A stretch of 64,000 nt of DNA. It comes from Actinomycetospora straminea (GTDB lineage Bacteria; Actinomycetota; Actinomycetes; Mycobacteriales; Pseudonocardiaceae). Both the position numbers and the translations under genes were made by a program. Where the stretch lies: positions 1 to 64,000 of the forward strand of contig NZ_JAQZAN010000001.1 of the NCBI RefSeq assembly GCF_028737255.1, read 5' to 3'. The notes under the pieces were generated by a model. The model made no database searches. It saw only the letters and a list, made by a program, of their open reading frames with translations, and was not told the DNA's origin. Below are positions 1 to 64,000 of the stretch, piece after piece. Numbering within the stretch: the stretch's first letter is position 1; each line of letters opens with the position of its first letter.

Positions 1-51
1 CGGTCACCACCCCATCACCAGGTGATCAGGACGGCGGGCCCACCCTCACAG

Positions 52-564
52 TCAGCCCTCGGTGCCCATGGCCAGCTTGCCGAGCATGTCGCGGGCCTTC
101 TCGGCGTTGCGGGGCTGGCAGAGGACGTCGTAGCGCCCGGCCACGATCTGGCTCTGCGAGGTGAAGTCGCGCCGGCCGCGGGAGGCGCCGTAGGTGATGG
201 CGCCCGAGACCACGCCGAACACGATGCCGATGACCAGGCCGGTCAGGATCGAGGCGAGGCCGCCGGTGGGCGAGAGCAGCGAGAGCACCAGGCCCACGAA
301 CAGACCCAGCCACGCCCCGGACGCCGCGCCCGTGAGCAGCACGCGCCCCCAGGTCAGGCGACCGATGACCCGCTCGACGAGCATGAGGTCGACGCCGACG
401 ATGGTCACGTCGGCGACGGGGAAGTCGTTGTCCGCCAGGTGGTCGACCGCGCGCTGGGCTTCCTCGTACTTGGCGTAGGAGCCCACCGGCCAGCCGGACG
501 GCGGCTCGGGGAGGTTGGGCAGCCCGGGCTGGGTACCGGGTCGGCCGGTGAACGGCGCAGTCAC
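52..564 (-). CDS. General stress protein 17M-like membrane protein
   Basis: This 170-residue protein has a GSP17M-type domain. The N-terminal third (PVGSYAKYEEAQRAVDHLADNDFP, split by eye into a short alpha/beta unit) matches the stress-protein family. It is followed by two hydrophobic helices around residues 75-125 with the Gly-rich turn LLTGAASGAWLGLF. A polar tail ends in KARDMLGKLAMG. Orthologues in mycobacteria (Rv1234 type) sit near the same mgtE-like and mrp genes found here. The role is presumed membrane-associated stress response; no catalytic residues are visible. The ATG at 564 is the only good start. It is transcribed away from the acyl-CoA dehydrogenase downstream end, with about 105 bp between them. 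Confidence 0.75.
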   Translation of the reverse strand: MTAPFTGRPGTQPGLPNLPEPPSGWPVGSYAKYEEAQRAVDHLADNDFPVADVTIVGVDLMLVERVIGRLTWGRVLLTGAASGAWLGLFVGLVLSLLSPTGGLASILTGLVIGIVFGVVSGAITYGASRGRRDFTSQSQIVAGRYDVLCQPRNAEKARDMLGKLAMGTEG

Positions 565-669
565 GACGATTCCTCGCTGTCCTCTCGACGGTTGGCGTCC
601 CGTACAACGCGGGACGCGGCCCGGGAGTGCCCGGGCCGGTACCGGTGTGACGGAGGACGGTACCGCCGA

Positions 670-1863
670 TCAGCGCAGCTTGTAGTCCTTGAGCAGCCCG
701 CGGCTGATGATCGTCTTCTGGATCTCCGAGGTGCCCTCGCCGATGAGCAGGAACGGCGCCTCGCGCATGAGGCGCTCGATCTCGTACTCCTTCGAGTAGC
801 CGTAGCCGCCGTGGATGCGGAACGACTCCTCGGTGACCTCCTTGCAGTACTCCGAGGCGATCATCTTGGCCATCCCGGCCTCGACGTCGTTGCGCTCGCC
901 GCGGTCCTTGAGGCGCGCGGCGTTGACCATCATGTGGTGCGCGGCCTCGACCTTGGTGGCCATCTCGGCGAGCTTGAACGAGATCGCCTGGTGCTGGGCG
1001 ATCGGCTTGCCGAACGTGGAGCGCTGCTGGGCGTACTCGATGCCGAGCTCGAAGGCGCGGATCGCGATGCCGCAGGCGCGGGCGGCGACGTTGACGCGGC
1101 CGACCTCGACGCCGTCCATCATCTGCGCGAAGCCCTTGCCGGGTGCGTGGCCCAGCACCTGCGACTGCGGGATGCGGAAGCCGTCGAACACCATCTCGGT
1201 GGTGTCGACGCCCTTGTAGCCCATCTTGTCGATCTTGCCGGGGATGCTGAGGCCCTCGGCGACCTTCCCGAAGCCGCGCTCCTTGTCGACGAGGATCGTC
1301 GTCAGGTTCTGGTACGGCTTCTCGGCGCCCTCGTCGGTCTTGACCAGCACCGCCGACAGGTTCGACGACCCGCCGTTGGTCAGCCACATCTTGGCGCCGT
1401 TGACGACGTAGTCGTCGCCGTCGGCCTTGGCGCTGGTCTTGATGGCCGCGACGTCGGAGCCGAGGTCGGGCTCGGACATCGAGAACGACCCGGTGATCTC
1501 CCCGGTCGCCATCTTCGGCAGGTAGTGCGCCTTCTGCTCGGGCGTGCCGTGCTGGCGCAGCATGTAGGCGACGATGAAGTGGGTGTTGATGACGCCCGAG
1601 ACGCTCATCCACCCGCGCGCGATCTGCTCGACGACCAGCGCGTAGGTCAGCAGCGACTCGCCCAGACCGTCGTACTCTTCCGGGATCATGAGCCCGAACA
1701 GGCCCATCTCCTTCATCCCGTCGACGATGTCCTGCGGGTAGACGTCGTCGTGCTCGAGCTGCTGCGCGTGCGGGATGATCTCCTTGTCCACGAAGTCGCG
1801 GACCGTGGAGAGGATCTCCTGCTGCACATCGGTCAGGCCGGCGGTCTGGGCGAGGCGTGCCAT
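670..1863 (-). CDS. Acyl-CoA dehydrogenase
   Basis: This 397-residue flavoprotein should catalyse alpha,beta-dehydrogenation of an acyl-CoA, passing electrons to ETF. Family signatures are visible: SMSEPDLGSDVAAIKT (FAD/substrate loop, about residue 125), MWLTNGGSSNLSAV, the quaternary-contact region ARACGIAIRAFELGIEYAQQR, and the C-terminal RIHGGYGYSKEYEIER followed by GEGTSEIQK, which carries the catalytic Glu. The ATG at 1863 has an AGGAG about 8 nt upstream. It follows the CitE-like lyase by 43 bp on the same strand, so the two are probably one transcript. CitE-acyl-CoA dehydrogenase pairs are known in mycobacterial leucine-type branched acyl-CoA catabolism (fadE19/Rv2498c). The exact chain specificity here is inferred only. 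Confidence 0.9.
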   Translation of the reverse strand: MARLAQTAGLTDVQQEILSTVRDFVDKEIIPHAQQLEHDDVYPQDIVDGMKEMGLFGLMIPEEYDGLGESLLTYALVVEQIARGWMSVSGVINTHFIVAYMLRQHGTPEQKAHYLPKMATGEITGSFSMSEPDLGSDVAAIKTSAKADGDDYVVNGAKMWLTNGGSSNLSAVLVKTDEGAEKPYQNLTTILVDKERGFGKVAEGLSIPGKIDKMGYKGVDTTEMVFDGFRIPQSQVLGHAPGKGFAQMMDGVEVGRVNVAARACGIAIRAFELGIEYAQQRSTFGKPIAQHQAISFKLAEMATKVEAAHHMMVNAARLKDRGERNDVEAGMAKMIASEYCKEVTEESFRIHGGYGYSKEYEIERLMREAPFLLIGEGTSEIQKTIISRGLLKDYKLR

Positions 1864-1906
1864 GCGTGGTGCTCCTGCTGCGTAGAAGTTACCGACGAGT
1901 GTGTGC

Positions 1907-2911
1907 TCAGCTCTCCGGCGGCGTCCACCGCTCGCCGCGGGACATGCCCGCCGCGCGGCCCTTGCCCGCGATGACCAGCGCCATCTTGCGCGACGCCTCG
2001 TCGATCATCTCGTCGCCGAGCATCGCGGAGCCCTTGGCGCCGCCCGCCTCCGAGGTGAACCAGTCGTAGGCGTCGAGGATGTTCTCGGCGTGGTCGTAGT
2101 CCTCCTGCGACGGCGAGAAGGTCTCGTTCGCGGCGTCGATCTGGCCGGGGTGGAGCACCCACTTGCCGTCGTAGCCGAGCGCGGCGGCGCGGTTCGCGAC
2201 GCGGCGGAAGCCGTCGACGTCGCGGATCTGCAGGTAGGGGCCGTCGATGGCCTGCAGGTCGTTGGCCCGCGCGGCCATGAGGATCTGCATGAGGATGTAG
2301 TGGTAGGCGTCGCCCTCGGTGTAGCCGGGGGGCTGCTCGCCGACGACCAGCGACTTCATGTTGATCGAGGCCATGAAGTCGGCCGGGCCGAAGACGATGG
2401 TCTCCAGGCGCGGGCTCGACTCGGCGATCGCGACCACGTTGTTGAGCCCGCGCGCGTTCTCGATCTGCGCCTCGATGCCCAGCCGGCCGACCTCGAGGCC
2501 CATCGTCTTCTCGATCTGCGTGAGCAGCATGTCGAGCGCGTGGACCTGCTCGGGCGTCTGGACCTTCGGCAGCATGATCGCGTCGAGGTTGGCCCCGGCG
2601 CCCTCCACGACCTCGGTGACGTCGCGGTAGGTCCACTCGGTGGTCCAGTCGTTGACGCGCACGACGCGCGTCTTGCCCTCCCAGCCGCCCTCGTTGAGCG
2701 CGGCCACGATCGTCTTGCGGGCCTCGGGCTTCACCAGCGGCGCGCAGGCGTCCTCGAGGTCGAGGAAGACCTGGTCGGCGGGCAGGGTGCGGGCCTTGTC
2801 GATGAACTTCTGGCTCGACCCGGGCACCGCCAGGCACGACCGGCGGGGGCGGTTCACGACACTCACGAGACTGCTGACCTCCTCGTCGACACTGGCCGCC
2901 GATGCTGACAC
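1907..2911 (-). CDS. HpcH/HpaI (CitE-like) acyl-CoA ester lyase
   Basis: This 334-residue TIM-barrel lyase belongs to the CitE/malyl-CoA lyase group. Visible are the N-terminal RPRRSCLAVPGSS CoA-binding motif, QVFLDLEDACAP with a metal/CoA-binding acidic pair, IEAQIENARGLNNV with the metal-binding Glu, and VFGPADFMAS with the Asp ligand. The protein is longer than a citrate-lyase beta subunit and there is no citD/citF nearby, so an anaerobic citrate lyase is excluded. A malyl-, citramalyl- or HMG-CoA-type lyase is likely. It lies 43 bp upstream of the acyl-CoA dehydrogenase. It diverges from the MgtE-like gene across a 100-bp region holding the perfect palindrome TCACCGGTGA. Confidence 0.85.
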   Translation of the reverse strand: MSASAASVDEEVSSLVSVVNRPRRSCLAVPGSSQKFIDKARTLPADQVFLDLEDACAPLVKPEARKTIVAALNEGGWEGKTRVVRVNDWTTEWTYRDVTEVVEGAGANLDAIMLPKVQTPEQVHALDMLLTQIEKTMGLEVGRLGIEAQIENARGLNNVVAIAESSPRLETIVFGPADFMASINMKSLVVGEQPPGYTEGDAYHYILMQILMAARANDLQAIDGPYLQIRDVDGFRRVANRAAALGYDGKWVLHPGQIDAANETFSPSQEDYDHAENILDAYDWFTSEAGGAKGSAMLGDEMIDEASRKMALVIAGKGRAAGMSRGERWTPPES

Positions 2912-2948
2912 GGACGGTCACGGCGCATCGGCCGAGGTGGCGACCCTC

Positions 2949-2958
2949 TCACCGGTGA
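2949..2958. promoter_or_regulatory. 10-bp palindrome in divergent region
   Basis: TCACCGGTGA is a perfect palindrome midway between the divergent starts of the CitE-like lyase (2911) and the MgtE-like gene (3012). It could be an operator, but no regulator is encoded next to it, and chance in GC-rich DNA is not excluded. Confidence 0.25.
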
Positions 2959-2999
2959 CTCGATCCAGCCGCACGGCACGACCGGCGGCGCGCGACCGT

Positions 3000-3005
3000 T
3001 AACCT
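3000..3005 (+). promoter_or_regulatory. -10 motif TAACCT, leaderless candidate
   Basis: TAACCT lies 6 nt before the GTG at 3012, so transcription would begin at or next to the start codon. No Shine-Dalgarno is present. Confidence 0.4.
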
Positions 3006-3011
3006 GCTGCC

Positions 3012-4313
3012 GTGACTACCGCCATGTCCAGGGTGTTCGTGGCCCGCATGGTCGGGCTGCCCGTCCTGGGCCCGGACGGCGAGCGGATCGGCCGCGTGCG
3101 CGACGCGGTGTGCGCGGTCGCGGTCGGCCCGCGGCCACCTCGCGTGCTCGGCCTCGTCGTCGGGGTGGGCTCGCGGCGGCGGATCTTCGTGCCGATGCTG
3201 CGGGTGACGGCGGTGGACGCGGCGGCGGTCACGCTCGCGACGGGGCAGGTCAACCTGCGGGCCTTCGCCCAGCGCCCCAACGAGGTGCTCGTCGTCGGCG
3301 AGATGCTCGACGCCCGCGTGCGGGTGGTCGACCACGACGCCGACGCGCAGGTCGTCGACGTGCTCATGGAGCACCAGCGCAGCCGCGACTGGCTGGTCAC
3401 GCGCCTGGCGGTGCGCGAGCTGGTCGGGCGGCTGGGCCGGCGGGGCCCCGTGCAGGTGCTGCCGTGGGCGGCGATCTCCGGGCTCTCGCTCTCGGAGACC
3501 GGGCAGGGCACCGAGCAGCTGCTCTCGACGTTCGAGGACATGCGCCCGGCCGACATCGCGCACGCGCTGATGGACCTGCCGCAGCGTCGCCGCCACGACG
3601 TCGCCGACGGCCTGGGCGACGACCGGCTCGCCGACGTGCTCGAGGAGCTCCCGTCGTCCGAGCAGCAGGACCTCCTGCGCCACCTGTCCACCGAGCGCGC
3701 CGCCGACGTGCTCGAGGAGATGGACCCCGACGACGCCGCCGACCTGCTCGCGGACCTCCCCGGCGCCGAGTCCGAGGAGTTGCTCGGTCTCATGGAGCCC
3801 GAGGAGTCCGAGCCGGTCCGCCGCCTGCTGACCTACTCGTCGGACACGGCGGGCGGGCTCATGACGCCCGAGCCGATCGTGCTCCAGCCCGGCGCGACGA
3901 TCGCCGAGGCGCTCGCCCACGTCCGCAACCCCGACATCACCCCGGCGCTGGCGTCGATGGTGTTCGTCTGCCGGCCGCCCACCGCCACGCCGACCGGGCG
4001 CTACCTCGGCTGCGTGCACGCCCAGCGGCTGCTGCGCGAGGCGCCGTCGGAGCTGGTCGCGGGCGTGCTCGACGCCGAGCTCACGCGGCTGGGGCCCGAG
4101 GCGTCGCTCGCCGAGGTCACCCGCTACTTCGCGACCTACAACCTCGTCTGCGGGCCCGTCATCGACGAGGGCGGGCACCTGGTCGGCGCCGTCACCGTCG
4201 ACGACGTCCTCGACCACCTGCTGCCCGAGGACTGGCGCTCGCAGCCCGACCCGGAACCGGGCCGGACGGCACCGGCCCCGCCGGTCGCGCCGGCAGGAGG
4301 CGGTCGTGCCTGA
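3012..4313 (+). CDS. PRC-barrel/MgtE_N/CBS protein without channel domain
   Basis: This 433-residue protein is a soluble relative of the Mg2+ transporter MgtE. Residues 1-150 hold a PRC-barrel-like beta domain (LPVLGPDGERIGRVRDAV). Residues about 170-280 form the MgtE N-terminal superhelix (DMRPADIAHALMDLPQRRR, RAADVLEEMDPDDAADLL). Residues about 290-410 carry a CBS pair (GLMTPEPIVLQPGATIAEAL, GHLVGAVTVDDVLDHLLP). The five-helix MgtE membrane domain is absent, so it cannot be a channel itself. The same form is conserved in mycobacteria (Rv1232c). The downstream DUF1003 membrane protein overlaps its stop codon, suggesting the two act together. An internal ATG at 3024 is an alternative start; I prefer GTG 3012 because of the -10 spacing. 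Confidence 0.85.
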   Translation: MTTAMSRVFVARMVGLPVLGPDGERIGRVRDAVCAVAVGPRPPRVLGLVVGVGSRRRIFVPMLRVTAVDAAAVTLATGQVNLRAFAQRPNEVLVVGEMLDARVRVVDHDADAQVVDVLMEHQRSRDWLVTRLAVRELVGRLGRRGPVQVLPWAAISGLSLSETGQGTEQLLSTFEDMRPADIAHALMDLPQRRRHDVADGLGDDRLADVLEELPSSEQQDLLRHLSTERAADVLEEMDPDDAADLLADLPGAESEELLGLMEPEESEPVRRLLTYSSDTAGGLMTPEPIVLQPGATIAEALAHVRNPDITPALASMVFVCRPPTATPTGRYLGCVHAQRLLREAPSELVAGVLDAELTRLGPEASLAEVTRYFATYNLVCGPVIDEGGHLVGAVTVDDVLDHLLPEDWRSQPDPEPGRTAPAPPVAPAGGGRA

Positions 4314-4944
4314 GCCCACCACCCGCCGGCGCCTCGACCAGCCCGCCGGCACCCGCCGCATCCGCCTCACCGTCGACACCGAGTGGTTCGCGCGCGTCGC
4401 CGAGCGCCTCGCCCGCTTCCTCGGCACCGGGACGTTCCTGCTGTGGCAGTCGGTGATCGTCGTCACCTGGATCACGCTCAACGTCTTCGCGATCAGCCTG
4501 CAGTGGGACCCCTACCCGTTCATCCTGCTCAACCTCGCGTTCTCGACGCAGGCCGCGTACGCCGCGCCGCTGATCCTGCTGGCGCAGAACCGCCAGGACG
4601 ACCGCGACCGCGTCTCCCTCGAGGAGGACCGCACCCGCGCCGGGCGGCTCTCGGCCGAGACCGAGTACCTCGCCCGCGAGCTGGCGTCGATGCGGCTGCA
4701 GCTCGGCGAGGTCGTCACCCGCGACTACCTGCGCGGCGAGCTGGAGCAGGCCCGCGGCATCCGGGACGGCGCCCGGGAGGGCGACCGGTCGGGCAAGCCG
4801 GACAAGGCCCTGGAGAAGGCGGTCACCAAGGCCGTGGACCGCGCGGTCAACCGCACGCTCGACGACGCCGTGGAGCGTGCCCTGGTCCGTGCCCTCGAGC
4901 AGCGGGCCCTCGCCGCGGAGGGCGAGCGGACCAACGGGCGCTGA
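4306..4944 (+). CDS. DUF1003 membrane protein
   Basis: This is a 212-residue DUF1003 protein. Two hydrophobic helices lie at about residues 42-62 (GTFLLWQSVIVVTWITLNVF) and 72-92 (PFILLNLAFSTQAAYAAPL), with the conserved WDPYPFILLNL between them. The QNRQDDRDR motif follows, then a long charged, probably coiled-coil C-terminal half (residues 100-205). The GTG start has AGGAGG at 4296-4301 and overlaps the end of the MgtE-like gene by 8 nt, so the two are translationally coupled. DUF1003 proteins are widespread and uncharacterised. The fixed pairing with a soluble MgtE/CBS protein suggests a shared cation-sensing or transport role, which is inference. Confidence 0.85.
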   Translation: MPEPTTRRRLDQPAGTRRIRLTVDTEWFARVAERLARFLGTGTFLLWQSVIVVTWITLNVFAISLQWDPYPFILLNLAFSTQAAYAAPLILLAQNRQDDRDRVSLEEDRTRAGRLSAETEYLARELASMRLQLGEVVTRDYLRGELEQARGIRDGAREGDRSGKPDKALEKAVTKAVDRAVNRTLDDAVERALVRALEQRALAAEGERTNGR

Positions 4945-5000
4945 GTGTGCTCCCGGTGCCGTCATCGCCCGCGCACGGGGCGTGACGCGCACCGCCTGCC

Positions 5001-5028
5001 GTGCCGGAGCCCCGCGGGTGACCGGCAC
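5001..5028. promoter_or_regulatory. Inverted repeat GTGCCGG/CCGGCAC before mrp promoter
   Basis: Seven-base arms at 5001-5007 and 5022-5028 enclose a 14-nt loop. They lie directly upstream of a TAGCAT -10-like hexamer (5030-5035) in the 192-bp gap between the DUF1003 gene and mrp. The repeat may be the DUF1003 terminator or an operator of mrp. It leaves a roughly 100-nt mrp leader. Confidence 0.3.
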
Positions 5029-5136
5029 GTAGCATGGGGGTGAGCCGACGGGGGCCTCACGCCTCCGCCCCGGTGCCCCGGCGGGTCCCCCGCGGTGCGT
5101 GGGCCCGGGTGTCCTCGAGATGTCGAGAAGGGTCCG

Positions 5137-6273
5137 ATGGCCGCAGCACCATCCGTCGACGCGATCCGGTCAGCACTGGCCGGCGTCGAGGATCCCGAGA
5201 TCCACCGCCCGATCACCGAGCTGGGCATGGTCAAGGACATCAACGTCCTCGACCACGGCAAGGTCGAGATCGGCGTCTACCTCACCGTGGCCGGCTGCCC
5301 GATGAAGGAGACGATCACCCAGCGGGTCACCTCGGCGGTGTCCGCCGTCTCGGGTGTCACCGCCGTGTCGGTCGACCTCGACGTCATGAACGACGAGCAG
5401 CGCCGCGAGCTGCGCAAGACGGTGCGCGGCGACGCCGACGAGCCCGTCATCCCGTTCGCCCAGCCCGGCTCGCTGACGCGCGTCTACGCCGTCGCGTCGG
5501 GCAAGGGCGGGGTCGGCAAGTCGTCGGTGACGGTCAACCTGGCCGCCGCGATGGCCGACCGCGGCCTGTCGGTCGGCGTGGTCGACGCCGACATCTACGG
5601 CCACTCGGTGCCGCGCATGCTCGGCACCGACGACCGGCCCACCAAGGTCGACGACATGATCCTCCCGCCGCAGGCCCACGGCGTGAAGGTCATCTCGATC
5701 GGCATGTTCACCCCGGGCAACACCCCGGTCGTCTGGCGCGGCCCGATGCTGCACCGCGCCCTGCAGCAGTTCCTCGCCGACGTCTTCTGGGGCGACCTCG
5801 ACATCCTGCTGCTCGACCTGCCCCCGGGCACCGGCGACATCGCCATCTCGGTCGCGCAGCTGATCCCGAGCGCCGAGCTGCTCGTCGTCACCACGCCGCA
5901 GCAGGCCGCCGCCGAGGTCGCCGAGCGCGCCGGCGCCATCTCGCTGCAGACCCGCCAGCGCCTGGCCGGGGTCGTCGAGAACATGTCGTGGATGGACATG
6001 CCCGACGGCTCGCGCCTCGACCTGTTCGGGTCGGGCGGCGGGCAGGCCGTGGCCGACTCGCTGGCGAAGTCGGTGGGCGGGAACGTGCCGCTGCTGGGCC
6101 AGATCCCGATCGACACCCGCCTGCGCGAGGGCGGCGACGCCGGCGTCCCGCTGGTGCTCAGCCAGCCGGAGTCCGCCGCCGGCGCCGCCCTGCGCGCCGT
6201 CGCCGAGAAGCTCTCGGTGCGCTCGCGCGGCCTCGCGGGCATGTCGCTCAACATCTCGCCCGCGGGCCGCTAG
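5137..6273 (+). CDS. mrp: Mrp/ApbC-family Fe-S carrier P-loop ATPase
   Basis: This 378-residue protein has an N-terminal MIP18/DUF59 domain (residues 5-85, VEDPEIHRPITELGMVKDI with AGCPMKETI) and a ParA/MinD-like P-loop ATPase (GKGGVGKSS, about residue 122; LDLPPGTGD as Walker B). It should load or carry Fe-S clusters onto apoproteins in the cytosol. The CxxC that ligates the cluster in Nbp35/ApbC proteins is absent: after VVENMSW the sequence reads MDMPDGSRLDLFG, as in mycobacterial Mrp. The start is the ATG at 5137, preceded by GAGAAGGG; an upstream GTG at 5095 lacks a ribosome binding site. It converges on rsgA across a hairpin-rich gap. Confidence 0.9.
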   Translation: MAAAPSVDAIRSALAGVEDPEIHRPITELGMVKDINVLDHGKVEIGVYLTVAGCPMKETITQRVTSAVSAVSGVTAVSVDLDVMNDEQRRELRKTVRGDADEPVIPFAQPGSLTRVYAVASGKGGVGKSSVTVNLAAAMADRGLSVGVVDADIYGHSVPRMLGTDDRPTKVDDMILPPQAHGVKVISIGMFTPGNTPVVWRGPMLHRALQQFLADVFWGDLDILLLDLPPGTGDIAISVAQLIPSAELLVVTTPQQAAAEVAERAGAISLQTRQRLAGVVENMSWMDMPDGSRLDLFGSGGGQAVADSLAKSVGGNVPLLGQIPIDTRLREGGDAGVPLVLSQPESAAGAALRAVAEKLSVRSRGLAGMSLNISPAGR

Positions 6274-6304
6274 TCACCTCCCCGCGTCGGTCGCCGTCCG
6301 GGTC

Positions 6305-6431
6305 GCAGCGAACGCGCTGTTCGCTGCCTCTAGGCGTACGAAGTCCGCGTTCGCTCGCGGGCTCGCGTTCGCCTCCGGCGGGCGAATGCGCTGTTCGCTG
6401 CCTCTACGCGTACGAACAGCGCGTTCGCTGC
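6305..6431. repeat. Nested inverted/direct repeat between mrp and rsgA
   Basis: The outer arms 6305-6323 and 6413-6431 are perfect 19-bp inverted copies (the right arm reads CGAACAGCGCGTTCGCTGC). Inside, a 29-bp direct repeat (6314-6342 and 6388-6416) is 28/29 identical with a 74-bp period. Each copy begins with a short hairpin around GCGCTGTTCGC and continues GCTGCCTCTA. The element fills the junction of two convergent genes and could end transcription from both sides. There is no T-tract. Its layout resembles the repeat copies at 22.4 and 31.9 kb. Confidence 0.75.
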
Positions 6432-6441
6432 AGCACGCCGG

Positions 6442-7488
6442 TCACCGCCCCCGCGCCCGGTACGCCGCGCGCTGGTCCTTGGTGACCTGCTTCCAGCGCC
6501 CCCGACGCTCGGCCGCGAGCCGGGCGTCGGTGCGCGCCGCCGCCCACTCGTCCTCGCGCACGAGCTTGCGGTAGGCCTCGAGCCGCCGCGCCGGGAGCGT
6601 CCCGCCCCCGACGGCGTCCTGCACCGCGCAGCCGGGCTCGCGGTCGTGGGCGCAGTCGGCGAACCGGCACGCCTCGGCGAGCTCGACGACGTCGGCGAAG
6701 GCGCGGTCGATGCCCTCGGCCGCGTCGCGGACGCCCACCGCCCGCAGGCCCGGGGTGTCGACGAGCACCCCGCCGCCGGGCAGGGGCAGCAGCTCGCGGT
6801 GCACCGTGGTGTGGCGGCCCTTCCCGTCGACGGCGCGGACCGCCCCGGTGGCCATCGTCTCGGCGCCGAGCAGCGCGTTGGCGAGCGTGGACTTGCCGGC
6901 GCCCGAGGGCCCGACGAGGACCGTGGTGCCGCGGGCGGCGGCCGCGACCTCGGCGAGCCCGTCGCCGGTCACGGCGCTGACGGGCACGACGTCGACGCCG
7001 GGGGCCGCGACGGCGAGGTCCCCGAGCGCGTCGACCAGCGCCTCGCCGTCCCGGTCGATCTTCGTGAGGACGACGACGGGCGTCGCCCCGCTCTCCCACG
7101 CGAGGGCGAGCAGGCGTTCGACGCGGCCGGTCCGCAGCCCGGTGTCGAGGGGCACGGTGACCAGGACCGTGTCGACGTTGGCGGCGAGGACCTGCGCGTC
7201 GGAGCGCCCGGAGACCGTGGCGCGGACGAGGGCGGTGCGCCGGGGCAGCACCGCGGTGACGGTGCCGTCACCGACGAGGACCCAGTCGCCGACGGCGAGG
7301 GCGTGACCGCGCGGGTCGGCGTGGACGCGGTCGTCGGCGGTGAGGACGTCGACCCGACCGCGGTCGACGCGGGCGACCCGCCCGGGCGCGGCGCCGTCGG
7401 CCGACCCGGGCACGAGCGCGGCCCACGCGTCGTCCCAGCCGTAGCGGGTGAGGGTGGTGTGGTCAGGGGTGGGAACAGCAGCGAGCAA
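6442..7488 (-). CDS. rsgA: Ribosome small-subunit-dependent GTPase A
   Basis: This circularly permuted GTPase matures the 30S subunit. An N-terminal OB-fold precedes the G4 motif (TKID, about residue 155) and G5, and then comes the P-loop GPSGAGKST (about residue 205) and G3 (VDTPGLR). The C-terminal zinc module CRFADCAHDREPGC has the expected Cys5/Cys/His/Cys spacing. The reading frame is open up to a GTG at 7554. I place the start at the TTG at 7488, just before VPTPDHTTLTRYGWDD, where the conserved N-terminus of this actinobacterial RsgA type begins; the start is uncertain. It converges with mrp. Confidence 0.88.
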   Translation of the reverse strand: MLAAVPTPDHTTLTRYGWDDAWAALVPGSADGAAPGRVARVDRGRVDVLTADDRVHADPRGHALAVGDWVLVGDGTVTAVLPRRTALVRATVSGRSDAQVLAANVDTVLVTVPLDTGLRTGRVERLLALAWESGATPVVVLTKIDRDGEALVDALGDLAVAAPGVDVVPVSAVTGDGLAEVAAAARGTTVLVGPSGAGKSTLANALLGAETMATGAVRAVDGKGRHTTVHRELLPLPGGGVLVDTPGLRAVGVRDAAEGIDRAFADVVELAEACRFADCAHDREPGCAVQDAVGGGTLPARRLEAYRKLVREDEWAAARTDARLAAERRGRWKQVTKDQRAAYRARGR

Positions 7489-7574
7489 CGGAGGAGGCCC
7501 TTCGAGGAGCCGCCGTCGGGCGACGGCGGGCAGGAGCCCTGGTGCGCGCAGCACTCGTCACGAGCCGGTCGGCG

Positions 7575-7628
7575 TCACCAGGAGGTGCGTCGGACGGCGC
7601 CCTTCATGGCGCCCGTGCGGGCGGCCAT
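7575..7628 (-). CDS. Possible 17-residue peptide, unknown
   Basis: The short frame reads MAARTGAMKGAVRRTSW and ends at TGA. It has a well-placed GAGGAG 8 nt upstream of the ATG, better than most genes here. It lies in the 170-bp gap between the ygiD-like gene and rsgA, on the same strand as both. It is basic and ends in Trp. It could be a leader peptide for rsgA or a small independent protein. I do not recognise it. Confidence 0.3.
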   Translation of the reverse strand: MAARTGAMKGAVRRTSW

Positions 7629-7728
7629 GGCGTTCACTCCTCGAACGGTTCCCCGGGGATCGACCTCCCCGGACGGAGCCAGCATGCTCCCCCGGCGCCG
7701 GCGCGCGCCAGAGCGTTTCCCGTGACCG

Positions 7729-8601
7729 TCAGGCCACCTGCAGCGACCGGCGGGACAGGCCCCACATGGTGCCGTCGATCGTCGTCGTCACCGGGGCCTC
7801 GGGGTCGGTGGCCGCGCCCAGGGTGACGAACAGCGGCACGAAGTGCTCGGCCGTCGGGTGCGCGTAGGGCATGCCCGGGGCCTGGCGGAAGCGGTGGAGG
7901 GTCTCGAGGTCGCCGCGGTCGAGCGCCTCGGCGGCCCAGGCGTCGAACTCGCCGGTCCAGCCCGGGGTCTCCTTCCCGCCGAGCATGTCGCGGGTCAGGA
8001 ACGGCAGGCCGTGGGTCATGAAGCCCGAGCCGATGACGAGCACGCCCTCGCTGCGCAGCTCGCGCAGGCGGGTGCCGATGGCGAGCAGGCGGTCCGGCTC
8101 CTCCGTGGGCAGGCTCATCTGCAGGACCGGGACGTCGCCGAGCGGGTACATGACCTTGAGCGGCACCCAGGCCCCGTGGTCGAGCCCGCGGCGCGAGGTG
8201 TGCACCGGCTCGCCGTCGGGCAGCGTCGCCGCGACGCGGGCGGCGAGCGCGGAGGCGTCGGGCGTCGCGTAGGTCATGCGGTAGAAGCGCTCCGCGAACC
8301 CGCCGAAGTCGTACACGAGCGGGGTGCCGGCCTCGGGGCTCAAGAGCGTCAGCGGCGCGGACTCCCAGTGCGCCGAGACGATGAGGATCGCGCGCGGCGT
8401 CGGCAGCGTGTCCGCCCAGGCGCCCAGGCGCGTCATCCACTCCGCGTCGTCGAACAGCGGCGGCGCCCCGTGGCTGACGTAGAGCGCGGGCAGCGGCCCG
8501 TCCTGCGGGGTCCACGGCGCGCGGCGGGTGGCACGCTCCCGCGCGGCCGGCTCGTACGCGTCGAACGCCGCTCCCGGGTGGGCGGTGGCGAACGGATCCA
8601 T
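7729..8601 (-). CDS. ygiD: DODA-type (LigB family) extradiol dioxygenase
   Basis: This 290-residue class III extradiol ring-cleavage dioxygenase is of the YgiD/4,5-DOPA dioxygenase type. Metal ligands are visible: His in YVSHGAPP (about residue 44), His in SAHWES (about 77), His in LDHGAWVPLKVMYP (about 140) and His in HPTAEHFVPLF (about 245). It should cleave a catechol next to one hydroxyl using Zn or Fe; the natural substrate is unknown. The first 30 residues are an extension. It diverges from a MarR-family regulator across a 74-bp region with two matching operator-like palindromes, so aromatic-ligand control is likely. Confidence 0.85.
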   Translation of the reverse strand: MDPFATAHPGAAFDAYEPAARERATRRAPWTPQDGPLPALYVSHGAPPLFDDAEWMTRLGAWADTLPTPRAILIVSAHWESAPLTLLSPEAGTPLVYDFGGFAERFYRMTYATPDASALAARVAATLPDGEPVHTSRRGLDHGAWVPLKVMYPLGDVPVLQMSLPTEEPDRLLAIGTRLRELRSEGVLVIGSGFMTHGLPFLTRDMLGGKETPGWTGEFDAWAAEALDRGDLETLHRFRQAPGMPYAHPTAEHFVPLFVTLGAATDPEAPVTTTIDGTMWGLSRRSLQVA

Positions 8602-8615
8602 GGCCTACTCCTCGC

Positions 8616-8627
8616 TTGATGATTCAA
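8616..8627. promoter_or_regulatory. MarR operator half-region 1 (TTGA-N4-TCAA)
   Basis: TTGATGATTCAA lies 15 bp upstream of the dioxygenase start. A second TTGA-N4-TCAA sits 35 bp away, centre to centre (8651-8662). Together with flanking bases they form a near-perfect larger inverted repeat. The adjacent MarR gene makes it the obvious binder. Confidence 0.6.
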
Positions 8628-8650
8628 CCGCCGAATCTACCTGCTTTGGG

Positions 8651-8662
8651 TTGAAGCATCAA
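8651..8662. promoter_or_regulatory. MarR operator half-region 2 (TTGA-N4-TCAA)
   Basis: TTGAAGCATCAA is the partner of the site at 8616-8627 and abuts the -10 motif of the MarR gene, so binding would also repress the regulator itself. Confidence 0.6.
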
Positions 8663-8663
8663 G

Positions 8664-8669
8664 TAAAGT
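8664..8669 (+). promoter_or_regulatory. -10 motif TAAAGT, leaderless candidate
   Basis: TAAAGT lies 6 nt before the ATG at 8676 and directly after the second operator. No Shine-Dalgarno is present. Confidence 0.35.
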
Positions 8670-8675
8670 GGGGCC

Positions 8676-9200
8676 ATGGACGACTCGCCCTGGCTCGACG
8701 ACGCGGAGCAGCGGGCCTGGCGCCGGACGGCCGCGGTGATGACGCTGCTGCCCGCCGCGCTCGACGCCCAGCTCCAGCGTGACGCCGGCCTGACCCAGTT
8801 CTCGTACCTGACGCTGGCGATGCTCTCCGAGACGCCCGGGCGCACGCTGCCCATGAGCGCCCTGGCGGCCACCGTGAACTCGTCGCTCTCGCGACTCTCG
8901 CACGTCGTGGCGCGCCTCGAGCAGCAGGGCTGGGTGACGCGCGAGCCGTCGCCGGAGAGCGGGCGGGTGACCGTCGCGCGGCTCACCGAGGCGGGCATGG
9001 AGAAGGTCCGCGAGACCGCACCCGGGCACGCCGCGGAGGTCCGCCGGCTGATCTTCGACGCGCTCGACGACGAGGGCGTCTCGTCGCTGGCCTGCGTCAC
9101 CGCGGCGATCCTCGGACGCCTCGACCCGGCCGGCGGGATGCGGGCGAACCCGCTCAGCCGCGAGGCCCACCCGGACGACGACCGATCCGCCACGGGGTGA
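8676..9200 (+). CDS. MarR-family transcriptional regulator
   Basis: This 174-residue winged-helix regulator has a dimerisation helix, then the helix-turn-helix (RTLPMSALAATVNSSLSRLSHVVARLEQQGWV, residues about 62-90) and the wing (REPSPESGRVTVARLTEAG). It lies divergent to the extradiol dioxygenase, with two TTGA-N4-TCAA palindromes between them. It probably represses both genes and is released by a phenolic or quinone ligand, as is usual for the family. Its 3' end overlaps the converging cyclase gene by 47 nt. The C-terminal tail after residue 150 is polar and probably unstructured. Confidence 0.88.
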   Translation: MDDSPWLDDAEQRAWRRTAAVMTLLPAALDAQLQRDAGLTQFSYLTLAMLSETPGRTLPMSALAATVNSSLSRLSHVVARLEQQGWVTREPSPESGRVTVARLTEAGMEKVRETAPGHAAEVRRLIFDALDDEGVSSLACVTAAILGRLDPAGGMRANPLSREAHPDDDRSATG

Positions 9201-9981
9201 TGTCGGGCGGCACACCCTTGCCGCGCCGCCCGCTCAGGGGGAACGCCGCGAAGCGCTCGGCGTCGAGGAACTCGCGGCTGGTGCTGGAGACGCACACCTC
9301 GCCCGGTCCGGCGGCGTCGGTGATCCGGGCGGCGATGTTGACGTCGCGGCCGTAGTAGTCGCCGCCGAGCTGCTGCGGGGTCCCGACGTGCACGCCCGCG
9401 CGCAGGGCCAGGCGGTGCCCGTCGACCTCGAGCTCGCCGACGGCGTCGCGCGCCGCCAGCGCCACCTCGACCGCGTCCTCGACGGTCGGGTGCACGGCCA
9501 TCAGCCCGTCGCCGAGCCGCTTGACGACGCGCCCGCGCCGGCGCACGAGGGGCTCGACGGCCGCGCCGACCCGCCGCAGCGCGGTCACCGCCACGTCGTC
9601 GCCGACCTCGAGGGTCCAGTCGGAGAACCCGGCGAGGTCGGTGAACAGGACGACGACGTGCTCGTCGCTGTGCTGCTCCTCGACCCCGGCGTGCGCCTGC
9701 CACACCTGTAGCGCGGTCAGCCCGACCTCGCGCAGCACGCTCGGGCGGGTCGCCGCCAGCGGGGCGAGCTGGGCCGCGAGCCGGCCGACGGCGTCGTCCC
9801 CGGTGGACAGGGGGTCGCCGTACGTGGCGTCGCCGGGCAGCCGGGAGCGCGCCCACTCGAGCGCGGCGAGGAGGCGCGGGTCGGAGTCGAGCCGGTGGGC
9901 CGCCTCCAGGACCCGGCGGCGCACCGGCTCACGGTGGGACGCGAGCACGTTGATCGACGGTAACAGCCGGTCCGCCGCCAC
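9154..9981 (-). CDS. Class III adenylate/guanylate cyclase
   Basis: This 275-residue protein ends in a class III cyclase catalytic domain (residues about 110-265). Metal-binding Asp residues lie in VVLFTDLAGFSDW and RLGDGLMAV. VVKRLGDG supplies the purine-contacting Lys, and GRDVNIAARITDAAGPGEV carries the transition-state Asn/Arg pair. The first 100 residues form a helical segment of unknown function. No membrane helix is seen, so it is a soluble cyclase making cAMP or cGMP. The likely start is GTG 9981; the longer frame upstream shadows tatB. It lies 44 bp downstream of tatB on the same strand. Confidence 0.82.
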   Translation of the reverse strand: MAADRLLPSINVLASHREPVRRRVLEAAHRLDSDPRLLAALEWARSRLPGDATYGDPLSTGDDAVGRLAAQLAPLAATRPSVLREVGLTALQVWQAHAGVEEQHSDEHVVVLFTDLAGFSDWTLEVGDDVAVTALRRVGAAVEPLVRRRGRVVKRLGDGLMAVHPTVEDAVEVALAARDAVGELEVDGHRLALRAGVHVGTPQQLGGDYYGRDVNIAARITDAAGPGEVCVSSTSREFLDAERFAAFPLSGRRGKGVPPDITPWRIGRRPGGPRG

Positions 9982-10025
9982 CCCGTGCCCCCGAGCACCT
10001 CGTGAGGAGGGACACGGGCGCGCCC

Positions 10026-10487
10026 TCAGGTGGCGTCGGGGTCCACCGGGGCGATCTCGCCCGGGCCCAGCGGGCGGGCGGCCTCGGGGCGGCGGACGGT
10101 CGGTGCCGGCGTGGCGGGCACCGACCCGGTGGTGCCGGCGGTCGTGCTCGCGGTCGTGCTCGCGGACGTGCTCGCGGTCGTCCCCGGCGTCGGGGACCCG
10201 CTCCAGGTGCCGTCGGCGGGCGGCTCGGTGAACAGGTGCTGGCGGACCGCCCGGCGGGGGTTCAGGTCCCGCACCGAGCGCAGGTCCTCGAGCGGCTTGC
10301 GGAGCTCGTCGAACTCCGGCCCGAGCTCCTGGCGCAGCTGGTCGCGCGCGCCGGTCGCGTAGTCGCGGATCGTGCGCACGGTGTTCGCCACCCACGCCGC
10401 GGCGGCCGGGAGACGCTCGGGTCCGAGGACGAACAGCCCGACGAGCGCGAGGACGAGCAGCTCGGGCCAGCCGACGTTGTCGAACAC
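10026..10487 (-). CDS. tatB: Sec-independent translocase subunit TatB
   Basis: This 153-residue protein has the TatA/B fold: a short N-terminal membrane helix ([20 protein letters not shown], residues 8-27, with the conserved Glu and the Gly-Pro hinge) and an amphipathic helix (residues 28-60). A Ser/Thr/Pro-rich tail follows ([19 protein letters not shown]). It partners TatC in exporting folded twin-arginine substrates. It is the last gene of sigE-rseA-htrA-tatB, 9 bp after htrA, the same order as in M. tuberculosis. The tail repeats (GCTCGCGGTCGT-type codons) are simple sequence. Confidence 0.9.
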
Positions 10488-10496
10488 CCCTGCCCC

Positions 10497-12275
10497 CTAG
10501 AGCGTGACCTGCAGCGTCAGCGGACGGCCCTGGCGCACCACGCCGAGGGTGATCACCTGGCCCGGCGGGTGCTCCCGCACGGCCACGACGAGCTCGTCGG
10601 CGGACGCGATGGGCCGGTCGTCGACCCGCAGGACCACGTCGCCCTCCAGCAGCCCGGCGCGCGACGCGGGTCCACCCTGGCGCACGTTGAGCACCTGCGC
10701 ACCGTCCGCGGTGCCGTCCGTGACCGACTTCGCGTTCACCCCGAGGTCGCTGTGGGTGTAGCCGCCGGTGCGGATGATCGACTCGGCGATGACGCGGACG
10801 TCGTCGATCGGGATGGCGAAGCCGAGGCCGATCGATCCGCCCTCACCGCCGCCGAGGGTCCGGATCGCGGTGTTGATGCCGACGACGGCCCCGGAGGTGT
10901 CGACGAGCGCACCACCGGAGTTCCCGGGGTTGATGGCGGCGTCGGTCTGGATGGCGTCGATGACGGGGTTGGCCTCGGCCGACTCGGCGTCGAGCCGCAC
11001 CGGGCGGTCGACCGAGCTGACGATGCCCTCGGTGACCGTGCCCGCGAGGCCGAGCGGCGAGCCGATCGCGATGACGCCGTCGCCGACGCGCAGGTCGGAC
11101 GAGCGCCCGAGCTGGGCGACGACGGGGTTCGCGATGTCCACCTTGACCACGGCGATGTCGGTCTGCGGGTCGCGGCCGACGACGCGCGCGGGCGCCCGCA
11201 GCCCGGAGGCGAAGACGGCCTCGAGGGTGGCGCGCGGGTCGGTGGCGGCGAGCTCGACGACGTGGTTGTTGGTGACGATGTAGCCGTCGGGGCTGAGCAC
11301 GACGCCCGACCCCGTGCCGCCGCTGGTGCCGGCCTGCAGCTCGAGCGACACCACCGCCGACGTCACACGGCCCGCCACCTCGGCCACCGAGCCCGGGGGG
11401 CGCTCGCGGCCGGTCTCGACCGGGGTCAGCGTGGCTCCCGGGTCGACGAGGCTGTCCGCACCACCCGCGACCGCCCAGCCGGCCACGCCCCCGACCCCGC
11501 CGAGCAGCAGCGCCACGGCGGCGAGCAGGGCCAGCGCGGTCGGCTGCACCCGGCGGCCGAGGATCAGCTCGCGGGCCGACAGGCGCGGGCCCACGGGGCG
11601 GGCCGCCTCGCCGGGCCGGGACTCGCCCAGCGCGGGGCCGCCGAGCTCGGCGCCCGTGCCGGGGTCGCGCCAGGGGTCGGCGGTCGCGGTCCCGCCCGCC
11701 CAGAAGTCGTCGGGCCCGTCGGTGGAGCGCTCCGGGGGCCGGTCGGGGCGCTGCAGCGACGTCGCGGCGCCGCCCTCGGGGCGCCCGAACGCCGCGGTCA
11801 GCGCCGGGGCGGGGGCGTCACGGTGCCCCGTCGGGCGCCGGCCGGCGTCACCGTTGCGGGCGCCGAAGCCGCCCTCGACCCCCGCGGGCCGGCCGAAGAC
11901 GGCGGCGAGCTCCCGCTCGTCGGGGGCGTGGCCGTTCGGGTGGGCGGCGCCGTTCGCGGGGACGGTGCCGTTCGCGGGGACGGTGCCGTTCGGGTGGGCG
12001 CCGTTCGGGAGGGCGCCGTTCGGGAGGGCGCCGTTCGGGAGGGCGCCGTTCGGGGGGGCGCCGTTCGGGTGCGCGGCGCCGTTGGTGCCGTGCCCGTTGG
12101 TCGGCGCCTGGCCGTGGCCGGGGCCGTACCCGTCGGCGGGGTGGCCGTTGCTCGGGCCGTGGCCGTTGCTCGGGCCGGAGCCGTTGCCGGAGCCGTTGCC
12201 GGAGCCAGGGCCGGCGTCAGGGCCGTGCCCGGTCTCGGGGGTCGGGTCGGGGCGCGGGTCGGTGGGTCCGCTCAT
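10497..12275 (-). CDS. htrA: HtrA/DegP-type membrane serine protease with PDZ
   Basis: This 592-residue S1C protease begins with about 245 residues of cytoplasmic Asn/Gly/Pro-rich low complexity. A single membrane helix follows (LALLAAVALLLGGVGGVAGW, about 250-275) and then an extracytoplasmic protease domain. The catalytic triad is visible as VTNNHVVE (His, about 337), TDIAVVKVD (Asp, about 373) and NPGNSGGALVD (Ser, about 450). A C-terminal PDZ domain (GGPASRAGLLEGDVVLRV) ends the protein. It handles damaged envelope proteins under SigE control. The N-terminal NGALPNGALPNG runs come from 15-bp tandem repeats. It lies between rseA and tatB on one strand. Confidence 0.92.
   Translation of the reverse strand: MSGPTDPRPDPTPETGHGPDAGPGSGNGSGNGSGPSNGHGPSNGHPADGYGPGHGQAPTNGHGTNGAAHPNGAPPNGALPNGALPNGALPNGAHPNGTVPANGTVPANGAAHPNGHAPDERELAAVFGRPAGVEGGFGARNGDAGRRPTGHRDAPAPALTAAFGRPEGGAATSLQRPDRPPERSTDGPDDFWAGGTATADPWRDPGTGAELGGPALGESRPGEAARPVGPRLSARELILGRRVQPTALALLAAVALLLGGVGGVAGWAVAGGADSLVDPGATLTPVETGRERPPGSVAEVAGRVTSAVVSLELQAGTSGGTGSGVVLSPDGYIVTNNHVVELAATDPRATLEAVFASGLRAPARVVGRDPQTDIAVVKVDIANPVVAQLGRSSDLRVGDGVIAIGSPLGLAGTVTEGIVSSVDRPVRLDAESAEANPVIDAIQTDAAINPGNSGGALVDTSGAVVGINTAIRTLGGGEGGSIGLGFAIPIDDVRVIAESIIRTGGYTHSDLGVNAKSVTDGTADGAQVLNVRQGGPASRAGLLEGDVVLRVDDRPIASADELVVAVREHPPGQVITLGVVRQGRPLTLQVTL
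11950..12060. repeat. Tandem 18-bp and 15-bp repeats inside htrA
   Basis: Two copies of an 18-bp unit (around GTTCGCGGGGACGGTGCC) are followed by five 15-bp units CCGTTCGGGAGGGCG (11986-12060, with one-base variants). They encode Val-Pro-Ala-Asn-Gly-Thr and Pro-Asn-Gly-Ala-Leu repeats in the cytoplasmic tail. All unit lengths are multiples of three, so copy-number changes keep frame. Confidence 0.8.
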
Positions 12276-12422
12276 GACGCCTCCCCGCGGGGGGCGGCGG
12301 GCCGCGGCCCGGGCTCAACGGTGGTGCTCATCGCCCCTCCACCGTAGAGCCTCGGCCCGCGTCACGCGTCGACACGGTCACAGCGTGCGACCGGCGTGGT
12401 GAAGGGCCCGTCAGGGGGCGGG

Positions 12423-13010
12423 TCAGGGAGCGCCGGGTCCGGGCAGGCCCGGCGCCGGGGAGGTGGCGGTGCGCGCGCGGACGGCGAGGTCGGCGGCCGC
12501 GGCGGTGGGGGTGACGGTGGGCGCGACGACGACGGGCGCGCCCGGCGAGGACGCGGGCGCGGTGCCCGACACGACGGCGGGCCCGGAGAGGGCGGCCAGC
12601 GCGGCGGCGCCGACGACCACCCCGGAGCTCAGGGCCACGGGCACGCCGAGACTCCGGCGCCGCGCGCGGCGGCCGCGCGGGGTCTCGGCGGGGACGACGA
12701 GCTCGCCGTCGGGGCCCACGGCCAGCCCGGCGGGCGGCTCGGGCAGCGGGGCGGCGTGGGGGATCGAGCACAGGGCGCTGAGCAGCGAGCTCGGCACGGC
12801 CGGCCCCCCGGCGGCGCGGACCCGCCGGCGCGCCTGGCGCTGCGCGGCGACCTCGGCGGCGCAGGACAGGCAGTGGTCGACGTGCGCGGCGGCCCGGCGG
12901 GCCGGCCCGGGCGGGAGCTCGTCGTCGACGAACGCGACGACGGCGTCGAGCGCGAGGTGGCCGGCGTCGGTGAACCGACGCGGCCAGCCCCCCGTGCGCC
13001 CGGAGATCAC
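12423..13010 (-). CDS. rseA: Zinc-associated anti-sigma factor RseA
   Basis: This 195-residue protein has a ZAS domain: [30 protein letters not shown], split here for length, has the HxxxCxxC motif (about residues 43-50) that senses thiol stress. A membrane helix follows (about 122-145), then an Ala/Pro/Thr-rich extracytoplasmic tail. The GTG start overlaps the TGA of sigE by 4 bp (GTGA), so sigma and anti-sigma are made in step. It should bind SigE at rest and release it on disulfide or envelope stress. Mycobacterial RseA lacks a strong membrane anchor, so the helix here is a difference to test. Confidence 0.88.
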
Positions 13011-13696
13011 AGCGACCTCCCCGGCGACCTCCGTGGGCCGGCGCCGACCCGGTCGGCGGCACGGGACTCGAGCGCGGCGCGCAGCGCCTGGCGCCCACGG
13101 TGGATGCGGCTTCGCACGGTTCCCAGTTTGACACCGAGCGTCGCCGCGATCTCCTCGTACGAGAGACCTTCCACGTCGCAGAGCACGACGGCGGCGCGGA
13201 ACTCGGGCGCCAGGGCGTCGAGCGCGGCCTGCAGGTCGGGGTCGAGGTGGGCGTCGGACCAGACCTGCTCGGGGTCGGGGCCGCCGCCGGGCAGGCGGTC
13301 GGTGTCCTCGGGCAGGCCCTCCATCCGCAGGCGGGCGCGGCGGCGGACCATGTCGAGGAAGAGGTTGGTGGTGATGCGGTGCAGCCAGCCCTCGAACGTG
13401 CCGGGCTTGTAGCCCGCGAGCGACCGGAACACGCGGATGAACGTCTCCTGCGTGAGGTCCTCGGCGTCGTGGGCGTCGCCGGTCAGGCGGTACGCGAGGC
13501 GGTAGACGCGGTCGGCGTGCTGGCGCACGACGTCGTCCCAGGTCGGCGGCACCCAGGCCTCGCCGCCGTCGGCGAACGGCTCGGCCGCTGTGCTGACCTC
13601 GGGACGCTCGAGCAGGGCCGTCCCACCGTGCGACGGCCGGACGCCGTCGGACACCGGACCGGGGGAGGCGGCGGCGGGGACGGGGCGATCGGGCAT
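13007..13696 (-). CDS. sigE: ECF sigma factor SigE
   Basis: This 229-residue group 4 sigma factor directs envelope-stress transcription. Region 2 is [20 protein letters not shown] with [17 protein letters not shown] (residues about 55-95). Region 4 is [20 protein letters not shown] with [20 protein letters not shown] (about 160-205). The first 50 residues are an actinobacterial extension. It heads sigE-rseA-htrA-tatB and diverges from the O-methyltransferase gene, exactly the mycobacterial Rv1220c-Rv1224 layout. A 7-bp-arm palindrome lies 77-92 bp upstream. I do not see a clear GGAAC/GTT autoregulated ECF promoter. Confidence 0.92.
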
Positions 13697-13772
13697 CGGC
13701 GGGCGCGCTCCTCGGCTCGTCGGTGGCGGCGCCGGTCGGGGGTGCCCGGCGACCTGGCCACCACTGTGGCGG

Positions 13773-13788
13773 CCCGTGATGTCACGGG
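13773..13788. promoter_or_regulatory. Palindrome CCCGTGATGTCACGGG upstream of sigE
   Basis: Seven-base arms flank a 2-nt centre, in the 221-bp divergent region between sigE and the O-methyltransferase gene. The symmetry suits a dimeric regulator; none is identified. Confidence 0.35.
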
Positions 13789-13905
13789 GGTGAGGTCGGC
13801 CTGAGAGACCCCTGAGTTTCGGGACGGGCCGGTGATCCGTCCCTCACCCCGTCCGTGTCGGCGGCGTGTCGGCGCGGCACGCCGCCCCGCACCCGGACCG
13901 CGCTC

Positions 13906-13911
13906 TAGCCT
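13906..13911 (+). promoter_or_regulatory. -10 motif TAGCCT, leaderless candidate
   Basis: TAGCCT lies 6 nt before the ATG at 13918 of the O-methyltransferase gene. No Shine-Dalgarno precedes the start. Confidence 0.45.
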
Positions 13912-13917
13912 GCACGG

Positions 13918-14700
13918 ATGGCGACGGGACGCCCCGGGGGGCGAGGGGGCGGCGGTGCGCGCGGCCCGTCCCGTCCGCTGCGGGCCGTGCGGCGCACCCC
14001 CGACGCCGCGACCGGTCCCGTGGCCGTCGGCGACGCCCCGGACGCCGCGTCCGACGCCGAGGCCGCCCGCGCCCGCGCGCGGACCCGTCTCGCCGAGCGC
14101 GCGGAGGCGTTCCTCGCCGAGGACGAGCTGGTCACCGGCCTGCGCGAGCGCGCCGTCGCGGAGGGCGTCGTGCCGGTCGCGCCCGCCACCGCCGCGGCGC
14201 TGACCTTCCTCGCGGCGTCGACGCGGGCGCGCGCGGTGGTCGAGATCGGCACCGGCCTGGGCCTCGCCACCGTCGCCCTCCTGCGCGGGATGCCCACCGA
14301 CGGGCTGCTGACCAGCATCGACCCCGACGGCGACCGCCAGGCCCGGGCCCGCGCGGCCTGCGTCGAGGCGGGGTTCGCGGCGAACCGGGTGCGCATGATC
14401 AAGGGCACGTCGCGCCAGGTGCTCCCCCGCCTGTCCGACGCCGGCTACGACCTCGTCGTCGTCGACGGCGTCACCACCGAGTTCCCCCGCGACCTCGAGG
14501 CGTCGCTGCGCCTGCTGCGCCCGGGCGGGGTGGTGGTCGTCGACGACGTCCTGTGGTCCGGGCGCGTCGCCGACCCGGTGCGCCGCGAGGCGGTCGCCGG
14601 CGCGCTGCGCGAGACCGTGCGCCTCGTGCGGGAGGACGAGCGCCTCGTGCCGCTGCTGCTGCCGGTGGCCGAGGGCCTGCTCTGCGCCGCGCGGCGCTAG
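13918..14700 (+). CDS. O-methyltransferase (Rv1220c type)
   Basis: This 260-residue class I SAM-dependent methyltransferase of the CCoAOMT-like group has the SAM motif VVEIGTGLGLATVALLRG (about residues 102-120), SIDPDGDRQARARAAC (acidic ribose contact) and YDLVVVDGV with VVVVDDVLWSGRV. The methyl acceptor is unknown, though related enzymes use catechols. An about 45-residue Gly/Arg-rich N-terminal extension looks unstructured. It diverges from sigE, as in mycobacteria. Its TAG stop shares the CTAG at 14697-14700 with the stop of the converging pepA, so the two genes meet with no spacer. Confidence 0.85.
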   Translation: MATGRPGGRGGGGARGPSRPLRAVRRTPDAATGPVAVGDAPDAASDAEAARARARTRLAERAEAFLAEDELVTGLRERAVAEGVVPVAPATAAALTFLAASTRARAVVEIGTGLGLATVALLRGMPTDGLLTSIDPDGDRQARARAACVEAGFAANRVRMIKGTSRQVLPRLSDAGYDLVVVDGVTTEFPRDLEASLRLLRPGGVVVVDDVLWSGRVADPVRREAVAGALRETVRLVREDERLVPLLLPVAEGLLCAARR

Positions 14701-16265
14701 ACGCGTCCGGCGACGAACTCCACGAGCGTGCGGGCGGCGAAGCCCGTGGCGCCCTTGGCGACCTCCTCGTGCGGGCTGTCGCAGCGCGCGGGCCCGGCGA
14801 TGTCGAGGTGCGCCCACGGCTGCCCGTCGGTGAAGCGGCGCAGGAACAGGGCCGCCGCGATCCCTCCCGGGCCGCCCGGAGCCTGGCGCACGTCGGCGAT
14901 GGTGGAGTCGACGTCGGGGTCGAGGTCCGCCGACAGCGGCATCGGCCACCACGACTCCCCCGTCGCCGCGCCGGCGTCGACGATCGCGGTGCGCAGGGCC
15001 GGCTCGCTGGCGAACACGCCGCCGGTGCGCACGCCGAGCGCGACCTTCATCGCCCCGGTCAGCGTGGCGACGTCGACGACGACGTCGGGGCCGAGCACCT
15101 CGAGGGCGTAGGCGATCGCGTCGGCGAGGACCATGCGGCCCTCGGCGTCGGTGTTGGTCACCTCGGTGGTGGTGCCCCCGCGGTGGCACACCAGGTCGCC
15201 GGGGCGGTACGCCGAGCCCGAGACGTGGTTCTCGGCGAGCGGGACGAGCCCGGTCACCCGCACCGGCACGCGCAGCCGGGCCAGGGCGCGCAGGGCGGCG
15301 ACGACCGCCGCGCCGCCGGCGCAGTCGGTGCGCATGTCCGCCATGCCCGCGTTCGGCTTGATCGAGATGCCGCCGGTGTCGAACGTGATGCCCTTGCCGA
15401 CGAGCACGACGTGGCCGGCGGCGGGGTCGGCGTCCGGCGGCGACCAGGACAGCTCGAGCAGCCGCGGCGGGCGCGACGAGCCACCGCCCACGGCGAGCAC
15501 GCCGCCGAACCCCTCCGCGGCGAGCCAGTCCTCGTCCCGCACGGTGACCTCGAGGCCGCGGGCGTCGGCGACGAGCTCGCCGGCCGTGGCGGCGAACCAG
15601 GCCGGCGACTTGGCGCCCGAGGGCGTGTCCGCGAGGTCGCGGGCCCGGGCGGTCGCGGTGGCGAGCTCCACGGCGCGCTCGACGGCGTCGTGGTGCTCGG
15701 CGGGGACGTCGAGGTGCACGCGCACGCGCGGCGCGACGCCGTCGGGGCGGACGGTGAAGCGGTGCGAGCCGAGGACGACGCCGAGGGCCAGCGCGGCCCA
15801 CTCGTCGGCGGTCGCGGGCCGGTCCTCGTCGCGGTCGGGGCGCAGGAGCGCGCTGCGGGTGGCGTCGGCGACGGCGTCGCCGAGGGCGTGCGCCGGCGCG
15901 TCCCGGACCGCGCGGACCGCCGCGGCGCCGGCGGCGCGCCAGTCGCGGGCGCGGCCCTCGCCGACCCCGACCAGCCAGCTCGCCGGGGCCTCGCCGGGCA
16001 GCGCGACCACGGCACCCGGCGAGGGGCGCCAGCCGGGCGGGGCGCCCTCGACGACCGAGGGCGCGTCGTCGTCGCTCCCGGTGCCGTCGGCGTCGGTCCC
16101 GGTGCTGCCGGAATCGGTGCTGCCGTGCTCGGTGGTGCCCTCGGTGGGGGTGCGCTCGTCACGCCGTCGCCAGCGCAGCACGGCGACGGCGCCGGCGGGC
16201 GCCTCGGGGGTGAGGACGGCGAGCGGGGTGGGCAGCGCCGGGGCGGCGAAGGCCGCGGAGGCCAC
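14697..16265 (-). CDS. pepA: Leucyl aminopeptidase, M17 family
   Basis: This 522-residue dinuclear-zinc aminopeptidase trims N-terminal residues from peptides. The catalytic C-terminal half shows VLVGKGITFDTGGISIKP (Lys/Asp zinc ligands) and the signature NTDAEGRMVLADAIAYA. The N-terminal domain contains an unusual acidic Ser/Thr/Gly insertion (TDSGSTGTDADGTGSDDD, about residues 50-75), likely a loop. The GTG at 16265 starts VASAAFAAPAL. DUF3117 lies 62 bp upstream on the same strand. In M. tuberculosis pepB (the M17 enzyme) is elsewhere, so this adjacency differs. Confidence 0.9.
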   Translation of the reverse strand: MASAAFAAPALPTPLAVLTPEAPAGAVAVLRWRRRDERTPTEGTTEHGSTDSGSTGTDADGTGSDDDAPSVVEGAPPGWRPSPGAVVALPGEAPASWLVGVGEGRARDWRAAGAAAVRAVRDAPAHALGDAVADATRSALLRPDRDEDRPATADEWAALALGVVLGSHRFTVRPDGVAPRVRVHLDVPAEHHDAVERAVELATATARARDLADTPSGAKSPAWFAATAGELVADARGLEVTVRDEDWLAAEGFGGVLAVGGGSSRPPRLLELSWSPPDADPAAGHVVLVGKGITFDTGGISIKPNAGMADMRTDCAGGAAVVAALRALARLRVPVRVTGLVPLAENHVSGSAYRPGDLVCHRGGTTTEVTNTDAEGRMVLADAIAYALEVLGPDVVVDVATLTGAMKVALGVRTGGVFASEPALRTAIVDAGAATGESWWPMPLSADLDPDVDSTIADVRQAPGGPGGIAAALFLRRFTDGQPWAHLDIAGPARCDSPHEEVAKGATGFAARTLVEFVAGRV

Positions 16266-16327
16266 GTCCGCGGCACCCTCGCTCTCCGCCCCGGCGGCGC
16301 CGTCCGGCCCGTCGGGCGTCGGGGTGC

Positions 16328-16495
16328 TCAGCCGACCACGCCCTGCAGGGCCTCCCGCAGGTCGCCCGCCTCGTCCGCCGTCATCTCGACGACGAGGCGC
16401 CCCCCACCCTCGAGCGGCACGCGCATCACGATGCCGCGCCCCTCCTTGGTGACCTCGAGGGGACCGTCACCGGTCCGGGGCTTCATGGCCGCCAT
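16328..16495 (-). CDS. DUF3117 small conserved protein
   Basis: This 55-residue protein reads MAAMKPRTGDGPLEVTKEGR and continues with VMRVPLEGGGRLVVEMTADE. It is a near-universal actinobacterial DUF3117 protein (Rv1211 type), probably a compact beta fold. The function is unknown. The start is the ATG at 16495 because GGAGGGAG sits 6-7 nt upstream and the conserved sequence begins there; the frame runs on to 16609 without support. It lies upstream of pepA on the same strand. Confidence 0.85.
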   Translation of the reverse strand: MAAMKPRTGDGPLEVTKEGRGIVMRVPLEGGGRLVVEMTADEAGDLREALQGVVG

Positions 16496-16645
16496 AGCGT
16501 GCTCCCTCCACGAACTGGTCGTCTTCGCCCTCCCGTCGCCCGAAGGGACGACCGGGGAGCGCGCGCCGTGTGACAGGCGACGATTCTTCCCTATGGGTCC
16601 GACCGGCACGACACCGGAGCGATCACCCGGGCGTGTCCTCCCCGG

Positions 16646-17257
16646 TCAGGCACCGTCCGGGGCCTCCGGCGACCCCGCCGCGCGGAAGCACCCGGCCACG
16701 TGGTCGTCGACCATGCCGGTCGCCTGCATCATCGCGTAGCACGTCGTCGGGCCCACGAACCGGAAGCCGCGGGCCCGCAGGGCCTTGGCCATCGCCGTCG
16801 ACTCCGACGTGGTCGCGGGCACGTCGGCGAAGCTCGCCGGCGCGGGGCGCGGGGCCGGCGCGAACGACCAGAGCAGCGTGTCGAGGTCCTCGCCGCGCTC
16901 GGCGAGCCCCAGCACGGCGCGGGCGTTGGCGACGGTCGCCTCGATCTTGGCGCGGTTGCGGACGATGCCGGCGTCGGCGAGCAGGCGCGCCACGTCGTCG
17001 TCGCCGAAGCGGGCCACCGCCTCCGGGTCGAACCCGGCGAAGGCCGCCCGGAACGCGGGCCGCTTGCGCAGCACGACGAGCCACGACAGCCCCGACTGGA
17101 ACGCCTCGAGGCTGATCCGCTCGAAGAGCGCGTCGCGTCCGCGCAGCTCCCGGCCCCACTCGCTGTCGTGGTACTCCGTGAGCAGCCCGTCCCCGGCACC
17201 CCACGGGCAGCGCCCGACACCGTCGGCACCGACGACGGCGGTCAGCACCGCGGTCAC
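16646..17257 (-). CDS. tag: DNA-3-methyladenine glycosylase I
   Basis: This 203-residue helix-hairpin-helix base-excision enzyme removes 3-methyladenine from alkylated DNA. The signature RCPWG...YHDSEWG (residues about 17-35) has the Cys/His zinc ligands. The substrate pocket includes FERISLEAFQSGLSWLVVLRKR. The C-terminal zinc partners lie in FRFVGPTTCYAMMQATGMVDDH. The GTG at 17257 is used; the upstream DNA is a run of GTCACCG-type repeats. It is followed by DUF3117 downstream, as in mycobacteria (Rv1210-Rv1211). Confidence 0.92.
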   Translation of the reverse strand: MTAVLTAVVGADGVGRCPWGAGDGLLTEYHDSEWGRELRGRDALFERISLEAFQSGLSWLVVLRKRPAFRAAFAGFDPEAVARFGDDDVARLLADAGIVRNRAKIEATVANARAVLGLAERGEDLDTLLWSFAPAPRPAPASFADVPATTSESTAMAKALRARGFRFVGPTTCYAMMQATGMVDDHVAGCFRAAGSPEAPDGA

Positions 17258-17299
17258 GACGCCGTCACCGCGCCGTCACCGTGGCCGTCACCGTGGCCA

Positions 17300-17767
17300 T
17301 CACCGCGCCGCGTCCCGCTCGCAGCGCCGGGCCAGCTCCTGCAGCGAGCGCTGCAGGCCCCAGGCGAACGCCGGCTTGACCACGGGCCAGCCCAGCGCCC
17401 CGAGCGGGCCCAGCGGCAGGTCGAGCTGCTCGCTCCACACGAACGTCGCCGCCTCGCGCCCGTCGTCGGTGCGCCGCTCCAGGACGGTGAAGACGCCGCT
17501 GCCGCGCACGACGTGGCCGGTGTGCCGGACGGTCGCGCGGTGCGGCGGGTCCCAGCCGACGATCTCCATGGTGTCGGTGACCCCGAGGGGGCCCACGCCC
17601 GTCGTCGCGGCCAGCTCCGAGCCGATGCTCGTGCCGTCGCCGCGCGTGACCTTCACCGACGTGCCGAGCATCCACTCGCCCTGGGACTCCCAGTCGGTGA
17701 CCTCGCCCCACACCGTCTCGACCGGGGCGTCGACGTCCACCGACACCGTGATCTCGCGCCGCGCCAT
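17300..17767 (-). CDS. SRPBCC (START-like) ligand-binding protein
   Basis: This 155-residue polyketide-cyclase/SRPBCC domain protein begins MARREITVSVDVDAPVETVW, followed by VTDWESQGEWMLGTSVKVTRG, a typical first strand and helix pair, and ends with a long C-terminal helix (KPAFAWGLQRSLQELARRCE). The fold binds a hydrophobic ligand; no catalytic residues can be assigned. It lies between the DivIVA-like gene (40 bp upstream) and tag (42 bp downstream) on the same strand. Confidence 0.8.
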   Translation of the reverse strand: MARREITVSVDVDAPVETVWGEVTDWESQGEWMLGTSVKVTRGDGTSIGSELAATTGVGPLGVTDTMEIVGWDPPHRATVRHTGHVVRGSGVFTVLERRTDDGREAATFVWSEQLDLPLGPLGALGWPVVKPAFAWGLQRSLQELARRCERDAAR

Positions 17768-17807
17768 GTCCGCTCCCCGCTCGCCGGTCCTGCCGTTGCC
17801 CCGCCGC

Positions 17808-18332
17808 TCAGCGCCGCGGGCCGTCGATCCCCGACGTTCCCCGCAGCGCCCCGGACGACGCGCCGCGCGCGTCACCTCCCGCGCTCCCTCCCGCGCTGCT
17901 GCCGGCCGGGACCGTCGGGTCGGTGGGCGTCGGGTCGGCGACGCCGTCGGCCCGCCCGTGCCCGTGACCGAGACCGTGAGCGCTGCCGTTGGTGCGCACC
18001 ACCGTCGCGGGCTCCACCGGCGGCCCGGCCTCGGGCGGCCCGGCCGCGGCACCCTCCATCGCCTCGACGCGCGCCCGCAGCGCGTCGACCTCGGCGGCGA
18101 GGCGCTCGAGCGCCCAGTCGACCTCGCTGCACTTGTAGCCGCGCAGGGTCTGCTGGAAGCGCAGGTCGCGCACGTCGCCGCCGGTGAGGTCACGCGCCGG
18201 CAGCCGCGTCGGCGTGGCGCCGGGCGGCATCGGGGCCAGCTCCTCGCCCCGGCCGAAGACGAACGCAGCGAGCAGGTAGACCGCGGCGGCCACGAGGCCG
18301 ACCACGATGACGTACACCAGCGCGCTGCCCAT
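17808..18332 (-). CDS. DivIVA-domain membrane protein (Rv1209 type)
   Basis: This 174-residue protein has an N-terminal membrane helix (LVYVIVVGLVAAAVYLLAAF, residues 5-24). It is followed by LPARDLTGGDVRDLRFQQTL and GYKCSEVDWALERLAAEVDA, the DivIVA-type motif, and a short coiled coil. The C-terminus is Gly/Ala/Pro-rich. Such proteins probably sit at the pole or septum and recruit envelope enzymes; that role is inferred. It follows gpgS downstream, as Rv1209 follows Rv1208. The ATG at 18332 is preceded by TACGAT. Confidence 0.8.
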   Translation of the reverse strand: MGSALVYVIVVGLVAAAVYLLAAFVFGRGEELAPMPPGATPTRLPARDLTGGDVRDLRFQQTLRGYKCSEVDWALERLAAEVDALRARVEAMEGAAAGPPEAGPPVEPATVVRTNGSAHGLGHGHGRADGVADPTPTDPTVPAGSSAGGSAGGDARGASSGALRGTSGIDGPRR

Positions 18333-18339
18333 GCCCCCG

Positions 18340-18345
18340 ATCGTA
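18340..18345 (-). promoter_or_regulatory. -10 motif TACGAT, leaderless candidate
   Basis: On the minus strand TACGAT lies 7 nt before the ATG at 18332, suggesting the DivIVA-like gene has its own leaderless promoter inside the gpgS end region. Confidence 0.4.
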
Positions 18346-18382
18346 GGTGGCGACCCCGACACTTCCCGCCGGCTACCGCCCG

Positions 18383-19324
18383 TCAGGTCCCGGTGGCGCG
18401 GCGTGTCGTCACCGACGCCAGCGGCGGCCGGTCGGTCGTGGCGACGGCCTGCTCGTCGGGCAGCCAGTCGCCGTCGACGGGCACGAACTGGGTCAGCGGG
18501 TCGCTGCCGGGGTGGCCGGGCACGCAGCGGCGCAGCACGGCGTCGAGCACCTCGGCCGCCGTGGCGCCGAGCGCGCGCAGGCTGCGGTGGCGGTGCTTGC
18601 GCACCCCGAGGTCGACCTGCGCGATCGCGTCGAGGCCCCGCTCGCGGTGGGTGTCGAGCAGCAGGCCGATCTCGACGCCGTAGCCCGCGGCGAACGGCAG
18701 CGACTCGAGCAGCTCGCGGGTGGCGGCGTACTCCCCGCCGAGCGGCTGGACGACGCCGGCGAGCTCGGGGCGCAGGGCGGCGAGGGCGGGGCGGGCGGTG
18801 AGCTCGGTGACCCGACCACCGCCGGTCAGTGCGGCGTCGTGGTCGGACGTGCGCAGTGGGCGGTGGTAGAAGCCCTTGACCAGCGCCACCCCGGCGACGG
18901 TGAGCAGCGGGCCGAGCAGGTGGGTGACGAAGTCGGGGCCGAGGTCGACGAGGTCGGAGTCGAGGAAGACGACGAGGTCGCCCGACGTCGCGGCCAGCGA
19001 GCGCCACAGCACCTCGCCCTTGCCCGGCCGGACCGGGACCTCGGGCAGCACGGCGTCGCGCGGCACGACCCGGGCGCCGGCCGCCCGGGCGCGCTCGGCG
19101 GTGGCGTCGGTGGAGCCGGAGTCGACGACGACGAGCTCGTCGACCAGCGTCCCGAGCAGCGGGCGCACCGCGGCGACGACCCCGCCGACCGTCGCCTCCT
19201 CGTCGAGCGCGGGCAGCACCACCGACACCGAGCGCCCCCGCTTGGCGGCCGTGAGGGCCTCGGGCGTCCAGTCCGGGTGCGCCCAGGTCCGGCGCGCGAA
19301 CCAGTCCTCGGTCGCGTCCCTCAC
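18383..19324 (-). CDS. gpgS: Glucosyl-3-phosphoglycerate synthase
   Basis: This 313-residue GT81 glycosyltransferase transfers glucose from an NDP-glucose to 3-phosphoglycerate, the first step toward methylglucose lipopolysaccharide or glucosylglycerate. Visible are SVSVVLPALDEEATVGGVV (nucleotide site), VVVDSGSTDAT, LDSDLVDLG (metal-binding DxD) and KGFYHRP. I start at the GTG at 19324, with GGAGG 6 nt upstream. A longer frame would begin inside the big hairpin 19338-19389 and lacks support. It follows folP2 on the same strand, a linkage conserved in mycobacteria. Confidence 0.9.
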   Translation of the reverse strand: MRDATEDWFARRTWAHPDWTPEALTAAKRGRSVSVVLPALDEEATVGGVVAAVRPLLGTLVDELVVVDSGSTDATAERARAAGARVVPRDAVLPEVPVRPGKGEVLWRSLAATSGDLVVFLDSDLVDLGPDFVTHLLGPLLTVAGVALVKGFYHRPLRTSDHDAALTGGGRVTELTARPALAALRPELAGVVQPLGGEYAATRELLESLPFAAGYGVEIGLLLDTHRERGLDAIAQVDLGVRKHRHRSLRALGATAAEVLDAVLRRCVPGHPGSDPLTQFVPVDGDWLPDEQAVATTDRPPLASVTTRRATGT

Positions 19325-19337
19325 CGGTGCGCCTCCG

Positions 19338-19389
19338 GCGCAGGTGAGCAGAAAGGAATGCTGGAGCACGCGTTTCTGCTCACCTGCGC
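19338..19389. terminator. 17-bp-arm hairpin between folP2 and gpgS
   Basis: Perfect arms GCGCAGGTGAGCAGAAA (19338-19354) and its complement (19373-19389) enclose an 18-nt loop with a smaller TGCT/AGCA pair. It lies 12 bp after the folP2 stop and 14 bp before the gpgS start. It could attenuate transcription, stabilise the folP2 message or occlude gpgS translation. Confidence 0.75.
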
Positions 19390-19400
19390 GCAGCGCACCA

Positions 19401-20273
19401 TCACGCCAGCGCCCGCACGGTCCGGACCGGGGCGCGGTCGCCGCGGATCGCCGACACCATGTCGACGACGCGGCGGGTGGCCGCCACCTCGTGCGCGCGG
19501 AACATCCGCGCGCCGGCCCACGCCGCCACGGCCGTCGCGGCGAGCGTGCCCTCGAGGCGCTCGGTGACCTCGGTGGTGCCGAGGGTCTCGCCGACGAAGT
19601 CCTTGTTCGACAGGGCCATGAGCACCGGGCGCCCGAGCGCGACGAGCTCGTCGAGGCGGCGCAGCAGCTCGAGGCCGTGGAACGTGTTCTTGCCGAAGTC
19701 GTGGGTGGGGTCGACGAGGATGCGCGCCGGGTCGACGCCCGCGGCCTCGTGTGCCCGCGCCTGCCGCGTGACCTCGTCGATCACGTCCGCCACGACGTCG
19801 GTGTAGCGCACGCGGTGCGGGCGGGTGCGGGGCACGGCGCCGCCGGTGTGCGAGCAGACGATCCCCGCGCCGAACTCGGCGGCCACCTCGCCCAGCGCCG
19901 GGTCGACGCCCGCCCAGGTGTCGTTGATGAGGTCCGCGCCCGCCGCGCAGACCTCGCGCGCCACGTCGGCCCGCCAGGTGTCGACGCTGATCGCGACGTC
20001 GGGGTGGCGGTCGCGCACGGCCGCGACGGTCGGCAGCACCCGGCGCAGCTCCTCGGCGACGTCCACCCCGGGCCCGGGGCCGGCCTTCACCCCGCCGACG
20101 TCGACGACGTCCGCGCCCTCGGCCACCGCGCGGTCCACCGCGTCCAGCGCCGCCGAGGGGTCCCAGGCGGCGCCGCGGTCGTAGAACGAGTCCGGCGTGC
20201 GGTTGACGATCGCCATCACCGCGACGCGCCCGTCGGGCGGCAGCAGGGGGCGTGTCGGCCGGTGGGTGGTCAT
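19401..20273 (-). CDS. folP2: Dihydropteroate synthase homologue FolP2
   Basis: This 290-residue TIM-barrel protein shows VMAIVNRTPDSFYDRG, VVDVGGVKAGPG, AISVDTWRADVA, INDTWAG and ILVDPTHDFGKNTFHGLELL. The FolP2 branch (Rv1207) does not replace the true folate enzyme in mycobacteria, and its linkage to gpgS suggests a separate pterin or glycan-related job. Its ATG at 20273 overlaps the LOG stop (TGATG). Conserved pterin-binding residues look mostly intact, so an enzymatic role is possible. Confidence 0.85.
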   Translation of the reverse strand: MTTHRPTRPLLPPDGRVAVMAIVNRTPDSFYDRGAAWDPSAALDAVDRAVAEGADVVDVGGVKAGPGPGVDVAEELRRVLPTVAAVRDRHPDVAISVDTWRADVAREVCAAGADLINDTWAGVDPALGEVAAEFGAGIVCSHTGGAVPRTRPHRVRYTDVVADVIDEVTRQARAHEAAGVDPARILVDPTHDFGKNTFHGLELLRRLDELVALGRPVLMALSNKDFVGETLGTTEVTERLEGTLAATAVAAWAGARMFRAHEVAATRRVVDMVSAIRGDRAPVRTVRALA

Positions 20274-20836
20274 CACCCCGATCCTGACACGACCTCCGAG
20301 GTGCGGGCCGGGTCGAGCGCGTCGAGGGCGGTGTCCACGGTCGTCGTGCGCACCACCCCGGACATCCCGCGCGCGGTGACGAACCCGGTCAGTCGCAGGT
20401 CCTCGAGCCACGTGAACAGCGGGTCGTAGTGGCCGTCGGGGTCGAGCACGACCACCGGCTTGTCGTGCATCCCCAGCGCGTGCGACGTCCAGGCCTCGAA
20501 CAGCTCCTCGAGCGTCCCGAGGCCGCCGGGCAGGGCGAGCACCGCGTCGCTGCGCGCGTCCATCTCGGCCTTGCGGGTGCGCATGTCGCCGACGACGACC
20601 AGCTCGTCGGCCTGGTCGTCGGCCACCTCGAGCGCGACGAGCCCCTCGGGGATGACCCCGACCGTCCGGGCCCCGCCCTCGCGCGCGGCGCGGGCGACCG
20701 CGCCCATCATCGACACCCGCCCGCCGCCGGAGACGAGGCTCCACCCCCGCGCGGCGATGGCGGCGCCGACCTCTCCGGCCAGCGCGATCGCCGCCTCGCT
20801 CACCGGGCCCGAGGCGCAGAAGACGCAGACCCTCAC
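20273..20836 (-). CDS. LOG-family phosphoribohydrolase (short form)
   Basis: This 187-residue Rossmann protein of the TIGR00730/LOG family begins VRVCVFCASGPVSEAAIALA and has SLVSGGGRVSMMG and the signature PGGLGTLEELFEAW. LOG enzymes release the base from cytokinin-type nucleoside 5'-monophosphates, or hydrolyse other nucleotides. The GTG start at 20836 overlaps the TGA of a second LOG gene by 4 bp, and its own stop overlaps folP2. So it is the middle gene of a tightly coupled LOG-LOG-folP2 unit. The Rv1205 orthologue is this one. Confidence 0.85.
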   Translation of the reverse strand: MRVCVFCASGPVSEAAIALAGEVGAAIAARGWSLVSGGGRVSMMGAVARAAREGGARTVGVIPEGLVALEVADDQADELVVVGDMRTRKAEMDARSDAVLALPGGLGTLEELFEAWTSHALGMHDKPVVVLDPDGHYDPLFTWLEDLRLTGFVTARGMSGVVRTTTVDTALDALDPARTSEVVSGSG

Positions 20837-21612
20837 GAGCCCACGACCTCGCGGAAGCCCTCCTCGACGATGGCGACCACCTCGTCGATGTCGTCGGTGA
20901 GGTGGATGAGGTCGACGTCGTGGCGGCTGATCGTCCCCGCGTCGACGGCGGCGCCCGCGAGCCACTCGACGAGCCCGCCCCAGTAGCTCGTGCCCAGCAG
21001 CACCACCGGGAACCGCGTGACCTTGCCCGTCTGCACCAGCACGAGCGCCTCGAACAGCTCGTCGAGCGTGCCGAAGCCGCCGGGCAGGCAGACGAAGGCC
21101 TGCGCGTACTTGACGAACATCGTCTTGCGGGCGAAGAAGTAGCGGAACCCGACGCCGAGGTCGACCCACGGGTTGAGGCCCTGCTCGAAGGGCAGCTCGA
21201 TGCCCAGGCCCACCGACAGCCCGCCGGCCTCGGCGGCCCCGCGGTTGGCGGCCTCCATGACCCCGGGACCGCCGCCGGTGATGACGGCGTAGCCCGCGTT
21301 CGCCAGCGCCCCGCCCAGCGCCATGCCGAGCGCGTAGTCGGGGTGCTCGCGCGGCGTGCGCGCCGACCCGAACACCGTCACCGCGCGCGGGATCTCGGCG
21401 AGGACGCTGAAGCCCTCGACGAACTCGGCCTGGATGCGCTGGAGGCGCCAGGCGTCGGAGTGCACCCAGTCCGCGGGGCCCCGGGAGTCCAGCAGGCGCT
21501 GGTCGGTGGTGGAGCTCAGCCGTGCCGGGTCGCGGTGCTCCGGGCGACGGCGGTCGATGGTGGTCGGGCGCGGCGCGGTGGCGTCAGTGCCCGCCGGGTC
21601 GTCGTGGAGCAT
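20833..21612 (-). CDS. LOG-family phosphoribohydrolase (long form)
   Basis: This 259-residue TIGR00730 protein shows AVTVFGSARTPREHPDYALG, VITGGGPGVMEAANRGA and PGGFGTLDELFEALVLVQTG, the full lysine-decarboxylase-like nucleotide site. A 60-residue N-terminal extension precedes the domain. It is a second, more canonical LOG directly ahead of the short one, and the two share a GTGA overlap. Partner formation is possible. The ATG at 21612 has TAGGCT 7 nt upstream and no ribosome binding site. Confidence 0.85.
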   Translation of the reverse strand: MLHDDPAGTDATAPRPTTIDRRRPEHRDPARLSSTTDQRLLDSRGPADWVHSDAWRLQRIQAEFVEGFSVLAEIPRAVTVFGSARTPREHPDYALGMALGGALANAGYAVITGGGPGVMEAANRGAAEAGGLSVGLGIELPFEQGLNPWVDLGVGFRYFFARKTMFVKYAQAFVCLPGGFGTLDELFEALVLVQTGKVTRFPVVLLGTSYWGGLVEWLAGAAVDAGTISRHDVDLIHLTDDIDEVVAIVEEGFREVVGS

Positions 21613-21619
21613 GCGGCCG

Positions 21620-21625
21620 AGCCTA
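21620..21625 (-). promoter_or_regulatory. -10 motif TAGGCT, leaderless candidate
   Basis: On the minus strand TAGGCT lies 7 nt before the ATG at 21612 and would drive the LOG-LOG-folP2-gpgS unit. Confidence 0.45.
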
Positions 21626-21736
21626 GGAGCCCGCCCCGAACGGGGCCGGACCGCCGGGTCCACGGTTTGCGACGGCCCGCTGCGTGGCACGCCCCGGATG
21701 GTTGAAGCACGAACCACCCCCCGAGGAGGAACCACC

Positions 21737-22369
21737 GTGGCGACGGTCACGCCCAAGGTCGCGATCATCTACTACAGCTCGACCGGCACCATCCACGAGC
21801 TGGCCCAGGAGTACGCGAAGGGCCTGGAGAACGCGGGCGCCGAGGTGCGCCTCCGCAAGGTGCGCGAGCTCGCGCCGCCGGAGGCCGTCGCGGCCAACGA
21901 GGCCTGGCAGCGCCACGCCGAGGCCACCGCCGACGTCCCCGAGGCGACGGCGGACGACGTGCTGTGGGCCGACGCGGTCGTGTTCGGCTCGCCGACGCGC
22001 TACGGCAACATCGCCGCGCAGCTCAAGCAGTTCATCGACACCCTCGGCCCGCAGTGGGCGCAGGGCCAGCTCGCCGACAAGGTGTACTCGGGCTTCACGT
22101 CGACCTCGACCGCCCACGGCGGCCAGGAGTCCACGCTGCTCGCGCTCTACAACACGATCCACCACTTCGGCGGCGTGATCGTGACCCCGGGCTACACCGA
22201 CCCGATCCAGTTCACGGTCGGCAACCCCTACGGCCCGTCGCACGTCGACGGCCAGGGCTCGATCCCGATCTCGGATGACACGCGCCACGCCACGCGGTAC
22301 GCGGGCCAGCGCATCGCCACCGTCACCCGCCAGCTCGTCGCGGGCCGCAGCGAGGTCGCCGCGGTCTGA
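21737..22369 (+). CDS. wrbA: NAD(P)H:quinone oxidoreductase, type IV (WrbA)
   Basis: This 210-residue flavodoxin-like enzyme has the FMN phosphate loop YYSSTGTIHELAQEYAKG (residues 10-27), the second loop GSPTRYGNIAAQLKQFID and TSTSTAHGGQESTL, which marks the WrbA group. It reduces quinones by two electrons and limits redox cycling. The GTG at 21737 has GAGGAGG about 8 nt upstream; the upstream frame has no support. It converges on dapE, with a strong hairpin in the gap. Confidence 0.92.
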   Translation: MATVTPKVAIIYYSSTGTIHELAQEYAKGLENAGAEVRLRKVRELAPPEAVAANEAWQRHAEATADVPEATADDVLWADAVVFGSPTRYGNIAAQLKQFIDTLGPQWAQGQLADKVYSGFTSTSTAHGGQESTLLALYNTIHHFGGVIVTPGYTDPIQFTVGNPYGPSHVDGQGSIPISDDTRHATRYAGQRIATVTRQLVAGRSEVAAV

Positions 22370-22389
22370 GGCGCGCCGTTCGGGGCGAG

Positions 22390-22441
22390 GGACTCCCTGG
22401 GTGCGTGGGAGGCAGCGAGGGTGACCTTCGCTGCCTCCCAC
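22390..22441. terminator. Bidirectional hairpin between wrbA and dapE (repeat copy C)
   Basis: Fourteen-base perfect arms 22405-22418 and 22428-22441 (core GGGAGGCAGCGA) enclose a 9-nt loop, between two convergent stop codons. The segment 22390-22432, read on the minus strand, matches the translated repeats at 31.9 kb at 40 of 43 positions. So this is both a terminator-like hairpin and a member of a dispersed repeat family. Confidence 0.8.
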
Positions 22442-22447
22442 CCCGGC

Positions 22448-23527
22448 TCAGGCGCGCGTGAGGTAGGTGCGCAGGACGTCGCCGGCCTCGGAGATCGCCG
22501 CCACGGGCACCGACTCCTCGCGCGTGTGGGCGAGGTTCGGGTCGCCCGGGCCGAAGTTCAGGGCCGGGATGCCCAGCGCCGCGAAGCGGGCGACGTCGGT
22601 CCAGCCGTACTTGGCGACGGGCACGGTCCCGGTCGCGGTGACGAAGTCGGCGGCCGCGGGCGCGGAGAGCCCCGGCAGCGCGCCCGGCGAGGCGTCGGTC
22701 TCGGTGAGGTCGTACCCCGCGAACACCTCCGCGACGTGGGCGCGGGCGTCGTCGAGCGAGCGGTCGGGCGCGAAGCGGAAGTTGACCGTCACCTCGCAGA
22801 CGTCGGGCACGACGTTGCCCGCCACGCCGCCGGCGATCCGCACCGCCTGCAGGCCCTCGCGGTAGACGCAGCCGTCGATGTCGACGTCGCGCGCTTCGTA
22901 CCCCGCCAGTCGCGCCAGGATCGGCGCCGCGGCGTGGATCGCGTTGCTGCCCAGCCACGACCGCGCCGAGTGCGCGCGACGTCCCTCGGTGCGCACCACG
23001 ACCCGCAGCGTGCCCTGGCACCCCGCCTCGACCTGGCCGGACGTGGGCTCGCCGAGCAGCGCGAGGTCGGCGTCGAGCCAGTCGCGGTGCTCGCGCTCGA
23101 GCCGCCCGAGGCCGTTGCGCGACGCCTCGACCTCCTCGCAGTCGTAGAGCACGAGCGTGACGTCGTGCGCCGGCTCGACGAGCGCGGCCGCGAGGTGCGT
23201 CATCACCGCCACCCCGGACTTCATGTCGCTCGTCCCGCAGCCGTACAGCGTCCCGCCGTCGCGCCGGGAGGGGACGTTGTCGGCGATCGGCACGGTGTCG
23301 AGGTGCCCGGCGAGCAGCACCCGGCGCGGGCGCCCGAGGCGCGTGCGGGCGAGGAGCGCCTGCCCCGAGCGCAACAGCTCCAGGTGCGGCGCCTGGCTCG
23401 CCAGCGCGGCCTGGAGCGCGTCGGCGAGGGCCTGCTCGTCGCCGGACACGCTCGGCACGTCGACCAGCGCGGCGGTCAGCGACACCGGGTCGGCGAGCAG
23501 GTCGAGGGTCACGGGCGGGGCACTCAC
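22448..23527 (-). CDS. dapE: Succinyl-diaminopimelate desuccinylase
   Basis: This 359-residue M20 zinc hydrolase makes LL-diaminopimelate for lysine and peptidoglycan. Visible are [14 protein letters not shown] (His/Asp ligand site, about residue 70), [13 protein letters not shown] (bridging Asp), [13 protein letters not shown] (catalytic Glu) and the dimerisation insert [15 protein letters not shown]. It begins at a GTG at 23527 with TAGCCT 8 nt upstream. With dapD and dapC in this window it completes the succinylase branch steps. Confidence 0.92.
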
Positions 23528-23535
23528 GCTGTCGG

Positions 23536-23541
23536 AGGCTA
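23536..23541 (-). promoter_or_regulatory. -10 motif TAGCCT, leaderless candidate
   Basis: On the minus strand TAGCCT lies 8 nt before the GTG of dapE, in the 51-bp gap after the DUF1275 gene. Confidence 0.4.
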
Positions 23542-23578
23542 ACCGGGTGTTCGGTCCGTCCGACGGAGGACCGCCCCC

Positions 23579-24277
23579 TCACCCGCTCGGGGGCTCGCCG
23601 TCAGCCCCCGGACGGGTCCGCGGCGGCCGTCCCAGCACCCCCAGCGCCGCGACCAGCAGCGCGACCGCGAGCAACGGCACCGACCACCGCGCGACGCCGA
23701 GCAGGACCGCCGCCACCGCGGCGCCCACGACGAGCGCGCCGAGCTGGCGCAGCGCGAGCACCCGCCCGCGCGACCCGCCGGCCACGAGCGTCGCGAGCCC
23801 GCCGGTGAGCGTGCCGGTGAGGTACGTCGTCGACTCCCCGAGCCGCAGCGCCGTGGCGCTCTGCGCGCCCATCGCGAGCGACGCCGCGATCAGCAGGACG
23901 AGCACGACGCCCGGCGGCCCGGCGCCGGCGAGCACCCACGCCACCGCCAGGGCGACCAGCACGACGAGCTCCGCGAGCAGCGGCCGGGCGACGGAGGCGG
24001 GGTGCCGCCGCCACGCCAGCGACCACACCACCACCCCGACGGCGAACCCGAGCACGGCGAGCGCCGGGGGCCACAGCGCGCCGAGGTCACCGCGGCCGGC
24101 CGCCCCGCCCGCGGTGACGAGGTTGCCGGTGACGACCCCGGCGAACGGCCCGCCGAGGCTCGTCACGGCCCACAGGTCCACGACGCCCGCGACGCCGGCC
24201 AGCAGGGTCGCGGCGGTCGCCACCCGGCCGGGGGCGCGGCGGGTCGCGCCCGTCGCCGGTGCGGTCACGGCCACCAC
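23579..24277 (-). CDS. DUF1275 (YoaK-like) membrane protein
   Basis: This 232-residue protein has about six membrane helices. The family features include the first-helix region [22 protein letters not shown], split here as [11 protein letters not shown] and [10 protein letters not shown], the charged pair after GFAVGVVVW, and [23 protein letters not shown]1275 proteins are uncharacterised inner-membrane proteins, possibly transporters. It diverges from dapD with only 27 bp between start codons, and its end is 51 bp before the dapE start. Confidence 0.8.
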
Positions 24278-24290
24278 CCTGGCGGACGAC

Positions 24291-24296
24291 TAGCCT
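24291..24296 (+). promoter_or_regulatory. -10 motif TAGCCT, leaderless candidate
   Basis: TAGCCT lies 8 nt before the ATG at 24305 of dapD, inside the 27-bp region between divergent starts. This leaves no room for a leader. Confidence 0.45.
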
Positions 24297-24304
24297 GGCC
24301 CGCG

Positions 24305-25294
24305 ATGAGCACCCCCGCGCCGCCGTCCCGCGCCCTCGGCGTCGGACTGGCCACCGTCGCCCTCGACGGCACCGTCCTCGACACCTGGTACCCGCTGCCC
24401 GAGCTGGCGGAGGCGGACGGTGCCGCGGGCGGGATGACCGAGGAGCCGGGCACGGTGATCGTGCCGGCCGGGGAGCTCGAGCCGTCGCTCGTCGACGCCC
24501 TGGGCACCGACCAGGACCGCGGCGTCGAGGTCGTCGCCGTGCGCACCGTCGCCGACCTCACCGGCCCGCCGGCCTCGGCCTACGACGTCTACCTGCGCCT
24601 GCACCTGCTCTCCCACCGCCTCGTGCCGCCCCACGGCGTCGACCTGACCGGCATCTTCGGCCACCTCGCCAACGTCGTGTGGACCAACCACGGCCCCTGC
24701 CCGGTGCCCGAGTTCGAGCGCGTCCGCGCCCGCCTGCGCGGCCGCGGCCCGGTGACCGTCTACGCGGTCGACAAGTTCCCGCGCATGGTCGACTACGTCA
24801 TCCCGTCCGGCGTGCGCATCGGCGACGCCGACCGCGTGCGCCTCGGCGCGCACCTCGCGAGCGGCACGACCGTGATGCACGAGGGCTTCGTCAACTTCAA
24901 CGCCGGGACGCTGGGCAGCTCGATGGTCGAGGGCCGCATCTCCGGCGGCGTGGTCGTCGGCGACGGCTCCGACGTCGGCGGCGGCGCGTCGATCATGGGG
25001 ACGCTCTCGGGCGGCGGCAAGGAGGTCATCGCGATCGGCGAGCGCTGCCTGCTGGGCGCCAACGCCGGCATCGGGATCTCGCTCGGCGACGACTGCGTCG
25101 TCGAGGCCGGCCTCTACGTCACCGCGGGCACGCGCGTCACCCTCGAGGACCGCAGCGTGGTCAAGGCCGTCGAGCTCTCCGGGCGTCCCGGGCTGCTCTT
25201 CCGCCGCGACTCCGTCACCGGCGCGGTGCACGCCCTGCCGCGCACCGAGGGCGCGCGGGTCGAGCTCAACGCCGCCCTGCACGCGAACGACTGA
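24305..25294 (+). CDS. dapD: Tetrahydrodipicolinate N-succinyltransferase
   Basis: This 329-residue actinobacterial DapD has a left-handed beta-helix in the C-terminal half, visible as hexapeptide turns ([58 protein letters not shown]). It succinylates tetrahydrodipicolinate with succinyl-CoA. The catalytic Glu of this group sits in [16 protein letters not shown]. It is next to dapE but divergent from it across DUF1275, a rearrangement relative to the Rv1201c/Rv1202 pair, which are directly adjacent. Confidence 0.92.
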
Positions 25295-25302
25295 CGCCGA
25301 CG

Positions 25303-25308
25303 TAACCT
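25303..25308 (+). promoter_or_regulatory. -10 motif TAACCT, leaderless candidate
   Basis: TAACCT lies 7 nt before the GTG at 25316 of the antiporter regulatory subunit, only 9 bp after the dapD stop. Confidence 0.45.
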
Positions 25309-25315
25309 GACGATC

Positions 25316-25798
25316 GTGGACGTCGAGGTCACCCGGCTGCCCGGGATCGGCACCAAGCAGGAGTTCGACACCGCGGCGGGGCGCCGGATCGGGGTGCTGA
25401 CCCACCGCGACGGGCACCGGGAGCTCCTGGTCTCGGGACGCGACGACCCGGACGCGTGCAGCGCGTCGGTGGCGCTGTCCGACGCCGAGGGCCAGGCGCT
25501 CGGCACCCTGCTCGGCGCGCCGAACCTGGTGGCCCAGCTGCAGGACCAGCAGCGCGAGGTCGAGGGCATCAGCACCGCGCAGTTCCCGGTCGGCGCGGGG
25601 TCGCCCTACGACGGCCGCACGCTGGGCGACACCGCGATGCGCACGCGCACCAGCACGTCGATCGTCGCCGTGGTGCGCGACCACGTCGTGTCGCCGTCGC
25701 CGGGCCCGGAGTTCGTGTTCCGTGCCGGCGACCTCGTCGTCGTGGTGGGCACCGGCGAGGGCCTCGGGCGGGCGGCCGCGATCCTCGAGGACGGCTGA
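25316..25798 (+). CDS. khtT: K+/H+ antiporter regulatory subunit, RCK_C type
   Basis: This 160-residue soluble protein has an N-terminal ACT-like unit (VTRLPGIGTKQEFDTAAGRR) and a C-terminal TrkA-C/RCK_C domain (residues about 75-158; PYDGRTLGDTAMRTRTSTSI, FVFRAGDLVVVVGTGEGL). KhtT binds c-di-AMP or senses pH to gate the KhtU antiporter in Bacillus. It lies 7 bp ahead of the antiporter gene and surely forms a complex with it. Confidence 0.85.
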   Translation: MDVEVTRLPGIGTKQEFDTAAGRRIGVLTHRDGHRELLVSGRDDPDACSASVALSDAEGQALGTLLGAPNLVAQLQDQQREVEGISTAQFPVGAGSPYDGRTLGDTAMRTRTSTSIVAVVRDHVVSPSPGPEFVFRAGDLVVVVGTGEGLGRAAAILEDG

Positions 25799-25805
25799 CC
25801 GGGCA

Positions 25806-26984
25806 GTGCACTCCACCGCCCTCTCGCTCATCGAGCTGGGCGCGCTGTTCTTCGGGCTCGGCGTGCTCGGGCGCCTCGCCGGGCGCCTCGGCATCTCGCC
25901 GGTCCCGCTCTACCTGCTCGGCGGGCTCGCGTTCGGGTCCGGCGGGCTGGTGCCGCTCGAGGGCATCGAGCCCTTCACCGGCGTCGCCAGCGAGGTCGGC
26001 GTCGTCCTGCTGCTCCTGCTGCTGGGCCTCGAGTACTCCGCGTCCGACCTCATCGGCGGCCTGCGCCGCTCGTGGCTCGCGGGGATCGTCGACATGGTCC
26101 TCAACGCCGCACCCGGTGCGATCACCGCGCTGATCCTCGGGTGGGGCCCGCTGGGCGCGCTCGCGATGGCCGGGGTCACGTGGGTGTCGTCGTCGGGGAT
26201 CGTCGCGAAGGTCCTCGACGAGCTCGGCCGGCTCGGCAACCGGGAGACCCCGGCCGTGCTCTCGGTCCTCGTCATGGAGGACCTCGCGATGGCCCTCTAC
26301 CTCCCCATCACCACCGCCGCGCTCGCCGCGCTGGGCTTCGTGGCGGGGCTGCGCACGGTCGCGATCGCCGTCGTGCTCCTGGTCATCGTGCTCGTCGTGG
26401 CGCTGCGCTTCGGGCGCGCGGTCTCGGCGGTCGTGGAGTCGCCGACGACCGAGGTGTTCCTGCTGCGCGTGTTCGGCATCGCGCTGCTCGTCGCGGGCAT
26501 CGCCTCGCAGCTGCAGGTCTCCGCCGGCGTCGGGGCGTTCCTGCTCGGCATCGCGATCTCCGAGGACACCGCGGAGAACGCCACCCGCGTGCTCGCCCCG
26601 CTGCGCGACCTGTTCGCCGCGGTGTTCTTCGTCGTCTTCGGGCTCAACACCGATCCGCGCCAGGTCCCCGCGGTGCTGCCGGCCGCGATCGCGCTGGCGA
26701 TCGTGTCGACGGCGACGAAGCTCGGCGCGGGCTGGTTCGCGGCCCGCCAGATCGGTGTGGGGCGCCTCGGACGGTGGCGCGCGGGGGCGGCGCTGGTGGC
26801 CCGCGGGGAGTTCTCGATCGTCATCGCCGGGCTGGCGCTGACCACCGGCTCCGTCGACCCCGGCCTCGCGCCGCTGGCGACGACGTACGTGCTGCTCATG
26901 GCGATCCTGGGCCCGGTGGCGGCGCGGGTCGTCGAACCCGTGCACGGCGCCGTCACGCGTCGCCTGCGGCCGTCACCGGGCTGA
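25806..26984 (+). CDS. khtU: CPA2-family K+/H+ antiporter
   Basis: This 392-residue protein has about 12 membrane helices of the Kef/CPA2 fold (LYLLGGLAFGSGGLVP, LLLLGLEYSASDLIGGL, WVSSSGIVAKVLDELG, VLVMEDLAMALYLP with the acidic pair of the ion site). It lacks a cytoplasmic RCK domain, which the preceding khtT supplies. The GTG start at 25806 follows the khtT stop by 7 bp. It probably exports potassium in exchange for protons. The last 32 nt overlap the converging membrane-protein gene, and the stop lies in the first unit of a 9-bp tandem repeat. Confidence 0.88.
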   Translation: MHSTALSLIELGALFFGLGVLGRLAGRLGISPVPLYLLGGLAFGSGGLVPLEGIEPFTGVASEVGVVLLLLLLGLEYSASDLIGGLRRSWLAGIVDMVLNAAPGAITALILGWGPLGALAMAGVTWVSSSGIVAKVLDELGRLGNRETPAVLSVLVMEDLAMALYLPITTAALAALGFVAGLRTVAIAVVLLVIVLVVALRFGRAVSAVVESPTTEVFLLRVFGIALLVAGIASQLQVSAGVGAFLLGIAISEDTAENATRVLAPLRDLFAAVFFVVFGLNTDPRQVPAVLPAAIALAIVSTATKLGAGWFAARQIGVGRLGRWRAGAALVARGEFSIVIAGLALTTGSVDPGLAPLATTYVLLMAILGPVAARVVEPVHGAVTRRLRPSPG

Positions 26985-27669
26985 CCGAGCTGACCGAGCT
27001 GACCGAGCTGACCGAGCGACCGGCCCACACCGACGCCGCGGCGGCGAACCCCGCGGCGGTGAGCACCCAGGCCAGGCCGTCGACCACGTGGTGCGGGACG
27101 ACCACGGCGGCGACGAGGTGCAGCGGCTGGCACACGACCAGCGCGACCGCCGCCCACCGCGGGACCGCCCGCCACAGCGCCACCCCGAGCAGCACGGTGC
27201 CCAGGACGTGCCCGACGACGAACAGCGTCGTGCCGGCGGTGGTCACGGGGTCGGCCACGACCGCCGCGACGAGCGCCGCGGTGCTCCCCTCCGGCAGGCC
27301 CGCCGCGAGGCCGGCGCGGGCGACCAGGTCGGGCGCGACGACGACCGCCAGACTCGCGAAGCCCACCCACGCGAGCGCGGCGGCGACGAGACCCAGGACC
27401 GGGCGGGCGCGCACGGCGACCGCGCCCACCACCAGCACCCCGAGCGGCAGCGTGAGCAGGGCGAGCAGGGACAGCCACAGCACCACGGACTGCGCGCCGA
27501 GGTCCCCGGCGACCCGGGCGACGAGGGTGCCGGGGTCGTCGGTGGTGTCGTAGGGCAGCAGTGCGCGCACCCCGGCGATCGCGAGCGGGCCGAGCGGCGC
27601 GACGACGAGCGCGGCGCGCCGGACGAGCCGGGTGGTGGTCGGGGCGGGCGGGGTGAGGGTCGCGGTCAC
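26953..27669 (-). CDS. Multi-pass membrane protein, unknown
   Basis: This 238-residue protein has six predicted membrane helices starting at LVVAPLGPLAIAGVRALLPY. His residues cluster near the fifth and sixth helices (CQPLHLV, VPHHVVDGLAW). I cannot assign a family. The C-terminus SVSSVSSVSSVSPVTAAGDA is written by a 9-bp tandem repeat that overlaps the 3' end of khtU. It is downstream of the CynX-like transporter gene on the same strand, separated by 115 bp of short repeats. Confidence 0.65.
   Translation of the reverse strand: MTATLTPPAPTTTRLVRRAALVVAPLGPLAIAGVRALLPYDTTDDPGTLVARVAGDLGAQSVVLWLSLLALLTLPLGVLVVGAVAVRARPVLGLVAAALAWVGFASLAVVVAPDLVARAGLAAGLPEGSTAALVAAVVADPVTTAGTTLFVVGHVLGTVLLGVALWRAVPRWAAVALVVCQPLHLVAAVVVPHHVVDGLAWVLTAAGFAAAASVWAGRSVSSVSSVSSVSPVTAAGDA
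26981..27016. repeat. Four copies of 9-bp CTGACCGAG
   Basis: The perfect tandem array contains the khtU stop codon in unit 1 and encodes the Ser-Val-Ser tail of the converging gene. Unit length is three codons, so copy change is frame-neutral there. Confidence 0.85.
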
Positions 27670-27784
27670 GGCGACGACGGTCGCGCCGCCGGGCTCCCGC
27701 GGGCCAGGGTCGCGCGCCCGGTCCGCCCGGGCGTCCGCCCGGGACGGTCGGGCGGCCGGGTGTCCTCGGCTGGGCTGTCCTCGG

Positions 27785-28972
27785 CTAGGACGCCTCGTAG
27801 GTGACCCGGCGCGGGCCCAGCAGCACGACCGCGACGCCCTGCACCGCGACGGCGGCCAGGATCACGACCAGCGCCGCGCGGAAGCCCGCGAGGTCGATGA
27901 GCACGCCCATGACCGGCGGCGCGAGCGCGGCGAGGACGTAGGCCGAGCCGAGGGTCAGCGCCGACACCGACGCCGACGTCGCGCCGTCCGGGGTCCGCCA
28001 GGCGACCACCGCGAGGCCCAGCGGGAAACCCGCGCCCACCGCGACCGACGCCAGCACCACCCACGGCCACGGCCCGACGACGGGCAGCACGGGCGCGGCG
28101 AGGATCCCCGCCACCCCCACGCCGGCGCACACCACGCAGAACGCCGCCCACGGCGCCCAGGCCCGCCGGCGCTCGGCGAGCACCGGCACCAGCAGGGCCG
28201 CCGGGATCTGCACGACGTTCCACACCGACAGCACGACCGCCGCCCGGGCCGTCGAGAACCCCTGTGCCTCGTAGAGCGGGGCGAGCCACGTCAGCCACCC
28301 GTAGAACTGCACCGACGACATCGCCTGGAACAGCACCGCGAGCCGCGCGAACCGGTTGCGCCACGGCAGGTGGACCGGCGGCGGCGCCGGCACGTCGTGC
28401 AGGCGCCTTGTCACCGGCCACCACACGACGAGAGCCAGCACGGCGGGCACCGTCCACGCCGCGAGCGCCCACCACCACCCACCGAGCAGGTCCTGCAGCG
28501 GCAGCGCGGTCAGCGAGGCGACGGTGGCGCCGCCCATCATCGACACGGTGTAGAGGCCGGTGGCGGCGCCGGCGCGGTCGGGCAGGTGGTCGCGGACGAC
28601 GCCGGTGATCGCGACCCCGACGACGCCGATGCCCAGCCCGATCGCGAGGCTGCCGGCGACCAGCGGCACCGCCGCGGGCAGCCCGTGGGTCAGCGTGCCG
28701 AGCGCGATCGCCGCGACGCCCAGCGCCGCGGCCTGCTCACGGCCCGTGCGGCGCGCGAGGGCGGGCGCGGCGAACGAGCCGGCGCCCATCATGAGGACCG
28801 TCGCGGCCTGCACGAGCCCCGCGAAGCCCGCCGAGACGCCCAGGTCGGCGCGGATCGTCTCCAGCAGCGGCGGGTAGACCGAGAGCGCGGCGCGCAGGTT
28901 GAGGCCCAGCGCGAGGACCGCGAGGAGGACGACGACCGGCCGCACCGGCTGCCGGGTGGCCGGCTGGCTCAC
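27785..28972 (-). CDS. CynX/NimT-family MFS transporter
   Basis: This 395-residue 12-helix major facilitator is of the cyanate/nitroimidazole group. Marks are LALGLNLRAALSVYPPLL in helix 1, IGLGIGVVGVAITGVVRDHL and the loop GAATGLYTVSMMGGATVAS. It probably exports a small anion or drug; the substrate is unknown. It lies 42 bp after dapC on the same strand. The gap contains imperfect repeats of CCGCTGTCC. The region downstream (27670-27784) is also made of short GC-rich repeats and holds no gene. Confidence 0.85.
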   Translation of the reverse strand: MSQPATRQPVRPVVVLLAVLALGLNLRAALSVYPPLLETIRADLGVSAGFAGLVQAATVLMMGAGSFAAPALARRTGREQAAALGVAAIALGTLTHGLPAAVPLVAGSLAIGLGIGVVGVAITGVVRDHLPDRAGAATGLYTVSMMGGATVASLTALPLQDLLGGWWWALAAWTVPAVLALVVWWPVTRRLHDVPAPPPVHLPWRNRFARLAVLFQAMSSVQFYGWLTWLAPLYEAQGFSTARAAVVLSVWNVVQIPAALLVPVLAERRRAWAPWAAFCVVCAGVGVAGILAAPVLPVVGPWPWVVLASVAVGAGFPLGLAVVAWRTPDGATSASVSALTLGSAYVLAALAPPVMGVLIDLAGFRAALVVILAAVAVQGVAVVLLGPRRVTYEAS

Positions 28973-29014
28973 TCCGCGGTCACTCCGCTGTCCACCCCGC
29001 TGTCCTCCTCGCCG

Positions 29015-30154
29015 TCACTCCGCCAGGCGTCGCGCGGCCGCGGCGATCCCCTCGTCGGAGGCCGTGAGCGCGACGCGCACGTGGGAGGCGCCGGCGGGCC
29101 CGTAGAACTCGCCCGGGGCGACGAGGACGCCGCGCGCGGCGAGGCGGTCGACGGTGGCGCGGCACGGCTCGCCGGCGGTGGCCCAGAGGTACAGGCCGGC
29201 CTCGGAGTGCTCGACGCGCAGGCCGGCGGCCTCGAGCGCGGGGCGCAGGACCGCGCGGCGGGCGTCGTAGCGGGCGCGGGTGTCGGCGACGTGGAGGTCG
29301 TCGCCCAGCGCGGCCGTCATGGCCTCCTGCACGGGCCGCGGCACGATCATCCCGGCGTGCTTGCGCACCTGCAGCAGGCCGGCCACCAGCGCGGGGTCGC
29401 CGACGACGAGGCCCGCCCGGTAGCCCGCGAGGTTGGACGTCTTCGACAGCGAGTGCACCGCCAGCAGCCCGGTGAGGTCGCCGCCGTGCACGACGGGGTC
29501 GAGCACCGAGGTCGTCACGACACCCGGCCCGGGCAGGGCGAGGTAGCACTCGTCGGCGGCCACGACCGCCCCGAGCGCCCGGGCCTCGGCCACCCGCGCC
29601 GTGAGGGCGGCGGCGTCGAGGACCCGGCCGGTGGGGTTCGACGGCGAGTTCAGCCAGACCAGGCGCGTGCCCGCGGGCAGCGGCTCGTCGTCGCCCACCC
29701 GCGCGGGGCGCGCGCCGGCGAGCTGCGCGCCGACCTCGTAGGTCGGGTAGGCGAGGTCGGGGAAGGCGACGAGGTCGTCGCCACCCAGCCCCAGCAGCGT
29801 CGGCAGCCAGGCCACCAGCTCCTTGGAGCCGATGGTCGGCAGCACGGCGTCGGGGTCGAGGCCCTCCCCGGCGGACGCGGCCGCGCCGTGCCGGCGCGCG
29901 AGCGCGTCGACCGCGGCCCGGCGCAGCGCCGGTGTCCCCCAGGTCTGCGGGTAGCCCGGGGAGTCCCAGGCAGCCCGCAGCGCCTCGCCCACCGCGGTGG
30001 GCACGGGGTCGACGGGCGTGCCGACCGACAGGTCGACCACCCCGTCCGGGTGGCTGCGGGCGACCGCGGCGGCCCCGGCGAGGCTGTCCCACGGGAAGTC
30101 CGGGAGCGCCGGGAACGCGACGCTCGTCGGACCCGCGGTCGGGTTGGTGGTCAC
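29015..30154 (-). CDS. dapC: N-succinyldiaminopimelate aminotransferase
   Basis: This 379-residue fold-type I PLP enzyme aminates N-succinyl-2-amino-6-ketopimelate with glutamate. The PLP lysine is in [17 protein letters not shown] (about residue 235). [14 protein letters not shown] and [11 protein letters not shown] carry the Asn and Asp contacts, and [13 protein letters not shown] the carboxylate-binding Arg. The GTG start overlaps the ferredoxin stop by 4 bp (GTGA), so dapC is coupled to fdxC, as in Rv1177-Rv1178. Confidence 0.92.
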
Positions 30155-30471
30155 TCCCCCTGCGGCGGCAGGTCGGGCACGGGGCCCGCGTCGCGCTCGA
30201 CCTTGCCGACCTTCGACGCGCCGCCGGGCGAACCCAGCTCGTCGAAGAAGTCGACGTTCGCCTGGGTGTAGACCGACCACTGGTCCGGGACGTCGTCCTC
30301 GTAGTAGATGGCCTCCACCGGGCAGACCGGCTCGCACGCCCCGCAGTCGACGCACTCGTCGGGGTGGATGTACATCATCCGACCCCCTTCGTAGATGCAG
30401 TCGACAGGGCATTCCTCGATGCACGCCTTGTCGAGCACGTCGACACACGGTTCGGCGATCACGTACGTCAC
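30151..30471 (-). CDS. fdxC: 7Fe-type ferredoxin
   Basis: This 106-residue ferredoxin has two cluster sites: [17 protein letters not shown] (3Fe-4S plus one Cys of the other cluster) and [16 protein letters not shown] (4Fe-4S). The tail after residue 60 ([21 protein letters not shown]) is the typical actinobacterial/Azotobacter FdxA extension. It donates electrons to P450s or other acceptors. It starts at a GTG with GGAGCAGGAG upstream, and its stop overlaps dapC. Confidence 0.93.
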
Positions 30472-30639
30472 GTCTGCTCCTGCTCCTCACTCACGAAAGT
30501 CCGGCGCGACCCTGACCCACGCGTGGTGGTGGCACGCGGCCGCGGGTGACGCCTGCGGCGAGTATTCCGGTCGCCGCCGCGTCATGCCCGTGCGGGGGCG
30601 ACCTGAATGCCCGACAGCGGCATGTCAGACGTCACACCA

Positions 30640-31467
30640 TCACCCCCGACCCTGCTCCCGCGCCACCCACCGGGCCGCCGCGCGGGCGGCGCGCTTGAGG
30701 CCCGAGCGCTCGCTGCGGTAGCTCGCCAGCGCTCCCACGAACGGCAGGTTGGCCAGCGCGCGCCAGAAACGGTTGCCCTGCGGGCGCCGGTCGAGCTCGC
30801 CCTGCAGGCCCCACAGCGTCTTGCCCATGCGCCACACGGCGCTCGCCAGCGCGGACAGGTGCCCACGCTCCTCGCGCTCGGTGCTCACCGTGCCCGCCAG
30901 CTCGCCGGCCTCGCGCTCGACGTCGGCGCCGTGGGCGTCGCCGTGGCGGCGGGGGTCGACGTCGCGGCCGAAGAGCACCGACGCGAGCAGGCGCACCTGC
31001 TCGTCGCGCCCGTCCATGCCGTGCTCGCTGGCGATCGCGCACACGACGAGGCCCTGCGCGCCCAGCCCCAGGATGTCGGAGACGGGCAGCCGGCGCGCCA
31101 GCGCGCCGCCGATGCCGGGGATCGAGGCGACCACCGAGGTGAAGCGGCCGACCCGCGACACCCACCACTGGTCGCGCTCCTCGGGGCTCATCGTCTGCCA
31201 GCGCGGGGTGCCGGGGAGCTTCGAGGTGGCCAGGCGGTCGAGCACGCGGGCACGCACCGTGCGGAACGCCCGCCCGACCCTGCCGCGCCGGGTCGTCGGT
31301 GCCGGGGCCGTCTCGTGACCACCCTGCTGCAGCTCGAGCGCGCGCCGGCGGGCGAGGCGGCCGAGGCGGAAGGGGTCGGCGTCGCGCAGGCCGCGCAGCA
31401 CCGGGCCGGTGGCGGCCACGAACGGTCGCAGGACGCGCACGACGTGCTCGTCGGGGATGGCGGGCAT
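30640..31467 (-). CDS. Conserved actinobacterial protein, unknown
   Basis: This 275-residue protein is basic at both ends. The middle (SVVASIPGIGGALARRLPVS, DILGLGAQGLVVCAIASEHG) is hydrophobic and Gly-rich and resembles the glycine-zipper helices of EcsC-like proteins, so membrane contact is likely. The C-terminus is RAARAAARWVAREQGRG. No catalytic motif is seen. It lies 29 bp after the Rv1171-like gene and probably belongs to the mshB transcript. The ATG at 31467 begins PAIPDEHVVRVLRPFV. Confidence 0.7.
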   Translation of the reverse strand: MPAIPDEHVVRVLRPFVAATGPVLRGLRDADPFRLGRLARRRALELQQGGHETAPAPTTRRGRVGRAFRTVRARVLDRLATSKLPGTPRWQTMSPEERDQWWVSRVGRFTSVVASIPGIGGALARRLPVSDILGLGAQGLVVCAIASEHGMDGRDEQVRLLASVLFGRDVDPRRHGDAHGADVEREAGELAGTVSTEREERGHLSALASAVWRMGKTLWGLQGELDRRPQGNRFWRALANLPFVGALASYRSERSGLKRAARAAARWVAREQGRG

Positions 31468-31496
31468 GGCGGCTCGTTTCCCGACGGTCGCCCGGC

Positions 31497-32072
31497 TCAA
31501 CCCCCGGACGGCGGGGCGACGCGCCCGGCGCGCCGGGTGGCCCGCGCGGAGCGCCACGACAGCGCCAGCGCGCCCGGCACGACCCCGGCGCCGAGCAGCA
31601 GGACCGCGCGCCAGTCCGGCGGCAGCACGCCGGCGCCCGCCGGGCTCCACAGGCCCGCGACGAGCACGGTCAGCGTCCACGCCGCCAGCGGCACCACCGC
31701 CGCGCGCCCCTCCGGCAGCACCGCGTCCGCGGCGAGCACGAGCAGCGGCGTCGTCACCAGCGCCACCAGCGCCGAGACCGGCAGCGGGATCCCGGCGTCG
31801 GCGGTGCGCAGGGTCAGCCACGCCATCTCGGTCCACGCGAGCACCACCGCGTCCACGGCGAGCAGGACGACGATCGCGACCGGCGCGGCTGAGGTGGTGG
31901 AGCGAGGGTCACCCTCGCTGCCTGCCACGCACCCAGGGACTCCTTCGCTGCTCGCGGGCTCGCCGGGCGTGGTGGAGCGAGGGTCACCCTCGCTGCCTGC
32001 CACGCACCCAGGGACCCCCTCGCTCCCCCCGGGCCCGCTCCCCCCGGCCCCGCTCCCCCCGGGCGCGCTCAC
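31497..32072 (-). CDS. Four-helix membrane protein with repeat-derived N-terminus
   Basis: This 191-residue protein corresponds in place and topology to Rv1171, the small membrane protein next to mshB. Four helices lie in the last 115 residues (APVAIVVLLAVDAVVLAW, LPVSALVALVTTPLLVL, VPLAAWTLTVLVAGLW, AVLLLGAGVVPGALALSW). The first 75 residues are unusual: SEGVPGCVAGSEGDPRSTT occurs twice, written by two 50-bp copies of a dispersed hairpin repeat. The GTG at 32072 overlaps the mshB stop (GTGA). No alternative start exists between the repeats and the first helix without cutting it. Function is unknown. Confidence 0.7.
   Translation of the reverse strand: MSAPGGSGAGGSGPGGSEGVPGCVAGSEGDPRSTTPGEPASSEGVPGCVAGSEGDPRSTTSAAPVAIVVLLAVDAVVLAWTEMAWLTLRTADAGIPLPVSALVALVTTPLLVLAADAVLPEGRAAVVPLAAWTLTVLVAGLWSPAGAGVLPPDWRAVLLLGAGVVPGALALSWRSARATRRAGRVAPPSGG
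31894..31943. repeat. Dispersed hairpin repeat, copy A
   Basis: This 50-bp unit begins GTGGTGG, then the perfect 9-bp-arm hairpin AGCGAGGGTCACCCTCGCT, then GCCTGCCACGCACCCAGGGA. It is in frame within the membrane-protein gene and 49/50 identical to the copy at 31969. Confidence 0.9.
31969..32018. repeat. Dispersed hairpin repeat, copy B
   Basis: It is identical to copy A except for one base (GGGACCCC for GGGACTCC). The period is 75 bp, 25 codons, so both copies are read in the same frame. Confidence 0.9.
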
Positions 32073-32986
32073 GAGGGCGGGAACAGGTCGTCCGGCGCGC
32101 TCGCCGGGCCGCGCAGGTGCACGAAGCACTCGGCGTCCAGCACGGGCTGGGCGAGGCCGTTCGAGAGCGCGAACACCGGGGGCTCACTGCCGTCGTCGTA
32201 GACCGCGATCTGCGTGGCGTGGGCGCGCAGCGCGGCGAGCTTGCGGATCCGTGCCCCGCCCAGCGGCACCCGGGTCGTGATCGTCGCGTCGGGCACCGTC
32301 GGCAGGTCCTCGACGGGCGGCACCGGCAGCCCCAGCCACGAGCGGCGGCGCAGCACCGCGAGCCCCGCCGCGACCTCGTCGTGGGCCGCGGCGGTGGCGG
32401 CGACGGTGATCTCGGTGGCGTCCGGGTCGACGGTCTCCATCGCGGCGATGGTGATGTCGTGGGCGCGCACGTGGGCGGGGTGGCCGTAGCCGCCGTGCGC
32501 GTCGTAGGTGACGACCACCTGCGGCCGGACCTCGCGCAGCACCTCCACCAGGGACGCGACCTGCGCGTCGAACCCGTCCGGACCCGCGAACGAGCCCGGC
32601 GCGATCACCGACGGCGCGGCGGCGAGGATGCCCTCGCCCACGCGCTCCATCCCCGAGTCCTGCCACGTCCCGGCGCCGGCGAGCCAACGGTGGTCGGTGA
32701 CGCCCAGCGCCGCGCACGCCTTCGCGAGCTCGCCCTCGCGGTGCTCCCCCAGCGCCGGGCCGGTGAGGTGCGCCAGCTCGGGCGGGATCACCTCGCCCTG
32801 CTCGCCGCGGTTGCACGTCACGAGCGTCACCGGCACGCCCGCCGCGGTCGCGAGGGCCATCACGCCGCCACAGGTGATCGTCTCGTCGTCCGGGTGGGCG
32901 TGGACGAGCAGCAGCGGACCGGGGCTCACGAGCACGTGACCGTAGGTGCTCGGCGCGGTGGGCGCGGCCACCGGGTATGACGTCAC
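32069..32986 (-). CDS. mshB: GlcNAc-inositol deacetylase (mycothiol biosynthesis)
   Basis: This 305-residue zinc deacetylase of the LmbE/PIG-L family removes acetyl from 1-O-(2-acetamido-2-deoxy-glucosyl)-inositol, the second step of mycothiol synthesis. Zinc ligands are in LLLVHAHPDDETITCG (His, Asp; with the catalytic Asp) and in GGYGHPAHVRAHDI (His). TCNRGEQGEVIPPELAHLTG is typical of MshB. I start at the GTG at 32986 giving VTSYPVAAP; the frame extends to 33070 but would overlap the divergent acetyltransferase start. It diverges from that gene by 23 bp. Confidence 0.9.
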   Translation of the reverse strand: MTSYPVAAPTAPSTYGHVLVSPGPLLLVHAHPDDETITCGGVMALATAAGVPVTLVTCNRGEQGEVIPPELAHLTGPALGEHREGELAKACAALGVTDHRWLAGAGTWQDSGMERVGEGILAAAPSVIAPGSFAGPDGFDAQVASLVEVLREVRPQVVVTYDAHGGYGHPAHVRAHDITIAAMETVDPDATEITVAATAAAHDEVAAGLAVLRRRSWLGLPVPPVEDLPTVPDATITTRVPLGGARIRKLAALRAHATQIAVYDDGSEPPVFALSNGLAQPVLDAECFVHLRGPASAPDDLFPPS

Positions 32987-33009
32987 AGCGCCCGAGCGGG
33001 AGGAGAGCG

Positions 33010-33576
33010 GTGACGGAGCTGCACTGGTCGGTGTCCTGGGAGACCGACCTCGACGACGCGGACCACGCACCGCTGACCGCTCTCCTGGCGCGGGCCTACC
33101 CAGGTGAGGCGCACCGCCTGGTCGGTGAGCGCAGCTGGACCGGCGCGCGCCCCGAGCTGCGCGTGGTCGCCCGCGACGGCGGCGCCCCCGTCGCCCACGC
33201 CGGGATCATCCGGCGGTTCCTGCGCGCCGACCCGCAGCACGGCCCGGGTCGCGACGTCCTCGTCGGCCACGTCGGCCTCGTCGCCGTCGACCCCGACCAG
33301 CACCGCGGCGGCGTCGGCCGCGCGCTGATGGCGCAGGTCGTCGACACCCTCGTGGGCCTCGACGTCCCGTTCGGCTTCCTGACCTGCGGCCCCGACGTCG
33401 AGGGCTTCTACCGCGCCGTGGGCTGGACGCGCCTGGCCGACGTCGCGGTGCGCATGGTCGACATCGACGACCGGGTCGTCACCGACCACGACCCGGCGAT
33501 GGTGCACCCGGCGGGCCGCCCGCTGACGGACTGGCCCGCCGCGCGCCTGCTCGCCCAGGACGGCCGAGGGATCTAG
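33010..33576 (+). CDS. GNAT acetyltransferase, AAC(2')-I/NodA-like
   Basis: This 188-residue GNAT protein has the acetyl-CoA motif VAVDPDQHRGGVGRALMAQV (residues about 97-116), with VAHAGIIRRFL before it and FYRAVGWTRL after it. The overall order, including MVHPAGRPLTDWPA at the end, resembles chromosomal aminoglycoside 2'-N-acetyltransferases of mycobacteria, but substrate cannot be inferred. The GTG at 33010 has GGGAGGAG 4-5 nt upstream; an ATG at 32977 in frame is less likely. It is divergent from mshB, so a mycothiol-related acetyl transfer is also possible. The 84-bp gap after it contains two GGTCGAAGT copies and no gene. Confidence 0.72.
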   Translation: MTELHWSVSWETDLDDADHAPLTALLARAYPGEAHRLVGERSWTGARPELRVVARDGGAPVAHAGIIRRFLRADPQHGPGRDVLVGHVGLVAVDPDQHRGGVGRALMAQVVDTLVGLDVPFGFLTCGPDVEGFYRAVGWTRLADVAVRMVDIDDRVVTDHDPAMVHPAGRPLTDWPAARLLAQDGRGI

Positions 33577-33660
33577 CGCCTCGCAGGGTCGAAGTGCAGT
33601 GGTCGAAGTACCGATACGGACACTCGTCGTCAGCGACGGGACTTCGCAGACACGGGCGCG

Positions 33661-34668
33661 CTACTCCACGCGCACCAGGTGCGGGGGCTCGGCGAAGTGG
33701 CAGGCCGCGGGGTGGTCGGTCGACGGGCGCACCTCGAGCGCCGGCGGGTCCTCCGCGCACACCGGCGCCGCCTTGGGGCAGCGCGTGCGGAACCGGCAGC
33801 CCGAGGGCGGGTCCGCCGGGCTCGGGACGTCGCCCTCCAGCCGGACCGCCTCGCGCCGCCCGCGCAGCGACGGGTCGGGCACCGGCACCGACGACAGCAG
33901 CGCCTGCGTGTACGGGTGCGACGCCCGTGTGTAGATCTCCTCGGCGGTCCCGGTCTCGACGATCGAGCCGAGGTACATCACCGCGACGCGGTCGCAGAGG
34001 TGGCGCACGACGCCCAGGTCGTGGGCGATGAACAGGTACGCCAGGCCGAACTCGCGCTGCAGGTCGGAGAGCAGGTTGAGCACCTGCGCCTGGATCGACA
34101 CGTCGAGCGCGGACACCGGCTCGTCGCACACGATGACCTTGGGCCGCAGCGCCAGCGCCCGCGCGATCCCGATGCGCTGGCGCTGGCCGCCGGAGAACTG
34201 GTGCGGGTAGCGGCGGATGTGCTCCGGGTTGAGCCCGACGACCTCGAGCAGCTCCTGCACCCGCCGCTGCCGGTCGCTCTTCGGGGCCACCTCGGGGTGG
34301 ATGTCGAAGGGCTCGCCGACGATGTCGCCGACCGTCTTGCGCGGGTTCAGCGACGTGTAGGGGTCCTGCAGGACGATCTGCATGTCCCGGCGCCAGGCGG
34401 TCAGCGCCGCGCCGCGCTTGGCGAACAGGTCCTCGCCCTCGAACGTCGCGGTCCCGCTCGTCGGCGGGGTGAGGCGCATGAGCACCTGGGCCAGCGTCGA
34501 CTTGCCGCAGCCCGACTCCCCGACCACCCCGAGCGTCTCGCCGGGGTACAGGTCCAGCGACACCCCGTCGACGGCGCGGACCTGGCCGACGGTCCGGCGG
34601 AACACCACGCCGCGGGTCACGGGGAAGTGCTTGACGAGGTCGCGCACGGCCAGGACGGGCTCGCTCAC
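33661..34668 (-). CDS. Peptide ABC transporter ATPase 2 (OppF/DppF)
   Basis: This 335-residue ABC ATPase has Walker [10 protein letters not shown] (about residue 52), Q-loop [15 protein letters not shown], the signature [15 protein letters not shown] and Walker [14 protein letters not shown]. The C-terminal oligopeptide-transport extension has the Cys cluster [14 protein letters not shown], which binds a cluster in some homologues. The GTG start overlaps the OppD stop (GTGA). It is the last gene of the five-gene importer. Confidence 0.92.
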
Positions 34669-35699
34669 CGGCTGATCACCTCCTGTGTCGCCGGGCGGTC
34701 GGGTCCCTCGGCGGCGAAGCGCTCGGCGAAGTGGCAGGCGGCCCGGTGGCCGGCACCGATCTCCCGCAGCGGCGGCACCTCGTCGGTGCACACGTCCACC
34801 GCGTACGCGCAGCGCGGGTGGAACGGGCAGCCGTTCGGGATCGCCGACAGGCTCGGCGGCAGGCCCGGGATGGGGCGCAGCGGGGCCCCGGCCCCACGAC
34901 CCAGGTCGTCGACGCGCGGCACCGAGTCCATGAGCCCGCGGGTGTACGGGTGCGCGGGGTGCGCGTAGAGCGACGCGGCGTCGGTCTGCTCGACGATCCG
35001 CCCGGCGTACATCACCGCGATCCGGTCGGCGACCTCGGCGACCACCCCGAGGTCGTGGGTGATGAGGATCAGGCCCATCCCCCGCTCCCGGCGCAGCTCG
35101 TCGAGCAGCTCCATGATCTGCGCCTGCACGGTGACGTCGAGCGCCGTGGTCGGCTCGTCGGCGATCAGCAGCTCCGGGTCGAGCGCCAGCGACATCGCGA
35201 TCATCGCGCGCTGGCGCATGCCGCCGGAGAACTGGTGCGGGTACTCCTTGACCCGCTGGGCCGCGCTCGGGATCCGCACGAGGTCGAGCATCTCGACGGC
35301 CCGCGCCATCGCGTCCCGGCGCGACATCCCGCGGCGGAACCGGAACTGCTCGGCGATCTGGAAGCCCACCGTGTAGACGGGGTTCAGTGCCGAGAGCGCG
35401 TCCTGGAAGATCATCGCCATCGACTCGCCGCGCAGCAGCCGGCGGCGCTCGGGGGCCGCGCCGAGCAGTTCCTCGCCGCGGAAGCGCACCGCACCGCCGG
35501 TGATCCGGCCGGGCGGGGTGTCGAGGATGCCCATCACCGTCTGCGCGGTGACGCTCTTGCCGGAGCCGGACTCGCCGAGCACGGCGAGGGTCTCGCCCTC
35601 GTCGACGTGGTAGCTCACGCCGTTGAGCACCGACGCGGTCTCGGGGCCGGTGCCGAACTCCACGCGGAGGTCGTCGACCTCGAGCAACGGAGCAGCCAT
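34665..35699 (-). CDS. Peptide ABC transporter ATPase 1 (OppD/DppD)
   Basis: This 344-residue ABC ATPase has Walker [11 protein letters not shown]-loop [16 protein letters not shown], the signature [15 protein letters not shown] and Walker [14 protein letters not shown]. The C-terminus carries [14 protein letters not shown]. It pairs with OppF to drive import. The ATG at 35699 overlaps the OppC stop (TGATG). Confidence 0.92.
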
Positions 35700-36640
35700 C
35701 AGCGTCCCCTCGGGTCGAAGGCGTCGCGCACGGCGTCGCCGAGCATGACGAAGGCGAGCACCGCGACGACGAGGAAGGCGGCCGGGAAGAACAGCGCCTG
35801 GGGGATGTCGGCGACGCGCTCCTGCGCCTCGGAGATCATCACACCCCAGGACACCACGGGGTCGCGCAGGCCGATCCCCAGGAACGACAGCGTCGCCTCG
35901 GCGCCGATGAACACCCCGAACTGGATGGTGGCGAACACCAGCACCGGGGCCAGGGTGTTCGGCAGGATGTGCCGGCCCACGATGCGCCACGGCCCGGCCC
36001 CGAGGGCGCGGGCGGCCTTGACGTAGTCCTGCTGGGTCGCCTCCAGCGCCGCCGCCCGCATGATGCGCATGGCCAGCGGCCAGGACAGGACGACGATCGT
36101 CAGCACGACCTGGGTGATGATGCGGACCTCGCCGACGATCTGCCCGGGCTTGTTGAACGTCGTGAGGATGACGATGCCGCCGAGGATGAACGGCAGGCCC
36201 GCGAACACCTCGGCGAACCGCGAGATCAGGCTGTCGCCCCAGCCGCCGACGTAGCCCGCGGCGAGCCCGGCCAGCGACCCGAGGACGACCGTGCCCAGGC
36301 TCGCGAGCAGCCCCACGGTCAGCGTGGGGGCGGCGCCGTGGATGGCGCGCGCGTAGATGTCGTGGCCCTGGAGGTCCCGGCCGAAGATCGCGTCCGGGGA
36401 CGGGTCCGCCCCGGAGAGGGCGAGGTCGGCGGCCTGCGGGTCCACCGAGGTGAACAGCGACGGGAACAGCGCCATCAGGAGCAGGACCCCGATGAGCGCC
36501 GAGGCGATCCAGAACAGGGGGCGGCGGCGCAGCTGGGCCCACCCGTCGGCCCACAGCCCGCCCGTGTGCTCGGTGCCCGCGCCGGTCCCCTCGGGCGCGG
36601 CGGCCCCCGCGGGGCGGACGCCCGGTGCGGTCTCAGTCAT
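35699..36640 (-). CDS. Peptide ABC transporter permease 2 (OppC/DppC)
   Basis: This 313-residue permease has a first helix ([20 protein letters not shown]) followed by a periplasmic DPQAADL segment. The BPD_transp_1 domain carries the EAA loop [20 protein letters not shown] and [20 protein letters not shown]. The first 35 residues are Gly/Ala/Pro-rich and cytoplasmic. It overlaps OppB by 8 nt. Confidence 0.92.
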
Positions 36641-37559
36641 AGCGGATCCTCGGGTCGAGCACGGCGTAGAGCAGGTCGACGAGCAGGTTCGCCAGCAGGA
36701 AGACGATGACGAGCAGGGCGACGATGCCGACGACGGTGGCGATGTCCTGCTGCTGGATCCCGCGGAACACCAGGCCGCCGATGCCCCGGATGTTGAACAC
36801 GCCCTCGGTGACGATGGCCCCGCCCATCAGCGCGCCGATGTCGTAGCCGAGGAAGGTCACCACCGGGATCAGGGAGTTGCGCAGCATGTGCACCCCGACC
36901 ACCCGACGTCGCGGGAGACCTTTCGCGATCGCGGTGCGGACGAAGTCGGCGCGCTTGTTCTCCACGAGGCTCGTGCGCATCAGCCGCGCCACGTAGGCCA
37001 TCGACAGGCTCCCCAGCACGAACCCGGGGACGAGGAGCTGCCCGAGCGTCGGGTCCGCGGGGACCGAGGTCCGGATCCACCCCAGCTCCACCCCGAGCAC
37101 CTGGCGCAGGACCAGGCCGGTGACGAACACGGGCAGCGCGATGAGGACCAGGGTCGAGACCAGCACGAGGTTGTCGACGAAGCCGCGCCCCCGCAGCCCG
37201 GTGAGCACCCCGGCGGTGATGCCGATGAGGGCCTCGATCACCACGGCCACCAGGGCGAGCTGGATCGTCACCGGATAGGCGGTGGCGATGAGGGTCGACA
37301 CCTCGGTACCGGAGAAGGTCTGGCCGAAGTCCCCGGTCAGCAGGGCACCCAGGTACTTGAGGTACTGCACGATCAACGGGTCGTCGAGGTTGTAGCGCTC
37401 GGTCATCTGGGCGACGTAGGAGGCGGAGCACTCCCGCTGCCCGCACTTGCCCGCGAACGGGTCGTCGGACAGGCCCCAGACCAGGAAGTAGACGATGAAC
37501 GTCGTCCCGAGGAAGACCGGGACGAGCTGCAGCAGGCGCCGCAGGGTGTAGCGGCCCAC
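36633..37559 (-). CDS. Peptide ABC transporter permease 1 (OppB/DppB)
   Basis: This 308-residue permease begins MGRYTLRRLLQLVPVFLGTT, the usual OppB first helix, and ends [15 protein letters not shown]. The EAA loop is VRTAIAKGLPRRRVVGVHML. A Cys pair (GKCGQRECSASYVAQMTERY) in the first periplasmic loop is extra relative to many OppB proteins. It follows oppA by 92 bp, which includes the end of the substrate-binding gene's transcript region. Confidence 0.92.
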   Translation of the reverse strand: MGRYTLRRLLQLVPVFLGTTFIVYFLVWGLSDDPFAGKCGQRECSASYVAQMTERYNLDDPLIVQYLKYLGALLTGDFGQTFSGTEVSTLIATAYPVTIQLALVAVVIEALIGITAGVLTGLRGRGFVDNLVLVSTLVLIALPVFVTGLVLRQVLGVELGWIRTSVPADPTLGQLLVPGFVLGSLSMAYVARLMRTSLVENKRADFVRTAIAKGLPRRRVVGVHMLRNSLIPVVTFLGYDIGALMGGAIVTEGVFNIRGIGGLVFRGIQQQDIATVVGIVALLVIVFLLANLLVDLLYAVLDPRIRYD

Positions 37560-37651
37560 GGGCGTCCTCCTTCAGGGCCCGACCCGGACCCCGCGACCGT
37601 ACGTCGGTGACGGTCGCAGGGCTCGGTGGTGGTGGTCGGCTCCGGAGGGGA

Positions 37652-39250
37652 TCAGCCCTGCGGGTTGAGCCGGTAGGTCGCGGTGTCCTGCCGGTTCAGC
37701 GGGTTGTGCTCGGCCTCGGCCACCCGCGCGGAATTGCCGTAGATCACCGGGCGGCTCCACAGCGGGATGTTGGGCATGTCGTTGAGCACGAGCCGCTCGG
37801 CCGCCGCGTAGCCCTGGTCGGCGGACGCGATGTCCGGGGCCTGGTCGGCCTGGCTCAGCGCGGCGTCCACGGCGGGGTTCGAGTAGCCGTAGTCGTTCGT
37901 CGACGCGTCGGTGCGGTAGAGCTGGGTCAGGAACGTCTCGATGCTCGGGTAGTCGCCCTGCCAGCCGTTGCGGAACAGGCCGGTGAACCCGCGGTCGTTG
38001 GCCAGCCGCCGCTGCTCGGAGAACGACGGCACCGGGGTGTAGCGGGCGTCGATGCCGAGGGTCTGGCGGATGCTGTTGGCCACGGCCTGCATGTACGGGT
38101 CGTGCCCGCCGTCGGAGTTGGCGGTCAGCGTCAGCGGGCCCTGGAAGCCCCCGGCCTGGGCGAGCAGCTGCTGCGCCCGCTGCGGGTTGAAGGTGCAGAA
38201 CTCGCCGCACTGGTTCGGCACGAAGCCCTCGGCGGCCGACGTCGCGTAGCCCGTGGCCGGCCGGTACACGCCGCCGAAGATCTGGTTGACGATCGCCTGC
38301 CGGTCGATGGCCATCGAGATGGCCTTGCGCAGGTCGGGGTTCGCGAAGCGCGGGTCGTAGAGCGGGAAGCCGAGCGAGTCGGTGACCAGGCCCTCCTTCT
38401 GGTGGGCCCCGCCGCCGAGGTCGGTGCGCCAGCGGTCGCCGGCCAGCGCGGCGCTGGGCATCGCGCGGATGTGGTCGAGGTTGCCGGAGACGACGTCGTC
38501 GTAGGCGGTCTGGATCTCGGAGTAGACGCGGAACTCCAGGCGCTGGGCCTGCGGCCGCACCGAGCCCGCGTACTGGTCGTTGCGCACCAGCGTCAGGCTC
38601 TGGTTCGGCGTGCGGGACTCGAAGCGGAACTCGCCGTTGCCCACCGGGGCGGCCTCGTAGCCGGCGCGGTCGGTGAAGAACTTCTGCGGCAGCGGGTAGT
38701 ACGCGGAGTACCCGAGCGTCAGCGGGAAGATCGTGAACGGCGCCGTGAGCGCCACCGTGAACGTCTGCGGGTCGACGACGCGCAGGCCGCGCATGGTCGG
38801 CGCGGTCGGGGCCTCGGTGGAGACCTCGTCGTACCCGTCGATCTTCTCCATGAACGACTGCGCCTCGGCCGCGTTGGGGCCGTAGGCGGTCCAGTTCCAG
38901 GAGTCGACGAAGCTCTGCGCCGTCACCGGGGTGCCGTCGTGGAACGTCCAGCCCGGCTCGATCCGGATGGTGAAGTTCCGGTTGTCGGTCGTGGTGATCG
39001 ACTCCGCGACCTCGTTGCTCGGGTCGGCGGTGTTCACGTCGTACTTCACCAGCCCGGCGAACAGCGCGTCGATGACGTCGCCGCCGTTCTGCTCGGTGGT
39101 GTTGCCCGGGATCAACGGGTTCTCGGGCTCGCCCCACTCGATGCCGATCGTCTGGGCGGCCTGGTCGTCGCCGCCCCCTCCCCCGCCGCACGCGGTGGCG
39201 AGCAGCGCCACGGCCAGCGCGGCGGCCACGGCGGTGACCAGGCGGCGCAT
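37652..39250 (-). CDS. Peptide ABC transporter substrate-binding lipoprotein
   Basis: This 532-residue family 5 binding protein has a signal peptide with lipobox LLATACGG (Cys about residue 21) followed by a Gly run. SBP_bac_5 features are WTFHDGTPVTAQSFVDSWNW, VVDPQTFTVALTAPFTIFPL, NPDLRKAISMAIDRQAIVNQ and FRNGWQGDYPSIETFLTQL. It captures oligopeptides, or less likely another nutrient, for the OppBCDF machinery downstream. The start at ATG 39250 has GAGGAGG about 10 nt upstream; the longer frame to 39355 lacks support. Confidence 0.92.
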   Translation of the reverse strand: MRRLVTAVAAALAVALLATACGGGGGGDDQAAQTIGIEWGEPENPLIPGNTTEQNGGDVIDALFAGLVKYDVNTADPSNEVAESITTTDNRNFTIRIEPGWTFHDGTPVTAQSFVDSWNWTAYGPNAAEAQSFMEKIDGYDEVSTEAPTAPTMRGLRVVDPQTFTVALTAPFTIFPLTLGYSAYYPLPQKFFTDRAGYEAAPVGNGEFRFESRTPNQSLTLVRNDQYAGSVRPQAQRLEFRVYSEIQTAYDDVVSGNLDHIRAMPSAALAGDRWRTDLGGGAHQKEGLVTDSLGFPLYDPRFANPDLRKAISMAIDRQAIVNQIFGGVYRPATGYATSAAEGFVPNQCGEFCTFNPQRAQQLLAQAGGFQGPLTLTANSDGGHDPYMQAVANSIRQTLGIDARYTPVPSFSEQRRLANDRGFTGLFRNGWQGDYPSIETFLTQLYRTDASTNDYGYSNPAVDAALSQADQAPDIASADQGYAAAERLVLNDMPNIPLWSRPVIYGNSARVAEAEHNPLNRQDTATYRLNPQG

Positions 39251-39338
39251 CGACAACGTTCCTCCTCGGGGGTCCAGGGGGACCGGTCGCTCGCGCGGTG
39301 CGATCGCGTCGTCACCGGGCGTCACTCGGTCGCGGGTG

Positions 39339-39366
39339 ACCTTAGCGTTCACCAAGGAGCCCGCAA
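39339..39366 (-). promoter_or_regulatory. Candidate oppA promoter
   Basis: On the minus strand TTGCGG (39361-39366) and TAAGGT (39339-39344) are separated by 16 bp, with a 5'-UTR of about 80-90 nt to the oppA ATG. The palindrome at 39381 lies just upstream. Confidence 0.35.
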
Positions 39367-39380
39367 GATTTCTCGGGAAC

Positions 39381-39392
39381 GTTCACGTGAAC
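39381..39392. promoter_or_regulatory. 12-bp palindrome GTTCACGTGAAC upstream of oppA
   Basis: This perfect palindrome lies 15 bp upstream of the candidate -35 of the peptide importer, in the 169-bp gap after the lpqW-like gene. It could bind an activator. An E-box-like CACGTG centre is common, so specificity is open. Confidence 0.35.
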
Positions 39393-39419
39393 CGTCCCGG
39401 ACGCGGTCGCGCGGTGGGG

Positions 39420-41579
39420 TCAGTTGATGCCGTCGTCCCCGCGCTGGGTCGCGGGCGGCGGGGTCCAGCGGTCGGCGCCGGCGAACGGGCTCTCGGTCAG
39501 CGGCGGGAGGACGACGTCGGCCCGGTCGGTGGGTCCGACCAGCACCGACGCGGCCTGGAAGAGCGGGATCGTCGGCAGCGACGACCACAGCGACGGCTCG
39601 GCGAGCGCCAGGGCCGTGTCCGGGGAGACGGCGCCGGACGAGGCCGCGTCGAGCAGCGACTGCAGCGCCGGGTCGCAGAACCCCGACGGCGTCAGGGCCT
39701 CGGAGGCCTGGGGCTCGGCGAGCTCTTCGGTGAGCTCGTCGACCTCGCCGGCGTCGGGGGTCGTCGCCGCCGTGGAGGGACCCGCGGCGTCGGTGGACGT
39801 CGGCGCGGCGCCGGTCGCCGACGCGGGCGGCGCGGCGCTGGTCGGCGGGGACGTGCTGGTCGGCGCGGCGGCGGTGCTCGGCGGGGCGGCGGTCGCGCCG
39901 GGGGCCGCCGGCGTGGTCGGCGTCAGGTCGGCGGCGAGCGCGACGCCGGGATCGGTGCCGGTGCGCCCGGACGTCGCCGGGGCCCGACCGCCGGGGCAGC
40001 CGACGACCGAGGCGAGGTCGGCGATCGGGTCGCCGCCGATCGGCAGGGCCTGCACGGCGACGTCGGCGACGGCGAGGTCGGACGGCGAGTTCGGGGTCGG
40101 CGGCACCGTCGTGGTCGTCGACGTGGTGCTGCCGGGCCTCGGAGTGCTGCTCGTGGTGCCGTTCGTGGTGCCGCCGCCCGGGGTCGGGGTCGGGGTGGTC
40201 GCGAGCAACGCCCCGGCCGGCGGGCCGGTGGTGGTCGTGGACGCCGGGCCGCGGCCGGGCGAGAAGCCGGCGGTGCCGCCGTCGGCCACGACCACCGAGG
40301 CGATCCCGGCCGCGCGCAGCTGGGTGCCCAGCGTCGCGATCAGCCGCCCGTACGGCGCGACCTGCGGCGGGGCGGCGAGGCGCAGGATCAGCGGCTGCCC
40401 GCCGCGCTCCCACGTGCCGTCCGCGCCGCGGGTGTAGCCGGCCTCGGTGAGCAGCCGCGCGGTCTCCTCGAGGTCCTGGCGGGCCGCGGGCGAGTCGGCC
40501 GGCAGGGTGGCGCGGTAGTCGGGCTCCGACGGCGCGCGGCCGAAGGCGTCGGCGGGCAGCGTGGCCGCGGGCCCGCCGTCGGTGCCCACGGAGCGCAGCG
40601 CGGAGCGGTCGGTCGCGGCGGCCACCGCGCGCCGGACCCGCAGGTCGGCGAGCGGCCCGTCGTCGCTGCGCAGCACGAGCTGCACCAGGGCGGGCTCGGG
40701 CAGCGTGCGCACGGTCAGGCCCGCGCCCGCGGTCCGCAGCGCGGCGAGGTCGTCGGCGCCGGCGCGGAACTGGGTGGCCTGCACGTCGCCGGAGCGGACC
40801 CGGTCGATCAGCGACGACGCCTCGGCGGCCTGGAAGACGACCTCGTCGGGGACCGCCGGCGTGCCCCAGAAGCGGTCGTTGCGGGCGAGGGTGACCTGCC
40901 CGCGGATGCGGTCGACGACGCGGACCACGAACGGCCCGGCCGAGACCGGGATGCTGTCGGTGAGCGCGCCGCCCCACGACCCGGGCGCGTCCTTGAGCAG
41001 GTGCGCGGGCAGCAGGTGGTCGAAGAGCGTCGGCCAGGCCGGGTAGGGCCGGTCGAAGACGACGTCGACGGCCTTGCCGCCCGCGCGGGAGCGCACGTCG
41101 CTGATCGCGCGGTAGCCGGCCGCGCCCACCACGCCGGGCTGGCTGCGCATCTGCTGCCACAGGTAGACGAAGTCCTCGGCCGCGACCGGCGCGTTGTCCG
41201 ACCAGCTCGCCGCCGGCGCGATCTCGTAGGAGACGGTGAACGGCTCGGTCTCCGTGACGCGCGCCGAGGTCACGACCGCGGTGTCCAGGCGCGGCTCCCC
41301 GTCGGGGCCGGGGCGGAACGCCGACGGGAGCACGAGCGCCGCCATCGCGCGCGAGAGCGGGGTGTCGTCGGCGACGCGGTGGGGGTTGAAGCCGACCCCG
41401 AGGTCGTCGACGCCGATGCGCAGCTCGCTGGGGTCGGGCTCGAGCTGCGGGGTCGGGGCGGGCGCGGGCGTCGGCACCTGGCCGACGACGGGCGGGGGCG
41501 CGCCGGTGCACCCCGCCAGGACCGCGAGGGCGACCAGGAGGGCCGGGAGGACTCCGACGGCACGTCGGGGACCGCTCAC
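39420..41579 (-). CDS. lpqW: LpqW-like family 5 substrate-binding lipoprotein
   Basis: This 719-residue lipoprotein has a signal peptide ending LAVLAGCTG (Cys about residue 24) and an SBP_bac_5-type body (GVDDLGVGFNPHRVADDTPL, SWSDNAPVAAEDFVYLWQQM, GPFVVRVVDRIRGQVTLARN). The position near mshB matches mycobacterial Rv1166 LpqW, which steers phosphatidylinositol-mannoside/lipoarabinomannan synthesis rather than import. Two disordered Ser/Thr/Pro inserts (about residues 460-510 and 550-620, e.g. STPRPGSTTSTTTTVPPTP) split the C-terminal lobe and make it longer than LpqW. An importer role cannot be excluded because the opp operon lies directly downstream. Confidence 0.7.
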   Translation of the reverse strand: MSGPRRAVGVLPALLVALAVLAGCTGAPPPVVGQVPTPAPAPTPQLEPDPSELRIGVDDLGVGFNPHRVADDTPLSRAMAALVLPSAFRPGPDGEPRLDTAVVTSARVTETEPFTVSYEIAPAASWSDNAPVAAEDFVYLWQQMRSQPGVVGAAGYRAISDVRSRAGGKAVDVVFDRPYPAWPTLFDHLLPAHLLKDAPGSWGGALTDSIPVSAGPFVVRVVDRIRGQVTLARNDRFWGTPAVPDEVVFQAAEASSLIDRVRSGDVQATQFRAGADDLAALRTAGAGLTVRTLPEPALVQLVLRSDDGPLADLRVRRAVAAATDRSALRSVGTDGGPAATLPADAFGRAPSEPDYRATLPADSPAARQDLEETARLLTEAGYTRGADGTWERGGQPLILRLAAPPQVAPYGRLIATLGTQLRAAGIASVVVADGGTAGFSPGRGPASTTTTGPPAGALLATTPTPTPGGGTTNGTTSSTPRPGSTTSTTTTVPPTPNSPSDLAVADVAVQALPIGGDPIADLASVVGCPGGRAPATSGRTGTDPGVALAADLTPTTPAAPGATAAPPSTAAAPTSTSPPTSAAPPASATGAAPTSTDAAGPSTAATTPDAGEVDELTEELAEPQASEALTPSGFCDPALQSLLDAASSGAVSPDTALALAEPSLWSSLPTIPLFQAASVLVGPTDRADVVLPPLTESPFAGADRWTPPPATQRGDDGIN

Positions 41580-41713
41580 GCCGGCGCCGGCCCTTCTGCC
41601 TCGGGGGTGCTGCTCCTGGTCGACCCGGTCGGCGACACCGGCCGTACCGGGATCCTCATCGTGACACGGTCGCCCGGGGCGGGGTCCGAGGGGTCTGGTC
41701 CGGGCGGCGGAGC

Positions 41714-41732
41714 GGAGGTTAGCCTCACCTCA
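41714..41732. promoter_or_regulatory. IdeR/DmdR-like iron box
   Basis: GGAGGTTAGCCTCACCTCA matches the Streptomyces DmdR/mycobacterial IdeR box TTAGGTTAGGCTCACCTAA at 15 of 19 positions, including 14 of the central 15. It touches the ATG at 41732, where a bound repressor would block the gene. The divergent lpqW-like start is 135 bp away. Confidence 0.6.
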
Positions 41733-41971
41733 TGGGGAAGGGCGGGAAGGTCGGCAAGGAGCCGAAGCCCCCGAAGGTGCCGCTCCACCTCGCCCACCTC
41801 GCGCACGCCGCGCCGCTCACCGGGGCCAAGAAGATCAAGAAGAAGTGCTGCCGGTCGTCGCCGCGCTGCAAGGGCTGCCCGGTGCTGCTGCTCCAGGCCG
41901 CGCGCCTGTCCGAGGCCGGCCTCTCCGGCAAGGACCTCAAGAAGGCGCTGAAGAAGGCCCGGGCGGCCTGA
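41732..41971 (+). CDS. Small Lys-rich protein with Cys cluster, unknown
   Basis: This 79-residue protein is very basic, with a central cluster KKCCRSSPRCKGCPVLLLQA that could bind Zn or an Fe-S cluster. It ends in the helical KDLKKALKKARAA. Homologous small proteins are, to my memory, common in actinobacteria but undescribed. A DmdR/IdeR-type box overlaps its start, so expression may fall under iron-replete conditions. The ribosome site GGAGG is 13 nt from the ATG, long, and inside the iron box. The last 35 nt overlap the converging Nudix gene. Confidence 0.75.
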   Translation: MGKGGKVGKEPKPPKVPLHLAHLAHAAPLTGAKKIKKKCCRSSPRCKGCPVLLLQAARLSEAGLSGKDLKKALKKARAA

Positions 41972-42350
41972 GGAGGTCCGCGAGCGCCGGGAGGACGGCG
42001 CGGTCGGAGTCCAGCCAGTCGACGTCGTCGAGCTCGTCGGGACCCAGCCACCGCAGCGCGTCGTGCTCGAGCGCCGTCGGCTCCCCCGCGCTCGCGCACA
42101 CCCGGATGCGCAGCACCCGCTCCCCCGGCAGCGGCACCTCGGGGCCGAGCCGGTCGCCGACGACGACGGCGAGGGCCAGCTCCTCGTGCAGCTCGCGCGC
42201 GAGCGCCGTGGCCTCGTCCTCGCCCGGCTCGACCGCGCCCCCGGGCAGCTCCCAGCGCCCGGCCGCGGCGGCGGGGCGGGTGCGCCGGGCCGCGAGCACC
42301 CGCCCGTCCCGGACGAGCGCGGCCCCGACGACGATCCGCTCCACGGTCAC
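41937..42350 (-). CDS. Nudix hydrolase (MutT-like)
   Basis: This 137-residue Nudix protein has the box GGAVEPGEDEATALARELHE followed by ELAL, matching Gx5Ex7REUxEExGU closely, with the Gly at the end replaced by Ala/Leu context. It likely removes oxidised or non-canonical nucleoside triphosphates. I begin at the GTG at 42350 (VTVERIVVGAALVRDG), where MutT homologues begin; a GTG at 42365 is an alternative. It is divergent from phhB and overlaps the small Lys-rich gene at its 3' end. Confidence 0.85.
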   Translation of the reverse strand: MTVERIVVGAALVRDGRVLAARRTRPAAAAGRWELPGGAVEPGEDEATALARELHEELALAVVVGDRLGPEVPLPGERVLRIRVCASAGEPTALEHDALRWLGPDELDDVDWLDSDRAVLPALADLLRPPGPSSAPS

Positions 42351-42376
42351 GAGTGTGCGGGGCACGGCGCGCGTGC

Positions 42377-42382
42377 CAGGAT
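42377..42382 (+). promoter_or_regulatory. -10 motif CAGGAT, leaderless candidate
   Basis: CAGGAT lies 6 nt before the ATG at 42389 of phhB, without a Shine-Dalgarno. Confidence 0.3.
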
Positions 42383-42388
42383 CCGGGC

Positions 42389-42691
42389 ATGGCTGAGCTC
42401 CTGGGAGAGGACGCGATCGCGCAGGCCCTCGACGGCCTGCCCGGCTGGCAGCGCGAGGACGAGGCGACGATCGTGCGCTTCGCGAAGCTGCCGAGCTTCC
42501 GCGAGGCGATCGCGACCGTCGGCGAGGTCGCCGACCTCGCCGAGGAGGCCGACCACCACCCGGACATGGACATCCGCTTCAACAGCCTCAAGTTCAAGCT
42601 GTCGACGCACTCCGAGGGCGGGCTCACCGCCAAGGACACCGACCTCGCCGCGCAGATCTCCTCGGTGCTCGACCGCCGCGGCGCCTCCTGA
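42389..42691 (+). CDS. phhB: Pterin-4a-carbinolamine dehydratase
   Basis: This 100-residue protein has the catalytic pattern ADHHPDMDIRFNSLKFKLST with THSEGGLTAKDTDLA, including the His-His pair. It dehydrates 4a-hydroxytetrahydropterin or, in actinobacteria, may serve another pterin enzyme because phenylalanine hydroxylase is often missing. A phhB is conserved near lpqW in mycobacteria (Rv1159A). Its TGA overlaps the CTG at which the next gene appears to start. Confidence 0.9.
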   Translation: MAELLGEDAIAQALDGLPGWQREDEATIVRFAKLPSFREAIATVGEVADLAEEADHHPDMDIRFNSLKFKLSTHSEGGLTAKDTDLAAQISSVLDRRGAS

Positions 42692-43878
42692 GCACCTCCC
42701 CCGGCGACTCGCTGTGGTCGCCGCCGTTCGTCGCGGTCCTCGCCGCCACCGTGCTCGCCTTCGGCGGGTACGCGCTGCTCCTGCCCGTGGTGCCGGTGCA
42801 CGCGGCCGCGGGCGGGGCGAGCCCGGCGGCCGCGGGCGCGACGACGGGCGTGTTCATGGCGGCCACGGTCGCCACGCAGCTGACGGTGCCCGCCGTGCTG
42901 CGCCGGGTCGGTCCGCGCGCGGCGATGATCACCGGCATGCTCGCGATGGGCGTCCCGGCGGTGCTGCTCGCGGTGACGGCGGCGCTGCCGGTCCTGCTCG
43001 CGGTGGCAGTGGTGCGCGGGGTCGGGTTCGGTCTCGTCACGGTGATCGGGGCCGCGCTCACCGCCGACCTCGCGCCGGAGGGTCGCCGCGGGCGGGCCAT
43101 CGGGCTCTACGGCGTCGCGGTCGGCCTCCCGCAGCTCGTGCTGCTCAGCGGCGGCGTGTGGGCCTACGAGGCGCTCGACGCGGCCGTGGTGCTGCTCGTG
43201 GGCGCCGCGCTGCCCGTCGTCGCGGCGCTGCTGTGCGGCCGCCTGCCGACCACCCGCGCGGCACCCCGCCGTCGCGCCGGCGGCCTGCCGGCGTCGATCG
43301 TCGTGGCGCCGTGGTCGGCGATGGTCGTGTCGGCGGCGGCCGCGGGCGGCGTCATCACCGTGCTGCCGCTGTGGACGCCGGGCACGGGATCGCCGACCGG
43401 GCTCGCCGGCGGCACCGCCACCGCCGCCGTCGCGCTCGCCGTCCTCACCGCGGGCCAGCTCGCCGGCCGCGGCCTCGCGGGCGAGCTCGCCGACCGGCCG
43501 GGCCGGCGGGTGCGGACGCCCGTCGTCACCGTCGTCGGCCTGCTGCTCGTCGCGGCCGGCGCCGGGGTGGTCGCCGCGGGCGGGACCAGCGCGGGCGCCG
43601 CGGTGCTCGCCGGCGCGGTGCTCGTGGGATTCGGGTTCGGGGCGGTGCAGAGCGACACCCTCATCGCCCTGTTCGCCCGCGCCGGCCCGGACCGCTCCGG
43701 CGCCGCGAGCACCTGGTGGAACACCGCCTACGACGCCGGCACGGGCCTCGGCGCGGCCGCCCTCGCCGCGGTGCTCGGGGCCGCCGGCGGCCCGGCGTCG
43801 TTCGTCGTCGCCGCCGCGGCCTGCCTGCTCGCCGTCCCGGTCGCGGTGGCGGGCGGCCGGGGTGGGCGCGGCTCCTGA
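42688..43878 (+). CDS. MFS transporter, apparent CTG start
   Basis: This 396-residue major facilitator has about 12 helices. Helix 1 is FVAVLAATVLAFGGYALLLP, followed by VVPVHAAAGG. The best standard start, GTG 42751, begins inside helix 1 (VLAFGGYALLLP) and would truncate it. The frame is open back to a CTG at 42688 that overlaps the phhB stop as CTGA, giving LSTSPGDSLWSPPFVAVLAA. No ATG, GTG or TTG lies between, so a rare CTG start with translational coupling is the simplest reading. The loop RRGRAIGLYGVAVGLPQLVL matches the A-motif region. The substrate is unknown. Confidence 0.8.
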   Translation: MSTSPGDSLWSPPFVAVLAATVLAFGGYALLLPVVPVHAAAGGASPAAAGATTGVFMAATVATQLTVPAVLRRVGPRAAMITGMLAMGVPAVLLAVTAALPVLLAVAVVRGVGFGLVTVIGAALTADLAPEGRRGRAIGLYGVAVGLPQLVLLSGGVWAYEALDAAVVLLVGAALPVVAALLCGRLPTTRAAPRRRAGGLPASIVVAPWSAMVVSAAAAGGVITVLPLWTPGTGSPTGLAGGTATAAVALAVLTAGQLAGRGLAGELADRPGRRVRTPVVTVVGLLLVAAGAGVVAAGGTSAGAAVLAGAVLVGFGFGAVQSDTLIALFARAGPDRSGAASTWWNTAYDAGTGLGAAALAAVLGAAGGPASFVVAAAACLLAVPVAVAGGRGGRGS

Positions 43879-43935
43879 GCGAGGGACACCTCCGCTCGCC
43901 CAGGAAGCGGGCGTGCGCGGGACGTTCCCCACCGA

Positions 43936-44253
43936 TCACCGGAAGCTGTCGACCATCGGCGCGAACGCGCTGTCCATGTCCCAGAGGGGCTCGAAGGTGA
44001 TGTTCACGACGTGGCCGTAGGTCTGCAGGTGGAACGCCTGGTAGCGGCCGAAGGCCTCGGGGTCGTCCGCCTCGACCAGGCAGTACCCACCCCAGGAGGT
44101 GCCGTAGGTGCCCCGGTGGGTGATGCCCTTCTCGACGTCACCCCAGTTCCCGTTCCGGGCGAGTGCCTTGAACCCCTCGGTCCACGCCTCGTCGATCGTC
44201 GCCTTGGGGCAGCCGTCACGGTAGGCGAACCGACACATGTAGACCTGTCCCAT
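43936..44253 (-). CDS. Small orphan protein, dimeric barrel-like
   Basis: This 105-residue protein begins MGQVYMCRFAYRDGCPKATI and continues ITHRGTYGTSWGGYCLVEAD, then HLQTYGHVVNITFEPLWDMD. The size, the alternating strands and the sequence around AFGRYQAFHLQTYGHVV suggest a ferredoxin-like dimeric alpha/beta barrel of the DUF3303 kind; this is not certain. The ATG at 44253 has GAGGAGGG 4 nt upstream. A CRP-like palindrome lies 35-50 nt upstream. It converges with the MFS gene across a 57-bp GC-rich gap. Confidence 0.65.
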   Translation of the reverse strand: MGQVYMCRFAYRDGCPKATIDEAWTEGFKALARNGNWGDVEKGITHRGTYGTSWGGYCLVEADDPEAFGRYQAFHLQTYGHVVNITFEPLWDMDSAFAPMVDSFR

Positions 44254-44287
44254 CTGACCCTCCTCAGCCGACGCGTGCCACCTTCAG

Positions 44288-44303
44288 TGTGACTTGGATC
44301 ACT
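44288..44303. promoter_or_regulatory. CRP/FNR-type site TGTGA-N6-TCACT
   Basis: TGTGACTTGGATCACT matches TGTGANNNNNNTCACA at 9 of 10 fixed positions. It lies 35-50 nt upstream of the 105-residue gene on the minus strand, and 230 bp from the secreted-protein gene on the plus strand. A cAMP-responsive or redox-responsive CRP/FNR regulator is the expected binder. Confidence 0.55.
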
Positions 44304-44532
44304 CGGTTCGGGAAGGTCTGCGGTCGACCTCGCGGGGGCGACGCATCGCCCGACCGGCCGTCGCCGATCACGCGCACGAGGTGGCGCGACCTCCCCTCGG
44401 GTGATCCCCGTGCGCGTTCGGGGGAGAGCACGTCGTCGCCGGTCACGAGCCCGATCCCGCCCGCGATGTCCGGCTGCCCGGGACGCGGGAGATCACCGGG
44501 GCGGGTGTGGCGGAGCGTGCTCGGAGGCCGGC

Positions 44533-45060
44533 GTGGTGAAGAAGGTGCTGCTCGCGGCGCTGCTCGGCGCCGTCGTCATGCTCGGGTCCGCGCAGGTCGG
44601 CTACCTGACGCCGGGCACGCTCTCCGACGCGACGACCACCGGCCGCCCGGACGCCGCGAGCCCCGACGCCGCGCCCGCCCCGACCCCCTCCGGCGCGGTC
44701 ACGCCGGCGGCCCCGCCGGTCGCCCCGCCGCCCGCGGCGGCGCTCCCGGGCACCCCGCCGCCCGGCCTGGCCGGCACCCCGAGCACCGCGAACGCCGCCG
44801 TCGCCGACCCGCGCCCGGCGCGCACCACGGGCCGCCCGGCGTCCGGGGGCACCCGCGAGCGCACGCCGGCGCGCGGGACCGACGCCGGCGCGCGGGAGGA
44901 GGACCGCGACGATCCGCCGGCGCGCGCGGGTGGGTCCTCGGGCGGGTCGTCGGAGCGCCCCGCGAGCAGGCCGGACAGCGGCTCGTCCGGCGGCGTGCGC
45001 GCCACCGCCTGCCTCGAGCGCCTGCTCGACGGGACGTGCGTCCGGGTGGGTCTGGGCTGA
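44533..45060 (+). CDS. Secreted Pro/Ala-rich protein, unknown
   Basis: This 175-residue protein has a signal-like helix (VKKVLLAALLGAVVMLGSAQ, residues 2-21) and then 120 residues of Ala/Pro/Thr/Gly/Arg low complexity (APPVAPPPAAALPGTPPPG). It ends in CLERLLDGTCVRVGLG with two Cys that may form a disulfide. It looks like a cell-wall-passing linker with a small terminal hook. The GTG at 44533 has CGGAGG 5 nt upstream. The 279 bp before it hold only the CRP-like site and no gene. Confidence 0.7.
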   Translation: MVKKVLLAALLGAVVMLGSAQVGYLTPGTLSDATTTGRPDAASPDAAPAPTPSGAVTPAAPPVAPPPAAALPGTPPPGLAGTPSTANAAVADPRPARTTGRPASGGTRERTPARGTDAGAREEDRDDPPARAGGSSGGSSERPASRPDSGSSGGVRATACLERLLDGTCVRVGLG

Positions 45061-45067
45061 CCCGGCC

Positions 45068-45682
45068 TCAGCCCGCGGGCACCACCACGCGCACGACCGT
45101 GTCCTCGGCGCGCGCCCGGCGCTCCGCGTCGCGCACCGCGGCGATCGTGTCGTCGAGGAGCCCGACCAGCACGCGGTCGCGGGCCTCGGCGTCGAGGTCG
45201 GCCACGCGGGCGGCGACGAGCAGGTGTGCGCAGGCGTGGTTGACCGGCCCGACGTGCAGCAGAGTCGCGAGCCGCCCGCCGTCGCCGTTCTCGCCGCGTC
45301 CCCGGCGACGGGGCGCGGCGGCGGCGCGACGCTCGAGGCGGCGCTGCAGGCGGGGGAAGAAGCGGTTGCCCGGGTCGATCGCGAGGCCCGCGCGGGCGAT
45401 CGTCGCGAGGACGATCGGGCGGACCTCGACGCCGGCCTCGCGGCCGAGACCGATCAGGGTGACCGCGCGGGTGGCCAGCTGCTGGCGCGTCGCCGACGAC
45501 ACGGCGTCGTTGACCTGCCAGGCCACCGCCGCGAGGGCGGGGTGGGTGCAGCGGGGCCGGTCGGTGAAGCGTTCACCGGCGAGCACGGAGACGTACTCCA
45601 TGAGACAGCTGCCGGCTTCCGCGTCGCGGTGCGCGCCGGCCTCGAGGACGGGCAGGCCCTCCGGAGGGCGGGTCGACGTCAT
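45068..45682 (-). CDS. Conserved helical protein, unknown
   Basis: This 204-residue protein has GSCLMEYVSVLAGERFTDRP followed by RCTHPALAAVAWQVNDAVSS, a pattern I have seen as a conserved motif of uncharacterised actinobacterial proteins. The Arg-rich centre ([20 protein letters not shown]) divides two helical halves, and VGPVNHACAHLLVAARVADL carries further Cys/His. Metal binding is possible but unproven. It is downstream of GPP34 on the same strand, 126 bp apart. The converging secreted-protein gene ends 7 bp away. Confidence 0.65.
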   Translation of the reverse strand: MTSTRPPEGLPVLEAGAHRDAEAGSCLMEYVSVLAGERFTDRPRCTHPALAAVAWQVNDAVSSATRQQLATRAVTLIGLGREAGVEVRPIVLATIARAGLAIDPGNRFFPRLQRRLERRAAAAPRRRGRGENGDGGRLATLLHVGPVNHACAHLLVAARVADLDAEARDRVLVGLLDDTIAAVRDAERRARAEDTVVRVVVPAG

Positions 45683-45808
45683 GGGAAGCTCCCTTCCCCG
45701 GCCCCGGGCCCTCGCGCCCGGTTCGGAGGCCCTACCGTAATCCGTTTTCGCCGCTTCGGCAGGGGGTCCGGACGAGCGAATCGCCGGGCTGCAGCCGCCC
45801 GGGGGCGA

Positions 45809-46516
45809 TCAGTGGTCCGAACCGATGACCGTGGTCGCGGTGAGCGCGGCCAGCACCGACGCCACGGTCGGCGACACGAGCCGGCGGATGTCCTGCGCGA
45901 CCCCGAGCGTCACGTGCCGGCCGTCGGCGATGGCCCGCGCGCGGCGGGACGCGCGGGTGAGGTCGGCCGGGCTGAGGTCGCGCACGCGGCGCCCGTGGTG
46001 CAGGAGGACGACGAGCATCGCGACCGCCTCGTCGGGGTCCTCCCCGTCCAGGACGGCCCGCACCGCGGATCGGTCGTGGTGCAGTGCCTCGACCTCGTGC
46101 ACGCGCAGCGCCGACCCGAACACCGGCATCGCGAGGTACCCGAACACCCGTCGCGGCTCGCGCCCGGCCAGGCCCCGCTCGACGAGGCGGTCCATCGTGC
46201 GGCGGATCATCTGCGCCCCGCGCGCGCCCGTCACCGCGTGCTGGAGGTCGGCCTTCGCGCCGCCGTGGGCGAGCAGGCCGTCGACGACCCACGCCAGCAG
46301 CGGGTCGTGCACCTCGACCGGCCCGCGCCGGTACGCCGTCCCCGCGTCGAGCAGGGACGCGTCGAGCAGCAGCTCCACCATCGCGGCCGCGACGAGCAGG
46401 CCCGCGGGCTCGGTCAACGTCGAGACGGGCCGGCCGTGGTCGTCGCCGAGGACCCACGCCACCCGCTCGGGCAGCGTCAGGTCCGCGGTCCGGGACGACC
46501 ACCGATCGGAGCGCAC
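45809..46516 (-). CDS. GPP34 (GOLPH3-like) phosphoprotein
   Basis: This 235-residue Golgi-phosphoprotein-3 domain protein reads LTLPERVAWVLGDDHGRPVS, ELLLDASLLDAGTAYRRGPV, LVERGLAGREPRRVFGYLAM and ALHHDRSAVRAVLDGEDPDE in the expected order. Eukaryotic GOLPH3 binds PI4P; bacterial GPP34 proteins occur mainly in actinomycetes in multiple copies and have no settled function. A membrane-lipid link is inferred. Its GTG start is preceded by TAGTCT. Confidence 0.85.
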   Translation of the reverse strand: MRSDRWSSRTADLTLPERVAWVLGDDHGRPVSTLTEPAGLLVAAAMVELLLDASLLDAGTAYRRGPVEVHDPLLAWVVDGLLAHGGAKADLQHAVTGARGAQMIRRTMDRLVERGLAGREPRRVFGYLAMPVFGSALRVHEVEALHHDRSAVRAVLDGEDPDEAVAMLVVLLHHGRRVRDLSPADLTRASRRARAIADGRHVTLGVAQDIRRLVSPTVASVLAALTATTVIGSDH

Positions 46517-46522
46517 GGAGAC

Positions 46523-46528
46523 AGACTA
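46523..46528 (-). promoter_or_regulatory. -10 motif TAGTCT, leaderless candidate
   Basis: On the minus strand TAGTCT lies 6 nt before the GTG at 46516 of the GPP34 gene. Confidence 0.45.
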
Positions 46529-46690
46529 GGCAGGATCGTCCCCCACCCGAGCGAGCAGTCCCCGGACGGCGGCACACGGCGTCGAACGGTGCGTCCGCCC
46601 GGGTCACACCGGTCGTCCGTGCGGCCGGAGGGCCGGTGGCGGGGCGTGAGGGGCTCGGCGGTGTCGGACCCGCGCGGCACACTCGTGGCC

Positions 46691-47731
46691 ATGAGCACGA
46701 CGCCGGTCGGGCACGCCCCGGATCCCGATCTCGAGCGCGCGCGGGCGGGCGACGACGCGGCGTTCGAGCGGCTCGTCGCGCCGCTGCGCCGCGAGCTGCA
46801 CGCCCACTGCTACCGCATGCTCGGGTCGGTCCACGACGCCGACGACGCCCTGCAGGACGCCCTGGTGCGCGCCTGGCGGGCGATCGAGCGCTTCGAGGGC
46901 CGTCCGGACCGTCCGGGCGCGCTGCGGGCGTGGCTCCACACCGTCGCCACCAACGCGAGCCTCGACGTCGTCGCGCGACGCGGCCGCCGCGCGCTGCCGA
47001 TGGATCTCGGGCCGTCGAGCGAGCAGCCCGGGGACGACCCGCCGCTCACCGAGGTGGCCTGGCTCGGGCCGTATCCGGACCTCCCGGACGCGACGGTCGA
47101 GGAGCGGGAGACGGTCGAGCTCGCGTTCGTCGCCGCGTTGCAGCACCTGCCCGGCAACCAGCGCGCGGCGCTGCTGCTGATGGAGGTCCTCGGCTTCTCC
47201 GCCGCCGAGGTCGCGTCGATGATGGCGACGACGACGGCGTCGGTGAACAGCGCGGTCCAGCGCGCCCGGGCCACGCTCGCCGCCAAGGTCGACGGGCCGA
47301 GCCAGCAGCGCACGCTGCGCACCCTGTCCGACGCGCAGCTCGCCGCGACCGTCGCGCGCTACACCGCCGCGCTCGAGGCCGGCGACGCCGAGACGCTGGT
47401 CGCCCTGCTCACCGCCGACGTCACGTGGGCCATGCCGCCGAACGCGGAGTGGTACCGGGGCACCGCGGCGGTCACCGCGTTCCTCGAGGCCGCGCCGCTG
47501 CGCACGCCGTGGCGCCACGTCCCCGCGCGCGCCAACGGTCAGCTCGCCGTCGGCTGCTACACGTGGGAGCCCGACGCCGCGCGCTGGCGGGGCATGGTGC
47601 TCGACGTGCTCACGCTCGCCCCGGACGGGCGGATCGCCGAGGTCACGGCGTTCATCGGCCCCGAGAACCTGGCGCTGGTCGGCCTGCCGGCGACGCTGCC
47701 GGCCGACACGCCGGTCACAGCTCCCGGATGA
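46691..47731 (+). CDS. sigG: SigG-type ECF sigma factor with SnoaL-like tail
   Basis: This 346-residue sigma factor (TIGR02960 type) has region 2 (FERLVAPLRRELHAHCYRML, VHDADDALQDALVRAWRAIE), region 4 (ALQHLPGNQRAALLLMEVLG, FSAAEVASMMATTTASVNSA) and a C-terminal SnoaL/NTF2-like domain (residues about 215-335; YTAALEAGDAETLVALLTAD, VTAFIGPENL). The tail replaces a separate anti-sigma factor in this group and probably senses a ligand. The ATG at 46691 is used. The upstream 174 bp to the GPP34 start contain no other gene. It overlaps the converging MarR gene by 17 nt. Confidence 0.88.
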   Translation: MSTTPVGHAPDPDLERARAGDDAAFERLVAPLRRELHAHCYRMLGSVHDADDALQDALVRAWRAIERFEGRPDRPGALRAWLHTVATNASLDVVARRGRRALPMDLGPSSEQPGDDPPLTEVAWLGPYPDLPDATVEERETVELAFVAALQHLPGNQRAALLLMEVLGFSAAEVASMMATTTASVNSAVQRARATLAAKVDGPSQQRTLRTLSDAQLAATVARYTAALEAGDAETLVALLTADVTWAMPPNAEWYRGTAAVTAFLEAAPLRTPWRHVPARANGQLAVGCYTWEPDAARWRGMVLDVLTLAPDGRIAEVTAFIGPENLALVGLPATLPADTPVTAPG

Positions 47732-48149
47732 TCTCCTCGGTGCGCTCCTCCGCCCGCGCGAGGAACGCGCCCATGTGGTCGAGCTCGGCGGGGTCCGCGT
47801 CCGCGAGCTCGGCGGCCAGGCGGGCGTTGAGCGGCTCGTAGAGCGCGCCGATCCGGGCGAGCGACGCCGGGTCGGGCTCGACGAGCACCCGACGCCGGTC
47901 GGCGGGGTCGGGCACCCGGTGCACGTGGCCCGCGGCGTGCAGGCGCTCGACCAGCCGCGATGCCGACCCCGTCGTGAGGTTCAGCCGCGCCGCGAGCGTC
48001 CCGGGCGTCGCCGGCCCGTGCCGGGCGAGCTCGTAGAGGCACTGCAGCTCGGTGACGCCGACGCCCAGGTGCGCCGCGACCATGCCGTTGAACTGCACCA
48101 GCCGCACGCTCCACGCCCCCAGCGCCGCCACGACCTCCTCGGGACGCAC
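47715..48149 (-). CDS. MarR-family regulator
   Basis: This 144-residue winged-helix repressor shows GVGVTELQCLYELARHGPAT, LAARLNLTTGSASRLVERLH and RRVLVEPDPASLARIGALYE. The GTG at 48149 has GAGGAGG 6 nt upstream; the frame to 48218 has no start support. It is divergent from a P450 gene, with two perfect inverted repeats between them. It probably controls the P450 and itself. Confidence 0.85.
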   Translation of the reverse strand: MRPEEVVAALGAWSVRLVQFNGMVAAHLGVGVTELQCLYELARHGPATPGTLAARLNLTTGSASRLVERLHAAGHVHRVPDPADRRRVLVEPDPASLARIGALYEPLNARLAAELADADPAELDHMGAFLARAEERTEEIIREL

Positions 48150-48168
48150 GGAACCTCCTCGCCATTTC

Positions 48169-48183
48169 GCTGCACTGTGCAGC
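48169..48183. promoter_or_regulatory. Palindrome GCTGCACTGTGCAGC
   Basis: Seven-base arms flank a 1-nt centre. It lies 20 nt upstream of the MarR start, in the 56-bp MarR/P450 divergent region, and is a likely MarR operator. Confidence 0.5.
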
Positions 48184-48191
48184 TGATGTGT

Positions 48192-48210
48192 GTCACACTC
48201 GCTGTGTGAC
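48192..48210. promoter_or_regulatory. Palindrome GTCACACTCGCTGTGTGAC
   Basis: Seven-base perfect arms flank a 5-nt centre. It overlaps the GTG start of the P450 at 48206, so binding there would block P450 expression. Confidence 0.5.
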
Positions 48211-49342
48211 GCAGACATCTTCTCACGGGACCTGCCCGTTCGACCCCGGGGTCCGCCGGTGGGGCGCGCCGTACCCCGGGCGGGAGGCGCTGCGCGCGGC
48301 CGGCCCGGTGGTCGTCACCGAGGCCCCGGCGGGCGGACCGGTCGCCGTCGTCACCACCGCCGCACTCGCCCGGGCGGTCCTCGGCGACCCGCGCCTGGTC
48401 AAGGACACCGCCCTCGCGCCACCCACCTGGGACCCGCGCTCCGCCGGCCTCGAGCCCACCGCCGCGGACGCCCTGTCGCTGACCACCGCCGAGGGCGCGA
48501 CCCACGCCGCCCTGCGCCGCGCCCACGCCCCCATGCTCTCCCCGCGCCGCATCCGCGCCCGGGCCGGCGCGATGCGCGACGCCGCCCGCGAGCTGCTCGG
48601 CGGGCTCGGCCGCCTCGGCGACACCGTCGACCTCACCGCCGACTTCACCACCCGCTACCCCCTCGTCGTCGTCGGCGACCTGCTCGGCGTGCCGCGCGGG
48701 ATGCTCGACGACGCCGTCGAGGCCTGCCGGCGGATGTGGGGCGACGAGGCCGACGGGGCGGCGGCGATGGTGGGGTTCGCCCGCCTCGGCGCGGCCGCGA
48801 TGGCGCACGACGGCCTGGCCCGCGAGCTGCGGGCACGCCTGCCCGCGGGCGTCACCGACGACCAGGTGCACTACCTGCTCTTCGCGCTGATCTTCGCCGG
48901 CCAGCTGACGACCGACGCTGCCCTCGGGTTCCTGCTGGCGCGGGTCCTCGTCGACGGTCCGCCGGAGGACACCGCCGCGCTGGTCGACGACGTCCTGCGC
49001 CGCGACCCACCCGCGCCGTTCACGCTGTGGCGGTTCGCCGCCGAGGACGTCGAGATCGCCGGCACCCCGCTGGCCGCGGGCACGCCCGTGCTCGTCGACC
49101 TCGCCGGCGTCGCCGACGACCCGGGCCCGAGCCTGGCGTTCGGCGCCGGCCCGCACGTGTGCGCGGGCGCCCACCTCGCGCGCGTCGAGCTCGCTGCGGC
49201 CGTCGACGTCCTCGTCACCGACTTCCCGGACGCCCGGCTCGCGGTCCCCGCCGACGAGCTGCGCCGTGTCGACCCGGGCGGTGTGGTGGGCAGCCGCCTC
49301 GCCGCCCTGCCCGTCACGGGCCTGCGGGCGCGGGACGGTTAG
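48206..49342 (+). CDS. Atypical short cytochrome P450
   Basis: This 378-residue P450 keeps the heme loop LAFGAGPHVCAGAHLAR (Cys about residue 318) and the C-helix HAALRRAH. It departs elsewhere. The I-helix reads IFAGQLTTDA, with Leu in place of the usual acidic residue before the conserved Thr. The K-helix ExxR is DxxR (VDDVLRR). The meander between TPVLVDLAGVADDP and the heme loop is about 15-18 residues short, with no PERF-like motif. It may still bind heme but have altered or lost oxygen activation. The GTG at 48206 begins VTQTSSHGTCPFDPG. Three bases separate its stop from the SMP-30 stop. Confidence 0.82.
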   Translation: MTQTSSHGTCPFDPGVRRWGAPYPGREALRAAGPVVVTEAPAGGPVAVVTTAALARAVLGDPRLVKDTALAPPTWDPRSAGLEPTAADALSLTTAEGATHAALRRAHAPMLSPRRIRARAGAMRDAARELLGGLGRLGDTVDLTADFTTRYPLVVVGDLLGVPRGMLDDAVEACRRMWGDEADGAAAMVGFARLGAAAMAHDGLARELRARLPAGVTDDQVHYLLFALIFAGQLTTDAALGFLLARVLVDGPPEDTAALVDDVLRRDPPAPFTLWRFAAEDVEIAGTPLAAGTPVLVDLAGVADDPGPSLAFGAGPHVCAGAHLARVELAAAVDVLVTDFPDARLAVPADELRRVDPGGVVGSRLAALPVTGLRARDG

Positions 49343-49345
49343 CCG

Positions 49346-50239
49346 TCAGGGCCGCCCGCCGTGGGGCACGTCGACCCGGGTGGCGAGCAGGACCGCCTCG
49401 CGCACCGGGCGCCGCTCGTGCTCGGCGAACGACGGGGCCGCGCAGGCGTAGAGCGTGCGCCCGTCGTCGCCGCCGAGCATGCAGGCGTAGACGCCGAGCC
49501 CGCCGGTGGGCCGCTCCTCGAGCACCTCGCCGCCCTCGGCGACGCGCAGGACCCGCTGGTGCAGGGCGTCGGCTACCCAGATCGCGCCCTCGGCGTCGCC
49601 GCCCATCCCGTCCGGGGCGACCGCGAGCCCGCCGAGCGCCTCGCCGACGTCCTCGGTGGCCGGTGGCGGGCCGAAGCGCGCCCAGTCCCGGCGCCGGGCC
49701 AGGCCGCCGTCGGCGGCGACGTCGAAGGCGGTCAGCCGCGCCCCGAACGTCTCGGCGACGACGAGCACCCGGTCGAACAGCACCATGCCGTTGGGGAAGA
49801 GCAGGTCGTCGGCGATGGTCGTCGGGGTGCCGTCGGGGTCGACGTAGGTCAGCGTCGTGCGGGCGAGCGGCGCGCCGGACATGAGGTCGAAGCCGAAGTT
49901 GCCGACGTACGCGCCGCCCCGGTCGTCGACGATCATGTCGTTGAGCACCGGCTCGACCAGGCCCGACAGGTCGGCGTGCTCGACCAGCGACCCGTCCTCC
50001 TCGCGGCGCAGGATGCGCCGGTCGCGCATGGAGACGATCAGCGCGCGGCCGTCGGGCAGGAAGCCCAGCCCGGACGGCTGCCCGGGCACCTGCGCCATCA
50101 CCTCGTGGCCGCCGTCCGGGTCGATCGCCACGACCTTCTCGGTGTAGAAGTCCGAGACCCAGAGCCGGCCCTCGTGCCACCGCGGCCCCTCGAGGAACGA
50201 CCAGCCGTCGGACACCACGTCGAAGTCCTGCTGTCCCAC
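49346..50239 (-). CDS. SMP-30/gluconolactonase family protein
   Basis: This 297-residue six-bladed beta-propeller has metal ligands in FLEGPRWHEGRLWVSDF (Glu), VEPVLNDMIVDDRGGAYVGN (Asn) and AIWVADALHQRVLR (Asp). It should hydrolyse a lactone, with a divalent metal. The GTG at 50239 has GAGGAGGAG immediately upstream. It converges with the P450; the oxidation-then-lactone-hydrolysis combination is suggestive but the genes are on opposite strands. Confidence 0.85.
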   Translation of the reverse strand: MGQQDFDVVSDGWSFLEGPRWHEGRLWVSDFYTEKVVAIDPDGGHEVMAQVPGQPSGLGFLPDGRALIVSMRDRRILRREEDGSLVEHADLSGLVEPVLNDMIVDDRGGAYVGNFGFDLMSGAPLARTTLTYVDPDGTPTTIADDLLFPNGMVLFDRVLVVAETFGARLTAFDVAADGGLARRRDWARFGPPPATEDVGEALGGLAVAPDGMGGDAEGAIWVADALHQRVLRVAEGGEVLEERPTGGLGVYACMLGGDDGRTLYACAAPSFAEHERRPVREAVLLATRVDVPHGGRP

Positions 50240-50314
50240 GGCTCCTCCTCGAGACCGGTGATCGTCCGTGCACGATCGAGCGTGTGGCACGGGCCGTCAA
50301 GGGCAGGTCGGCGG

Positions 50315-50320
50315 CAGGAT
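50315..50320 (+). promoter_or_regulatory. -10 motif CAGGAT, leaderless candidate
   Basis: CAGGAT lies 6 nt before the GTG at 50327. Confidence 0.3.
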
Positions 50321-50326
50321 GGCTCC

Positions 50327-51175
50327 GTGTCGACGGCGGTGGACCTCGCCCGGGCGAGGGTGGCGCGGGTCCGCGACGACCCGGAGGCGCGGCTCGCGCT
50401 CATGCATCGGCTCTACCGCGGGGACGACAGCACCTTCCTGCCCTACCGGCGCGGCGCGGTCGCCTTCACGCGGTGGCAGGTGCGCCGGGGCCTCCTCCGG
50501 CCGCCCGACGACCAGCGGCCGGGCAGCCCGTGGTGGCGAGCGGTCAACGAACGGCTGCTGCGTGACGGGTGGGAGGCGCGGGCGCTCGCCGACGGGCACG
50601 ACCCGGCCGGCGGCACGGCGAGCGCGCTGCCCACCCTCGACTTCATCCGGCACCCGACAGCGCCCCGGTGGTACCGCGCGCACAACGCCAGCATCGTGAC
50701 GGCCTTCCTGGAGCACCGCCACCTCGCCGAGCAGGAGAGCCGCACCGAGCGCTTCTTCATCGACCTCGTGCTCCTGCGGGTGCTGTACGCGCACGCGCTG
50801 GTGTCCGCGCCGCGGCTCGCGCTCGGCCGCCTCGCCCCGATCGCCCCGGTCCTCGGTGATCCCCGGGTGCGGATGACCGGTCTCTTCCTCGCGATCTCGC
50901 GGGTCCTCCCGGACACCTACCCCCTCGGCGACGACGTCGAGAGCTACGTCGCCGTCGAGAACCGGTGGGGCCGCCTGCTCGACGTCGGCGTGATCCAGCC
51001 CCGCCGGCGCGCGATCTACGACTGGTCAGCGTCCGAGCTCGGCGAGCCCGCGCTGCGCGACCTCCTCGCCGACGACGTGCCCTGCTACGCGTGGCCGCCG
51101 GACGACCGGGGGCCCTGGTTCCCGCCCCCGACCGTCCTCACGCGGCTGGCGCGCCGGGTGGTGCCGCCGCGGTGA
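50327..51175 (+). CDS. Conserved-looking protein, unknown
   Basis: This 282-residue protein has no family I can name. It is rich in Arg/Trp/Tyr, with STFLPYRRGAVAFTRWQVRR, NASIVTAFLEHRHLAEQESR and IDLVLLRVLYAHALVSAPRL. Its C-terminal third is Pro-rich (DVPCYAWPPDDRGPWFPPPT). It is probably a soluble helical protein. It is divergent from the SMP-30 gene by 87 bp, and its TGA is overlapped by the GTG of a 27-codon frame. Confidence 0.65.
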   Translation: MSTAVDLARARVARVRDDPEARLALMHRLYRGDDSTFLPYRRGAVAFTRWQVRRGLLRPPDDQRPGSPWWRAVNERLLRDGWEARALADGHDPAGGTASALPTLDFIRHPTAPRWYRAHNASIVTAFLEHRHLAEQESRTERFFIDLVLLRVLYAHALVSAPRLALGRLAPIAPVLGDPRVRMTGLFLAISRVLPDTYPLGDDVESYVAVENRWGRLLDVGVIQPRRRAIYDWSASELGEPALRDLLADDVPCYAWPPDDRGPWFPPPTVLTRLARRVVPPR

Positions 51176-51255
51176 GTCGTCAACCCCCGGGAGCTGCGAA
51201 GGCCCGCGACCCCGGCAACGTCCAGCTCGAGCTCTTCTTCATGGACCAGGGCTGA
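51172..51255 (+). CDS. Possible 27-residue peptide coupled to upstream gene
   Basis: A GTG overlaps the stop of the 282-residue gene (GTGA) and opens the short frame SRQPPGAAKARDPGNVQLEL, which ends FFMDQG and a TGA. The overlap geometry is that of real coupled genes in this window. It ends 18 bp before the converging LysR gene. It may equally be the degenerate end of an older gene. Confidence 0.3.
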   Translation: MSRQPPGAAKARDPGNVQLELFFMDQG

Positions 51256-51273
51256 TCGGGGCGGGCTCGGGCG

Positions 51274-52158
51274 TCAGGCCTCGGATCGGTCGGGCAGGGT
51301 CGCGGCGGCGCAGCGCACGAAGTCGGCGACGAGCGGGTGGCGCTCCCCGGCGCGGGTGGCGACGACGACGCGCACGGGGTCGACGCCGTCGAGGGGCACC
51401 GCCACGAGGTCGGGGCGCAGCCGCATGCCCGGGGTGCCGACGGCGATCGCCAGCGCCTCGCCGGCGGCCACCGTCTCGAACTTGTCCTCGAGGTCGGCGA
51501 TGAGCGGGCCGTCGGGCGCGGGCCGCCCGCCGCGGTGCGCCTCGAGCAGCCAGAACGCGGTCCACGCGGGGTCGGCGCCGCGCACGCGGGGCAGCGGCTC
51601 GTCGGCGATGTCGTCGACGCCCACCGACTCCTTGCCCGCGAGCCGGTGGTCGCGCGGGACGACGACCACCCGGGGCTCGGCGTAGAGCTCGGTGACGTCG
51701 AGGCCGTCGGTGGCGAACGGCAGGCGCGAGACGACCGCGTCGACCTCGCGGTCGCGCAGGGCAGCCGCGGCGACGGTCATGTCGACGTGCCGGGCGAGCA
51801 CCTCGGCGTCGGGGTGGCGCCGCCGCAGCGCGCGCACGGCCGGGGTGACGATCAGCCCGCTGATGTAGCCGACGGTGATCCGGCGGCTCGCGCCGGCGGC
51901 GCGGGCGTCGGCGCTCGCGCGCGCCGCGGCGGCGAGCAGCTCCCGCGCGCGGGGCAGGAACGCCTCGCCCGCGGCGGTGAGCCGGGTGCCGCGCGGCGTG
52001 CGGTCGAGCAGGCGCACCCCGAGGTCGTGCTCGAGGCGCCGGATCTGCCGGCTCAGCGACGGCTGGGCGATGCGCAGTTCCTCGGCGGCGCGCCCGAAGT
52101 GCTGGTGCGCGGCGACCACGGTGAAGTACCGCACCACGCGCAGCTCGAGGTCGCCCAC
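51274..52158 (-). CDS. LysR-family transcriptional regulator
   Basis: This 294-residue LTTR has the N-terminal helix-turn-helix FGRAAEELRIAQPSLSRQIR (residues about 20-40) and the effector domain ITVGYISGLIVTPAVRALRR onward. It is divergent from an NAD-dependent epimerase gene with a T-N11-A box between them, so it likely activates that gene and represses itself. The GTG at 52158 is preceded by TAGGTT. Confidence 0.88.
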   Translation of the reverse strand: MGDLELRVVRYFTVVAAHQHFGRAAEELRIAQPSLSRQIRRLEHDLGVRLLDRTPRGTRLTAAGEAFLPRARELLAAAARASADARAAGASRRITVGYISGLIVTPAVRALRRRHPDAEVLARHVDMTVAAAALRDREVDAVVSRLPFATDGLDVTELYAEPRVVVVPRDHRLAGKESVGVDDIADEPLPRVRGADPAWTAFWLLEAHRGGRPAPDGPLIADLEDKFETVAAGEALAIAVGTPGMRLRPDLVAVPLDGVDPVRVVVATRAGERHPLVADFVRCAAATLPDRSEA

Positions 52159-52164
52159 GGGCTC

Positions 52165-52170
52165 AACCTA
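52165..52170 (-). promoter_or_regulatory. -10 motif TAGGTT, leaderless candidate
   Basis: On the minus strand TAGGTT lies 6 nt before the LysR GTG. The LysR box at 52187 then covers its -35 region. Confidence 0.4.
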
Positions 52171-52186
52171 CGCGGTGAGCTGTGGT

Positions 52187-52203
52187 GATGCCTGCGAGGC
52201 ATC
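52187..52203. promoter_or_regulatory. LysR-type box GATGCCTGCGAGGCATC
   Basis: Perfect 7-bp arms flank a 3-nt centre and contain T-N11-A. It lies in the 143-bp region between lysR and the epimerase gene, near -37 relative to a leaderless lysR start. Confidence 0.65.
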
Positions 52204-52301
52204 GGGGCGTGCGGGACGGGTCTTGGATCCCGCGGGGCCCGCGGGCCGACGGTGGTCGTGCCGGGCCGCACGGTCCGGTGGTTCCTCCTCGGGAGTGCGT
52301 G

Positions 52302-53210
52302 ATGAAGGTTTTCGTGACGGGTGCGACGGGCTTCGTCGGGAGCGCCGTCGTCGACGAGCTGGTCGCCGCGGGCCACGAGGTGGTCGGCCTGGCACGGTCG
52401 GACGCCGGCGCCGCCGCGGTGACGGCGGCAGGCGCGCAGGTGCGCCGGGGCGACCTCGCCGACCTCGACGGGCTGCGCGAGGCCGCCGCGGCGGCGGACG
52501 CGGTGGTGCACACCGCGTTCGTGCACGACTTCGCGGCGTTCGCGGCGTCCGCCGAGACCGACCGGCGCGCCATCGAGGCGCTCGGCGGAGCGCTGGTCGG
52601 CTCCGACCGGCCGCTGGTGGTCAGCGCGGGCACCGCCGGCCTCGCGGTCGGCCGGCTCGCCACCGAGGACGACGTCCCGGGCGAGGGGTCGCCGCGGGTG
52701 TCCGAGCAGACGGCGCTGGCGTTCGCCGACCGGGGCGTGCGCGCGATCGCGCTGCGCCTGCCGCCGTCGGTGCACGGCGAGGGCGACCACGGGTTCGTCC
52801 CGCACACCATCGACATCGCCCGCGCGGCCGGGGTGTCGGGCCACCCGGGCGACGGGTCGCAGCGCTGGCCCTCGGTGCACCGCCGCGACGCCGCGCGGGC
52901 CTACCGCCTCGCGATCGAGTCCGCGCCGGCCGGTACGCGCCTGCACGCCGTCCACGACGAGGGCGTGCCGGTCCGCGCGATCGCCGAGGTCATCGGCCGC
53001 CACCTCGACGTCCCCGTCGCGGCGATCCCCGCCGAGCGGGTCGAGGAGCACTTCGGCTGGATCGGGATGTTCCTCGGGCTCGACATGGCCGCGACCGGCG
53101 CGCGGACGCGCGAGCTCCTGGGCTGGACACCGACCGAGGTCGGGCTCCTCGCCGACCTCGAGGCCGGCCACTACTTCCGCGAGACCGCCACGAGCGCGAT
53201 GCGGGGCTGA
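52302..53210 (+). CDS. NAD-dependent epimerase/SDR-family oxidoreductase
   Basis: This 302-residue extended SDR has the nucleotide motif VTGATGFVGSAVVDEL (residues 5-20) and an acidic DLADLDGL after the second strand. The catalytic Tyr-x3-Lys of classical SDRs is not obvious: the position reads VSEQTALAFADRGVRAIALR, so it may be an atypical reductase or NmrA-like sensor. It is divergent from LysR with an operator between them. A hairpin follows its stop. Confidence 0.82.
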   Translation: MKVFVTGATGFVGSAVVDELVAAGHEVVGLARSDAGAAAVTAAGAQVRRGDLADLDGLREAAAAADAVVHTAFVHDFAAFAASAETDRRAIEALGGALVGSDRPLVVSAGTAGLAVGRLATEDDVPGEGSPRVSEQTALAFADRGVRAIALRLPPSVHGEGDHGFVPHTIDIARAAGVSGHPGDGSQRWPSVHRRDAARAYRLAIESAPAGTRLHAVHDEGVPVRAIAEVIGRHLDVPVAAIPAERVEEHFGWIGMFLGLDMAATGARTRELLGWTPTEVGLLADLEAGHYFRETATSAMRG

Positions 53211-53221
53211 TCACCCGGCTC

Positions 53222-53246
53222 GCACGGTCGTCCCTGCTGACCGTGC
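53222..53246 (+). terminator. Hairpin after the epimerase gene
   Basis: GCACGGTC and GACCGTGC (8-bp perfect arms) enclose a 9-nt loop, 12 bp after the stop codon. It lacks a T-tract, as is common in GC-rich actinobacteria. Confidence 0.5.
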
Positions 53247-53299
53247 GGGCCAGGGTGATCCACGGGAATGGCCGGCGACCACCGGCCGTTCGTTGAAAC

Positions 53300-54319
53300 G
53301 TGAAGCGCATCGGGTTCCTGTCCTTCGGGCACTGGTCGCCGTCCCCGCAGTCGCAGGTGCGGTCGGGGGCCGACGCCCTGCTGCAGTCGATCGAGCTGGC
53401 CGTGGCCGCCGAGGAGCTCGGGGCCGACGGCGCCTACTTCCGCGTGCACCACTTCGCACGCCAGCTCGCCGCGCCGTTCCCGCTGCTCGCCGCGGCCGCC
53501 GCGAGGACGAGCCGGATCGAGCTCGGCACCGGCGTGATCGACATGCGCTACGAGAACCCGCTGTACATGGCCGAGGACGCGGGCGCCGCCGACCTCATCT
53601 CGGGCGGGCGCCTGCAGCTCGGCATCAGCCGCGGCTCGCCCGAGCAGGTCATCGACGGCTACCGCTACTTCGGCTACGTCCCGCCCGAGGGCCAGACCGA
53701 CGCCGAGATGGCGCGCAACCACACCGCGCTCCTCCTCGACGTGCTCCGGGGCGAGGGGTTCGCGCAGCCCAACCCGCGCCCGATGTTCGCCAACCCGCCC
53801 GGCCTGCTGCGCCTCGAGCCGCACGCGCCGGGCCTGCGCGACCGCATCTGGTGGGGTGCGGGCAGCCGCGCGACCGCCGAGTGGGCCGGCGAGCAGGGCA
53901 TGAACCTCATGAGCTCGACGCTGCTCACCGAGGACACCGGCGTGCCGTTCCACCGCCTGCAGGCCGAGCAGATCCAGCGGTTCCGCGACGCCTGGGCCGC
54001 CGCGGGCCACGACCGCGAGCCCCGCGTCTCGGTGAGCCGCAGCATCTTCCCGATCGTCAGCGACCTCGACCGCCAGCTCTTCTGGCGCGAGCGCCACTCG
54101 ACCGACCAGGTCGGTCACCTCGACGGCGGCGACGCCCGCTTCGGCAAGACCTACGCCGGCGAGCCCGACAAGCTCGTCGCCGAGCTGGCCGAGGACGAGG
54201 CCATCGCGGCGGCCGACACGCTGCTGCTCACGGTGCCCAACCAGCTCGGGGTGGACTACAACGCGCACGTCGTCGAGAGCGTGCTGACCCACCTCGCGCC
54301 GGAGCTCGGCTGGCGCTGA
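53300..54319 (+). CDS. LLM-class flavin-dependent oxidoreductase
   Basis: This 339-residue luciferase-like monooxygenase reads MKRIGFLSFGHWSPSPQSQV, ADGAYFRVHHFARQLAAPFP, LGTGVIDMRYENPLYMAEDA and SGGRLQLGISRGSPEQVIDG. It uses FMN or F420; the choice cannot be read here. It follows the epimerase gene by 89 bp on the same strand and could be part of the LysR-controlled unit, but the hairpin between them argues for separate transcription. Confidence 0.87.
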   Translation: MKRIGFLSFGHWSPSPQSQVRSGADALLQSIELAVAAEELGADGAYFRVHHFARQLAAPFPLLAAAAARTSRIELGTGVIDMRYENPLYMAEDAGAADLISGGRLQLGISRGSPEQVIDGYRYFGYVPPEGQTDAEMARNHTALLLDVLRGEGFAQPNPRPMFANPPGLLRLEPHAPGLRDRIWWGAGSRATAEWAGEQGMNLMSSTLLTEDTGVPFHRLQAEQIQRFRDAWAAAGHDREPRVSVSRSIFPIVSDLDRQLFWRERHSTDQVGHLDGGDARFGKTYAGEPDKLVAELAEDEAIAAADTLLLTVPNQLGVDYNAHVVESVLTHLAPELGWR

Positions 54320-54358
54320 CCCGGAGCACGACGACGAGTTCCGTCGCACCGACCATCG

Positions 54359-54787
54359 TCACCCGCGCGGTGACGGGATGTCGTCGACGGGGGGCACCAG
54401 CGTCGTCAGCTCGGGCAGCTCCTGCGCCAGACCCTCGTCGAGGGTGGCCAGCCTCGCGTCGCGACCTCCGCTCGCCGCCAGGCCGGCGAGATAGGCATCC
54501 GTCACCTGGCGGTGTCCGCGCACGCGGTCGAGGGGCGCGTCCGCGTAGGACAGCGCATCCGCCCAGAACTCACATCCCGGGAGGGCGTGCAGGGCCCGCA
54601 ACACGGCCGTCGCCACCGACGGCATCTCGCCGGCCCGGATCAGGAACCTGACGAGCGCCCCCTCGACGACGGGGCAGACCGCGAATCGCTCGATCCCGGC
54701 GGCCCACCGCGAGGCCCGGTCGTGGTGCTCGTGCTCCGCCACCGTGAGCGCGATCAGGACGTTCGCGTCGAGGAGGTAGGTGGTCAC
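54359..54787 (-). CDS. vapC: PIN-domain toxin VapC
   Basis: This 142-residue PIN ribonuclease has active-site acidic residues in YLLDANVLIALT (Asp7), VVEGALVRFLIR (Glu about 42), RQVTDAYLAGLAA (Asp about 101) and ARLATLDEGLA (Asp). It should cleave RNA, often tRNA or 23S rRNA, when unbound. Its GTG start overlaps the antitoxin stop (GTGA). Confidence 0.9.
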   Translation of the reverse strand: MTTYLLDANVLIALTVAEHEHHDRASRWAAGIERFAVCPVVEGALVRFLIRAGEMPSVATAVLRALHALPGCEFWADALSYADAPLDRVRGHRQVTDAYLAGLAASGGRDARLATLDEGLAQELPELTTLVPPVDDIPSPRG

Positions 54788-55014
54788 TCCTCGTCCTGGG
54801 TGACCGCCACGTCTTCGGCGGTGACTCGGCGACCGATACTGACCACCGGGAATCCCGACCTCTCGTCGACGCCGATCGCGGCCGGCTCACCGAGCTGGAT
54901 CAGGCCGCGGGCGGCGAGCTCCGCGACCACCGCCGAGAGCGAGACGCCCCGACGCTCGGCGATCTCCTTCGCCTGCCGATGTACGGCGGGCGGCAGGTCG
55001 ACGGTGGTCCGCAT
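54784..55014 (-). CDS. vapB: Ribbon-helix-helix antitoxin VapB
   Basis: This 76-residue antitoxin has an RHH domain, MRTTVDLPPAVHRQAKEIAE followed by RRGVSLSAVVAELAARGL, and a C-terminal toxin-binding tail (FPVVSIGRRVTAEDV). It neutralises VapC and represses the operon. A hexamer inverted repeat lies 15-32 bp upstream of its start. Confidence 0.88.
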   Translation of the reverse strand: MRTTVDLPPAVHRQAKEIAERRGVSLSAVVAELAARGLIQLGEPAAIGVDERSGFPVVSIGRRVTAEDVAVTQDEE

Positions 55015-55020
55015 GCTCGC

Positions 55021-55026
55021 ATCGTA
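55021..55026 (-). promoter_or_regulatory. -10 motif TACGAT, leaderless candidate (vapB)
   Basis: On the minus strand TACGAT lies 6 nt before the vapB ATG, directly beside the operator-like repeat at 55029. Confidence 0.4.
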
Positions 55027-55028
55027 GC

Positions 55029-55046
55029 TGCATCAGTCGCGATGCA
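55029..55046. promoter_or_regulatory. VapB operator candidate TGCATCAGTCGCGATGCA
   Basis: Six-base perfect arms flank a 6-nt spacer, between the vapB -10 and the ychF 3' end. The position suits autoregulation by VapBC. Confidence 0.5.
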
Positions 55047-55054
55047 CGGGCGCC

Positions 55055-56128
55055 TCACACGTTGAAGCGGAACTCCACGACGTCGCCGTCCTGCATCACG
55101 TAGTCCTTGCCCTCCATGCGGACCTTGCCCGCGGTCTTCGCCGCGTTCATCGACCCGGCGGCCACGAGGTCGTCGTACGAGACGATCTCGGCCTTGATGA
55201 AGCCCTTCTGGAAGTCGGTGTGGATCACCCCGGCCGCCTCGGGCGCCGTGGCGCCGATCCGGATCGTCCAGGCCCGCGACTCCTTGGGCCCGGCCGTCAG
55301 GTAGGTCTGCAGGCCGAGGGTGCGGAACCCGGCGCGGGCCAGCGCGTCGAGACCCGGCTCGGGCTGGCCGATCGACTCGAGCAGCTCCTGCGCCGACTCG
55401 GCGTCGAGCTCGAGCAGCTCCGCCTCGACCTTCGCGTCGAGGAACACCGCCTCGGCCGGGGCGACCAGCTCGGCGAGCTCCTTGCGCCGCGCGTCGTCGG
55501 TCAGCACCGACTCGTCGGCGTTGAAGACGTAGAGGAACGGCTTCACCGTCATGAGGTTCAGCTCGCGCAGCCGCGGCGAGTCGAGGCCCGCCGAGAACAG
55601 CGTACGGCCCTCGTTCAGCACCGACTGCGCGTGCTGGATCTCGTCGACGGCGGCCTTGGTCTCCTTCTTGACCCGGGCCTCCTTCTCGAGGCGCGGGAGG
55701 GCCTTGTCGATCGTCTGCAGGTCGGCGAGGACGAGCTCGGTGGCGATCGTCTCGATGTCCGCGGCCGGGTCCACCCGCCCGTCGACGTGGACGACGTCGT
55801 CGTCGGCGAAGACGCGCACGACCTGGCAGATCGCGTCGGCCTCGCGGATGTTGGCGAGGAACTTGTTGCCCAGCCCGGCGCCCTCGCTGGCGCCCGCGAC
55901 GATGCCGGCGATGTCGACGAACGACACCGTCGCCGGCACGACCTTCTCCGAGTGGAACATCGCCGCGAGCCGGTCGAGGCGCGGGTCGCGCAGGGGCACC
56001 ACCCCGACGTTCGGCTCGATCGTGGCGAACGGGTAGTTCGCGGCGAGGACGTCGTTGCGGGTCAGGGCGTTGAACATCGTCGACTTGCCCACGTTGGGCA
56101 GGCCGACGATGCCGAGGGTCAAGCTCAC
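55055..56128 (-). CDS. ychF: Redox-regulated ATPase/GTPase YchF
   Basis: This 357-residue Obg-family P-loop protein has LGIVGLPNVGKSTMFNALTR (G1), FVDIAGIVAGASEGAGLGNK (G3) and FLYVFNADES in place of NKxD (ATP preference), and ends in a TGS domain (GFIKAEIVSYDDLVAAGSMN). It binds ribosomes and modulates translation under stress. The GTG at 56128 begins VSLTLGIVG; the longer frame lacks support. It is divergent from ogt. Confidence 0.93.
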   Translation of the reverse strand: MSLTLGIVGLPNVGKSTMFNALTRNDVLAANYPFATIEPNVGVVPLRDPRLDRLAAMFHSEKVVPATVSFVDIAGIVAGASEGAGLGNKFLANIREADAICQVVRVFADDDVVHVDGRVDPAADIETIATELVLADLQTIDKALPRLEKEARVKKETKAAVDEIQHAQSVLNEGRTLFSAGLDSPRLRELNLMTVKPFLYVFNADESVLTDDARRKELAELVAPAEAVFLDAKVEAELLELDAESAQELLESIGQPEPGLDALARAGFRTLGLQTYLTAGPKESRAWTIRIGATAPEAAGVIHTDFQKGFIKAEIVSYDDLVAAGSMNAAKTAGKVRMEGKDYVMQDGDVVEFRFNV

Positions 56129-56213
56129 GGGATCCCAGTCTGCCAGCGAGGGATCCGGACGGGCGCCGGCGGCGTCCAACCAGGGTGACGACACTTCTCA
56201 CCCGGAGGCTCCC

Positions 56214-56741
56214 TTGTCCGCCATCGCCACGATCCCCACCCTGCTCGGCCCCTTCACGACGCTCGTCGACGACGAGGGCACCGTCCTCGCCTCGGGCTGG
56301 ACCCACGACGTCGACGGCCTGCTCGCCCTCGTCCACGCCGAGCTGCGGCCCACCGACCCGACCCGGCGCGCCGAGCTCGGCGCCGTCACCGCCGCGGTCA
56401 CGGCGTTCCACGCGGGCGACCCCGCGCCGGCGGCGTCGGTCCCCGTGCGCCAGATCAGCGGGCCGGCGACCACTGCGATCTGGACGGCGCTGCGGGCGGT
56501 GCCGGCGGGGGCGCCGACGACGTACGGCGAGCTCGCCGCGGCCGCCGGGCACCCGAACGGCCACCGCCTCGCGGCCCGCGCCTGCGTGCACAACGCCGCC
56601 ACCCTCTTCGTGCCGTGCCACCGCGTCGTGCGCCGCGGCGGGGCGCTGGGCGGCTACCGCTGGGGCCTCGAGCTCAAGGACCGGCTGCTCGCGATGGAGA
56701 AGTCGTGGCTCCCGGAGGAGCCGGCGCTGTCGGGGGTGTGA
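56214..56741 (+). CDS. ogt: Methylated-DNA--protein-cysteine methyltransferase
   Basis: This 175-residue protein repairs O6-methylguanine by transferring the methyl to its Cys in LFVPCHRVVRRGGALGGYRW (about residue 140). PTTYGELAAAAGHPNGHRLA carries the DNA-binding helix-turn-helix. The start is probably the TTG at 56214, with CGGAGG 5 nt upstream; no ATG or GTG is available near the conserved N-terminus. It lies 16 bp before rmuC on the same strand, forming a small repair pair. Confidence 0.87.
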   Translation: MSAIATIPTLLGPFTTLVDDEGTVLASGWTHDVDGLLALVHAELRPTDPTRRAELGAVTAAVTAFHAGDPAPAASVPVRQISGPATTAIWTALRAVPAGAPTTYGELAAAAGHPNGHRLAARACVHNAATLFVPCHRVVRRGGALGGYRWGLELKDRLLAMEKSWLPEEPALSGV

Positions 56742-56757
56742 TCCATCCTTGCCGACC

Positions 56758-57942
56758 ATGACCGTGGAGGGTGTGCTCGCCGGCCTCCTGCTGGGCCTCG
56801 TCCTGGGCGCGGCGATCGGCGCGTGGGTCGCGCTGCGCCTGGCCCGGGCGTGGCGGGACGCGGCGGTGTCGGACGCGGTGCGGCGGGCCGGCGCCGAGGT
56901 GGCGGCGGCGCGGGCCGAGCTCGACGCGGAACGGCGGGGCGCCGGCGAGCGCGAGCGGGCGATGGTGCCCGCGGTCCGCGCGGCGTCGTCGGACGCGCTG
57001 GACCGCGTGCTCGAGCCGGTGGCCGCCACGCTGCAGCGCATGGAGCGCCAGCTCGCCGGCGCGGAGCGCGAGCGGGAGGTCGCGTTCGCCTCGCTGCGCG
57101 AGCAGGTCGGGGCAGTGGCCACCAGCGCGCAGGGCGTCGCCGGCGAGACGCGGGCGCTGGCCGGGGCCCTGCGCGCCCCGCACGTGCGCGGGCGCTGGGG
57201 CGAGCTGCAGCTCGAGCGGGTCGTCGACCTCGCGGGCATGGTCGAGCACTGCGACTTCACCCGGCAGGCGCACGCGGCGGGCAGCGACGACGACGGCGCC
57301 CAGCGCCCCGACCTCGTCGTGCACCTCGCGGGCGGCAAGCAGGTGGTCGTCGACGCCAAGGTCCCGTTCGCGGCGTACGTCGAGTCGACCGAGGCCCGCG
57401 ACGACGCCGCCCGCCGCGAGCGGGTGGCGGCGCACGCCAAGCAGGTCCGCGCGCACGTCGACGCGCTCGGCGCCAAGGCCTACTGGCGGCGCTTCGACCC
57501 GTCGCCGGAGTTCGTGGTGATGTTCGTGCCGGGCGAGGTGTTCCTCTCCGCGGCGCTCGAGGCCGACCCGGCGCTGCTCGAGCACGCGTTCGGCGCCGAC
57601 GTCGTCATCGCGACGCCCACCACGCTCATGGCCCTGCTGCGCACCGTCGGCTACGCCTGGCGGCAGGAGGCGCTGGCGCACAACGCGGCGCAGGTGCACG
57701 CGCTGGGCCGCGAGCTGCACGGCCGGCTGGCGACGCTCTCGGGACACCTGACCCGCCTCGGCCGGTCCCTCGACGGCAGCGTGCGGTCGTTCAACGAGAC
57801 GGTGAGCTCGCTGGAGTCGCGCGTGCTCGTCAGCGCCCGTCGGTTCGCGGACCTGTCGGTGACCAGCGCGGAGCTCGAGGGCCCGGATCAGGTCGAACGC
57901 CGCCCGCGGGCGCCCGCCGACGACGCCGGCACGACCGCGTAG
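56758..57942 (+). CDS. rmuC: DNA recombination protein RmuC
   Basis: This 394-residue protein has an N-terminal membrane helix (VLAGLLLGLVLGAAIGAWVA), a coiled coil (residues about 25-110) and the RmuC nuclease-like domain (RGRWGELQLERVVDLAGMVE, VVVDAKVPFAAYVESTEARD, FVVMFVPGEVFLSAALEADP). It limits inversion at short inverted repeats. The presence of ogt upstream supports a repair context. Confidence 0.9.
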   Translation: MTVEGVLAGLLLGLVLGAAIGAWVALRLARAWRDAAVSDAVRRAGAEVAAARAELDAERRGAGERERAMVPAVRAASSDALDRVLEPVAATLQRMERQLAGAEREREVAFASLREQVGAVATSAQGVAGETRALAGALRAPHVRGRWGELQLERVVDLAGMVEHCDFTRQAHAAGSDDDGAQRPDLVVHLAGGKQVVVDAKVPFAAYVESTEARDDAARRERVAAHAKQVRAHVDALGAKAYWRRFDPSPEFVVMFVPGEVFLSAALEADPALLEHAFGADVVIATPTTLMALLRTVGYAWRQEALAHNAAQVHALGRELHGRLATLSGHLTRLGRSLDGSVRSFNETVSSLESRVLVSARRFADLSVTSAELEGPDQVERRPRAPADDAGTTA

Positions 57943-58016
57943 GGCGTTCGGGTGGTCCACGTCACGGAGATCGCGGGGCGACGTGGCGGCCGGACGGAAC
58001 GGCACACCCCGACCGC

Positions 58017-58022
58017 TAGCGT
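58017..58022 (+). promoter_or_regulatory. -10 motif TAGCGT, leaderless candidate
   Basis: TAGCGT lies 6 nt before the GTG at 58029. Confidence 0.4.
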
Positions 58023-58028
58023 TGAGGG

Positions 58029-58937
58029 GTGACCAGTACACGGGAGGACGCCGGGACCGGGGCCGTCGGTCCCGGCGAGCGCTCCGTCGTCCGGTCACTG
58101 CGCGGGCTGCGGTGGTGGGGCTCGCTGGCGCTCGGCGCGGCGTTCACCGGCCTCGGCATCGCCGTCGACCTGCTGACCGCCGGCGAGCTCGGAGTCGTCT
58201 TCACCGCCTGCTTCGCCGCCGGCTGCATCCTCGCGACCGCGTGGGCGCGCCGCGACTCGCTGTTCGTCCCGCTCGTGCAGCCGCCGCTGCTGCTCGCGAT
58301 CGGGGTGCCGGTGGTCGTCGCCGCCACCGGCTCGCTCCCCCGCTCCGGCGGCACCGCCTCGACGCTGCTGGCCGTCGGCGGGCCGCTGGTCAACGCCTTC
58401 CCCAGCCTCGCCGTCACCACGGCGATCTGCCTCGCGCTCGGCTTCATCCGCTCGCGCCTCGAGCCCTACCAGCGGCCCGAGGACGAGCTCGACCCCGACG
58501 CCCGCCCCGAGCGCCCCGCCCGGCCGCCCCGGGACCCCCGCGACCGGGACCCCCGCGACCGCGACCCGCGTGACCGGGACCCCCGCGACCGGGAGCCCCG
58601 CGACCGGGACCCCCGTGACCGTCCGCCGAAGGACCGCGACCGCGACCGGCCGCCCAAGGACCGCGACCGCGACCGGCCGCCCAAGGACCGGGACCGGGAC
58701 CGGCCGTCCAAGGGCCGCGACCGCGACCGGGACCCGCGCGACCGGGACCCCCGCGACCGCGAGGACCTCGACCGACCCCGCCGGGTGCGCATCCAGGCCC
58801 GGCCCGCGCGCGACGACGGCCGGCGCCCGGCCGACGACCGCCGCCGGCCGGTGCGTCCCGACGATCCGGACGACGAGTTCGGCCCCGGCGTCCGCCGCGT
58901 GCCCCGCCGCGTCGACGGGCCCGACGAACCGCGCTGA
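58029..58937 (+). CDS. DUF6542 membrane protein with charged repeat tail
   Basis: This 302-residue protein has four membrane helices in residues 25-145 (RGLRWWGSLALGAAFTGLGI, ELGVVFTACFAAGCILATAW, LVQPPLLLAIGVPVVVAATG, GPLVNAFPSLAVTTAICLAL), matching the DUF6542/Rv1111c group between ychF and ispH. The cytoplasmic tail is an Asp/Arg/Pro repeat (DPRDRDPRDREPRDRD) built from 12-bp and 18-bp DNA units at about 58530-58760. The tail may bind nucleic acid or acidic partners; function is unknown. Confidence 0.8.
   Translation: MTSTREDAGTGAVGPGERSVVRSLRGLRWWGSLALGAAFTGLGIAVDLLTAGELGVVFTACFAAGCILATAWARRDSLFVPLVQPPLLLAIGVPVVVAATGSLPRSGGTASTLLAVGGPLVNAFPSLAVTTAICLALGFIRSRLEPYQRPEDELDPDARPERPARPPRDPRDRDPRDRDPRDRDPRDREPRDRDPRDRPPKDRDRDRPPKDRDRDRPPKDRDRDRPSKGRDRDRDPRDRDPRDREDLDRPRRVRIQARPARDDGRRPADDRRRPVRPDDPDDEFGPGVRRVPRRVDGPDEPR
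58530..58760. repeat. Tandem CGGGACCCCCGCGAC-type repeat in DUF6542 gene
   Basis: Imperfect units (CGCGACCGGGACCCC and AAGGACCGCGACCGCGAC) are repeated more than ten times and encode DRDPR and KDRDRDRP motifs. All are frame-neutral. Confidence 0.8.
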
Positions 58938-58965
58938 CCGGGTCTCGCCGTCCCCGACGGGCCGC

Positions 58966-59020
58966 GAGAGGCACGTTCGGCAGGTCACCAGGCCCGTCGA
59001 TCAGGCGGAACGTGCCCCTC
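58966..59020. terminator. Hairpin between DUF6542 gene and ispH
   Basis: Fifteen-base arms 58966-58980 (GAGAGGCACGTTCGG) and 59006-59020 pair at 13 of 15 positions, with a 25-nt loop. It lies in the 211-bp gap between convergent genes and probably stops both. The rest of the gap holds no gene I can support. Confidence 0.6.
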
Positions 59021-59148
59021 ACCCTCGATCTCGGGCGCGATGGCTGCCGCGACGAGCACCGACCCGCCCGACCCGTGTCCCGAGGACACGGCTCGCGACC
59101 TGGCCCCCGACCCGGCGAGGTCCCACCCCGCCGGGCTGGTGACGGGAC

Positions 59149-60135
59149 CTACCGCACCGCCTGCGGTTTCATGTCGCGCTTGAGCTCGCGGGGTAGGGAG
59201 AAGGTCAGCTTCTCGTTCGCCGTGGTGATCTCCTCGACGTCGACCCAGCCGCGCTCGGCGAGCCAGTGCAGGACGTCACCCACGAGGATCTCGGGCACCG
59301 ACGCGCCGCTGGTCACACCGACCGTCCGCACCCCGGACAGCCACGCCTCGTCGATCTCGCCGGCGTGGTCGACGAGGTGTGCGTCGTCGGCGCCGGCCTG
59401 CAGCGCGACCTCGACGAGGCGCACGGAGTTCGAGGAGTTGCGCGACCCGACGACCAGCACGAGGTCGCACTCGGGCGCCATCTGCTTCACCGCGACCTGG
59501 CGGTTCTGCGTGGCGTAGCAGATGTCGTCGGACGGCGGGTCGGACAGCGCGGGGAAGCGCTCGCGCAGGGCACGGACGGTCTCGAGCGTCTCGTCGACCG
59601 ACAGCGTCGTCTGCGAGAGCCAGATGACCTTCTCGGGGTCGCGCACGGTGACGTCGGCGACGGCGGACGGACCGTCGACCAGCTGCACGTGGTCGGGCGC
59701 CTCGCCGGCGGTGCCCTCGACCTCCTCGTGGCCCTCGTGGCCGATGAGCAGGATGTCGTAGTCGTCGCGAGCGAAGCGCTTGGCTTCCTGGTGCACCTTG
59801 GTGACCAGCGGGCAGGTGGCGTCGACGGTGCGCAGCTCGCGTGCCGCGGCCTCGGCGTGCACCGCCGGGGAGACGCCGTGCGCGGAGAAGACGACGGTGG
59901 CGCCCTCGGGCACCTGGTCGGTCTCCTCGACGAACACCGCGCCGCGCTCGGCGAGGGTGTTCACGACGTGGCGGTTGTGCACGATCTCCTTGCGGACGTA
60001 CACGGGCGCGCCGTAGGTCTCCAGCGCCTTCTCCACGGCCACGACGGCGCGGTCGACGCCGGCGCAGTAGCCGCGGGGCTTGGCGAGCAGCACGCGGGGC
60101 GCGCTGGCGGGCTCGGCCGGGTGCTCAGGGGACAT
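59149..60135 (-). CDS. ispH: 4-hydroxy-3-methylbut-2-enyl diphosphate reductase
   Basis: This 328-residue Fe-S enzyme carries out the last step of the MEP pathway, making IPP and DMAPP. The three cluster Cys are in [32 protein letters not shown] and [31 protein letters not shown] and [16 protein letters not shown] are substrate loops. The ATG at 60135 has TAGGCT 6 nt upstream. It is divergent from the lipid-droplet protein gene, the Rv1109c-Rv1110 arrangement. Confidence 0.95.
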
Positions 60136-60141
60136 ACCACC

Positions 60142-60147
60142 AGCCTA
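60142..60147 (-). promoter_or_regulatory. -10 motif TAGGCT, leaderless candidate (ispH)
   Basis: On the minus strand TAGGCT lies 6 nt before the ispH ATG. Confidence 0.45.
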
Positions 60148-60233
60148 CGGGCGACGCGCGTCACCGACCGGACGCGCGACCCCGCCCGTGGCCGTCCGCA
60201 CATCATCCGCCCGCTGCTGGCACCCTGTGGCGT

Positions 60234-60803
60234 ATGAGTTCGCTCCCGTTCCCGGTGCGGGTCGCCGCCGGTCTGGTCGTCACCGCCGTCGAGGAGGCCA
60301 AGGACCTCCCGCGCACGGTCGCCGGCCTGCCCATCACGGCCGTCAGCCGCGTGCTGCAGATGACGATGCGGGCGCAGCAGGTCGTCACCGAGCTGGCGAT
60401 CAAGGGCGACACCGCGCTCGACGGGATGCGGCCGGTCGAGGAGGCCCCGTCGTGGGCGCGCTTCGACGACGACCTGCCCGAGGCGCTGCCCAGCGGGTAC
60501 GCGTCGTACGAGGTCGACGACACCTCGCTGGAGAGCACCGACCTCGCCGGCACCCCGCGGGTCAACGGTCACGCCTCCGCGCCCGCGCTGGGCGTCGTCG
60601 GCGAGGACGGCGAGACGGCGTCGGTGACCCCCGACGTGCTGCCGGGCTACGAGTCGATGACCATCGCCCAGCTGCGCGGGAAGCTGCGCTCGCTGTCGGT
60701 CGAGGACGTCGAGGAGCTGCTCGCCTGGGAGCAGGCGCACGCCGCGCGCCCGCCGTTCGTGACGATGCTGTCCAACCGGATCGCCACGCTGCACGCCGAG
60801 TGA
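60234..60803 (+). CDS. Lipid droplet-associated protein (Rv1109c type)
   Basis: This 189-residue protein begins [20 protein letters not shown] with an amphipathic N-terminal half ([20 protein letters not shown]), likely the surface-binding helix for storage lipid droplets as shown for Rhodococcus/mycobacterial homologues. The C-terminus [20 protein letters not shown] and [20 protein letters not shown] is the conserved end. Its TGA overlaps the xseA GTG (GTGA). Confidence 0.82.
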
Positions 60804-62044
60804 CCACCCCGCCGCCCACCAGCGCCGAGGAGCCGTGGCCGGTCCGCACGGTGGCGCGCAAGATCGCGGCCTGGATCGAGCGGCTCGGCGCGGTGTGGGT
60901 GGAGGGCCAGCTCACGCAGGTCACCGCGCGGCCCGGGACGGGCACGGCGTTCCTCGTGCTCCGCGACCCCGCCGCGGACGTGTCGATCAACCTGACGGCG
61001 CCGACGACCATGGTGCGCGGGGCCGTGCCGCCGCTGGCCGAGGGCGCACGGGTGGTGGTGCACGGCCGGCCGTCGTACTTCTTCGGGCGCGGGACGCTGT
61101 CGCTGCGCGTCGACGAGATCCGCCCGGTCGGGGTCGGCGAGCTGCTCGCCCGCATCGAGCGCCTGCGCGCGCTGCTCGCCGCCGAGGGCCTGTTCGACCC
61201 CGGTCGCAAGCGCCGCCCGCCGCGGCTGCCGCGCTGCGTGGGCCTCATCACCTCGCGGGCCAGTGCCGCCGAGCACGACGTCGTCACGGTCGCGACGTCA
61301 CGGTGGCCGGCGGTGCGCTTCCGCACCTGCAACACCCCGACCCAGGGCGCGCAGGCGGTCCCGGAGATCCTCGACGCCCTGCGCGCGCTCGACCGTGACC
61401 CGGACGTCGAGGTGATCGTGCTCGCCCGCGGCGGCGGCAGCGTCGAGGACCTGCTGCCGTTCTCCGACGAGGCGCTGTGCCGGGGGGTGGCGGCGTGCCG
61501 CACGCCCGTCGTCTCGGCGATCGGGCACGAGCCCGACACCCCGCTCGTCGACCACGTCGCCGACCTCCGCGCCGCGACACCGACCGACGCCGCGAAGCGG
61601 ATCGTCCCCGACCTCGCCGAGGAGACCGCGCACCTCGCGCAGCTGCGCCGCCGCGCGCACCGCGCCCTGCACGCCTGGGTCGAGCGCGAGGAGGCGGGGC
61701 TCGCCGCGCTGCGCCGCCGTCCGGTGCTCGCCGACCCGCTCGGCCCGGTGACCGCGCGCGCCGACGCCGTCGCGGCCCTGCGTGCCCGGGCCCGCCAGGT
61801 GCTCGACGCCGGCCTCACCGCCCGCGCCGCCGACGTGCGCCACCTGCGGGCCTCGCTGACCGCCCTCGGGCCCGCCGCGACCCTCGCCCGCGGCTACGCG
61901 ATCGTGCAGCACGGGGACGCCGTGGACGCCCCGGTGCTGCGCTCCGCCGAGACCCCCGCGGCCGGCGACCACCTCCGCGTACGCCTCGCCGACGGCGCCG
62001 TGCACGCCGTCGTCCACCCCGTCACCGACCGCGACGACGACTGA
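60800..62044 (+). CDS. xseA: Exodeoxyribonuclease VII large subunit
   Basis: This 414-residue protein has an OB-fold (residues 15-105; [40 protein letters not shown]) and the catalytic domain ([60 protein letters not shown]). A coiled C-terminus binds XseB. It degrades single-stranded DNA into oligonucleotides. The GTG start overlaps the stop of the lipid-droplet gene. Confidence 0.93.
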
Positions 62045-62117
62045 GGCCCGGGATGTCGGCGACGTACCGTGACGGACGTCGAGTGTCGGTGACGGCACCT
62101 CCCCGGCACGGGGGAAG

Positions 62118-62360
62118 ATGGCGCGCATGACGGAGAGCGCCGAGCCGGGCTACGAGGAGGCGCGGGCGGAGCTCGAGCAGGTCGTGGCACGGCTCGAGGC
62201 CGGCGGGCTGAGCCTCGAGGACTCGCTCGCGCTGTGGGAGCGCGGCGAGACCCTCGCCCGGCTCTGCGAGCGCCACCTCGCCGGCGCCCGCGAGCGTGTC
62301 GAGACCGCGCTGGGCGAGGCCGACGGCGGCCACCGCGACGACGGCTCGGACGACGGCTGA
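62118..62360 (+). CDS. xseB: Exodeoxyribonuclease VII small subunit
   Basis: This 80-residue helical-hairpin protein reads GYEEARAELEQVVARLEAGG then LSLEDSLALWERGETLARLC, the XseB signature. An ATG at 62127 is an equally good start. It follows xseA by 73 bp. An Asp/Gly-rich end (GEADGGHRDDGSDDG) is typical of actinobacterial XseB. Confidence 0.92.
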   Translation: MARMTESAEPGYEEARAELEQVVARLEAGGLSLEDSLALWERGETLARLCERHLAGARERVETALGEADGGHRDDGSDDG

Positions 62361-62439
62361 GACGACGGCTGAGGCAGCCGGGCGACACCCGGGCGAGGGA
62401 CACCCGCGCGCACGCCGCGATGGCGCAGACTCGACGCCC

Positions 62440-63558
62440 ATGAGCAGCCCGTACACCCCGAACGGGAGCAGCGGCGGCGGGGAGGTCGACCGGGCGGTGT
62501 CCGGCGCCCACGCCGACTACCACCGCGAGATCCAGCAGCACGTCGAGCCCGACGGCCTCGTCGACGACGTCGTCACCTACCGGATGCTCGCGCCGCACCT
62601 CATGCGCACGCTGCTGTTCCTCGTCGTGCCGACGGTGCTGCTCCTGCTCAAGGCGGTCATCGACTACCTGGCCGCGATGTCGTCGCCCGACGACCTCACC
62701 GACGTCGTGTCCCTGCTGCTCGGGCTCGTCATCGTGGTGCTCTACCTCGCGGGCCTGGCGTCGTTCTTCGCGCCGGCCAAGGAGCCGATCGCCGAGCACG
62801 CACGCCTGCTCGAGAACCGCGGCGATGCGGCGGGGGCCGCGTTCGAGTACGTGCGCGCCGCCGCCGAGGCGCGCCGCAGCCCCGCCGAGGTCCGCCCGTC
62901 GAGCGTGGCGGGCGTCCCCGTACTGATCTTCGAGCAGTACAGCGAGCGGGCGATGCTGCTGGTCCAGCCCTACGGCCGCGACCTCTACGTCGGCTGGACG
63001 ATGTGGCGCTCGCGCTCCACCGCGACCCTGCTGCTGCACTTCCTGCGCGACACCTTCGGCCGCTTCGCCCCCTCGCCGCGCTTCTCCGCCGAACTGCGCG
63101 CCGCCGCCACCCGGGCGCTGCGCGAGAGCGTGCACTCGCTCGCGCGGGAGGGGGTGGCCGCCGCGCTGCACCTCGCGCCCGGGCCCGCCCCGTCCCCCGC
63201 CGGCCCGTCGCCCGAGCCCCACGCCGGGCAGGGCCACCGCGCCGAGCCCCACGCCGAGCAGACCTACGCCCCGCAGGCCCACCGCGCCGAGCCGTACGCC
63301 GCCCCCACCGAGACCGACGGCCGGCCCCGGCAGCACGAGCCGGCCGGGCACCCGGCACCGTCGGCACCCTCCGGCGCCCTCCCCACCGCCGGTCCGGACG
63401 AGCAGGCGTGGACCGGTGGCTGGTCGGCGCCGCCGGGCCGCGGGGAGGACGACCGCGTCGGCGTGGCCCGCGAGACCCCCCGCCGCGACGCCGACCGGCG
63501 CGAGCCCCGCCCCGACGCCGACGACGGCTGGGGCCCCCCGCCGCGCGACCGCTGGTGA
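62440..63558 (+). CDS. Two-helix membrane protein with Pro-rich tail, unknown
   Basis: This 372-residue protein has two membrane helices (TLLFLVVPTVLLLLKAVIDY, about residues 57-78; VVSLLLGLVIVVLYLAGLAS, about 88-108) and a conserved-looking cytoplasmic domain (LLVQPYGRDLYVGWTMWRSR). About 120 residues of His/Pro/Ala/Arg low complexity follow. The domain after the helices is similar in style to uncharacterised actinobacterial envelope proteins; no name can be given. Its stop is 6 bp from the converging DUF4245 stop. Confidence 0.7.
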   Translation: MSSPYTPNGSSGGGEVDRAVSGAHADYHREIQQHVEPDGLVDDVVTYRMLAPHLMRTLLFLVVPTVLLLLKAVIDYLAAMSSPDDLTDVVSLLLGLVIVVLYLAGLASFFAPAKEPIAEHARLLENRGDAAGAAFEYVRAAAEARRSPAEVRPSSVAGVPVLIFEQYSERAMLLVQPYGRDLYVGWTMWRSRSTATLLLHFLRDTFGRFAPSPRFSAELRAAATRALRESVHSLAREGVAAALHLAPGPAPSPAGPSPEPHAGQGHRAEPHAEQTYAPQAHRAEPYAAPTETDGRPRQHEPAGHPAPSAPSGALPTAGPDEQAWTGGWSAPPGRGEDDRVGVARETPRRDADRREPRPDADDGWGPPPRDRW

Positions 63559-63564
63559 GTCGCC

Positions 63565-64000
63565 TCAGCGCACGAACGGCGCAACGAGCGTGGCCTCGGC
63601 GAGCTGGCGGAAGCGCTCGACCGGCGCGCTGCCGGTGACGAGCAGGCGCACGCCGTCGACGTCGGTGACCCACAGCGTCTCGCCGCGCCGCCCGGTGTGC
63701 GTCACCCACGTCCGGCCGCCGGCCTCCGCCGTGCCGGCCGCGGTCGGGTCGCCGGCCTCCGAGGTGACCAGCGCGACCTCGTCGGCGTCGGACTGCACGA
63801 GGCGCGCGAACTCGTCCTCGGGCGTCACCCACCCGACGCGGGCCGCCCGCGGCACCGCGGTGGCCCCCGGCGGGCCGACGAGCACGACGTCGGACGACTG
63901 CGCGATCCAGTCCGGCGGCAGCGTCGGCACCCGCAGCGGCACGCCCACCGAGGGCTGGGCGCGGCGCAGCTCGGCGGCCGGGTCGACCCGGGGCAGGCTG
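63565..64000 (-). CDS. DUF4245 protein, 5' end beyond window
   Basis: The frame stays open to the window edge, so the N-terminus is missing. The visible 145 residues contain the typical DUF4245 pattern: VDPAAELRRAQPSVGVPLRV, LPPDWIAQSSDVVL, ARVGWVTPEDEFARLVQSDA and GRRGETLWVTDVDGVRLLVT. These proteins usually begin with one membrane helix and act outside the cytoplasm; function is unknown. In mycobacteria the DUF4245 gene (Rv1100) is likewise close to xseB. Confidence 0.8.
   Translation of the reverse strand, partial: SLPRVDPAAELRRAQPSVGVPLRVPTLPPDWIAQSSDVVLVGPPGATAVPRAARVGWVTPEDEFARLVQSDADEVALVTSEAGDPTAAGTAEAGGRTWVTHTGRRGETLWVTDVDGVRLLVTGSAPVERFRQLAEATLVAPFVR

Follow-up and report, generated by a model that had tools for sequence, protein, structure and literature searches.

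Dispersed hairpin elements of Actinomycetospora and their apparent in-frame capture at the mshB junction

Introduction

The window analysed here, a stretch of 64,000 nucleotides from the genome of Actinomycetospora straminea (contig NZ_JAQZAN010000001.1; source genome 6.29 Mb), contains two nearly identical hairpin units inside the open reading frame of a small membrane protein next to mshB. The locus raises the question of whether a structural repeat of intergenic regions has become part of a protein and, if so, how long ago. A preliminary description made from the sequence alone had proposed that such a repeat was recently captured into the coding sequence with the frame kept.

The repeat pair in the mshB-linked gene

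The following features of the window are referred to below.

31497..32072, minus strand: open reading frame of the mshB-linked small membrane protein (the label Rv1171-like is that of the preliminary description)
32069..32986, minus strand: mshB-like gene of the PIG-L deacetylase family, upstream partner (PF02585, E 4.6e-27; synteny), with the 5′ end chosen by our own gene caller
32069..32072, minus strand: GTGA overlap of the mshB stop and the membrane-protein start, read from the sequence and present in 10/10 species of the repeat clade
31976..32024, minus strand: element copy closest to the start codon, a 49-bp double palindrome encoding SEGVPGCVAGSEGDPRS, with an RNA fold of -31.5 kcal/mol as a single long hairpin
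31901..31949, minus strand: second element copy, with an RNA fold of -23.9 kcal/mol
22384..22432: intergenic element in a convergent gap, with both stop codons 14-15 bp away
6307..6429: pair of copies from a diverged subfamily (AGCGAACGCGCTGTTCGCT box), in a gap between convergent genes and also present in A. lemnae

The two 50-bp units (31894-31943 and 31969-32018) are identical at 49 of 50 positions with an offset of 75 bp, and the perfect hairpin box AGCGAGGGTCACCCTCGCT is present twice (31901-31919 and 31976-31994), as first described. The frame had also been read correctly: the GTG start of the ORF at 31497-32072 (minus strand) shares GTGA with the mshB TGA, and the translation reads VSAPGG..SEGVPGCVAGSEGDPRSTTPGEPASSEGVPGCVAGSEGDPRSTTSAAPVAIVVLL.. 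from there. The exact 75-bp offset, given at first as 25 codons, does not speak for codon periodicity, since 75 bp is the commonest array period of the family (12 of 34 array spacings, the mshB pair counted). Likewise, the copy at 22390-22432 does match the unit at 31901 as its reverse complement (40/43), but rather than a third copy it is one of 102 matches in the genome.

Residues 1-61 of the membrane protein are repeat-derived or of low complexity, and the helices come after them. The AlphaFold model, which is of low confidence overall (mean pLDDT 65, pTM 0.32), has residues 1-60 as coil at about 50-55 and helices at 62-91, 99-118, 126-142, 144-147 and 152-183. The protein (31497..32072, minus strand) gave no Pfam match, and window positions 20000-34000 gave no Rfam match at gathering thresholds. 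A plasmid or phage origin was rejected, as nothing similar to 31895-32030 was found in plasmid and phage collections. GGS repeats adjoin the captured hairpin at 32025-32070, and tandem repeats occur elsewhere in the window at 58493-58783 (15-bp) and 11977-12081 (27-bp).

Architecture and distribution of the element

The element is 49 bp long and consists of two 19-bp palindromic boxes (consensus AGCGA-N9-TCGCT) with an 11-nt spacer and a fixed pitch of 30 bp, and it is frequently tandem. The 49-bp core pattern found 102 copies in the source genome and none in the reversed control. Within the window there are 8 two-strand matches at up to 3 mismatches, two of which form one weak site at 43878, and shuffled sequences lead one to expect 0.13. 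Chance or low complexity is ruled out by the reversed controls and shuffles.

Across a panel of 61 genomes the core pattern was matched in 15. It reaches 18-102 copies in each member of a clade of ten species, namely A. straminea (G000), A. chibensis (G002), A. cinnamomea (G005), A. lemnae (G008), A. succinea (G010), A. lutea (G011), sp. NBRC 106375 (G012), A. callitridis (G017) and two MAGs (G004 and G007). Elsewhere in the genus we counted 19 copies in G013, 5 in G006, 1 in G003 and 0 in the remaining five members, and beyond the genus 19 in G036, 2 in G030 and 0 in all others of the panel. A looser pattern that keeps only the 19-11-19 arrangement occurs 154 times in A. straminea (control 1) and 8-154 times across 18/18 genus genomes (controls 0-2). 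From these copy counts, the 19-11-19 architecture is genus-wide and the subfamily of the mshB repeat is mostly clade-specific. The same architecture was also detected at 71, 21 and 19 copies in G030, G021 and G036, which belong to other genera of the same family; the other 40 genomes outside the genus had 0-2 (controls at most 3).

With respect to structure, the copies fold at a mean of -32.7 kcal/mol versus -16.9 after mononucleotide shuffling. The two boxes could pair with each other in one long hairpin or fold separately. In the long hairpin, covariation is seen at pairs 7-43 and 12-38 (z >7) and is lacking at the middle triplets 9-11/39-41 as well as at pairs 15-35 and 16-34; mean pairing is 0.82 for the long hairpin versus 0.81 for a column shuffle, and 0.85 for the boxes taken separately. 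The long hairpin is thus favoured by covariation at a few pairs only. As for terminal inverted repeats, a trait of MITEs, the outer 8 columns are paired in 83-100% of 87 distinct copies, a figure biased towards pairing because the boxes served as search pattern.

Placement relative to genes

Genes were called with our own simple codon-score model rather than a published caller. Our sample of the A. straminea genome, drawn from among the matches listed, comprised 58 arrays (92 copies), a count limited to arrays with a best copy of at most 3 mismatches. Most arrays are intergenic (48: 23 between convergent, 20 between tandem and 5 between divergent genes), 7 lie in genes and 3 at contig edges. 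Compared with the 20% share of convergent gaps in intergenic bases, convergent placement is in excess (P 1.6e-5) and divergent placement in deficit (P 8.7e-5), both P values being for regions that had been picked for carrying the element. The 43 convergent or tandem arrays have a median distance of 18 bp to the nearest 3′ end, and for 37 of them a stop codon is no more than 60 bp away, as expected of a terminator-like element. A second set was formed by 12 stretches picked for mshB alone (11 syntenic ones and the window, 724 kb; gaps of 40-300 bp). Here the element was present in 9/55 convergent, 1/207 tandem and 0/125 divergent gaps, and strong hairpins, whether or not of this family, in 20/55, 15/207 and 2/125, respectively, with none in shuffled gaps.

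Like canonical terminators, these copies form a GC-rich hairpin 3′ of a stop codon. A U-tract is absent, with two or fewer T in the 12 nt downstream for 61 of 66 stretches; the accessible part of PMC8355165 cites a study whose title has the mycobacterial polymerase needing a U-tract. The usual intergenic copy would act as a bidirectional terminator or as a 3′-end hairpin without a U-tract.

The convergent site at 22369-22447 was compared in relatives. A segment was available from 9 of 11, and an inverted repeat was seen by eye in 9/9, with different sequence. A. lemnae has another hairpin sequence there despite flanks that are 97/93% identical.

Two side observations concern individual arrays. 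A weaker, uncounted copy with 4 mismatches lies within a called ORF (locus L087, 2998-3046). A four-unit array of A. straminea (L064, 3005-3334) holds a second copy of the neighbour gene's 3′ end between its units, and the matching site of A. lemnae is without the array.

Age and frame of the mshB insert

The membrane-protein gene was detected in 38 of 61 genomes. Its linkage to mshB holds up, with an mshB match in the same locus for 30/30 fetched loci. The insert is found in frame behind GTGA in 10/10 species of the clade, and it is absent in 7/7 testable sister-clade species and, by eye, in 13 loci of other genera; G013 gave no match. The split between the clades has a support of 1.000 in a tree rooted at the midpoint. 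Because all ten species carry the insert and the sister clade and other genera are without it, the insert looks derived and ancestral to the ten-species clade, and on these alignments the capture looks real. The proposed uptake of a dispersed structural repeat with the frame kept is supported by the dispersed copies in the genome, the predominance of intergenic arrays and the absence of the insert from the gene in the tested sister-clade species and in the loci of other genera. The word recent has to be given up. It had been put forward with the proviso that relatives sharing the N-terminus with diverged DNA would speak against it, and comparison of the N-termini found just this, an in-frame insert shared by all clade species with diverged DNA, which makes it older than these species. 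Only the second copy, a 75-bp duplication, is confined to A. straminea among the ten.

The peptide SEG..SEGDPRS is retained or altered at few positions in 10/10 species. Codon identity in box 2 is 0.83 versus 0.69 in the body of the gene, an excess that is modest after residue-by-residue comparison, and strong codon-level constraint on the segment was therefore rejected. The one striking sign is the rare proline codon CCT, found in box 2 of 9/10 species and making up 10/27 proline codons in the N-termini versus 0.9% in window genes, a contrast whose p value is overstated as the 10 species are related. The retained CCT hints at DNA-level constraint or recopying rather than simple tolerance. In two sister-clade genomes (G016 and G006; loci L036 and L033) another tandem repeat lies just 3′ of the gene, translated as GEICAGRTHSAGRQ.. 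and VAHTAGGRRVR...

In-frame copies in other genes

Seven sampled arrays lie in genes, all in frame: in the mshB partner, at the N-terminus of an acyl-CoA dehydrogenase, in an ABC-F linker, a LysR loop, a MutY loop, the linker of a BTAD regulator and in CobN. The codon offset of the element is 0 in four cases, 2 in three and 1 in none; offset 1 contains a stop in TGA-centred variants. Pfam domains surround the six inserts other than that at mshB. Orthologues were compared for LysR, MutY, ABC-F and the acyl-CoA dehydrogenase besides the mshB partner, and in these four alignments the insert is flanked by conserved sequence and missing in most or all sister-clade orthologues. The LysR insert with two boxes occurs in 6/10 clade species, with remnants in 3, none in A. 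succinea and 0/8 outside the clade. MutY carries the insert in A. straminea and A. lemnae and short extensions in G004 and sp. NBRC 106375, and lacks it in the 6 other clade species and in 8/8 outside the clade. In ABC-F the element is present in A. straminea, A. cinnamomea, A. lemnae, A. succinea and A. lutea; in the sister clade, G013 has a related palindrome separately and the linkers of the other 7 are variable and show no clear element.

Low-complexity stretches were noted beside some inserts. In the LysR loop (L167, L168), LAD repeats in A. lemnae and HAHPAHH in A. straminea adjoin the captured hairpins, and the expansions at LysR and mshB look as if the hairpin had promoted slippage. 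Upstream of the element at the acyl-CoA dehydrogenase N-terminus of A. straminea (L062) lie tandem 12-bp units coding for SGVA.

Possible exchange between subfamilies

The acyl-CoA dehydrogenase N-terminus has an in-frame palindrome-derived segment in 10/10 clade species and in 0/8 others. Judged by eye, one subfamily is present in A. straminea, A. cinnamomea, A. lutea and sp. NBRC 106375, and another in A. lemnae, A. succinea, A. chibensis, A. callitridis and G007, and shortened in G004; in A. chibensis the segment lies behind ATG and the upstream context is different. The tree requires at least 4 changes for this pattern. Since sister species carry different in-frame subfamilies at this site, one insert may replace another in situ. 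That the coding hairpins of Actinomycetospora are exchangeable cassettes, swapped in place and each in frame, is a tentative idea to which we give somewhat less than even odds. If true, recopying, by gene conversion or template switching among dispersed hairpins, would rewrite both 3′-end hairpins and protein segments.

The comparison with A. lemnae covered 9 comparable sites (5 in genes, 4 intergenic), which is too few for a rate. A palindrome-derived segment is kept at all five gene sites, the one in LysR being a remnant by eye with no element by script and the one in the acyl-CoA dehydrogenase belonging to another subfamily. Two intergenic sites are without the element, one has a diverged unit (by eye only) and one another subfamily. 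No clean target-site duplication was seen at the two sites lacking the element.

Proposed explanation and alternatives

We consider it probable, at roughly 0.72, that terminator-like hairpin elements spread and duplicate in these genomes and that rare in-frame captures persist in tolerant places. With two largely stop-free frames, and as hairpin repeats prone to copying and duplication, the elements would occasionally land in coding DNA, and captured copies would be kept wherever the extra segment is a flexible one, such as an N-terminus, linker or loop. At mshB, one copy would have entered behind GTGA in the ancestor of the ten-species clade and stayed in frame through changes in length, and A. 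straminea would have duplicated one 75-bp unit. We infer mobility, neutrality and subfamily exchange of the elements. Tolerance, not selection on its sequence, is the most likely reason why the protein segment at mshB persists, and the RNA hairpin at the junction might conceivably also tune read-through or re-initiation.

Alternatively, the mshB repeat could be an untranslated intercistronic hairpin, an attenuator or ribosome-termination structure, with the membrane protein starting downstream. A strong hairpin (-31.5 kcal/mol) does lie 3′ of the mshB stop, 44 nt on in A. straminea and beginning with the final base of that codon in A. succinea, and a start after the repeats, which the preliminary description had allowed for, is available in part: in A. 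chibensis, A. lemnae and A. lutea a GTG 3′ of the element would spare helix 1, which then has the length found in the shortest sister-clade proteins (19 residues before EMAW). Partial texts of PMC7518266 and PMC3733652 lend this some plausibility, the one reporting that structures 3′ of stop codons limit re-initiation and the other that many N-terminal REPs are possibly outside the true ORF. In 7/10 species including A. straminea, however, there is no such codon, and an ATG, GTG or TTG past the element cuts helix 1 to 9-17 residues before EMAW. Moreover, the distance from GTG to EMAW takes six values over the 10 species, every one in frame, our codon-score caller picked the GTGA start in A. 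cinnamomea, A. succinea, A. lutea and sp. NBRC 106375, and the mid-gene cases would be left unexplained. A GTG within the N-terminal repeat region is present in 7/10 species, and the caller picked such a GTG in A. straminea. Judging from frames and start codons, the element at mshB is likely translated, and an untranslated repeat is unlikely. If the segment is translated, it could be under selection as part of the protein, say as an acidic regulatory tail, with the repetitiveness of the DNA secondary. The retained SEG..SEGDPRS peptide fits this, but a near-same peptide stands at element sites in the unrelated LysR and acyl-CoA dehydrogenase, most sampled copies are intergenic and the model has the segment as low-confidence coil. 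The Cys, described earlier as gained with each unit, is no conserved gain, being present in just 4/10 species (A. straminea, A. succinea, A. lutea and A. cinnamomea). We regard selection for the segment as improbable.

How the elements came to their sites can also be seen differently. MIRU of mycobacteria are inserted at DTGA start-stop overlaps. Like these, the Actinomycetospora units are tandem, of similar length and in some cases at start-stop overlaps, and in A. straminea two of the seven in-gene cases, the mshB partner and the acyl-CoA dehydrogenase, lie behind a GTGA overlap. The other five are mid-gene, and most copies of the family lie away from such overlaps. On this comparison by description we give a preference for operon junctions a low probability. 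A classical REP/RAYT system, in which a Y1 (IS200-type) transposase moves the elements, would account for palindromic, clustered elements with 3′-end placement and intragenic copies, all traits of REPs in the available portion of PMC3733652. PF01797 was found in 0/18 genus genomes (drafts included) and in 5/14 control genomes, and no more than 6 nt from the ends of 92 copies, GTAG occurs once and CGTC or its complement GACG 12 times. Without PF01797 and consistent tags this system is unsupported; within the limits of draft genomes it is refuted, and we think it very improbable.

Relation to known repeats

The hosts of Rickettsia palindromic elements (RPE) are AT-rich intracellular bacteria. 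RPE were described as in-frame palindromes of about 105-150 bp within Rickettsia genes (Ogata et al. 2000, via excerpts of PMC2229807 and PMC10969869). As far as these excerpts go, both families are dispersed palindromes, intergenic as well as in frame inside conserved genes (here 7/58 arrays), and carry their own open reading frames; the Actinomycetospora element is set apart by description, with only 49 bp in two 19-bp boxes, tandem arrays, placement mostly at gene 3′ ends and a GC-rich actinomycete host. Intragenic REPs with 3′-end and convergent placement are reported from several bacteria in the part of PMC3733652 at hand. The GTAG/CGTC REPs treated there resemble our element in lying 3′ of genes and between convergent genes, in clustering and in reaching some DNA-repair genes (here MutY), and differ in tag, stem and transposase: our element has no consistent end tag and a longer stem, and the genus yielded no transposase of RAYT type. 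The U-less intrinsic terminators and hairpin clusters covered in the accessible text of PMC8355165 are likewise strong hairpins 3′ of stop codons without a U-tract; here one sequence family provides a share of them, and termination would be their presumed role. Coding palindromes of Nematomorpha mitochondria (PMC6649704, in extract) are also hairpins tolerated within coding sequence, but these are perfect repeats with arms of up to 142 bp that the extract does not describe as a single dispersed family. Among the matches listed, literature on Actinomycetospora repeats, actinobacterial coding palindromes and Pseudonocardiaceae repeats had no title on this family. The kind is thus already known from RPE and intragenic REPs, and the Actinomycetospora family looks different.

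Coding palindromes are best known from Rickettsia, where, in our view, small intracellular populations offer an easy excuse. With its several named type strains and numerous sister species, a large-genome actinomycete clade like this makes insertions datable and frame-keeping and subfamily exchange traceable. The clade thereby allows a test of gene-end hairpins as raw material for new protein segments.
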